From positions 1-29,237 of the IMG/VR virus record IMGVR_UViG_3300042554_002645: DNA of 29,237 nucleotides. The stretch is one strand, 5' to 3'. The stretch is from a virus. Every line of letters starts with the position of its first letter. The stretch's first letter is position 1. This document shows positions 1 to 29,237 of this stretch, in pieces. Under the pieces are notes generated by a model that ran no database searches, was not told the origin of the DNA, and worked only from the letters and a program-made list of their open reading frames with translations. The position numbers and the translations under genes are program-made.

Positions 1-1991
1 TTGGACCGCCAGTTCTTGTCGGCCCCGCGGCCCCGCTTCTTGCCCCGGTACTGGACGTCGGCCAGGATCTGGGCCAGCCAGGCGTCCGCGTCGACCCGGT
101 CGGAGTAGACGCCGGTCGGGAACCGCAACAGCTCGTTGATGTGGTCGTCGGTCCAGAGGGCCCCCGATGGGAACAGCACCTCGCCGCGCGACATCCGGCC
201 CTGGAGCGGCCTGGCGCGGGCCTCCTTGTTGCCGCGGTGGGTCGGCGGCATCTCCTCGACGGCGAAGCTGATCTTCTCCTCCCGGAGCCGGCGCTCGAGG
301 TGGGGGCCGATCGCCATCGAGATCTGGCCCTTCTCGATGCCGAACCGGAGCGGTTTCCAGACCCGGATGATGTCGATGATCTGCTCGACGATCTCGTCCG
401 CACCCCACTGGCCGCGGCGCTCGTCGAGCATGTAGATCTTCTGGTCGAAGTCGAGCCCGGCCACCATGAGCACGGTGAAGCAGGCCGCGTCTTCCTTCGA
501 GATGGCCAGGTCGCCCGACGCGTAGATGTCGAGCTCCTCCGGATGGCCGCCGTGATAGAACCGGAGCATCGTCTTCTCGAAGTAGGCGCCCTCCTCGACG
601 ATCGGCGACTGCTGGTAGAGCGCCGCCCAGTCGCGCGGGATCATGGTGCGCTTCTTCTTGAGCAATTCCCCGATCGGGAACCGCTCCGGGTGCAGGGCCT
701 CGCCCCGCTTCCGGTACGGCTCGTCGGCCGTCGCGATGGCCGGGTACGAGACAACCTGCCAACGCTCGGCGTCGGCGGGCCAGATGCCGGTCTCTTCGTA
801 CTCCTTCTCGGCCTTGGCCTGGCCCTGCAGGATCCAGCCGGCGAGGTCGTCGTCGTGCCAGCGGGTCTGAATGATCAGCACGCCGCCACCGGGCGCCAGG
901 CGGGTCGACGCCGTGGACGAGTACCAGCTCTTGGTCGAGGCCCGCGTCACGGCCGAGTCGGCCTCCTCGCGGTTCTTGACCGGGTCGTCGATGTTCAGGA
1001 CGTGCGCGCCGCGGCCGGTGATCGGGCCGCCGACGCCGGCCGCCAGGAAGCCGCCGCCGGTGCGGACGCCCTTGCTGTCGGAGATACCCCACCGCTCGAG
1101 GGCCTCGTTGCCCTTCATCACCGAGGTGTGCGGGAAGATGGCGCGGTACTCCGGCGTGCGGAGCAGCTCCTGGATCTTGCGCGAGAAGTCGATCTGCAGC
1201 GACTGGGCGTACGACGCCGAGATGATCTCGTGCTGAGCCGCCCGGCCGAAGTGCCAGGCAGGGAAGTACTGCGACGCGATCAGCGACTTGCCGGCCCGCG
1301 GCGGCAGGAACAGCATCAGCCGCGGCGAGCGGCCGGCGATGACGTCGTCAGAGAACTGCTCGAGGCGCAGGCAGATGTCCTTGTGGACCCAGCCGGCCTT
1401 GTAATCGCGCTCGAAGAGCTCGATGAACGGCAGCAGATGCCGCCGAGCGAGCTCGCGCCGGGCGAGCTCCTGGCGGGCGCGCCCCTCCTCGTCCTGCGGG
1501 TCGATGATCTTGGGCTCGGGCGGCGGAACCTGGCCGGCCTTGCGCGCGGCCCAGGCCAGCGCCCGCGGCCGGTCTCGGTGCGAGAGCTTGTAGAACGCCT
1601 GGCCGGTGTAGCCATCCGGGTCTTTGCCTGTCAGGCCGATCTGCTGCAGGACGTACTCGTTGCGCATGATCATGCTGCCGACGAACGCCCGCCGCATCGC
1701 CTCGATGCGCTCAGCCTTGCGCGCCGCGAGCTCGGCCTTGGCTGCGATCCGCTCGCAGTTGTAGCACTTCCAGTGCTCGGTGCCGTCCTTGTTCGTCGTG
1801 AGGAGCCCGGGGTGGAACTCCTCGCACTCCTCGCACTTCCGGACCATGGGCACCTGCTTGGCCCTGGTCTTGTAGTTGATCCAGGACATGCCCTTGAGCA
1901 GCCGGAGGCCCTTGGTCAGCTTCGGGAAGGTGATCTCGAACGGCTCAGTCGGCTCCAGCGACGACTTCATCACCGGCCGGACCTTCGGCAT
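1..1991 (-). CDS. terL: Terminase large subunit (3' end outside window)
   Basis: Packaging motor ATPase and nuclease that cuts concatemeric DNA and drives it into the prohead. Numbering from the start at 1991: a Walker A loop (LPPRAGKS, about residues 229-236), a Walker B region (VLNIDDPVKNREEAD, about 331-345) and a TRWHDDDLAGW coupling motif (about 376-386). The RNase H-like nuclease domain has D494 in YASGDLAISKED and a late acidic pair in RVDADAW (D634, D636). An N-terminal extension carries a CEEC...CYNC zinc-ribbon-like knuckle at about 53-79, ahead of the usual family body. Start chosen at 1991 because GGAG lies 9 bases upstream and overlap with terS is then only 47 bp. An earlier ATG at 2129 would add a Ser/Lys-rich tail and overlap terS by 185 bp. 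The C-terminal end lies beyond base 1. Identity is very secure; the start is not. Confidence 0.95.
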   Translation of the reverse strand, partial: MPKVRPVMKSSLEPTEPFEITFPKLTKGLRLLKGMSWINYKTRAKQVPMVRKCEECEEFHPGLLTTNKDGTEHWKCYNCERIAAKAELAARKAERIEAMRRAFVGSMIMRNEYVLQQIGLTGKDPDGYTGQAFYKLSHRDRPRALAWAARKAGQVPPPEPKIIDPQDEEGRARQELARRELARRHLLPFIELFERDYKAGWVHKDICLRLEQFSDDVIAGRSPRLMLFLPPRAGKSLIASQYFPAWHFGRAAQHEIISASYAQSLQIDFSRKIQELLRTPEYRAIFPHTSVMKGNEALERWGISDSKGVRTGGGFLAAGVGGPITGRGAHVLNIDDPVKNREEADSAVTRASTKSWYSSTASTRLAPGGGVLIIQTRWHDDDLAGWILQGQAKAEKEYEETGIWPADAERWQVVSYPAIATADEPYRKRGEALHPERFPIGELLKKKRTMIPRDWAALYQQSPIVEEGAYFEKTMLRFYHGGHPEELDIYASGDLAISKEDAACFTVLMVAGLDFDQKIYMLDERRGQWGADEIVEQIIDIIRVWKPLRFGIEKGQISMAIGPHLERRLREEKISFAVEEMPPTHRGNKEARARPLQGRMSRGEVLFPSGALWTDDHINELLRFPTGVYSDRVDADAWLAQILADVQYRGKKRGRGADKNWRS

Positions 1992-2484
1992 ACGCTTCTT
2001 CTCCGCCCGGTCGAGGGTCGGCCTCCGGGCGAACTTCGTGGCCTTCTTCTTGCCCGTTTTCTTGCGGGTAGAGGGCCGGCGGGAGCTGGAAGACGGCGCG
2101 TCCGCCGGCGAGTCGGAGGAGTTCGTCATCGGATAGGGCCCGTAGTTCGTGCTTGTGGGTGTGCTCGTGCTTGATGGGCTCCGCGATGCCGTGGAGTTTC
2201 ACGAGCTCGCGGACCGCCATCACCTGTTCGCTGGCGCTCTCGGCGTTCCGGTACGCCTGCATCAGCATGTCGTGGGCCTCTTCGCGCGTGAACCCGACGG
2301 CGCGCGCGGAGATGGCCCTCCCAGAGTTGAGCGCGGCCTGGATGTCCGGGTTTCGCTCGACCTGGGCGCCGCTGGCGTAGCCGGCAATCGCGGCAGCGGC
2401 AGCGACGGACTTGCCGGAGAGGCGCTGTTCGACGTAGAGGCGCTGGCGGTCGGTCAGGCCGTCAAGCGCTGGCGTCAGATCCAT
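1945..2484 (-). CDS. terS: Terminase small subunit
   Basis: DNA-recognition partner of TerL. The 179-residue product opens with LTDRQRLYVEQRLSGKSVAAAAAIAGYASG, the helix-turn-helix typical of phage small terminases (residues about 9-38). It continues through a helical middle and a family-typical segment (MAVRELVKLHGIAEP, about 89-103). It sits directly before terL in the transcription direction, as expected. Its start lies inside the end of the preceding 86-residue gene (23 bp overlap). Residues after about 125 are Glu/Gly/Pro-rich and coincide with the possible TerL N-terminus in another frame, so this tail may be under weak constraint. Confidence 0.9.
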   Translation of the reverse strand: MDLTPALDGLTDRQRLYVEQRLSGKSVAAAAAIAGYASGAQVERNPDIQAALNSGRAISARAVGFTREEAHDMLMQAYRNAESASEQVMAVRELVKLHGIAEPIKHEHTHKHELRALSDDELLRLAGGRAVFQLPPALYPQENGQEEGHEVRPEADPRPGGEEAYAEGPAGDEVVAGAD

Positions 2485-2722
2485 CGGCCAAGCCTACGCC
2501 GGCCTGCCCTGGGGCTGCCGCGTGGGACTCCTGGTAGAGCCCGTTCACGAACTCGAGCACGCGCTGCATGATCGGCTGGGCCAAGTCGCCGTTGACGACC
2601 AGCATGATCAGCTTCTCGGACACCTGGACCCCCGTCACGGAGGTGCCATCCCCGGAGGGGAGGGCGGCAACGAGCTCGGCCAGGGTGAGGCCGGCGTCCA
2701 GGGCATTCTGTGGCTCAGTCAT
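2462..2722 (-). CDS. Small protein upstream of terS, function unknown
   Basis: An 86-residue acidic protein (MTEPQNALDAGLTLAELVAA...). I do not recognise a family. It has no membrane segment or cysteine motif; the middle (VQVSEKLIMLVVNGDLAQPI) looks like a short beta-alpha element and the end is Ala/Gly-rich. AAGG is 7 bases upstream of the ATG. It overlaps the terS start by 23 bp and follows the beta-propeller gene by 29 bp, so it belongs to the same leftward unit. Position next to terS suggests a packaging or head role, but nothing in the sequence proves this. Confidence 0.7.
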   Translation of the reverse strand: MTEPQNALDAGLTLAELVAALPSGDGTSVTGVQVSEKLIMLVVNGDLAQPIMQRVLEFVNGLYQESHAAAPGQAGVGLADGSDASA

Positions 2723-2751
2723 GTAGTGACCTTGTGGTTGGCGGAAGTGGG

Positions 2752-4089
2752 TTAGGAGCCGGCGGAGACGAGGAAAGCGTCGACCGAGCCGTCGACAGTG
2801 TTGACGGCGATGGCGATCTCCACTCCGCCAGAGTAGGAGAAGACCTGGAAGCGGTTGAACACCTGGTCAGGGTTCTGGACCTGGCTCTGCGGCTGCAGCG
2901 TGTTGGACGGCGCCGTGATGTTGGTCCAGTTGTAGGTGAGGTTGCCATCGACGCCGATCGCCCCCTGCGAGCCGCTGGCGTACGCGAGGCGGAAGACGTT
3001 GGCCTCCGAAGCGCCTGGCCAGTACAGGACAGCGCCGAGGGCCGGCGACCAGTCGACACCAGCGCCTTCGACCTTGCGCGCCGGCGGGGTGCCGGTCTCG
3101 GAGATCAGCCAGGCGGTGGACGTCGACAGGCGGTACTGCGAGAGGTCCGCGGGCTTGAGGTACCGAATGGTGTCGGTATAACGGTAGTCGAAGAAGATGA
3201 CGATGTCGCGGATCGGGTCGTGAACGATCGACTGGGCGATGCCGTTGCCCGACCAGAAGTGCGCCGCGCCGGCGCCAGGCGGGCGGTTCGTCCACTGCCC
3301 GCCAGGGGAGGCCAGCGGGTTGAGCGTCGCGACGATGTTCGCAGTCTGGGCCCGGGTCACCGCTAGGAAGACGTAGTGCCCACGGACGGCGTCCCAGAAC
3401 CCGGACGGCGAGTACTGCCACGCGTTCCGCGTGTCGGCGCCGACAATGGGGTCCCCGCGCACCCAGGGGGCAGTGGGGTTCGCCAGGTCGAGCCAGTGCG
3501 GGTACCGCGTGGCGACGCTGACCGTGCTGTCGTCGTAGTTGGACACCGCGCGTGGCGAGATGAGCAGGCCGTTGGGGAAGCCCGGCAGAGGGCCGGTGCA
3601 AGCGAGCTGGAAGTAGGTATGCGTCGGCAGCGGCGAGCCGTCAGGGAACTCCCCGAAAGAGTTGCCGGTGAGCGCGTTGTAGTTGGCCGTGGCGGGGCGC
3701 AACTGCGTCCAGGCACGGGTGCCGAGGTCGAACCGGAAGAGGTCGTTGCCTTCGTAGCCACTGCCGGACTTGGAGTGGGCGCCACCGAGGCCGACCAGCA
3801 TGGACTGGTACGCGCCGAGAGCGGGGGCGCGAGCGCCGCCGTTCCACGACGAGAGCGACCGCTGGAAGTTGACGTCGGTCGGGTTGACCGTCTTCACGTC
3901 GCGCATGACGTTGGTGGCCGAGAGGCCGAAGCCCGGCGTGGCGCCGCTGATGCGCGCCCAGGTGCCGACCTGCCAGCCGGCGGCGATGGCCTGGGCGATC
4001 CAGGGCGGCGGGGAGCCGGGGCCGACGGGCGGCACGACTGCCGCGGGCACACGGATCCGCAGGCGATTGGGGCTCAGGGAAGAGGGCAT
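2752..4089 (-). CDS. Beta-propeller-like virion protein (distal copy)
   Basis: A 445-residue protein rich in Gly, Trp, Tyr, Asn and Ser. Kelch-type blade features recur: GAYQSMLVGLGGAHS followed by NDLFRFDLGTRAWTQL (about 92-134), then SPSGFWDAVRGHYVFLAV and VDWSPALGAVLYWPGASEANVFRLAY. Each has the pattern 'hydrophobic strand, GG or G-turn, then F/L-x-L-x-T-x-x-W'. This is typical of propeller domains that bind carbohydrate or protein surfaces. There is no signal peptide; the N-terminus is Pro-rich (about 15-30). It lies 14 bp after a second propeller-like gene and near a large modular adhesin, so a role in a tail fibre or capsid surface is inferred. Blade number would need structure prediction. 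Confidence 0.75.
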   Translation of the reverse strand: MPSSLSPNRLRIRVPAAVVPPVGPGSPPPWIAQAIAAGWQVGTWARISGATPGFGLSATNVMRDVKTVNPTDVNFQRSLSSWNGGARAPALGAYQSMLVGLGGAHSKSGSGYEGNDLFRFDLGTRAWTQLRPATANYNALTGNSFGEFPDGSPLPTHTYFQLACTGPLPGFPNGLLISPRAVSNYDDSTVSVATRYPHWLDLANPTAPWVRGDPIVGADTRNAWQYSPSGFWDAVRGHYVFLAVTRAQTANIVATLNPLASPGGQWTNRPPGAGAAHFWSGNGIAQSIVHDPIRDIVIFFDYRYTDTIRYLKPADLSQYRLSTSTAWLISETGTPPARKVEGAGVDWSPALGAVLYWPGASEANVFRLAYASGSQGAIGVDGNLTYNWTNITAPSNTLQPQSQVQNPDQVFNRFQVFSYSGGVEIAIAVNTVDGSVDAFLVSAGS

Positions 4090-4103
4090 TCGGGGCTACT
4101 CCA

Positions 4104-5216
4104 TCAGAAGCCGGACGGGGGCTTCCAGATAAGGCTGTTCGGCTGGCCAGGGTTGTTCGTGGCCGTCGGGCAGAGCCGCCAGTACGCGCCGTAGTCGGGC
4201 ACGAACATCGGGGTGCCGTACTCCTTCAGCGCGTCGCTGAACCGGAACGGATGCTCGAAGGCCTGCAGCTCCCACTCCAGCGTCGAGGTGTTGAGTCTCC
4301 AGACGCGCTGCGGGTTGGCGGCGTTCGTACACTCGAAGATGGCCACACTGCCGGCCGGAGTAGCCAGCATGGCGTTGCGCCGCGAGATGCCATCGCTCGC
4401 CGAAGGGAAGCAGGACACGAAGAGCGGAAGGTCCCCGGTACCGCGGGTCACCGTCGGCGTGGCGCCGGGGTTGATGAGCCACCACGGGCGCCCGCCGGCC
4501 AGGTAGTCGCCCTCGTGGCCGTGCGAGAACACGACCTTGTCGAGCAGCTCGCAGTAGACGCCGATCTGGTGACGGGAGTTGGTCGTCGGGATCGAGGTCA
4601 GGGTGCCGATCTGCGACCACACGCCGGTCGACTTGCGCCAGGCAAAGACCGTGGTCGCCCGCTGCAGCACGAGGCCGCCGTCGCCGGCGCCGAAGAGGTT
4701 CGGGTGCCACTCGAGGCCCCACGGCCCGGCGCCGTCGCCGGTGGTGTACACGCCGGTGTTGTCCCAGGTGGCGGTGTCCGGGTTCCAGATGCCGGCGCGC
4801 TCGCCGCGGTAAGGCACCGCGTAGAGTGCATCGTCCTCGAAGTCGAGCGCGGCGAAGGCGCGCATGAAGTCGCCGTTGTCCGAATCGGTGTTCAGGCCGC
4901 CGACGTTGTTGAACGGCGACGTGAAGCTGTTCGTCTCCTCGTCGTAGACGATGAGGCGCCAGTTGCCGCCGGTGCCGGACGACTTGCCGAGGAAGTAGGC
5001 CTTGTGCGGCCCCCACAGCCAGCGGCCGATGGTGTTGGTGAACCACGAGCCAGTCCAGTTCCACGAGGCGTCGAGTGTGAAGGACGCGCTGGCGCCGGCT
5101 GCGAGCGCCGCGATGGCCACCGCCAGGGCGGAGTCGCCCAGCGGCGTGTAGCCCTCCGGCGGGGGCGGCGGATCCGTGATCGTGAAGGTCAGCGTGAAGC
5201 TATTGGTCGAGGCCAT
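4104..5216 (-). CDS. Beta-propeller-like virion protein (proximal copy)
   Basis: A 370-residue product. After a beta-rich N-terminus with a Pro linker (ITDPPPPPEGYTPLG, about 13-27), the body shows repeated blade-like units: GNWRLIVYDEETNSFTSP, RAFAALDFEDDALYAVPYRGERAGIWNPDTATWDNTG, GLVLQRATTVFAWRKSTGVWSQIG, and RRNAMLATPAGSVAIFECTNAANPQRVWRLNTSTLEWEL. The 'V/I-x-D/N-x-x-T-x-x-W' endings are typical of kelch-like repeats. It follows the 904-residue modular protein with 3 bp between stop and start codons and is in tandem with the other propeller gene. The two share fold features, but I see no long identical stretches. Surface or receptor-binding function is inferred from context. Confidence 0.75.
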   Translation of the reverse strand: MASTNSFTLTFTITDPPPPPEGYTPLGDSALAVAIAALAAGASASFTLDASWNWTGSWFTNTIGRWLWGPHKAYFLGKSSGTGGNWRLIVYDEETNSFTSPFNNVGGLNTDSDNGDFMRAFAALDFEDDALYAVPYRGERAGIWNPDTATWDNTGVYTTGDGAGPWGLEWHPNLFGAGDGGLVLQRATTVFAWRKSTGVWSQIGTLTSIPTTNSRHQIGVYCELLDKVVFSHGHEGDYLAGGRPWWLINPGATPTVTRGTGDLPLFVSCFPSASDGISRRNAMLATPAGSVAIFECTNAANPQRVWRLNTSTLEWELQAFEHPFRFSDALKEYGTPMFVPDYGAYWRLCPTATNNPGQPNSLIWKPPSGF

Positions 5217-5219
5217 CGG

Positions 5220-7934
5220 TTACGGCTCCGGCGCGTTCGGGAGGGCGTAGCCACCCGGGAACGGAATGGGCTTGGTGCTGGTGACCCAGTCGAGGACGTA
5301 CCAGTACATGTCGGGCCGGCCGGGCTCGTCACCCGCGCCGGTCGAGTGGTACATGGCCTCCATCTCGAACCAGTGGTTGCTGCTCGAGCCGAACGGCGTA
5401 ATGCCGCGCGCATCGCGAGTGAGCTTCGGGGCGTCGCCTTCCAGCGCCTCCCACATCATGAACGAGCTCTTCGATGGGTCGGCCTCGTTGTACTCCGCGA
5501 AGATCTCCCAGACCCACGGGCGGTCCGCGCCAATCGGCACGGCGTTCTTCGCCGCCGCCGAGTCCGGCCACCCGCGTCCGCCCGGGTGGACCCGGTTGAA
5601 CATGTAGCACTGCTCGAGGTTCACCAGCGGATTGACGTACGAGTTGTCCAGGTTGCCGATCCGGCCGAGCTGGCCGAAGTTCTCGAGCCACTTCGCCTGG
5701 CGCTCGGCAGTCGTGCCGGTGTCGAAATTGGGCACGTTGCCCTGGACCGCGAACGCCAGGTGCGGGGCCTGGAAGCCGCTGCCCCAGGGGCTGTTCGTGA
5801 AGACCGCCCCGATCTCATCCTCGAGCGCCGGGCTGCCCCGGATGAACACCGACGCAAAGCCGCTCGTGCGGTAGTGCTGGATCGCAATCTGCGCCGGGTC
5901 GAGCGTCCCGAGCGTGAAGAGCTTGAAGCCGCCGTTGCCGTTGCTATGGCGGTAGCCCAGCGTCTCCTTCGGGTAGTAGTACCGGCCGCGGATGTAGACG
6001 CGCTTGACCTCGGTCGAATTGACGCCGTTGACGAACTGCTGGTAGCCGGCCTCGTTGTAGCCGGCGTTCCACCGGCGCCGGAACCGCGCGGCCTTCTTCC
6101 CGGGCTCGACCGGCGAGTCTACCCAGTCGATGGAGTCAGCGCCGACCGTACCGGTGATGCCGCCGCCTGAGTTGCCGCGGGAGTCCTGCAGCAGGCGTGC
6201 CTTGCTGGTGATCGCCCGAGCCGGCACCTCCGCCGCGTTGATGTACACCTTCTCCCAGTCGGTGGCGAAGAGCCCGCCGACGGCCGTCGCGATGCTGGCG
6301 AACTCCGCGCCGCCAACGGCGGGCTGCTGGACGACGACCGAGAACGTCTTGGCCACCCACTCGCCGCCGCTGTCGCCAACGGTGATGGTGATCGAGTACG
6401 TGCCCGGCGTGACCGGCGTGCCGGTCAGCGTGCCGCCGGTGATGGCTGCGTAGTCAGCGAAGAACAGGCCGAGCCCTGCGTCCTGGGACATGACGCCCCA
6501 GAACTTGGCGCCGGCGGCTCCGCCCGTTGCCGCCAGCGAAGCAGTGTAGGGCTGTCCGGCCGTCGCGGCCGGGAGCGACACGGTCGTGATCCGCAGCGTC
6601 GGGTCAACACCAGGCGCGACCCCGTCGTCGGCGGAGAAGGTGACCGTGTAGGTGCCAGCCGTCGTGAAGGTGCCGGCGAGGTCCTTGCCCGTGCGGGTAA
6701 TGCCGGGCGCCACGGCGCCGGTCGCGACCGCGAAGGTCAGCGGGTCGTCTTCCGGGTCCGAGGCGTAGTCGGTCAGGTCGAGCGTGAACGCGTCGCCAAC
6801 CTCGGCGACGATGGGCGGGAACGGCGTCCAGACAGGGGCCTGGTTCGCCGCGACCTCGTCCGAGGCGTTGAAGTCGGCCTCGTAGACCCCCGGCGTCGCG
6901 GCCACGCCCGAGATGATGCTGCCCGTCCGCTCGAACTGCGGACCGAGGTTCGAGAACGCCTCGGTGTACGTGAGCGGGTTGCCCTCGGGGTCGTCGCAGT
7001 AGTCGTTCAGGTCGAGGGTGAAGGTCGAGCCCAGCGGCACGACGAACTCGGCCGGGAACGCCGTCCAGACGGGCGGCTGGTCGCCGCTGACGAGCACGAA
7101 CGAGCCCGCCAGGTTGATGCCAAGCGGGTCGAGCACGAAGTCGATCTCGCCGGTGACGGGCGCCGGCGGGGCCGCAATCACCTGGCCACCGAGCTCGACG
7201 CCCACGTCACCGAGGCCAAGGCGCAGTGACCCGGTGACGTCGATCGGCGGAGGAGGCGGCGGAGGCGGCGGAGGCGGAGGAGGCGGGACGTCGTCAACCT
7301 GTGGCGTAGTGACGTTGTAGGCCGCGCTCAGCGGGCCGTCGCCGTCGCTGTTGTAGGCCCGGACCTGGTAGCTGTAGGTCTGCTCCGGGTCCACGAAGAG
7401 GTCGACGAAGCTCGTCGTGCTGGACGCGCCGAACGGCGCGCCGTCGCGGAACACGGTGTAGCCGATGACCGGCTTGCCGGCCACGGTCGTCGGCACGGTC
7501 CAGGCGATCTCGACCGCGTCGTACTGGTTGACGACCGTCGAGAAGCCCGACACCACGCCAGGCGGCTCGGGGCCAACCACGGGCGGGGGCGGGGGCAGGA
7601 TGACGCCGGCGACCCGGAACGAGTACCGGAAGAGCGACGGCGGGAGCTGCCGCGTCAGGTAGATGATCTGCAGGTTGCCGAGGTAGTCGCCGATGGTCGC
7701 GGGATCGACCCGGAGCCAGACGTCCTCGCTCGGCAGAAGCGCGTAGTTGTCGACCGGTGACCAAGTGACCTGGTCGACCGAGTACTGCACCGTCAGCGTC
7801 TCTTCGCCCAGGGCCTCGGAGATGGACAGCCGGTACGTGCCGCCGACGGGGCGGTCGCCGCGGATGGCCGAGAGGCGGACGGGCGGCTGCGCCTGGCCCT
7901 GGTAGATCAGGAAGGACGAGCCGGGCGCGCTCAT
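5220..7934 (-). CDS. Modular tail/surface protein: FN3, Ig-like repeats, lectin/lyase-like C-terminus
   Basis: A 904-residue multidomain protein. Residues 1-115 are a beta-rich N-terminus. Residues about 121-212 form a fibronectin type III domain (ending TYSYQVRAYNSDGDGPLSAAYNVTT). A run of 14 prolines occupies 217-230. Two cadherin/Ig-like repeats follow (about 287-358 and 367-438), sharing 'PPVWTxFP...G..FTLDL.DY..DPE.(D/N)PLT'. A putative Ig (He_PIG-like) domain lies at about 446-535 (SLPAATAGQPYTASLAATGG). The last 350 residues resemble the concanavalin-like fold of polysaccharide lyases and glucan-binding proteins: KRVYIRGRYYYP, an aromatic core, and the ending YWYVLDWVTSTKPIPFPGG. The layout suits a glycan-binding or glycan-degrading fibre. 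Catalytic residues cannot be assigned. Part of the leftward unit; start follows the previous stop by 1 bp. Confidence 0.85.
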   Translation of the reverse strand: MSAPGSSFLIYQGQAQPPVRLSAIRGDRPVGGTYRLSISEALGEETLTVQYSVDQVTWSPVDNYALLPSEDVWLRVDPATIGDYLGNLQIIYLTRQLPPSLFRYSFRVAGVILPPPPPVVGPEPPGVVSGFSTVVNQYDAVEIAWTVPTTVAGKPVIGYTVFRDGAPFGASSTTSFVDLFVDPEQTYSYQVRAYNSDGDGPLSAAYNVTTPQVDDVPPPPPPPPPPPPPPIDVTGSLRLGLGDVGVELGGQVIAAPPAPVTGEIDFVLDPLGINLAGSFVLVSGDQPPVWTAFPAEFVVPLGSTFTLDLNDYCDDPEGNPLTYTEAFSNLGPQFERTGSIISGVAATPGVYEADFNASDEVAANQAPVWTPFPPIVAEVGDAFTLDLTDYASDPEDDPLTFAVATGAVAPGITRTGKDLAGTFTTAGTYTVTFSADDGVAPGVDPTLRITTVSLPAATAGQPYTASLAATGGAAGAKFWGVMSQDAGLGLFFADYAAITGGTLTGTPVTPGTYSITITVGDSGGEWVAKTFSVVVQQPAVGGAEFASIATAVGGLFATDWEKVYINAAEVPARAITSKARLLQDSRGNSGGGITGTVGADSIDWVDSPVEPGKKAARFRRRWNAGYNEAGYQQFVNGVNSTEVKRVYIRGRYYYPKETLGYRHSNGNGGFKLFTLGTLDPAQIAIQHYRTSGFASVFIRGSPALEDEIGAVFTNSPWGSGFQAPHLAFAVQGNVPNFDTGTTAERQAKWLENFGQLGRIGNLDNSYVNPLVNLEQCYMFNRVHPGGRGWPDSAAAKNAVPIGADRPWVWEIFAEYNEADPSKSSFMMWEALEGDAPKLTRDARGITPFGSSSNHWFEMEAMYHSTGAGDEPGRPDMYWYVLDWVTSTKPIPFPGGYALPNAPEP

Positions 7935-7935
7935 G

Positions 7936-8349
7936 TTACGGGTTCCCGACGACGATCTGGTTGGTGCCGTTCAGGGAGACGGTGCCGCCGAGCTGGATCG
8001 AGGTCGTGGACAGCTTGATGTCGCCGGCGCCAGCCGGGTCGCTCACGCTGCCGTCCGCCACCCAGGTCGTGCCGTTCGACTGGAACAGCCGGAACCACGT
8101 CGCAACGCCGGTGGCGTTCGCGTTGCTGTCCTGGGTGATGGCGTTGATGGTGGCGGTGCCATTCGAGCCCGCACCGCCGAAGGCTGAAGCATTGCAGGTC
8201 AGCTCCGCCAGGAGCGTCTCGGTGTGGGCCGCGCCGCCGACCACCGGCTGCGTGCCCGAGTAGATCCGCAGGATGGCATTCGGCCCGGCGAAGCTGACGA
8301 TCGCCGCAGCGATGTTGTTGCGGAGCGTGGCGTTGAGACGCAAGGGCAT
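7936..8349 (-). CDS. Short phage structural protein, beta-rich
   Basis: A 137-residue protein beginning MPLRLNATLRNNIAAAIVSFAGPNAILRIYSGTQP. This opening ('R.s..LRN..A.AI......A.L.IYsGtqP') is familiar from a group of small phage structural proteins that continue with a Gly/Ala/Thr-rich beta sandwich. Here that part includes ATGVATWFRLFQSNGTTWVADGSVS and a closing IQLGGTVSLNG. AGGA lies 8 bases upstream of the ATG. It stands between the small membrane protein and the 904-residue adhesin. Capsid or tail decoration is likely; the precise location is unknown. Confidence 0.75.
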   Translation of the reverse strand: MPLRLNATLRNNIAAAIVSFAGPNAILRIYSGTQPVVGGAAHTETLLAELTCNASAFGGAGSNGTATINAITQDSNANATGVATWFRLFQSNGTTWVADGSVSDPAGAGDIKLSTTSIQLGGTVSLNGTNQIVVGNP

Positions 8350-8382
8350 GGGAGTCGTCCTGTCGGGTAGGTTGGGCGGACC

Positions 8383-8568
8383 TTACTCGGGGTCAGGCTG
8401 GGGCTGCCGTTTCTGGATCGTCCGGCCGCCGACGTAGATCGACAGGGCCAGGGTGCTGAGCGCCACGTAGGTCCCGCCGTCGACGATCCGCATGAAGAGC
8501 GCCACAGCGCCGGTCACCTGGACGAACGCGCTGCTCCAGAACTCCGTGCTGCGCCAGCTCGGGATCAT
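8383..8568 (-). CDS. Small membrane protein, holin-like candidate
   Basis: A 61-residue protein with one long or two short hydrophobic stretches (FVQVTGAVALFMRIVDGGTYVALSTLALSIYVGGR, about 15-49) and a charged, polar end (TIQKRQPQPDPE). Size and topology fit a holin or other small phage membrane protein, but no endolysin gene is visible in the window to support that. Its ATG overlaps the stop of the upstream 285-residue gene (ATGA), implying translational coupling. Confidence 0.7.
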   Translation of the reverse strand: MIPSWRSTEFWSSAFVQVTGAVALFMRIVDGGTYVALSTLALSIYVGGRTIQKRQPQPDPE

Positions 8569-9422
8569 GTGAGGTCCCGCGTGACTGTAGCCCGCTCGCT
8601 ACCGGCCATCGTGGCCACGACGCGGTCCTTGGTGTCGCCGAGGTTACGGAACTTCACGGTGGCGTTGCCGCCGCCGAGGTCGACGATGTCGGTCTTGCCG
8701 GCGGCTACGGCGGCGAGAAGCCGGAGGACCTCTGCCGCAGTGAACCCGGGCTCGATCACCTCTGTCCACGGGTTCGTACCGGACCCGGCGTCATTGAGCT
8801 TTTCGCCCATCGTGCCAGGAGCATTGGCCCCCGCGGCAGCGGCATTCCAGACCGCGGCGGCGAGGTTTTCCGGCGAAAGAGCGGTGAACGGGGAGATGTC
8901 GCCCGCCATGTGCCCGATGGCGCGAATGCCGGCCGCGGCCGAAAGCGTGACCCCCGACGAAGCCGCCATGTCAGCCAGCGCCCCAAGCGTAGCGGTCGGG
9001 ACCGTAACCGTGATCGGGGCGGCCCCCACTGCCGCCAACGAACCCACAAGGCCGGCCGACGCAGTAATGGTGATCGTGGTCGAGCCAGCGGCGCTGACGA
9101 TGAGCTGCAGCGCCGCGCCAGGGACTGTGAGCGAAATCGTTACCGCGCCATCGATGTTCCGGCCGCTGGCCATGAGGAGCGTGCCGGTAGATGTGGTAAC
9201 AACCATTTCGTTGCGCGCCACCAGGGCCCCGCCAACCCGCGGCAGCGCCCACGCGGCTGGATGCCGGACGCCGTAAGGCAGCCCGGCTTGCCGGGCGAAC
9301 GCGGCCAACCCAGACCGGCGGCTCAGGCTCCACGCAGCGCGCTCTGCCGACCCGGCCGCCTGCGCCCCGAACTGCCGCATGGGGTTGGACGCCGATAGGC
9401 GAACGCCAGAGCCAACGAGCAT
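8565..9422 (-). CDS. Phage tail/baseplate-associated protein
   Basis: A 285-residue protein with a long Ala/Thr/Gly/Val-rich region (about 75-175), likely a repetitive beta structure. The more conserved C-terminus has LSPENLAAAVWNAAAAGANAPGTMG, then NPWTEVIEPGFTAAEVLRLLAAVAAGK and ATVKFRNLGDTKDRVVATMAGSERATVTRDL. This 'W.EVIE..(F/Y)TAAE.LRL..A...GK......(V/T)FR...D.KDR..AT' end is one I associate with structural proteins in many siphovirus tail modules. The start overlaps nothing: the upstream stop TAA directly abuts the ATG. Tail function is by family resemblance and position. Confidence 0.7.
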   Translation of the reverse strand: MLVGSGVRLSASNPMRQFGAQAAGSAERAAWSLSRRSGLAAFARQAGLPYGVRHPAAWALPRVGGALVARNEMVVTTSTGTLLMASGRNIDGAVTISLTVPGAALQLIVSAAGSTTITITASAGLVGSLAAVGAAPITVTVPTATLGALADMAASSGVTLSAAAGIRAIGHMAGDISPFTALSPENLAAAVWNAAAAGANAPGTMGEKLNDAGSGTNPWTEVIEPGFTAAEVLRLLAAVAAGKTDIVDLGGGNATVKFRNLGDTKDRVVATMAGSERATVTRDLT

Positions 9423-10598
9423 TTAAGGGCCCCAACCAACGTCGATGTATGTGTTGACCGGCGAGTTAGCCGTAGTGGCGCCCGTAGAGAACAGCATCCA
9501 CGCGAGGCACGCGCCGTCCTCGATCTGCGGCAACGATGGGAGCTGGTTCACCAGATCCCGCTCGGACCACATACCGGAGACAGGCACAGCGATGTCCGCG
9601 AGCGGGCGGGCGAGGACCAGAGCCACCACGCCAGAACCGGTGTAAGCCACGCCGCCGGACCATGTAAACGAATTCACCCGCGCGACGCCAGTGTCACCCC
9701 CCTGCAGCGGAAGGAATGGGCCATAGCGACCGGCCGCGTTGCCCGAGTGCGGCACCCGCGAAGAGTAGGCGTCGGCCGTGGCGCCCATTGTTGGGGCACC
9801 CTGGAACGCCCGGGTGCCAGTGCCGGTGAAGATGCCCGCCTGGTCGTAGGCCGAGGCCGCCAGGTTGGGGCCACCAGCGGTAGGCTGCGTCTGCGCCACG
9901 AAAAACGCCTGCACTCCTACGCCGTTGCTCGCCCTGGGCGTCTGGCAGATCAGCGTATGCGTACCTGTGCCAGCGTCGGTAAAGGCAATCGTCGTGCCTG
10001 CGAGCGCATTGGCAAACGACGTAGCCACGCGAGCAGTTGTCGCCGAGGCCCGCACAAGCCAGTAGTCCGTGTTGGTCGCCAGGCCGGCCGGCAGCGCGCC
10101 GCCCGAGTTCGTGAACCGGACCTTGGTGAAGGTATTGAAGTCGTTGGTATAGGTCAGCAGCAGGCCCGACGACGACGACGCCGTGAACGTATTGCTGTTG
10201 ATGCACGTCCGCGCGCCCGTACCGGTGACATTCGTGGTGGCCATCCGGTAGTAGCCCTGAATGTCCACCAGCTTCAACTGCCACGGGGCGCCCGCTGCCG
10301 CCACGATGTTGGCACCCATGGACAACAGGTGCTTCGTCGCCGAGCCGCCGGGGGGGCCACCGTGCTGCATCCCAAGGATGGTGGCCGAGGCTCCGTCGCC
10401 ACCAGTCTCCGAGCAAGACTGGAACACCAGATCCTGCGCGGAAGGAAAAGTGGACGCATTCGGGTAACCCGCCATCGTCGTAAGCAGGTGCCATCCGCCC
10501 GCCGTGTGCGCGGGAGAAATGATCTTCGATGCGTCGATCCGGCGATACTTGCCGGCCGTTAGCTGAGCAATCAGGTCGTCCTGGCTGGTAAAGCCCAT
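9423..10598 (-). CDS. Virion protein, long paralogue with inserted phage beta domain
   Basis: A 391-residue protein starting MGFTSQDDLIAQL. The ATG at 10598 is chosen because GGAG sits 8 bases upstream and the previous gene's stop lies 1 base away. It is a paralogue of the next gene upstream: (P/S)ATKHL(L/V), L(L/K)LVD..(G/A)(Y/F)Y, NGVGVQAFFVAQ and the end G..GV..(V/I)..(F/V)(T/S), LVLARPLADIAV, QIEDGACL all have counterparts there. Residues about 135-225 hold an extra block (NTFTASSSSGLLL...GGALPAGLATNTDYWLV...FTDAGTGTHTL) that matches the small 'LPAGLatntdYyV...DAGTGTHT' domain widespread in phage structural proteins. Function is probably a head or tail surface protein. Confidence 0.75.
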   Translation of the reverse strand: MGFTSQDDLIAQLTAGKYRRIDASKIISPAHTAGGWHLLTTMAGYPNASTFPSAQDLVFQSCSETGGDGASATILGMQHGGPPGGSATKHLLSMGANIVAAAGAPWQLKLVDIQGYYRMATTNVTGTGARTCINSNTFTASSSSGLLLTYTNDFNTFTKVRFTNSGGALPAGLATNTDYWLVRASATTARVATSFANALAGTTIAFTDAGTGTHTLICQTPRASNGVGVQAFFVAQTQPTAGGPNLAASAYDQAGIFTGTGTRAFQGAPTMGATADAYSSRVPHSGNAAGRYGPFLPLQGGDTGVARVNSFTWSGGVAYTGSGVVALVLARPLADIAVPVSGMWSERDLVNQLPSLPQIEDGACLAWMLFSTGATTANSPVNTYIDVGWGP

Positions 10599-10599
10599 G

Positions 10600-11451
10600 T
10601 CACTCGCTCCATGCGAAGTCGCAGTAGCCGGCCACACTGCCCGCCGCGACCGAGCCGGCGCAGTTGGCGATCAGTCCAAGATAGGCACCGTCCTCAATGG
10701 TCGGGGTTCCTGGGACTTGTGTCAGGAACTCCCGCTCGGCGGGAGTGTTGATCTCGCGCACCGCCAGCGACGCGATGGGCTTGACCAGCACGAAGGCCAG
10801 CAGTCCGCCAGACGGGGCGCTGAACGTCACCGAAGTGATCTGGCGAACCCCGCGGCAGCCGCCGGTAAGGGGGAGAAAGTGCCGCCCGCCCGCCGCCGTG
10901 GCCTGCTCACTGGTCGCCAACGTCGCGATGTTGGTGGCCGCCACGTTGCAGGCGATAACCGGCGACGTCCGCGTCAGTCCCGCCTGGTTGACGTACGTAA
11001 AGGTGAACGCGCCACCGCCAGTCGTCGGGGCCGAGGCCACAGCCATGACCATCAGTCCATCGCCGTTGGTGTAGCGGGGCAGCGGGATGGTGTTGTCCAT
11101 CGCCTGTTCGTCCAGGCTGTCACCGTCCACGAACGGGTAGAACGCAACGTAGTCAAGCAGGTGGTACGCCCCCACCAGCGCCGGCGTTGGGGTCATCAGG
11201 CCGAGCCGCACCAGATGCTTGGTGGCCGGGGCCTTCGCGGCACCATGGAAGATGCCGTCGAAGCCGTCCAGCACCGCGCGCGCCAGCGGCGCCGAGGCGT
11301 AGTACTGCGGCTTGGGGTTCCCGGCGGCCATTGACAGATCGACCCAGTGTCCGGCCGTCGAGGCCTGGGACGGCACCTTACGGAGCGAGCAGAAGTGCGT
11401 CTGCCCCCTCTCGTAACACCGCGCCAGGGCCCCGACGTTACGAAAGCCCAT
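10600..11451 (-). CDS. Virion protein, short paralogue
   Basis: A 283-residue protein starting MGFRNVGALARCYERGQTHF at an ATG that overlaps the previous stop (TGATG), so translation is probably coupled. It lacks the inserted beta domain of its downstream paralogue but shares the rest: GHWVDLSMAAGNP, APATKHLVRLGLM, YHLLDYVAFYPFVD, DGLMVMAVASAPT, RGVRQITSVTFS, LLAFVLVKPIASLAV, TPTIEDGAYLGLI. The sequence suggests a Gly/Ala-rich beta fold. No enzymatic motif is visible. I infer a minor head or tail protein from its neighbours, with moderate assurance. Confidence 0.75.
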   Translation of the reverse strand: MGFRNVGALARCYERGQTHFCSLRKVPSQASTAGHWVDLSMAAGNPKPQYYASAPLARAVLDGFDGIFHGAAKAPATKHLVRLGLMTPTPALVGAYHLLDYVAFYPFVDGDSLDEQAMDNTIPLPRYTNGDGLMVMAVASAPTTGGGAFTFTYVNQAGLTRTSPVIACNVAATNIATLATSEQATAAGGRHFLPLTGGCRGVRQITSVTFSAPSGGLLAFVLVKPIASLAVREINTPAEREFLTQVPGTPTIEDGAYLGLIANCAGSVAAGSVAGYCDFAWSE

Positions 11452-11891
11452 CAGTTCATCGTCGCCGTCATGGCGCCCGCGGCGAACTGCGGCTGGATAC
11501 CCGTCGAGATCGCCAGGGACGACGTGAGGGCGCCCCTGAGAATCAGGTTGCCGGGCCCGCTCGCGCTCGTGCCAATCCCGAAATGGGACGCCGTAGCGGA
11601 CCCGGACACGGCCTGCGGGAACTGCACCAGCGCCGTGTTGCTGACCGTACTGCCTACCCGCGTGAACCCACCCGAACTCCGCGTTACGGCCACCCGCGCG
11701 TAGCCGCCATAGGCGCACTCGTTGGTGGCCTGCGTGCCGCCCTCGCCGGGGTCTCCGTCGTGCAGGGTGATGTAGAAGCTCCCGGCGGTCGCCGAGTTCT
11801 GCAGCCCCGCCGCGTCGCCAATGTTCTCCCAGTCGATGTTCAGGAAAAGCAGGTCGAGAAGGGCCTGCTCTGCCGCGTCTGTCATGCTCAT
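11451..11891 (-). CDS. Phage decoration/tail-fibre type protein
   Basis: A 146-residue protein. The core FYITLHDGDPGEGGTQATNECAYGGYARVAVTRSSGGFTRVGSTVSNTALVQFPQAVSG and SHFGIGTSASGPGNLILRGALTSSLAISTGIQPQFAAGAMT matches a very common phage family: 'lh.aDPGe.gtqaT.E..Y.gYaR..v.r...gw......vsN.a.i.FP...g....i.hfgigta.sG.G.ll..G.L.....v..G..p.F.aGal'. Members are usually labelled as tail-fibre or capsid-associated proteins. AGGAGG lies 7 bases upstream of the chosen ATG. It follows the collagen-like gene directly. Confidence 0.8.
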   Translation of the reverse strand: MSMTDAAEQALLDLLFLNIDWENIGDAAGLQNSATAGSFYITLHDGDPGEGGTQATNECAYGGYARVAVTRSSGGFTRVGSTVSNTALVQFPQAVSGSATASHFGIGTSASGPGNLILRGALTSSLAISTGIQPQFAAGAMTATMN

Positions 11892-12110
11892 CTACCAGCC
11901 TCCTGGCATGTAACCGTTGCTACTCCCGGGCGGGCCCTGTGGCCCCTGCGGCCCCTGTGGGCCCTGCGGCCCGGCCGCTCCAGCGGCGCCAGGCGCCCCG
12001 TCGGCGCCAGGCGGCCCACGTTCGCCTTGTACGCCCTGGGCTCCCGGGCTGCCTGTAACCCGGATCGTCCGCGCCGGCGGCGCCTTCGGCCTGGGGATCG
12101 GGCGAGTCAT
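11892..12110 (-). CDS. Collagen-like short protein
   Basis: A 72-residue protein with a basic Pro-rich start ([19 protein letters not shown]). It then has about 15 uninterrupted G-X-Y triplets (from GSPGAQGVQ to GPPGSS, residues about 20-64), including four consecutive GPQ. The end is NGYMPGGW. Such triplets form a collagen triple helix and are used by phages as trimeric rods in fibres. It lies just upstream of the decoration-type gene and its ATG overlaps the stop of the coiled-coil membrane gene (ATGA). A trimeric stalk or surface spike is inferred. The GC-rich triplets are also a slippage-prone repeat at the DNA level. Confidence 0.75.
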
Positions 12111-12442
12111 GGCCGCGGCTTCTGCAGCAACTCGACGATCTGCGCCATCAACTGCTGCACGCTACCGGTCAGCTCAACCCGGGTCTCGCGCAGCTCCTCG
12201 CGCAGCTCCTTGAGGCCGCTGGTCAGCTCGGCGTGGGTCACGCCGGCGGTGGCCAGCTTCTCGAGCGCGTCCATCCGGGTGCCGAGCGTCGTGAATCGGG
12301 CGTCGACGTGTTTCTCGAAGTCCTTCAGCCGGTCGAGGTACGCGTCCTTGATGATCCAGGCGACGAGGCCAACGACGGCGGCTACCAGGTAGCCGACCCA
12401 CTCCATCACGTACCGCCAGGCTGTCTCCTCGGCCGTATTCAC
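12107..12442 (-). CDS. Membrane-anchored coiled-coil protein, XhlA/spanin-like
   Basis: A 111-residue protein if translation starts at the GTG at 12442, which overlaps the previous stop (GTGA). An internal ATG at 12406 would shorten it by 12 residues. One transmembrane helix ([17 protein letters not shown], about 15-31) is followed by a long charged heptad region ([27 protein letters not shown], then [19 protein letters not shown]). The layout 'TM then coiled coil' is like XhlA-type lysis helpers, spanins or tape-linked membrane proteins. I cannot choose between them. The longer reading frame back to 12589 is not used, because that part is better explained by the 46-residue gene in another frame. 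Confidence 0.65.
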
Positions 12443-12579
12443 GCGAGGTACCAGGCCCCAGCCAGCACGGCCAGCCCGAGCGGGACGGCGATCCGGGCCC
12501 ACTCGTTGCGGTATGGCGACGTCGCCGCGGCCTTGGCGGCAGCGGTCAACGCGGTTCGGAGCAGCGGGATGAGGTTCAT
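12439..12579 (-). CDS. 46-residue membrane peptide, first gene of leftward unit
   Basis: Reads MNLIPLLRTALTAAAKAAAT, then [26 protein letters not shown]. The last 17 or so residues form a single hydrophobic helix. Its TGA overlaps the GTG of the next gene (GTGA), which supports it being real. An AAGG precedes the ATG but is too close to be an ideal ribosome site. Likely the first gene of the leftward transcription unit. Function unknown; a small lysis or inner-membrane protein is possible. Confidence 0.6.
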   Translation of the reverse strand: MNLIPLLRTALTAAAKAAATSPYRNEWARIAVPLGLAVLAGAWYLA

Positions 12580-12914
12580 CCTTCGTCACTGGGTCACTGA
12601 GTTACTGGGCAGCGTGCCGGCCGAAATAAGGGGCTTCCACAAGAATTTTTTGCAAAATTTTTGGGGGTGCCCTGGTCACCGAGTCACTTCGAGCGGGGAG
12701 GCGAGTTGGCTTTCGCAAAGTGGCTTAGTGACTTAGTTGGGGGGTCCTACCTATGGGACCCGACCCTCAACGCCCGTCAACCCCATTTCGCTCTTCCGGA
12801 CTCTCGCTCTCCCAGGCCAAATCGCCCTCTGGAACCTTCTCCGGATCACCTCGCTACGCTCGGTGACAGACCTATCACCTATGTTCTTCTCCTCACTCAC
12901 TAGGACACTCACCC
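12580..12914. promoter_or_regulatory. Divergent intergenic region between leftward and rightward units
   Basis: A 335-bp gene-free stretch between divergently read genes, so it must hold promoters for both directions. It contains an AT-rich core (about 12649-12663, AATTTTTTGCAAAATT, with 6-bp inverted arms). It also has three short clusters of TCACT-type octamers (12585-12609, 12674-12691, 12721-12740) and one copy of the leader repeat (12847-12872). I could not find convincing sigma70 -35/-10 pairs in either direction. Confidence 0.55.
12847..12872 (+). repeat. Leader repeat, copy 1 (diverged)
   Basis: A 26-bp relative of the exact 30-bp repeats at 13504 and 14478; it differs by one indel and a few substitutions around the shared CACCTCGC...CGCTCGGTG...CAGACC core. 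It ends 42 bp before the first rightward gene. Its position upstream of an operon matches the other two copies, suggesting a promoter or 5' leader element. Confidence 0.6.
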
Positions 12915-13085
12915 ATGAAGCTCTCCTTCAAGGCCAACCTGCCCCCCTCCGCCACCGGCCTCAACGACATCGTCAACATCGACCTCTCCCTCGACTACAC
13001 CCCCGACGAGTACATCGCCCTCATCGATCAGATCCCGAACCTCATCCTCCTCTACAACAAGCTCACCAAGCAGGCCACCCAGTGA
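12915..13085 (+). CDS. 56-residue small protein, first rightward gene
   Basis: Reads MKLSFKANLPPSATGLNDIV, then NIDLSLDYTPDEYIALIDQIPNLILLYNKLTKQATQ. No family recognised. Likely an amphipathic helical tail (DEYIALIDQIPNLILLYNKL) after a short beta start. AGGA lies 9 bases upstream of the ATG. Codons are strongly C-ending (CTC, ACC, GCC), like the next gene. It follows the divergent promoter region. Confidence 0.65.
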   Translation: MKLSFKANLPPSATGLNDIVNIDLSLDYTPDEYIALIDQIPNLILLYNKLTKQATQ

Positions 13086-13138
13086 ACTACCTCATCACCA
13101 CCACGACCCACACCTCCACCCTCACCGAGGACCTCTCC

Positions 13139-13321
13139 ATGAAGCCCCAGCTTACCCAGACCCTCAACGCCTTCCGCGACGCCTTCAAGACCGTGCCCCC
13201 CCTCGCCTCCGCTTCCTACCAGGCCACCAAGGCCGCTGCTGCCCCCGCCATCGCCAAGTCCCGCAACACCACCGCCGAGCTGCTCGCTCGCCTCGCTGTC
13301 AAGCTCCACACCGACACCTGA
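13139..13321 (+). CDS. 60-residue small helical protein
   Basis: Reads MKPQLTQTLNAFRDAFKTVP, then PLASASYQATKAAAAPAIAKSRNTTAELLARLAVKLHTDT. Ala-rich and basic, probably two helices; no family recognised. The ATG has GAGGA 7 bases upstream. An in-frame GTG at 13082 overlaps the previous stop (GTGA) and would add 19 Thr-rich residues, so the start is not certain. Ends 16 bp before a strong hairpin. Confidence 0.6.
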   Translation: MKPQLTQTLNAFRDAFKTVPPLASASYQATKAAAAPAIAKSRNTTAELLARLAVKLHTDT

Positions 13322-13335
13322 GACCTCACCTCGTC

Positions 13336-13374
13336 ACCTCGTCACTCAGTCACTTCGTGACTGGGTGACGAGGT
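13336..13374 (+). terminator. Long hairpin after first small operon
   Basis: Arms at 13337-13353 and 13357-13373 pair over 17 bp with only one G-U wobble and a TTC loop, plus an A-T pair outside. The following bases (TTCTTCA) are only weakly T-rich, so termination is probable but not certain. The arms are themselves built from TCACT-type octamers, so the hairpin could also be a by-product of that repeat. Confidence 0.6.
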
Positions 13375-13400
13375 TCTTCACGCGTCCACCCCTCGTGGGT

Positions 13401-13462
13401 GGGTCACTGCGTAGCTGAGTGACCCAGTGACCTGGTGGCTTAGTGGCTCAGTGACTTGGTGG
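13401..13462. repeat. TCACT/AGTGA octamer cluster
   Basis: About seven imperfect 8-10 bp units of the type GTGACYNA or their complement in 62 bp. They include the inverted pair TGGGTCACT ... AGTGACCCA. It lies in the gap between the first and second small operons. Related clusters occur at 12585, 12674, 12721 and 20151, and within several coding regions. Confidence 0.65.
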
Positions 13463-13503
13463 TGTGGTCCCCGCACCCCTGTAGCACAGGTGTAGCACCG
13501 CTT

Positions 13504-13533
13504 AACACCTCGCATTCGCTCGGTGTCAGACCG
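13504..13533 (+). repeat. Leader repeat, copy 2
   Basis: A 30-bp segment (AACACCTCGC...CAGACCG) identical to bases 14478-14507. It lies 58 bp upstream of the first gene of the second small operon. It contains weak internal dyad symmetry (ACACC...GGTGT). Placement immediately after a hairpin and before an operon suggests a promoter, operator or leader function. Confidence 0.7.
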
Positions 13534-13568
13534 AGTTTTGCTGTTCATTTCCACGATTTTCGTGCGCG

Positions 13569-13580
13569 TTATGCGCATAA
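13569..13580. promoter_or_regulatory. Perfect 12-bp palindrome over ribosome site
   Basis: TTATGCGCATAA is a perfect palindrome that ends within the AAGGAG ribosome site of the gene at 13592. A protein bound here would block transcription or, as a leader hairpin, affect translation. No second copy was seen upstream of the other small operons. Confidence 0.4.
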
Positions 13581-13591
13581 AGGAGACCGCT

Positions 13592-13786
13592 ATGCATATC
13601 CCCTACGTGTCCCTGTTCTTCGCCCCCAGCGTCGTTGCCGCCCTTATTTCGGCGAGCAACGACCTGTACATCGAAGCGCTGATGCACATCGGCCCCAACG
13701 CCCGTACTGGCGGCCAGTACGCGTACTTCATCGACGAGCACAACAATCTGCTCGACCTCGCTTTCTCCTATGACTGCGTCATCTGA
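13592..13786 (+). CDS. 64-residue small protein, PYVxLFFA family member 1
   Basis: Starts MHIPYVSLFFAPSVVAALIS. The ATG at 13592 is chosen because AAGGAG is 7 bases upstream; an earlier in-frame start at 13523 lacks this. The N-terminal M-x-x-PYV-x-LFFA motif is shared with the next gene, followed in both by a 'D(L/I)Y' element about 20 residues on. The rest (QYAYFIDEHNNLLDLAFSYD) is acidic. Hydrophobic start could be a short membrane-associating helix. Function unknown. Confidence 0.65.
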   Translation: MHIPYVSLFFAPSVVAALISASNDLYIEALMHIGPNARTGGQYAYFIDEHNNLLDLAFSYDCVI

Positions 13787-13798
13787 AAGGACATCACC

Positions 13799-14083
13799 AT
13801 GAACTTGCCCTACGTGGCTCTGTTCTTCGCCGCTCGCATCGGCGACCAACTCGTCGATTACGCCGGCGACATCTACTCCGATCTCGCAGAGATCGACCGG
13901 GAGGACCGCTGCGGCGCCTTCAGCAACTGCACGAGAGCCGAGCGCGCCAAGCTGAACAAGCAAATGGATGACATGGAGGTGCAGCTCGAGCATATCAGCG
14001 CTCTCAACGACCGCTGGACCGAGGTCGTCTCGAACGACCGCGGTTACTGCCGGCACGGCCGCTTCAACTACATTTGGAACTGA
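13799..14083 (+). CDS. 94-residue small protein, PYVxLFFA family member 2
   Basis: Starts MNLPYVALFFAARIGDQLVD, a paralogue of the preceding gene's N-terminus, then diverges into a charged helical region (DREDRCGAFSNCTRAERAKLNKQMDDMEVQLEHISALNDRW) with coiled-coil character. AAAGGA lies just upstream and the gap to the previous gene is 12 bp. Four cysteine/histidine positions are scattered without a clear zinc pattern. Function unknown. Confidence 0.7.
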   Translation: MNLPYVALFFAARIGDQLVDYAGDIYSDLAEIDREDRCGAFSNCTRAERAKLNKQMDDMEVQLEHISALNDRWTEVVSNDRGYCRHGRFNYIWN

Positions 14084-14092
14084 GAGAACACC

Positions 14093-14329
14093 ATGGACAC
14101 CGAACAACTCGACGACCTGCTGGCCCAGCACGAGGCACTGGTGGACGACTTCTGGTCGCTCTACTCACACTCAGCCGTAGAGGACGATGAAGAGCTTCAG
14201 CTCCTGGCCCAGCGCATCAACCGACTCGAGCATCAGATCAACTGGCTCACCGGGATGGACACATTCTCGGTGCCGCCCGCTCCACCGTCTGTCGAGTACG
14301 ACGACGGCAGCAACGACATCCCGTTCTAG
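14093..14329 (+). CDS. 78-residue acidic coiled-coil protein with SSB-like C-terminal tail
   Basis: An acidic, helical protein (MDTEQLDDLLAQHEALVDDF..., then ELQLLAQRINRLEHQINWL) followed by a Pro-rich linker (VPPAPPSVE). The final residues DDGSNDIPF resemble the acidic D-D-x-I-P-F tip with which single-stranded DNA-binding proteins recruit replication and repair partners. There is no OB-fold in the remaining sequence, so it is not an SSB. Last gene of the operon; a strong terminator follows 62 bp later. Confidence 0.7.
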   Translation: MDTEQLDDLLAQHEALVDDFWSLYSHSAVEDDEELQLLAQRINRLEHQINWLTGMDTFSVPPAPPSVEYDDGSNDIPF

Positions 14330-14391
14330 TCAATCCCGCATAAGGCGCCCAGCGCGAGGCCAAGAACCCCCTCCGATGTCTAGGCGCCGCC

Positions 14392-14430
14392 CCCCGTCCT
14401 GGCCGCAAGGTCAGGACGGGGTTCTTTTCT
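14392..14430 (+). terminator. Intrinsic terminator with GCAA tetraloop
   Basis: A 13-bp stem (14392-14404 with 14409-14421, one G-U wobble) closed by a GCAA tetraloop and followed by TTCTTTTCT. A textbook rho-independent terminator for the second small operon. Confidence 0.9.
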
Positions 14431-14477
14431 GCCTCCCAGCTTCAGTGGGGGGCCAGGCCATAGGTGGGCCGCATCGG

Positions 14478-14507
14478 AACACCTCGCATTCGCTCGGTGT
14501 CAGACCG
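14478..14507 (+). repeat. Leader repeat, copy 3
   Basis: Identical over 30 bp to 13504-13533. It lies after the intrinsic terminator and 35 bp before the gene at 14543, the first of the third small operon. Confidence 0.7.
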
Positions 14508-14542
14508 GGCTCTTGTGATTCATCCCCTTCAGGAGGTTCACC

Positions 14543-14836
14543 ATGTTCGAGTCCGCACTGGGTGCGGCTATCAGCCTCATCGTGCTGATGTGCTACTTCG
14601 ACCTGAAGCGCGTAGCTGGCTGCGCGCTGCTGATCGAGGTCATCACCCACCTTGTCCTCTTCTACGTCTTCACTGGGACGTACTCAGGCGGCATGACCGG
14701 CCTACTTGCCGGGTTGTTCATCACCGCGTTCTTGCGCGGTTACCGCTACCTCGTCGGCTACGAGAAGCCGGCGTTCACCACCAAAGGCCTCGTCTGGACG
14801 CCCGTCCCGGCAGGCCGCTACGGGAGTTCTGCATGA
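14543..14836 (+). CDS. Three-helix membrane protein
   Basis: A 97-residue protein with three predicted membrane segments: ALGAAISLIVLMCYF (about 5-19), ALLIEVITHLVLFYVFTG (about 28-45) and GGMTGLLAGLFITAFL (about 49-64). A cytosolic-type polar end (YEKPAFTTKGLVWTPVPAG) follows. The sequence 'LIVLMCYFDLKR...GCALLIEVITHLVLFYVFTGTYSGGMTGLLAG' resembles a small membrane protein I have seen in other phages, without known function. The ribosome site AGGAGG is clear. Confidence 0.75.
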   Translation: MFESALGAAISLIVLMCYFDLKRVAGCALLIEVITHLVLFYVFTGTYSGGMTGLLAGLFITAFLRGYRYLVGYEKPAFTTKGLVWTPVPAGRYGSSA

Positions 14837-15096
14837 CTGGCTTCGGTCTCAAGCGTAAGGAGAACCCCGAGGTTCTCGTCGATCCGCTCAAGCTCCGGTC
14901 CTACCAGGAGCGTCAGGAACTGCTGAACTGGAGGGACGGTCGCGGCCGCGACCCCCTCAACATCCTCATGCGCCTGGAGGAGCGCGCCGAACGTGACTAC
15001 GACCACATGGTGCAGACCCGCTTGCCGAGCTGCACCCGCACCGAGTACCGCCGTGCCTACCTCAACCGTGTCTTTAACCCCATCATCAAGAAGTGA
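14833..15096 (+). CDS. 87-residue basic protein
   Basis: Starts MTGFGLKRKENPEVLVDPLK at an ATG overlapping the previous stop (ATGA). Highly charged, mostly helical (LRSYQERQELLNWRDGRGRDPLNILMRLEERAERDYDHM), ending in a basic patch (RTEYRRAYLNRVFNPIIKK). A nucleic-acid or membrane-surface binding role is possible. No family recognised. Confidence 0.7.
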   Translation: MTGFGLKRKENPEVLVDPLKLRSYQERQELLNWRDGRGRDPLNILMRLEERAERDYDHMVQTRLPSCTRTEYRRAYLNRVFNPIIKK

Positions 15097-15103
15097 GAAC
15101 ATC

Positions 15104-15946
15104 ATGGCCCTGCACTCTGACGACATCTACGTGCCGACCGTCGAGCCCGTCGTGGACGCCCACCAGCGCGACGCCAACGCCACCAACCGCAGCCGCATCG
15201 ACGCCGAGACGCCCGAGGCCGACCCGCTCCGCGAGCGCGCGGCGGCCGAAGACCGCGTGCCCACCGGCTTCGTCATCCCGCTGTACATCGCCGAGAAGTT
15301 CTCGGTCAACAAGCGCAGCGACGGCAGCTTCTCGCTGACGCCGTTCCCGCACTTCCTCCGCGACATGACCGACGACATCGAGCGGATCGCCGCCTGCAGC
15401 AACTCGCGCTTCGGCCCGAAGAGCGAGGAGGCCGAGTGGCTCAAGCGCCTCACGGAGATCGAAGCGGAGCGGCAGGAGCTGTACACCAGCTTCAAGGACG
15501 TCCCCGACAGCGAGAAGTACAGCCCCCTCGGCCGGGCAGCCCGCGCCTCGCTGGACCTCGCCTACACGTTCGCGTGGCAGTCGGCGGTCACGACGTTCGA
15601 GGCCCTCGAGTGGACCGCGCGCGACGCCGCGAAGGGCAACAACCCCATGGACCTGCACCTGCGGAACGAGCGCTTCGCCGCGAAGGGCCCCCGGGCCGAC
15701 AAGTACGAGTCGCTCGCCGCGGCCGCGTACCAGTCGCTCCCGAAGCACCTGCGGCAGACGCCGAAGGTCTTCGCGCAGGCGGCCATCCAGGCCAACATCT
15801 GGACGATGGCCAGCATCTACAGCAAGGAGCTGCGGAAGCTGGCCAGCGAGACCGTCCAGACCCCGGCCCCCGCCTCGCCGGAGGCGAAGGCCAACGCGCG
15901 GCTGGCGTACGAGGCCACCCGGGCCTCGCGGAAGCACGCCGCGTAG
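15104..15946 (+). CDS. 280-residue protein of unknown function
   Basis: The ATG at 15104 is the first start after the previous stop (7-bp gap). The product is acidic at the N-terminus (DDIYVPTVEPVVDAHQRD, then RIDAETPEADPLRER) and mostly helical beyond. A conserved-looking core reads TGFVIPLYIAEKFSVNKRSDGSFSLTPFPHFLRDM. The end is Ala/Lys-rich (ANARLAYEATRASRKHAA). Codons are strongly GC-ending. It is the last gene before an intrinsic terminator, so it is probably well expressed. I do not recognise a domain. Confidence 0.75.
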   Translation: MALHSDDIYVPTVEPVVDAHQRDANATNRSRIDAETPEADPLRERAAAEDRVPTGFVIPLYIAEKFSVNKRSDGSFSLTPFPHFLRDMTDDIERIAACSNSRFGPKSEEAEWLKRLTEIEAERQELYTSFKDVPDSEKYSPLGRAARASLDLAYTFAWQSAVTTFEALEWTARDAAKGNNPMDLHLRNERFAAKGPRADKYESLAAAAYQSLPKHLRQTPKVFAQAAIQANIWTMASIYSKELRKLASETVQTPAPASPEAKANARLAYEATRASRKHAA

Positions 15947-15958
15947 GAGGGGAGTACT

Positions 15959-16005
15959 CCGTCAGTCGGCCAGGGCGCAAGCCCTGGTCGGCTGGCGGTT
16001 CTTTC
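15959..16005 (+). terminator. Intrinsic terminator with GCAA tetraloop (second)
   Basis: An 18-bp stem (15959-15976 with 15981-15998, three G-U wobbles) closed by GCAA and followed by TTCTTTC. It has the same design as the terminator at 14392 although the stem sequence is different. It separates the third small operon from the replication block. Confidence 0.85.
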
Positions 16006-16031
16006 AAGACCAGGAACGAGGTGGTCCGCCC

Positions 16032-16235
16032 ATGAAGGACTGGAAGTACAAGCTCTTCGTCAAGTTCGCCGACCAGAGCGTATTCGAGGGCGTCTACGAG
16101 CGCGTCGAACACGCCTACTCCGTGATCCGCGACACGCGCCAAAAGCAGAACCCCACGTTTATCCAGCTCGACATGGACTACGTGGCGGCGAATGGGCTGG
16201 CCCGGAGCACGACGCTCAAGCAGTGGAGGCGGTGA
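16032..16235 (+). CDS. 67-residue protein opening the replication block
   Basis: Reads MKDWKYKLFVKFADQSVFEG, then VYERVEHAYSVIRDTRQKQN and so on. A small alpha/beta-looking protein; no family recognised. Its TGA overlaps the ATG of the JAB-domain gene (TGATG), so the two are probably co-translated. It is the first gene after the 15959 terminator. Confidence 0.65.
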   Translation: MKDWKYKLFVKFADQSVFEGVYERVEHAYSVIRDTRQKQNPTFIQLDMDYVAANGLARSTTLKQWRR

Positions 16236-16708
16236 TGCTCTACGTGAAGCACAACGGCCGCTACCGCCTGGCCGAGGACGAGGTGGTCTACGAGGCCTAC
16301 GCCAGGCTCATCGCGACCAAGTTCCAGCGCGGCCGGCAACTCGCCAGCCCGTGCGATACCGAGGACTTCCTCATCGCCCAACTCCAGCACAAGGAGGAAG
16401 AGCACTTCGGGATGGTCTCCCTTGACAACCGGCACCGCATCCTCAGTTACGACGTGCTCTTCCACGGCACAATCGACAACACCACCGTCTATCCCCGGGT
16501 TTTGGTGCGGCATGCGCTCAAAATCAACGCCGCCGCGGTGATTCTCGCCCATAATCACCCTTCCGGCGAGGCAGAACCGAGCGATGCCGACCGGACCATT
16601 ACCCGTCGTATCCGCGACGCACTCGAGCTCGTGGACATCCGCCTGCTCGACCACCTGGTCGTAGGCAGCGGACGCTGTATTTCCCTGGCTGCACGAGGCC
16701 TGCTGTGA
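16235..16708 (+). CDS. RadC-like JAB/JAMM domain protein
   Basis: A 157-residue protein with the RadC-type JAMM signature HNHPSG followed by PSDAD (H106, H108, S110, D119) and a likely catalytic Glu in EEEHFGMVSLD (about 55-56). The C-terminal LLDHLVVGSG is also RadC-like. The helix-hairpin-helix region that precedes this domain in full-length RadC (about 220 residues) is missing. JAMM domains are zinc-dependent peptidases or isopeptidases in other families; RadC itself has no settled activity. ATG at 16235 chosen because GGAGG lies 5 bases upstream and it overlaps the previous stop. Its own stop overlaps the polymerase start (GTGA). Confidence 0.88.
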   Translation: MLYVKHNGRYRLAEDEVVYEAYARLIATKFQRGRQLASPCDTEDFLIAQLQHKEEEHFGMVSLDNRHRILSYDVLFHGTIDNTTVYPRVLVRHALKINAAAVILAHNHPSGEAEPSDADRTITRRIRDALELVDIRLLDHLVVGSGRCISLAARGLL

Positions 16709-18540
16709 CCGACATCCTCTACATCGACTTCGAGACGTACTGGGACAAGGACGTCACGCTCAAGAAGCTGAACTACACCGACTACATCACCCACCCCAAG
16801 TTCGCCGTCCACTGCGCCTCGGCCGTATGGAAAGGCGCCGAACGGTTTCTCGAATCCAGCGACATCCGCCCATTTCTCGAAGACGAGGTAGGCCAAAACG
16901 TCATTGCCGTGGCCCACAACGCCCACTTCGATGGCTACATCGCCCACCACTGCTACAACTGGCACCCGCGTGCCTGGCACTGCACCCAGGCAATGGGTGA
17001 CGCCGTGTTCCAGGGCGCAGTGGCTCGGTCACTCGATGCCCTGCTGCGGGCCTTCGGCCTGCCGCCCAAGCTGGAGATGCCCGACTTCAAGGCGCGGTAC
17101 TGGGGCGATCTTACCGACGAAGAGAAGCACCACATCGAGGAATACGCACGGCGCGACGTCAAGCATCTGCCCGAGCTGTACGAAGGCCTCAAAGCCCAGC
17201 TACCGCAGCGAGAGCTCGACTGCATGGCAGTCACCCTCGACATGTTCATGAAGCCTCGCCTCGAGCTCAACCGGGCGCTCGTCGAAGAAGCCCTGCAGAA
17301 TGCCGAGGGCCTGCGTAGCGAAGTACTCCAGGCCGCCGGCGTGGAAGAGAGCGAAGTGCGGTCGGACGACAAGTTCGCCGAGCTACTGATCGCTGCAGGC
17401 CTGGACAACCCCCCGCGGAAGTGGTCCGCCAAGCAGGACAAGGAAGTCTGGGCGTTCGCCAAGAGCGATGCCGCCTTCATGGCCCTGCAGGAATGCAGTA
17501 ACCCCCGCATCGAACAGCTCGTCGAGGCGCGCCTGGTCTGCAAGAGCAGCATCCACATCACGCGGGCCCAGCGCATGCTAACCATGGCGAAGCAGCCTGG
17601 CCGCAAGCTGGCCGTCTGCCTGAACTACGCCAAGGCGCACACCCTGCGGTGGACTGGCGGCAACAAGATGAACCTTCAGAACCTGGTCAAAGGGTCCAAG
17701 CTACGCCTGGCTATCGAAGCCCCCGACGGCTACGTGCTGGCGGTAGCCGACAGCTCGCAGATCGAGTGCCGCGACCTGGCCTGGCTCGCACGCGAGGATA
17801 AGCTCCTCGGAATCTTCCACGCCAAGGAAGACCCGTACCTCGACCTCGCGCGCGATGTCTTCCAGAAGCCACTCACGAAGAAGGAAAACCCCGTCGAGCG
17901 GTTCGTCGGCAAGACCGCAGTGCTCGGCCTTGGCTTCACAATGGGAGCACCGAAGTTCCAACTGTCTGTGAAGACGCTGTCGCGGAACCAGCTAGGGAAG
18001 GAGCTCGTGATAGAAGACGAGCTCGCGTACCGTGTAGTCGATACCTTCCGCTCGAAGTACTACCGGATACCGGTATTCTGGCAGTTGGCCGAGTGGGCCA
18101 TGAACCACCTGGCCTTCGGGGTAAGCACGAAACCCCTGGGCGACACCGGGCTCGAGGTAGACGCCAACGCGAAGCGCATCCTGTTCCCAAACGGCACCTG
18201 GCTGTACTACCCAGGGATCGGCCCCCGGGAAGACGGTAGCTGGGCCTACCTGGCAACACGCAAGGACCGTGTATACGAGAAACCAATCCATCGGGGCCTC
18301 CTGGTCGAGAACATCGTGCAGAAGCACGCTCGGGACATTATCGTCGAGCAGCTCCTGCGGGTGAACCCCCGGTACCCGGTGGTGATGACGACTCACGACG
18401 AGCTCGTGGCCCTGGTGCCCGAGAAAGAGGCCACGGAAGGCCTCGACTGGATCCTCGACAACATGCGCATCCCACCCGTCTGGGCACACGGGCTGCCCCT
18501 CGATGCCGAGGGCGGCTTCGCCAGGAACTACAGCAAGTAA
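16705..18540 (+). CDS. Family A DNA polymerase with 3'-5' exonuclease
   Basis: Replicative polymerase, 611 residues, without a 5'-3' nuclease domain. Exonuclease domain: DFET (D8, E10), HNAHFD (D76) and YARRD (Y147, D151). Polymerase domain: motif A at D349 (DSSQIECR), motif B with R399, K403, L407 and F411 (the O-helix), and motif C HDE (564-566). By alignment with E. coli Pol I, L407 equals position 762 (Phe in E. coli, Tyr in T7) and F411 equals Tyr766. Motif A has Ser where Tyr is usual. GTG start overlapping the JAB gene's stop; the stop overlaps the next gene (TAATG). Surrounded by other replication genes. Confidence 0.95.
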   Translation: MTDILYIDFETYWDKDVTLKKLNYTDYITHPKFAVHCASAVWKGAERFLESSDIRPFLEDEVGQNVIAVAHNAHFDGYIAHHCYNWHPRAWHCTQAMGDAVFQGAVARSLDALLRAFGLPPKLEMPDFKARYWGDLTDEEKHHIEEYARRDVKHLPELYEGLKAQLPQRELDCMAVTLDMFMKPRLELNRALVEEALQNAEGLRSEVLQAAGVEESEVRSDDKFAELLIAAGLDNPPRKWSAKQDKEVWAFAKSDAAFMALQECSNPRIEQLVEARLVCKSSIHITRAQRMLTMAKQPGRKLAVCLNYAKAHTLRWTGGNKMNLQNLVKGSKLRLAIEAPDGYVLAVADSSQIECRDLAWLAREDKLLGIFHAKEDPYLDLARDVFQKPLTKKENPVERFVGKTAVLGLGFTMGAPKFQLSVKTLSRNQLGKELVIEDELAYRVVDTFRSKYYRIPVFWQLAEWAMNHLAFGVSTKPLGDTGLEVDANAKRILFPNGTWLYYPGIGPREDGSWAYLATRKDRVYEKPIHRGLLVENIVQKHARDIIVEQLLRVNPRYPVVMTTHDELVALVPEKEATEGLDWILDNMRIPPVWAHGLPLDAEGGFARNYSK

Positions 18541-18776
18541 TGGACGCCTACATCATGCTGCGTTGCCCTAGCTGCGCCGGGCCAGAGCACGTCCTGCTGG
18601 GCGAGCTCGGCTCTTTCACCTGGTTCCGCTGCCGCCACTGCGGGATCCAATTCCACCTCGACAACACGGACCGGAGCCTGTATGGACTTGATGATAGACC
18701 TGGAGACCCTGGGAACGCGAGCGGGAGCCCCAGTGATCACGATCGGGGCAGTACTTTTCGACCCGCTGGCGACTGA
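18540..18776 (+). CDS. Small zinc-ribbon protein
   Basis: A 78-residue protein whose first half is a zinc ribbon: LRCPSC ... RCRHCGIQFHLD (Cys pairs at about 9/12 and 31/34). The ATG overlaps the polymerase stop. The last 32 residues (GLDDRPGDPGNASGSPSDHD...) overlap the exonuclease gene by 95 bp in another frame and are low in complexity, so only the ribbon part is likely to be functional. Possible polymerase or transcription accessory factor. Confidence 0.6.
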   Translation: MDAYIMLRCPSCAGPEHVLLGELGSFTWFRCRHCGIQFHLDNTDRSLYGLDDRPGDPGNASGSPSDHDRGSTFRPAGD

Positions 18777-19326
18777 CACCGTCGAGGGGCTCCTGTCCAG
18801 GAGCTTCTACCGGGCGATCAGCATCACCGAGGCCGTCAACAACTCGGACGGCGTGGCCGGCGACACCCTCGAGTGGTGGTTCCGGCAGAGCGACGAAGCC
18901 ATCAAGGCCCTGGTCGCCGACCCCATCTACAGCACCAGCCAGGCCCTCGAAGCCTTCTACCACTACGCCGAGAGCCGGGGAATGGGCTGGACTGCCGAGT
19001 TCTTCCCGGAGCATCCGCACCTCCCCAAGGTCGGCCGGGTCTGGGCCAAGAGCCCCGACTTCGACTGCAAGATGATGGAGTCGCTCTGGCGGCGCTTCCC
19101 CAAGTGGTACGCCTGGCCGTACCGCTACAACCAATACCGCTGCGTCAGGACGCTGATGGACCTGGCCTGGCCCTCGGGGCCAGGGGGGCGGCCGATCTTC
19201 GACGTGGGGGCCAAGCACGACGCCCGCGTCGACGCCGTCGAGCAGGCCCTGACCGTCCAGGCCGGCCACCGCGCCCTGGGACTCAGCGAAAGCGTCCAGT
19301 TTTTCAACTACAAGGTGAGCCCATGA
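18682..19326 (+). CDS. 3'-5' exonuclease, Rv2179c-like DEDDh family
   Basis: A 214-residue nuclease. Motif I is MIDLETLGT (D6, E8), followed by APVITIGAVLFDP. The middle contains EWWFRQSDEAI and VWAKSPDFDCKMME (motif II acidic residues), and the last motif is KHDARVDAVEQ (H...D). This order and the 'DLETLGT...PVI.IGAV' opening fit the exoribonuclease Rv2179c-like domain (related to RNase T and ExoVIII types found in phages). A 3'-5' trimming activity on DNA or RNA is expected. Start has GGAG 7 bases upstream. The stop overlaps the next gene (ATGA). Confidence 0.88.
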   Translation: MDLMIDLETLGTRAGAPVITIGAVLFDPLATDTVEGLLSRSFYRAISITEAVNNSDGVAGDTLEWWFRQSDEAIKALVADPIYSTSQALEAFYHYAESRGMGWTAEFFPEHPHLPKVGRVWAKSPDFDCKMMESLWRRFPKWYAWPYRYNQYRCVRTLMDLAWPSGPGGRPIFDVGAKHDARVDAVEQALTVQAGHRALGLSESVQFFNYKVSP

Positions 19327-19724
19327 CCGTCAAAGCATGCCAAGAGGCAGACCTTAAAGTCCGCGCCTCCGACATCGACGTCTCCGCCGGCAAGATCTGC
19401 ATCCAGCTACCGGCGAAGCTCAACTTCCTCTTCGACGAGGAGGTCGAGCAGTTCCTGAACCGGGTCGGCATGAAGACCCTCCCGTTCAAGCTCGAAGAGG
19501 AACTCGGTATCGACCCCAGCGAATGGCTGACTCCCTACAACACTGGGCCACTAATCGAGATCGACCTGGAAGACTGCCCCAAGCTCGCCGGCCTGACGTC
19601 CTCAGACACTGAGTACGAAGTCACTTCGATCGTGGCCACGTACATCGACTACCTCGTCACCGAGTCACTGTGGCGCTGGGTGTCGATCATCGGCGGCCGT
19701 GAGGACCCCTACAAAGCACCCTGA
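19323..19724 (+). CDS. 133-residue acidic protein, last gene of replication block
   Basis: Starts MTVKACQEADLKVRASDIDV at an ATG overlapping the exonuclease stop. Acidic, with an alternating alpha/beta look (KLNFLFDEEVEQFLNRVGMKTLPFKLEEELG, then LIEIDLEDCPKLAGLTSSDTEYEV). No family recognised. The stop is followed 2 bp later by the first copy of a palindrome that also marks the other end of the gene-free region. Confidence 0.7.
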   Translation: MTVKACQEADLKVRASDIDVSAGKICIQLPAKLNFLFDEEVEQFLNRVGMKTLPFKLEEELGIDPSEWLTPYNTGPLIEIDLEDCPKLAGLTSSDTEYEVTSIVATYIDYLVTESLWRWVSIIGGREDPYKAP

Positions 19725-19725
19725 A

Positions 19726-19741
19726 TTCTTGCACCGCAAGA
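19726..19741. promoter_or_regulatory. Operator-like palindrome, copy 1
   Basis: TTCTTGCACCGCAAGA contains TCTTGC-ACC-GCAAGA, with 6-bp perfect arms and a 3-bp spacer. It begins 2 bp after the stop of the preceding gene. The same site, differing by one base in the spacer, recurs at 20208. Confidence 0.6.
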
Positions 19742-19860
19742 AGAAGCAAGCCAGGCCCGCCGAAGGCGTCTCAAAAGTTCTCAACTAACTTTTTGGGGGA
19801 GGGGTTCGGAGCTGGACTGGATTCTGGCGCGCCCAACAGGTGCCATTTCCCCTATATATT

Positions 19861-19896
19861 AGAAGAAGAAGAAGAAGAAGAAGAAGAAGAAGAAGA
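19861..19896 (+). repeat. AGA trinucleotide microsatellite, 12 perfect copies
   Basis: Twelve uninterrupted AGA triplets (36 bp), flanked by TATATATT on the left and TATAGAGAAATATA on the right. A pure purine tract of this length can form triplex or unwound DNA and is rare in phage genomes. Not inside any gene. Confidence 0.95.
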
Positions 19897-20207
19897 TATA
19901 GAGAAATATACTTTAGCTTTTTGAGCCCCCTAGCGAAATCAACGACTTAGCCACTAAACTTTCCCTCACGGGCTTCTTGATCTCAAGCAGATTTGGTTGA
20001 CCGGCGCTGGCGTTCGGGGTTTGGGGTTCTCCCGCCAAAAATTTGGCTACTGCATCACAGCAATCTTAGCTGCACAGCAACATCAACCTTGTAAGATTTC
20101 CCGACACATTTCCGCACTGCAGCACGGATTTCACAACTTTCCTTTGTCCACCTAGTGGCCGAGTCACTCAGTCACTGCGTCGCAGCACGCGTGATTCTGA
20201 GCCCATT

Positions 20208-20223
20208 TTCTTGCACTGCAAGA
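20208..20223. promoter_or_regulatory. Operator-like palindrome, copy 2, next to ribosome site
   Basis: TTCTTGCACTGCAAGA, with the same 6-bp arms as copy 1. Its right arm runs into AGAGG, the ribosome site of the gene at 20231, so binding or hairpin formation would affect expression of the rightward unit. Confidence 0.6.
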
Positions 20224-20230
20224 GGCACCA

Positions 20231-20362
20231 ATGGACCCCAATGACACCCCCGACTACGAGCGCTGGTGGGACCCCACCCAGGACGCCAACTACGAGCACA
20301 AGTTGGCCGATGACCACGATCGCAGTGACGCAGTGAAGGAGGCGCAGCGATGGCCCCAGTGA
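20231..20362 (+). CDS. 43-residue acidic protein, first gene of right arm
   Basis: Reads MDPNDTPDYERWWDPTQDAN, then YEHKLADDHDRSDAVKEAQRWPQ. Very acidic and Trp-rich for its size. GAGG is 5 bases upstream of the ATG. It overlaps the next gene by 13 bp and that gene's strong ribosome site lies inside it. Position directly after the control region suggests early expression. Function unknown. Confidence 0.6.
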   Translation: MDPNDTPDYERWWDPTQDANYEHKLADDHDRSDAVKEAQRWPQ

Positions 20363-20688
20363 CCACGACCAAGCTCGGCAAGATCCTCAAGGCCTGGGTC
20401 GGCTTCGGCGGCTACCAGGACGCCCAGTTCGGCTACGGCTTCGAGCTGGGCGGCACCGACTGGTCTACCCAGGACTTCTGGGGCTTCTGGGCGAACGAGC
20501 CCAACGACGACAGTACCTGGGGCTCCCTTGACCAGAACACCGCCTGGGGGAAGGCAAACCGAGACCTCATCGCGGCTTTGGTCAAGGCCAAAGCCACAAG
20601 GCTCGAGGAGCTTCGCGACAAGCCCGTCCAGGCCATCTTCGTCAACGACCGGCTCGTCTCCTGGCGGATCCTCGAGGAGGTCCTGTGA
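20350..20688 (+). CDS. Conserved phage protein, function unknown
   Basis: A 112-residue protein. The opening KILKAWVGFGGYQDAQFGYGFELGGTDWSTQDFWGFWA and the end PVQAIFVNDRLVSWRILEEVL fit a pattern I associate with a small conserved phage protein: 'G.GGYQ.AQ.G..F.L.G..W...DFWG' followed by 'KPV...F..N.L.SWRIL.EVL'. No activity is known to me. GAAGGAGG is 7 bases upstream. Stop overlaps the next GTG start. Confidence 0.75.
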   Translation: MAPVTTTKLGKILKAWVGFGGYQDAQFGYGFELGGTDWSTQDFWGFWANEPNDDSTWGSLDQNTAWGKANRDLIAALVKAKATRLEELRDKPVQAIFVNDRLVSWRILEEVL

Positions 20689-21281
20689 GCACGTACGGCA
20701 CCATCTACGACAAGTGCGGCGAGCCCATCTACACGTCTGCTTTCGACTGGCCCAGGATGGTCAACCTCCTGGAAGAAGCTGTTGCGGCCAGAGTCATCCT
20801 CGAAAGCGCCGACCTCCACGGAACCTACCTCGGCTACGGCAATTTCCGTCAGGCAGAATTCTCGAACGCCATTTTCGATGACGCCGAGGCCATCGGGACC
20901 AGCTTCAACGAAGCGTGCCTCGAGGGGGCGTCTTTCCAGAGAACCGCCCTCCGCGGCGCCTGCTTCTACGGGGCTAACTTGGCGGGGGCCAATTTTCTGG
21001 GCGCCATCGATCTGCATCGTGCCCGATTTGACCCCCGTACCATCATCGACGAAGACACCAGAGGCCTGGACGGGATCTTCGTCGCCGGGCCTGTCGGTTC
21101 CCGCGACGACCAGGTGCAGTTTGTCCGCATTGGCCCTGAGATCTACGTCAAGGCCGGGTGTTTCTCGGGCACGCTCGAGCAGTTCAAGCGAGCGGTTTAC
21201 GAGACCCATGGCGACGAGAGCATCCACTACTACAACTACGAGTCGCTCTGGCACGTCGCCGAGTCGCGCTTGACAGCCTAG
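20685..21281 (+). CDS. Pentapeptide-repeat protein
   Basis: A 198-residue protein starting at GTG with GAGGAGG 4 bases upstream. Residues about 35-116 are pentapeptide repeats of the A(D/N)LxX/x(F/L)xxA type (ILESADLHGTYLGYGNF, AEFSNAIFDDAEAIGTSF, ALRGACFYGANLAGANFLGA). These build a right-handed square beta-helix. The C-terminal part (VGSRDDQVQFV...VKAGCFSGTLEQFKRAVYETHGD) resembles a tail found on other phage pentapeptide proteins. Some members of this repeat class mimic DNA and bind gyrase; whether this one does cannot be told from the sequence. Confidence 0.88.
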   Translation: MSTYGTIYDKCGEPIYTSAFDWPRMVNLLEEAVAARVILESADLHGTYLGYGNFRQAEFSNAIFDDAEAIGTSFNEACLEGASFQRTALRGACFYGANLAGANFLGAIDLHRARFDPRTIIDEDTRGLDGIFVAGPVGSRDDQVQFVRIGPEIYVKAGCFSGTLEQFKRAVYETHGDESIHYYNYESLWHVAESRLTA

Positions 21282-21289
21282 GAGGCAGC

Positions 21290-21745
21290 ATGAGCGAATG
21301 TTCCTGGGAGAAGGAGTTCTACCCGATCGAGGCGGGCACTATTGCCACCCGATACAGCCGCGGTGAGGCCACCCTGGTTGACCTCGTCGAGCATAGCCTC
21401 AACAAGTGGATTGGGCTGCGCCGCCACAACCTCGAGAAGCACGACGTACTCGAGATCAACCCCTGGGGGTATATAGACCCACCAATTCTGGTGACCGCTT
21501 CGACGTGCTCACTCTGCCAGGCCTTTTATCAACCTTTCAACGAATATGATGATGACCCTTGCCAGAAGTGCCCGCTTTACCAGGCTCGTGGGAATATTCC
21601 TTGCGATGCCGAGCGGGATGACGAAGAGCTCGCCCCGTATTACGAGTTCTTCCAGGGAGACGAGACTCCAGAGCCCATGATTTCCTGGCTCCGCAAGACC
21701 CTTGACTTCGTCACTGAGCAACAGCGCAACAAGGAACCCCGCTGA
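21290..21745 (+). CDS. Cysteine-containing 151-residue protein
   Basis: Starts MSECSWEKEFYPIEAGTIAT with TAGGAGG 6 bases upstream. A possible zinc site reads CSLCQAFYQP...DPCQKCPLYQARGNIPC (about 75-106): two CxxC pairs plus a fifth Cys. The N-terminal half is helical (LVDLVEHSLNKWIGLRRHNLEKHD). I recall similar small phage proteins with a 'C.LC......C..CPL....G..C' pattern but no assigned function. TGATG overlap with the next gene. Confidence 0.7.
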   Translation: MSECSWEKEFYPIEAGTIATRYSRGEATLVDLVEHSLNKWIGLRRHNLEKHDVLEINPWGYIDPPILVTASTCSLCQAFYQPFNEYDDDPCQKCPLYQARGNIPCDAERDDEELAPYYEFFQGDETPEPMISWLRKTLDFVTEQQRNKEPR

Positions 21746-21936
21746 TGAGCAACGAGTTCTTCGCCACCATCATGACGACCATCGTCGTCACTGGCGCTTG
21801 CATCGTCTTCGGGGCGCTTATCTCGGTCTTCGCTCACGACGACATCGCCCAGGACTGCGAGCGCTACGGCGCTTTCTACGTCGGCGACGACCGCTACGAA
21901 TGCCGGCCGGCGACGTTCAACCAGCCGGAGCCGTGA
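21745..21936 (+). CDS. Single-pass membrane protein, 63 residues
   Basis: MSNEFFATIMTTIVVTGACI, then VFGALISVFAHDD: one transmembrane helix (about 6-30). A short soluble end with two Cys follows (CERYGAFYVGDDRYECRPATF). Start overlaps the previous stop. The C-terminal 'C...G.fY.gd..Y.C.p' suggests a disulphide if it faces the periplasm. Function unknown. Confidence 0.7.
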   Translation: MSNEFFATIMTTIVVTGACIVFGALISVFAHDDIAQDCERYGAFYVGDDRYECRPATFNQPEP

Positions 21937-22152
21937 GTGACAGGGAGTAACCCATGCCCCTGGGAAGGCAAGTACCAGAAAAGCGCTGAAGAGGCCACAC
22001 GCCTCTTGTGCAACTTGGTCACTGCGTCACTGGGCGACAGCCCCAATGAGCAACTCCTGACCTGGTACATCAAACACCGGCAGATCGATCTCCAGCGAGC
22101 CGAAGCCGACATCGCCCGCGCCAAAGATCTACTGAAAGGCTGGAAACCATGA
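21937..22152 (+). CDS. 71-residue helical protein
   Basis: Uses GTG at 21937, directly after the previous stop; no ATG is available in frame near the start. Product MTGSNPCPWEGKYQKSAEEA, then a helical body LLTWYIKHRQIDLQRAEADIARAKDLLKG. A TCACT octamer pair (22017-22034) lies inside the coding sequence. Function unknown. ATGA overlap with the next gene. Confidence 0.6.
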   Translation: MTGSNPCPWEGKYQKSAEEATRLLCNLVTASLGDSPNEQLLTWYIKHRQIDLQRAEADIARAKDLLKGWKP

Positions 22153-22349
22153 CCACGTCACTGCGTAACTGCCTCCGTAATGTCCGGGCAACTTTGCTGC
22201 TCATGCCGAATCCTGCCAGCATTCGCGACAGCAGTAACCCCCGACACGGCGACTACTACGACGAAGACTACGCCTACTGGTACAACGGCGAGCGCATCGA
22301 CTTGCTCGAGGAGATCAACATGGTGCTTGGTTCGGAGGACAACGTGTGA
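22149..22349 (+). CDS. 66-residue small protein
   Basis: Reads MTTSLRNCLRNVRATLLLMP, then NPASIRDSSNPRHGDYYDEDYAYWYNGERIDLLEEINMVLGSEDNV. The Tyr/Asp-rich middle and acidic end are unusual. Start overlaps the previous stop (ATGA). It contains GGAGGA near its 3' end, which serves as the ribosome site for the next tiny gene. Function unknown. Confidence 0.6.
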   Translation: MTTSLRNCLRNVRATLLLMPNPASIRDSSNPRHGDYYDEDYAYWYNGERIDLLEEINMVLGSEDNV

Positions 22350-22438
22350 AGGCCATCGGCGGCATCCTGTGGGGGCTCTTGCTCTCCACCATCATCATCA
22401 CGTTCTTGAGCGCACTCGCGAGGATTTTCATCTCATGA
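22346..22438 (+). CDS. 30-residue membrane peptide
   Basis: Reads MKAIGGILWGLLLSTIIITF, then LSALARIFIS: almost entirely one hydrophobic helix. GTG start 8 bases after GGAGG, overlapping the previous stop (GTGA), and its own stop overlaps the next ATG. The perfect fit into the overlapping gene string supports a real gene despite its length. Could act as a toxin-like or regulatory membrane peptide; function unknown. Confidence 0.6.
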   Translation: MKAIGGILWGLLLSTIIITFLSALARIFIS

Positions 22439-22683
22439 CCATGAAACTCTGGTTACTCAAGCCTCTCAGCGAGAAGCCCTGGGTCCCCTGGTACGACAAG
22501 TGCTTCGGTATGGTCGTCCGGGCTGCCACTGAGCCCGAGGCCCGCCGCTGGGCCAGTATGTACGGCGGTGACGAGGGCGAGGAACCCTGGCTCAACCCCA
22601 GCGACAGTACCTGCGTCGAGCTCCTCGCCGACTACCACGGCGCCGAACCTGGCCCAATCCTCATCGACATCCACTCCGCATGA
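22435..22683 (+). CDS. Conserved small phage protein (KLWLLKP type)
   Basis: An 82-residue protein, MTMKLWLLKPLSEKPWVPWY, then DKCFGMVVRAATEPEARRWASMYGGDEGEEPWLNPSDSTCVELL. The pattern 'MK.WLLkP....PW.PWYDK.FG.VVRA..E.EAR..A....GDEG...W' is one I recognise from many phage early regions. Its function is unknown to me. The ATG at 22435 overlaps the preceding stop. Confidence 0.75.
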   Translation: MTMKLWLLKPLSEKPWVPWYDKCFGMVVRAATEPEARRWASMYGGDEGEEPWLNPSDSTCVELLADYHGAEPGPILIDIHSA

Positions 22684-22904
22684 ACGCCGACAACTACATC
22701 TACGTCGACGAGAGCGGGCCAGCCATTGCGGTCTACGCAGCCAGCGGGGAGGTCCCGGCTCGCGTGTTCGTCGTCGGGGAAGAGAACCGCCAGTACGAGC
22801 AAGACCAGGTCTTCGAGGACATCCACGATGCCCGCCGCTATGCCGAGCGTTATGCCGCCGCCCTGGCGACCACGCTCGGTTGCGACTGGGGCACTAACTA
22901 CTAG
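22680..22904 (+). CDS. 74-residue acidic protein
   Basis: Reads MNADNYIYVDESGPAIAVYA, then ASGEVPARVFVVGEENRQYEQDQVFEDIHDARRYAERYAAALATTLGCDWGTNY. Looks like a short beta-sheet followed by a helix. Start overlaps the previous stop. Last gene before a 150-bp gap with hairpins. Function unknown. Confidence 0.65.
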   Translation: MNADNYIYVDESGPAIAVYAASGEVPARVFVVGEENRQYEQDQVFEDIHDARRYAERYAAALATTLGCDWGTNY

Positions 22905-23057
22905 GAACCGCTCGCGCGCCCGGAGGGCTCCGGGATAAGCCCCGAACGAGCAGAGTGACTACTGAAGGTTCGCGAACGGCGTGTCCCAGTCACGTCCGTA
23001 AGCCCTCTGGCCCGGAGGTGACTTAGTCACAGGGCAACCACATCACAAGGAGGCTTC
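22905..23057 (+). other. Hairpin-rich gap
   Basis: Contains a compact hairpin CCCGGAG-GG-CTCCGGG (22919-22934) without a T-tract, the palindrome GTTCGCGAAC (22968-22977) and TCACT-type half units near 22991 and 23021. It could be a transcript processing or pausing site, or the leader of the unit starting at 23058. AAGGAGG of that gene lies at its end. Confidence 0.4.
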
Positions 23058-23249
23058 ATGAGCCAGTTCCAGCTTGACACTCAGGATCGCATCCGCCACC
23101 ACGCCGACAAGCTCCATGACCTTGTCAAGGAGCTGCGCCTACACGACCTCACCTTCGATCAGCGGTGGATCTCGCTCGGCGCCACCCAGCTCCAGCTCGG
23201 GATCATGTGCCTCACCCGCGGCGTTCTCGGCAACCAGGACAGGTTCTAA
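23058..23249 (+). CDS. Possible Acb2/Tad1-like helical-hairpin protein
   Basis: A 63-residue all-helical protein (MSQFQLDTQDRIRHHADKLH...). Its end, FDQRWISLGATQLQLGIMCL then TRGVLGNQDRF, resembles the 'RWlsig.tdlQ.G.M.L.RaV....F' ending that I associate with phage proteins in the Acb2/Tad1 helical-hairpin family. These proteins sequester cyclic nucleotide signals of CBASS or Thoeris defence. The resemblance is from memory and covers a short region, so this is a candidate only. AAGGAGG is 6 bases upstream. TAATG overlap with the next gene. Confidence 0.5.
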   Translation: MSQFQLDTQDRIRHHADKLHDLVKELRLHDLTFDQRWISLGATQLQLGIMCLTRGVLGNQDRF

Positions 23250-23677
23250 TGACCCAGCGCGACCCCAACGGCATCAGCCAGCACGCGCCAGGCGCCAAAC
23301 TCGACGCCGGCAAGACCCCAATCGTCAAGGGCTTCCTGGCCCAGTTCCCGCACGCCTGTACCGAAGTCGCCGAGATCTCCGCCTACGGCGCCCAGAAGTA
23401 CACCTGGGGCGGCTGGCGCTCCGTGCCCGACGCGAACACGCGCTACCTCGACGCTCTTGGTCGGCACCTCATCATGTACCTCTGCGGCGAAGACCTCGAC
23501 CGCGAGTCGCAGCGCATGCACCTGGCCCACATGGCCTGGAATGCGCTTGCCGTACTCGAGCTCAGCCTCACTGAGATCGAAGAAGCCTACATTCCGGCCA
23601 CTGCCCCCGACAAGATCGTCACTCAACTCGACGACAGTTGGGAGATCGTCAAGGCCACCGAGTTCCACAACGAGTAA
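23249..23677 (+). CDS. dATP/dGTP diphosphohydrolase-like protein (DUF5664 type)
   Basis: A 142-residue protein. The sequence KLDAGKTPIVKGFLAQFPHA, EVAEISAYGAQKYTWGGW, RYLDALGRHLIMYLCGEDLD and HLAHMAWNALAVLELS matches a widespread phage domain: 'K.DaGK.p...gfl..FP.A..eVA.vS.yGA.KY..gGW...RY.DAl.RHl.....GE..D.eS...HlAH.AWNALA.LEL'. It is annotated as an N-terminal dATP/dGTP diphosphohydrolase domain. The conserved E, H and D residues suit a metal-dependent nucleotide hydrolase, which would adjust dNTP pools. Start overlaps the previous stop. Confidence 0.8.
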   Translation: MTQRDPNGISQHAPGAKLDAGKTPIVKGFLAQFPHACTEVAEISAYGAQKYTWGGWRSVPDANTRYLDALGRHLIMYLCGEDLDRESQRMHLAHMAWNALAVLELSLTEIEEAYIPATAPDKIVTQLDDSWEIVKATEFHNE

Positions 23678-23687
23678 GGAGTCCCTC

Positions 23688-24107
23688 ATGGGAGACCGTG
23701 CCCTCATCCAGTTCGTCAGTTGGCCTTCTTCCGACCCCAGCCTCATCAAGAAACGGTGCGAGGTCCAGGACGGCAGCTACAGTCCCGTCGTCTACCTCCA
23801 CTGGATGGGGGAAGACGTTCCTCGCCTTCTCTCGGCGCTGCAGATCCTCATGGGGGACCGCCGGGGCGACGTCGACTACACCGCCGCCCGTTGTATCGGG
23901 CTTGCCTGCCAAAAGACTCCCGGCAACCTGAGCGTAGGTGTTTTCAACTCAGGCAACCGCGTCTGGTGGGGCCAGGGCGACACCCACGGCGACGCCGGCG
24001 TCATCCTCGTGAACGTTCACCCCAACCACTGGTTCGAGACCCACTGCGAGGGCGGCTACATGACCCCCGAGCTCATCAAGGAGGGCATTGTCCATGGTAT
24101 CGCCTGA
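23688..24107 (+). CDS. 139-residue protein of unknown function
   Basis: Starts MGDRALIQFVSWPSSDPSLI with AAGGAG 7 bases upstream. Sequence SPVVYLHWMGEDVPRLLSAL, DVDYTAARCIGLACQK and GDAGVILVNVHPNHWFETHCEGGY suggests an alpha/beta fold. 'DRA.I.F.......SPvVYLHW.G..V..LL..L......R..DV.Y.aaR.ig......g..s.G..N' is a pattern I have met in phage hypothetical proteins. No catalytic motif can be named. Overlaps the next gene by 14 bp. Confidence 0.72.
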   Translation: MGDRALIQFVSWPSSDPSLIKKRCEVQDGSYSPVVYLHWMGEDVPRLLSALQILMGDRRGDVDYTAARCIGLACQKTPGNLSVGVFNSGNRVWWGQGDTHGDAGVILVNVHPNHWFETHCEGGYMTPELIKEGIVHGIA

Positions 24108-24519
24108 GCCCAACCTGCCCACGATGCTCATCGCCGCCATGCGGAAGTACGGCATCGCCCGCATCGAAGTCGAGTACAGCGGCTACGGCGACAGCGGCCA
24201 GATCGATTACGTCTACTTCTACGGCACCGGCGGCAAGGACTTCGATGCTACCGGCCTCACGGTCCCCGGCTACCAGAAGAATTACGACTGGCAGACCAAA
24301 GATTACATCGTCCACAAGGAGGACTACCTTACCGAGCTTGCCCAGGACGTCGTCTGGTATTGGCTCGAAGAGGCCCACGGCGGCTGGGAAATCGACGAGG
24401 GCTCCGACGGCAAGTACGCGCTCACCCTCGACGAGAACGTTCTTGCCGTCGCTAACACGCACAACAACCACTTTACCCAGACCGACACGGAAGAGTCCGA
24501 TTTCGAGGTGACGCCATGA
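24094..24519 (+). CDS. DUF6878-like protein
   Basis: A 141-residue acidic protein. The core LPTMLIAAMRKYGIARIEVEYSGYGDSGQIDYVYFY and the helical segment LTELAQDVVWYWLEEAHGGWEIDEGSDG fit a family I know as DUF6878: 'gI..i.veY.GsGDsGqI..v' followed by 'd..w..le..h.GWe.neGa.G'. Function unknown. ATG at 24094 with AAGGAGG 9 bases upstream. The stop overlaps the next gene (ATGA). Confidence 0.68.
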   Translation: MVSPEPNLPTMLIAAMRKYGIARIEVEYSGYGDSGQIDYVYFYGTGGKDFDATGLTVPGYQKNYDWQTKDYIVHKEDYLTELAQDVVWYWLEEAHGGWEIDEGSDGKYALTLDENVLAVANTHNNHFTQTDTEESDFEVTP

Positions 24520-25733
24520 TCAGCTTCACGACGCCTGGTCTCATCGACATGCGGGCGTTCACGCACTTCGGTGTGAACGCCAAGGAGAACACCAACCCCA
24601 TCGGCTACTTCGGCACCGGCCTCAAGTACGCCCTGGCGGTCCTGGCCCGGCACGACGCCCGCGTTACCATCAACCGCGGCGGCCAGGATTACACGCTCCG
24701 CGTCCGCCCCGGCAACATGCGCGGCAAGGAGTTCTCGTTCATCGACCTCGTCAGCGGCGACGAGGTCATCGAGTTGCCGTTCACCACTGAGCTCGGCAAG
24801 AACTGGGAGCTCTGGATGGCGTTCCGGGAGCTCTACTCGAACACCCTCGACGAGAACGGCATGGTTCTCGAAAAGATGCCGAGTGTTGACGAGTCCAACG
24901 TGACGGTCATCGTCGTCGACCACCCCGAGTTCGATGCGATCTGGGCCGAGAAGGGCGAGTACTTCCTTGATACGAAGGGTCGCACTCCGCTCGCCAGACT
25001 CAAGGATATCGAGATCTACCGCCGTTGCACTGCTCAAGGCGCCATCTTCATGCAGGGGATCCGCGTCGGCACCACCGACGGCGACTCCCTCTTCACCTAC
25101 AACCTCACGAAGAACAAGCGTCTTACCGAAGATCGCGCGCTCGCCGACGACTCGGCTTTCCGTATGACCATCGTCGGCCAGCTCCGCGAACTCGATAGCA
25201 CGCACGAGAAGTTTCTTCGTGAGATCCTCGTCGCCCCTTCGCGGAGCTATGAGGGCCGACTTGATCACCGCTTCGGCCTCAACTACGACAAGGCGACAGA
25301 CTTCTACAATGGCTTCGTCTCCAACCTCGTTCGTGATCGCGTTGCGGGCCTCAACCCGACCCTGGCGGGCTACGTCAGGCTCTACAACATCGATGGCGGG
25401 GTCGCCCCTGACGAGGTCCAGCCCAGCGAGCTCGATACCAGGCGGCTCACCAAGGCCATCTCTTTCTGCAAGTCCCTCGGCTTCCTGGTCGACAAGTACC
25501 CCATCAGGGTTTTTGCCCCGGGGGACTCCAGTCTGCTTGGCATGGCCATCGACGGCCAGATCTGGGTCTCGGCCCAGAGTTTCCGCCAGGGCACCAAGAA
25601 CCTGGCCGGTACCCTGATCGAGGAGTACATCCACCTCGAGCATGGGCTCCAGGACGAGACCCGCGGCCTGCAGAACTTCCTGGTCGACACCGTCGTCTCC
25701 TTCGGTGAGCGCATCATCGGGGAGCCCCTGTGA
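24516..25733 (+). CDS. GHKL-like ATPase with rearranged motifs and EExxH segment
   Basis: A 405-residue protein. Residues 27-46 read NPIGYFGTGLKYALAVLARH, like the glycine-rich ATP-lid motif (GxFGxGxKxA) of GHKL/Bergerat ATPases. Residues about 101-115 read MAFRELYSNTLDENG, like the Mg-binding N-box (RELxxNxxD, E105, N109, D112). In canonical GHKL proteins the N-box comes first, so the order here is reversed, as in a circular permutation. The C-terminal region has TLIEEYIHLEHGLQDETR (E369, E370, H373, H376), which could be a zincin-like metal site (EExxHxxH). Function unknown; ATP-dependent proteolysis or host interference is speculation. Start overlaps the previous stop; stop overlaps the next GTG. 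Confidence 0.65.
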   Translation: MISFTTPGLIDMRAFTHFGVNAKENTNPIGYFGTGLKYALAVLARHDARVTINRGGQDYTLRVRPGNMRGKEFSFIDLVSGDEVIELPFTTELGKNWELWMAFRELYSNTLDENGMVLEKMPSVDESNVTVIVVDHPEFDAIWAEKGEYFLDTKGRTPLARLKDIEIYRRCTAQGAIFMQGIRVGTTDGDSLFTYNLTKNKRLTEDRALADDSAFRMTIVGQLRELDSTHEKFLREILVAPSRSYEGRLDHRFGLNYDKATDFYNGFVSNLVRDRVAGLNPTLAGYVRLYNIDGGVAPDEVQPSELDTRRLTKAISFCKSLGFLVDKYPIRVFAPGDSSLLGMAIDGQIWVSAQSFRQGTKNLAGTLIEEYIHLEHGLQDETRGLQNFLVDTVVSFGERIIGEPL

Positions 25734-25930
25734 AAGAAAGCGTGGAGGCCGTCACCCTTCGGTTGCGCCAGGAAGGCCGCACCGACGACTACATCGCGTC
25801 TTACCTGAGAGGCTACTTCTCCGATGCCCTCTTCGCGCCGCCTTCTCGCCCCCCACCGGCCTCCAAGGTTTCACGCAAGAAAGGCTCGGCTGCGGAAGGC
25901 CGGGATACTGATCCGGGTCTTCCGGGTTAG
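25730..25930 (+). CDS. 66-residue protein
   Basis: GTG start overlapping the previous stop. Reads MKESVEAVTLRLRQEGRTDD, then YIASYLRGYFSDALFAPPSRPPPASKVSRKKG. A short helical domain ('Y.....LRGYFSD') followed by a Pro/Lys-rich tail. The tail overlaps the next candidate frame and has relaxed codon use there. Function unknown. Confidence 0.6.
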   Translation: MKESVEAVTLRLRQEGRTDDYIASYLRGYFSDALFAPPSRPPPASKVSRKKGSAAEGRDTDPGLPG

Positions 25931-26342
25931 CCGCTACGAGATCTTCGTCCACGGTGTCCTGGTCGTCTCCCGGCTGCACCGTATCCCCCACCACAAGGTG
26001 GAGTCACTTCGTCCGGTCGTGATCCTCTGGGGCAAGGCGCTCCAGGAGGCCGAGCGCATTCATGCCCTACTTCGGCAGTGGCACAACATCAACAGGGGTA
26101 TGTATGGTGCTGTTACGTGGAAAGTACCTCGTTCTGGCTGCCGAGCTGACGGCGCTTATTGCGCTACAGGTGGTCTATCTGGTAAAACGCCGGCGCAAGA
26201 AGCCGCGCGGGGGGACTGCCCATTCTGTCAACGGGCAGCCGGTCGTCTCCGCGCAATCGCTGAACTCCCAGTCGCCCCGCCGGTCCGAGGAGCCCGAATT
26301 CCGTTATACGCCTCCGCCTGCGGCAGCCCCGCCTACGACTGA
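25824..26342 (+). CDS. Overlapping reading frame, partly convincing
   Basis: A 172-residue frame. Its central part (RVFRVSRYEIFVHGVLVVSR, HHKVESLRPVVILWGKALQE, AERIHALLRQWHN; bases about 25915-26090) has GC-ending codons and looks like a real protein. No other gene covers bases 25931-26103. After about 26104 it reads Cys/Gly-rich sequence with relaxed third positions while a membrane protein in another frame looks better. Either the genes truly overlap or a small sequence error or frameshift separates a short gene from its real stop. Low confidence. Confidence 0.4.
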   Translation: MPSSRRLLAPHRPPRFHARKARLRKAGILIRVFRVSRYEIFVHGVLVVSRLHRIPHHKVESLRPVVILWGKALQEAERIHALLRQWHNINRGMYGAVTWKVPRSGCRADGAYCATGGLSGKTPAQEAARGDCPFCQRAAGRLRAIAELPVAPPVRGARIPLYASACGSPAYD

Positions 26343-26346
26343 GTAA
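26104..26346 (+). CDS. Single-pass membrane protein with Pro-rich tail
   Basis: Reads MVLLRGKYLVLAAELTALIA, then LQVVYLVKRRRKKPRGG. One transmembrane helix (about 8-27) is followed by a basic stop-transfer cluster (KRRRKK) and a disordered Ser/Pro-rich tail ending TPPPAAAPPTTE. AGGGG precedes the ATG. Third positions here are more GC-rich than in the competing frame. Function unknown. Confidence 0.55.
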   Translation: MVLLRGKYLVLAAELTALIALQVVYLVKRRRKKPRGGTAHSVNGQPVVSAQSLNSQSPRRSEEPEFRYTPPPAAAPPTTE

Positions 26347-26358
26347 GGTGGGTCGCCT

Positions 26359-26433
26359 GTGAGAACCAACCCGAACATCCTTCCTGGCACAGGGCCAGGG
26401 CCGGGACTTGCCTTCCAGAAAGACAAGGGATGA
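26359..26433 (+). CDS. 24-residue leader peptide candidate
   Basis: GTG-initiated frame (MRTNPNILPGTGPGPGLAFQ, then KDKG) with AAGGTGG 8 bases upstream. Its TGA overlaps the ATG of the primase-helicase. That overlap may help initiation of the large gene, whose own ribosome site is poor. The GPG repeats are encoded by a short GGGCCAGGGCCGGG repeat. Weak evidence. Confidence 0.3.
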   Translation: MRTNPNILPGTGPGPGLAFQKDKG

Positions 26434-28787
26434 GATTCGATTTTCTCTCGGCGGCCCTGCCGCTGACCAAGGCCTTCAACCTGCGTGACGACGGGACCTA
26501 CGAATCCCAGGCCTACCCGCTGGTCCGGAACATGACTTCGACCTCGGTCGAGGCCGCCGGCCCTGCGGAGCTGCTCCAGGCGATCCAGGAACACGGCGCC
26601 TCCGGCAACTGTCTGCTCAAGGGGCTCCTCAAGGACCCCATCAGCAACCAGTCCCGGGCCGGCATGACCGACCCTCGGACACCTACTCACTGGATCGTCT
26701 TTGACCTCGACCGGATCGCCGGCGCCTTCGCCAGCGCCGAGGCGTTCATTGCCGCCCTGCCTCCGGCGTTCCACGACGTCACCTACATCCACCAGTACTC
26801 GGCGTCCTACGGCATTACCAAGACCACCTACCGGGCCCATCTCTTCTTCCTCCTGGCCCGTCCTGTCTCGCCGCTTGTCCTCAAGGAGTGGTTCGCCGGG
26901 CTCTGCTACCACACTGAGCCACTGCGTCACTTGGTCACGTTGAGCACGAACAACCTCGCGCTCAGCCTGCCGGTCGACCACACCGTGGCCCAGAACGACA
27001 AGCTCATCTACATCGCTCCGCCCGACTGCCGCAACTTCACCGACCCCGTCACCGAGCGGCTGTCCCTCGTGGCCAAGGGCGCTGACTTCGTCCAGTACGA
27101 CTTTCCCGCCCTGGTCCCGTCGCTCTCCGCGGCCCACGACGAGCTCCTCGCCGAGCTGCGCGAGAAGGCGGGGCTCCCGGCGCGCAAGCCGAAGCTCAAG
27201 CTCCTGAACGGCGAGGAGGTCCTGACGAACCCGGACGGCGTAGTCGTCACCGACATCAAAGAGCAGAACGGCTACATCCGCCTCAACCTCAACGGTGGCG
27301 ACTCCTGGGCCTACTTCTTCGACCCGGAGAACCCGCGCCTCGTCAAGAACTTCAAGGGGGAGCCGAACCTGCTCCTCACCGACATCGCCCCGGACCTGTA
27401 CCGAAAGGCGCGCGACATGATGCCGGCGCCGACCAAGAAGACTTCGTACGTCTTCCGTGACCCGGCGTCCGATCAGTGGTACGCCGGCGTCTACGACCCG
27501 TACCTCCGGGCCTGGGAGCTGCTGGCTCCCATCGGCAGCTACGAGAAGATCAAGGCGTTCTTCGCCACCCGCGGCGGCATTGCCCCGGACGCCGAGCAGA
27601 TCCCGGACTGGGACTACGAGTTCCGCCCGTACGAAGACGAGGTCTGCGACCCGCCGCGGAAGTTCGTCAACCGCTTTCAGCCGACCGACTTCATGCGGCT
27701 CGCTCCCAGGAACAACACTTTGCCGGCAACTGCCGCCAAGATCCTCAAGAGCGTCGTCGGCGGGGACGAAATCGTCATGGACGCCCTCATCAACTGGCTC
27801 GCGTGCATCTTCCAGCACCGCACCAAGATCGGCACGGCCTGGGTCCTGTCCGGCGTCCAGGGCACCGGCAAGGGCCTGCTGATCCACGAGCTGCTGCGCC
27901 CGCTCTTCGGCCCTACCTGCGTGGCCAAGCAGCTCCACCACTTCTCGGACCAGTTCAACGCCTTCCTCGAGACGTCCCTCATCGTCAACGTCGACGAGGT
28001 GCGGCTCGACTCCTCCCGCGGCGAGTCGGCCAAGCTCCTGGCCATGGTGAAGAACCTTATCACCGAGCCCACGGTCGACATCCGGTCGATGCGCCAGAAC
28101 AGCCGCCAGGCCAAGTCGTACTCGAACTTCATCTTCACGTCGAACGACTACGACGCGATGCGCATCGACCGCACCGACCGCCGCTTCAACATCGCGCCGC
28201 GCCAGGAGACCCCGATCTCCGTCACCCAGGCCGAGGTCGACGCCCTCAAGCTCGAGCTCTTCGACTTCGCCGGGTTCCTTGCCTCTTACCCGGCAGACCT
28301 CGACCGGGCCCGGCGCCCCATCGAGACGGAGGCCAAGGAAATCATGCGCAAGCACGGGCTCGACAGCGTCGAGCAGCTCGTCGACGCCGTCCTCGGCGGC
28401 GACCTGTCCTTCGTCATCCGCATGCTCTCCTTCGGGATGGACTTCCGCGAGTCCGGCGTCTGGGTCGAGGTCGACAAGGTCGTCCGCAGATGGGCCGAGG
28501 CTGCCAACACCGGCAAGGTGTGCGTCATCCGCCGCCGCGATCTCTACATGCTGTACCGCTACGGCTACGACGCGAACGCGAAGCCGCAGAGGTTCAACCG
28601 CATGCTCGAACACAAGAACTTCCCGCCCGTCAGCCAGTGGCTCGACGAGCTGTCTGGCCGCTACGTGCTGGGCACCGTCACGGTGTGGAAGTGCGATCCC
28701 GAAGTCCTGCAGGAGTACGCCAGCTCGAAGGAAGAGGACACCAAGCCTGCCACCATCGTCCAGTTTCCCCGCGCTGCATCCGAATGA
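26430..28787 (+). CDS. AEP primase fused to SF3/D5-like helicase
   Basis: A 785-residue replication protein that should prime and unwind DNA at the fork. The N-terminal half resembles archaeo-eukaryotic primases: HWIVFDLDRI (D92, D94), SASYG (about 124-128) and YRAHLFFLL (H137). The C-terminal half is a D5/DUF5906-type helicase: region RLAPRNNTLPATAAKILKSV, Walker A SGVQGTGKG (about 474-482), Walker B LIVNVDEV (D522, E523), sensor NFIFTSND (about 566-573) and a likely arginine finger in DRTDRRF. A winged-helix-like end follows. It pairs naturally with the polymerase and exonuclease encoded 8 kb to the left. The ATG overlaps a possible leader peptide; the stop overlaps the next ATG. Confidence 0.92.
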   Translation: MRFDFLSAALPLTKAFNLRDDGTYESQAYPLVRNMTSTSVEAAGPAELLQAIQEHGASGNCLLKGLLKDPISNQSRAGMTDPRTPTHWIVFDLDRIAGAFASAEAFIAALPPAFHDVTYIHQYSASYGITKTTYRAHLFFLLARPVSPLVLKEWFAGLCYHTEPLRHLVTLSTNNLALSLPVDHTVAQNDKLIYIAPPDCRNFTDPVTERLSLVAKGADFVQYDFPALVPSLSAAHDELLAELREKAGLPARKPKLKLLNGEEVLTNPDGVVVTDIKEQNGYIRLNLNGGDSWAYFFDPENPRLVKNFKGEPNLLLTDIAPDLYRKARDMMPAPTKKTSYVFRDPASDQWYAGVYDPYLRAWELLAPIGSYEKIKAFFATRGGIAPDAEQIPDWDYEFRPYEDEVCDPPRKFVNRFQPTDFMRLAPRNNTLPATAAKILKSVVGGDEIVMDALINWLACIFQHRTKIGTAWVLSGVQGTGKGLLIHELLRPLFGPTCVAKQLHHFSDQFNAFLETSLIVNVDEVRLDSSRGESAKLLAMVKNLITEPTVDIRSMRQNSRQAKSYSNFIFTSNDYDAMRIDRTDRRFNIAPRQETPISVTQAEVDALKLELFDFAGFLASYPADLDRARRPIETEAKEIMRKHGLDSVEQLVDAVLGGDLSFVIRMLSFGMDFRESGVWVEVDKVVRRWAEAANTGKVCVIRRRDLYMLYRYGYDANAKPQRFNRMLEHKNFPPVSQWLDELSGRYVLGTVTVWKCDPEVLQEYASSKEEDTKPATIVQFPRAASE

Positions 28788-29170
28788 CCCCCGTTGAGCC
28801 AGAGACCAACCTCATCCAGCTCGCCGCTTCCGGCGACCACCCAGTCGTGGACATGTCCGTCTACTGCACTTCCGTGATCTACGGATCGTGCGTGATGGTC
28901 ACACCCCAGGCCACGGCCGCTACGATTCGCGAGCGCCGCGACTCGCTACTCACCAGCATGTCAGCGGCAATCTCGCACGCACTCAACGACACCAAGGGCG
29001 AGATCATATCGATCTCGTTCAAGCACAGCGTCAAGTACGGCCGCGCCAAGGACGCTCGCGCCGTGCGCGACGTCGTCGCGTACCCACGCCACAAGCACGG
29101 CACCGGCAAGCCTTACGTCCTGCTCTGCGAGCCAGGCTGGCTGCCCGATGACGGGGAGGTAATCCATTGA
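28784..29170 (+). CDS. 128-residue protein between primase and nuclease
   Basis: Starts MTPVEPETNLIQLAASGDHP at an ATG overlapping the primase stop. The sequence alternates beta and helix: DMSVYCTSVIYGSCVMVTPQ, RRDSLLTSMSAAISHALNDT, GEIISISFKHSVKYGRAKDARAVRDVVAYPRHKHGTGKPYVLLCEPGW. The basic middle suits nucleic-acid binding, but no family is recognised. GGGGAGG near its end is the ribosome site for the next gene. Confidence 0.7.
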   Translation: MTPVEPETNLIQLAASGDHPVVDMSVYCTSVIYGSCVMVTPQATAATIRERRDSLLTSMSAAISHALNDTKGEIISISFKHSVKYGRAKDARAVRDVVAYPRHKHGTGKPYVLLCEPGWLPDDGEVIH

Positions 29171-29237
29171 TCACTGCATGGTCCTGGTCGCGGCTCGAGG
29201 TCTTCGAGAAATGCCCTTACCAGGCGTACCTGAAGTT
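29167..29237 (+). CDS. PD-(D/E)XK superfamily nuclease (5' end only)
   Basis: The first 23 codons read (M)ITAWSWSRLEVFEKCPYQAY, then LK. 'S.SRL..FEkCPyqayLK' is the typical opening of the Cas4/RecB-like PD-(D/E)XK exonuclease family common in phage replication modules. It uses a TTG start, supported by GGAGGT 6 bases upstream and overlap with the previous stop. The catalytic residues lie beyond the window. Confidence 0.8.
   Translation, partial: MITAWSWSRLEVFEKCPYQAYLK

Follow-up and report, generated by a model that had tools for sequence, protein, structure and literature searches.

A predicted GHKL ATPase of phages with a relocated N-box and a zincin-like domain of altered metal site

Background

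A gene at positions 24516-25733 of a 29,237-nucleotide stretch of viral DNA (IMG/VR record IMGVR_UViG_3300042554_002645; the whole stretch is referred to as the window) raises the question of how a protein comes to carry the ATP-site motifs of GHKL (Hsp90/MutL-type) ATPases out of order, and to what use. To our knowledge, every description of the Bergerat ATP site has given it the same order along the chain. The original prediction was of a circularly permuted ATPase joined to an EExxHxxH segment that might be a metal-binding helix of a peptidase. A different reading is favored here, with a probability of roughly 0.7: the protein would belong to a phage-specific branch within a mobile family of fusions between a GHKL ATPase and a zincin, a branch in which the N-box was relocated and the zincin site changed later. 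It may act as an ATP-gated factor that interacts with the host.

Results and Discussion

The gene and its surroundings

The ORF is complete, with an ATG start and 405 codons specifying 405 amino acids. Its ATG overlaps the stop codon of the upstream gene, and its stop codon overlaps the next possible start, a GTG at 25730. The upstream gene (24088-24519, + strand) encodes a DUF6878 protein (PF21798, E 1.5e-13), which was not seen beside the gene in other family members. Positions 16705-28787 of the window constitute a replication region, with genes for a family A DNA polymerase (16705-18540), an Rv2179c-like exoribonuclease (18682-19326) and a primase/helicase with DUF5906 (26430-28787). The protein encoded by 23165-23677 (+ strand) has the N-terminal domain of a dATP/dGTP diphosphohydrolase (PF18909, E 1.3e-22); the PHROG that it matches is labeled 'endolysin; inhibits RNA polymerase', which looks misleading. 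Long ORFs are found on both strands of 141-12392, and eight that were tested had no PHROG match at E 1e-3.

A Pfam search with the window protein gave no match, no Pfam model was common to members of its family, and PADLOC models matched neither the protein nor four of its relatives. The protein matched PHROG 8203, a family of unknown function, over residues 1-405. It is a member of this family at about 39% identity, with the same motif order and the same EExxH site as the others (YuA gp29, M6, MP1412, AN14_30 and more) and no difference of substance. Labels in the PHROG 8203 records are hypothetical, 'HATPase', 'ATP-binding protein' and 'hydrolase, metallopeptidase'; parts of the family have therefore been noticed before, in single records labeled 'HATPase' or 'metallopeptidase', and the open-access full-text literature yielded no description of a permuted or relocated-N-box GHKL ATPase or of the PHROG 8203 family. 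The features of the gene are listed in Table 1.

Table 1. Features of the ATPase-zincin gene, in window coordinates
Feature	Coordinates	Strand	Evidence
Whole gene: predicted relocated-N-box GHKL ATPase with zincin-like domain (PHROG 8203)	24516..25733	+	ORF; phrog_8203 E 1.5e-84, full length; 72-sequence alignment; AF2 mean pLDDT 91.1, pTM 0.77
Motif II-like strand and turn, residues 4-11, FxNxGxID replacing DxGxG	24525..24548	+	Conservation of F4, N6, G8, D11; alignment to canonical motif II
Motif III (glycine-rich lid/helix), residues 29-39, IGYFGTGLKYA	24600..24632	+	Invariant I29, G30, F32, G33, G35, K37; profile match to IGKFGxGLK, E 4.9e-12 and 2.1e-9
Relocated N-box, residues 97-113 (WELWMAFRELYSNTLDE), predicted helix 99-112	24804..24854	+	Invariant W97, R104, E105, N109, D112, E113; aligns to canonical N-terminal N-box, E 1.4e-6 and 1.4e-5; helix in model
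Motif IV strand, residues 128-135, T130 invariant	24897..24920	+	Equivalent of GTExxL in canonical relatives
Transducer-like motif FTYNLTKNKRLTEDR, residues 193-207	25092..25136	+	Invariant E205, R207; aligned with YN...NRER / YN...DRDR of canonical relatives
Zincin-like domain, residues 296-405	25401..25730	+	AF2 pLDDT 93, pTM 0.83; Foldseek minigluzincins; profile match to HExxH domain of relatives, E 1.7e-9 / 4.3e-11
Altered metal site: E369, E370, H373 (25620-25634), D380 (25653-25655), Q386 (25671-25673)	25620..25673	+	Conservation in 72 + 33 sequences; aligned with H437, E438, H441, D448, E454

A GHKL ATPase domain with its motifs out of order

Conservation was counted in an alignment of 72 viral homologs, most of which share 32-40% identity with the window protein. 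G30, G33, G35, K37, R45, R104, E105, N109, D112, E113, T130, E205, R207, E369, E370, H373 and D380 are present in all 72, as are F4, I29, F32 and W97; G8 and Q386 (71/72 each), N6 (69/72) and D11 (66/72) are nearly invariant. The seven residues that the original prediction had singled out (G30, G33, G35, E105, N109, E370 and H373) are all among the invariant ones, and its motifs lie in the ORF where they had been read: GYFGTGLKYA at residues 30-39, FRELYSNTLDE at 103-113 and TLIEEYIHLEHG at 366-377. The glycine motif preceding the N-box by about 65 residues, which had been remarked upon from this one sequence, is a property of 158 distinct relatives.

Three sequence hallmarks of a GHKL domain were found. 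The N-box, with its catalytic Glu and Mg-binding Asn, is represented by R104, E105, N109 and D112 (72/72 each), the GxxGxG/K helix of motif III by the invariant core IGxFGTGLKYA, and the GT strand of motif IV by T130 (72/72), which aligns with GTExxL. Motif II reads NxGxID instead of DxGxG; its Asp is kept in the plasmid relatives and has also been lost in the canonical-order proteins of PHROG 6077. With Asn in place of the adenine-contacting Asp, nucleotide binding or specificity may differ. The order of motifs is II, III, N-box, IV in the 158 proteins, not N-box, II, III, IV. The NCBIfam model for the N-terminal ATP-binding domain of sacsin, a GHKL domain, matched 55 of the 72 members with a best E of 1.7e-4, below the cut-off of the model, and searches of PDB sequences with the full profile and the C-terminal profile gave nothing credible. 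Judged by its homologies, the window protein is a predicted GHKL ATPase.

Two canonical-order families were available for comparison. PHROG 6077 (Serratia phage ChuuTotoro, Ab18 ORF34, 4MG, Vibrio phage 1.158.O and others) shares motif III, motif IV and the transducer YN...DR with the window protein, is collinear with it over 250 residues and occupies the same locus in Mesyanzhinovviridae, but has its N-box at the N-terminus and in most members no zincin site. The GHKL-HExxH fusions of plasmids, archaea and phages (e.g. Croceicoccus WP_047824690.1 and Moorella phage MTATph1 CDS0173), labeled 'ATP-binding protein', gave the best full-length profile match and have both domains in the same relation; they differ in their canonical motif order, DxGxG motif II and HExxH...D...E site. 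Scans of viral sequences with single canonical proteins as query found nothing.

When the 72-row profile was aligned with that of PHROG 6077 (hhalign), one collinear alignment (q1-302/t45-302, E 9.2e-14) skipped the N-box (residues 80-125), and a second match (q83-112/t7-36, E 1.4e-4; 1.4e-6 for the N-box segment alone) aligned residues 83-112 with the N-terminal end of the canonical proteins. The alignment with the plasmid and bacterial family was likewise collinear (q26-389/t82-468, E 1.5e-19), and the N-box alone matched it with E 1.4e-5 and a score of 35.3, whereas 200 column shuffles reached no more than 20.6. Segment 125-240, containing the motif IV strand with T130 on the GT, was collinear with both families (E 7e-6 and 1.7e-7). 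Since the N-box finds its match and the remainder is collinear in both canonical families, the N-box unit has moved from the N-terminus to a place between motifs III and IV, and the order along the chain is II, III, N, IV where the canonical proteins have N, II, III, IV.

The circular permutation originally proposed would involve the whole ATPase domain, cut between the N-box and motif II so that the N-box becomes the last element. This would account for motifs II and III coming first and the N-box after them, and a duplication route to it exists in the family, one plasmid protein having three tandem GHKL units; however, the GT strand of motif IV is part of the ATPase core and follows the N-box in collinearity with the canonical relatives, as does the transducer. 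A plain permutation was rejected on these grounds, only the N-box segment having moved between collinear flanks, and a true permutation of the domain is quite improbable. The probability that an unrelated protein, one without a Pfam match, resembles a GHKL ATPase by chance is negligible, being refuted by the invariance of the motif residues in 72 homologs and by profile homology to proteins that match the HATPase_c_3, sacsin ATP-binding, GyrB and MutL models.

Relocation of the N-box could have begun with a tandem duplication of N-II-III; once the first N and the second II-III had been lost, the observed order would result. A plasmid of Alkaliphilus sp. B6464 (L160:443-3757) encodes a single protein of 1104 amino acids in which three canonical GHKL units in tandem precede an HEEVH zincin at the C-terminus. 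Such modules therefore do duplicate, and this protein is a possible model for the origin of the motif shuffling. A Bergerat ATP site would thus have been re-threaded with its residues kept, and both canonical-order relatives and a possible intermediate (L248, see below) are on hand for comparison; the gene exemplifies a well-known enzyme fold rearranged and reused by phages.

The structure predicted from the 72-row alignment by AF2 falls below a pLDDT of 50 only in the predicted lid loop (residues 27-31). Compared with viral models by Foldseek, its best matches include canonical phage GHKL proteins (E 1.9e-8 and 1.2e-6) and KVP40 RIIA (5e-3). In the PDB, the leading matches of the full model are minigluzincins; of GHKL proteins only gyrase appears, and not credibly (E 0.91, probability 0.04), as expected of a sequential aligner confronted with a re-threaded chain. 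Fold comparison, which had been suggested as a check on both domains, gave minigluzincins for the zincin part, and for the GHKL part matches among viral models (E 1.9e-8) and none of credibility in the PDB.

A zincin-like domain with two ligands changed

The isolated segment 296-405 was modeled as a helix, three strands and two helices (H10-25, E35-38, E47-50, E53-57, H65-81, H88-106), which is the core that defines zincins (PMC5512222). Its Foldseek matches were the minigluzincins selecase and abylysin, with probabilities of 0.96-0.99 and modest scores (E 0.0065-0.02, TM about 0.5). A profile of the last 110 residues found a canonical-order protein with a DxGRG motif II and a C-terminal HELIH in two Pseudomonadota genomes, relatives of which are encoded by bacterial and archaeal plasmids and by Moorella phage MTATph1; one relative (L129) matches the Pfam models HATPase_c_3 (3.4e-5) and SprT-like (0.006). 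The C-terminal profile matches these canonical relatives with E 1.7e-9 to 4.3e-11, free of gaps over the site. By model and profiles, the C-terminal EExxH segment is accordingly a zincin-like domain.

In the canonical relatives the site consists of H437, E438, H441, D448 and E454, invariant in all seven sequences aligned; the conserved set in the window protein is E369-E370-H373-D380-Q386. In zincins, two His and a Glu of the next helix bind zinc, while the Glu of HExxH serves as the base (PMC5512222). With these roles applied to the alignment, the first and third ligands have changed (H to E and E to Q), and the base, the second His and the Asp have been kept. The minigluzincins (selecase, abylysin, jannalysin) and SprT-like zincins have the same C-terminal fold and the same position of the active-site helix, but HExxH and Glu where the window family has EExxH and Gln. 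The EExxHxxH segment of the original prediction holds in its EExxH portion, E369, E370 and H373 being invariant, and fails in its second His, as H376 is found in only 41/72. Similarly, a metal-site helix is present as supposed, within a zincin-like domain, and its site reads EExxH...Q and not HExxH...E; peptidase activity can therefore not be assumed.

The altered site goes with the relocated N-box. Among 219 distinct proteins, 158 have a relocated N-box: 142 of these have EExxH, 15 have no site (as determined by script, and including some truncated proteins) and one, L248, has HExxH. The Asp is present in all 142 EExxH proteins, and the position of Q386, which corresponds to E454 of the relatives, is occupied by Q in 140 and by K in 2. 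Canonical-order proteins have HExxH (28 by script, and L194 by eye) or no site (32), never EExxH at this position. L194 had been picked out as a canonical-order protein with EExxH, a regex artefact; its real site reads HEFSH. A set of 33 divergent sequences shows no exception at any of the five positions, and the invariance extends to a 595-kb phage and Bacteroidota. Nine proteins with a relocated N-box (L242-L247, L014, L107 and L108) have no recognizable zincin site; in these the C-terminal domain was apparently lost or exchanged for another, perhaps repeatedly.

The paired change from H to E and from E to Q, invariant over such distances, points to either an altered metal chemistry or a stable pseudo-enzyme. 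The domain has close to an even chance of being a pseudo-peptidase, in which the altered site binds a partner or a structural metal and only the ATPase acts. The equivalent locus of a sister subfamily holds a canonical-order GHKL protein without a zincin site (Ab18 ORF34), so a role shared by the two needs no peptidase; yet a scaffold alone would hardly account for E370, which is the catalytic base in zincins, being invariant. An active metallopeptidase with unusual ligands (E369, H373, and D380 or Q386, with E370 as the base) would explain why the general-base Glu and second His are kept, why five residues are invariant over great distances and why the paired changes preserve charge. It is nevertheless possible only at well under even odds, given that known zincins use the first His, and the Glu on the following helix, as ligands (PMC5512222) and that some family members have lost the site altogether.

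Single origin and probable order of events

In a tree computed without the zincin columns, all relocated proteins fell on one side of one branch with support of 100/99, and two further trees supported the group with 100/100 and 100/99; the relocation is taken from these phylogenies to have a single origin. L248 (the ORF containing AHEYFHHKSKSGDETRAFE) is the only relocated-N-box protein found with the full ancestral site, HExxH...D...E. Together with L015, it was placed outside the clade of the other 28 relocated proteins (97/89, again without the zincin columns), and, branching at the base of this group, it may be an evolutionary intermediate. The N-box relocation therefore probably preceded the change of the metal site, an order based on the one sequence of L248.

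According to the preferred reading, the ancestor would have had a Bergerat-type ATPase in the order N-box, II, III, IV, then a transducer segment and, at the C-terminus, an HExxH zincin. In the phage lineage the N-box would have moved between III and IV, changing the connection of the chain while keeping the residues of the ATP site, and in a later step the zincin site would have gone from H,E,H..D..E to E,E,H..D..Q.

A shared locus and a possible role

In YuA (Rabinowitzvirinae), the relocated gene follows gp28, the product of which is small and has one likely membrane segment; the canonical-order ORF34 of Ab18 (Bradleyvirinae) follows ORF33. As gp28 and ORF33 are homologous (E 5.6e-15), the relocated and canonical forms share a locus between sister subfamilies. 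This suggests that their role is interchangeable and resides in the ATPase and transducer part, ORF34 having no zincin site. The exchange makes a shared function directly testable in laboratory phages. The small gene for a membrane protein found upstream occurs only in Mesyanzhinovviridae-like phages; TM-like neighbors lie upstream in 13/68 and downstream in 7/69, and neither clustering of neighbors nor a search with the neighbors in the window revealed a partner gene conserved across the whole family. In one record (L008:1597-1962, AN14_29), the product of this small upstream membrane-protein gene is labeled 'putative hydrolase, metallopeptidase', apparently in error.

Two canonical-order GHKL-HExxH genes have suggestive neighbors. 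One, on pSR56 of Salinibacter ruber (L157:2462-3904), lies within a type I restriction operon, between the genes for the specificity and restriction subunits; the other, on a plasmid of Natrinema zhouii (L158:2483-3877), is two genes from a Piwi-domain gene. These surroundings hint at a role in mobile-element conflict, although PADLOC, as noted above, gave no match.

The protein is proposed to bind ATP through E105, N109 and the glycine lid, upon which the N-terminal domain would close; the transducer segment (R207; YN...EDR) would pass the closure on to the C-terminal domain, which with its altered metal site would bind a protein partner and may or may not cleave it. Since the gene belongs to the early region of the phage, its product most likely targets a component of the host, much like T4 rIIA. 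The rIIA family of phages combines an N-terminal GHKL ATPase with a variable C-terminus (PMC7824862). The likeness to the window protein is a weak fold match, that of KVP40 RIIA, with no sequence match, and function and C-terminal domain are not comparable here; a host-interaction role of the rIIA kind is tentatively put at somewhat less than even odds. The fuller proposal, in which the re-threaded ATPase and a zincin with ligands of swapped character and new metal chemistry would form an ATP-gated metalloenzyme directed against a host target, is rather unlikely.

A factor in DNA replication or topology would fit the proximity of primase, DNA polymerase and nucleotide-metabolism genes, here and in YuA-like phages, and MutL and gyrase are GHKL ATPases. 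Such a role is unlikely, however, for a protein that has no Toprim, endonuclease or other DNA-handling domain, whose family also occurs in quite different phages without a fixed neighbor, and whose canonical-order relatives are found on plasmids, in one case in a restriction operon and in another near a Piwi gene.

Distribution and selection

Relatives were found by tblastn in 72 phage records, most of them of Pseudomonas and Bordetella Mesyanzhinovviridae (YuA gp29, M6, MP1412, AN14_30), the others including phages of Stenotrophomonas, Synechococcus, Bradyrhizobium, Brevundimonas and Dinoroseobacter as well as two metagenomic phages of very large size. Scanning viral contigs with a profile confirmed about 390 matching stretches, sequences being taken from the best 80 of the 390, and bacterial assemblies contributed 20 loci, from Pseudomonadota to Bacteroidota, at least some of which should be prophages or carried-over phage contigs. 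The family is widespread in phages and not a local oddity. Searches that expect the canonical motif order miss it, and hundreds of phage genes thus remain 'hypothetical'. Its median dN/dS was 0.13, with a maximum of 0.25 (21 close pairs), and it is under purifying selection. Copies broken by a stop or frameshift were observed in a viral contig (L058:4001-5194) and in the assembly of a Paraburkholderia symbiont (L104:6001-7197); intact copies are common elsewhere.
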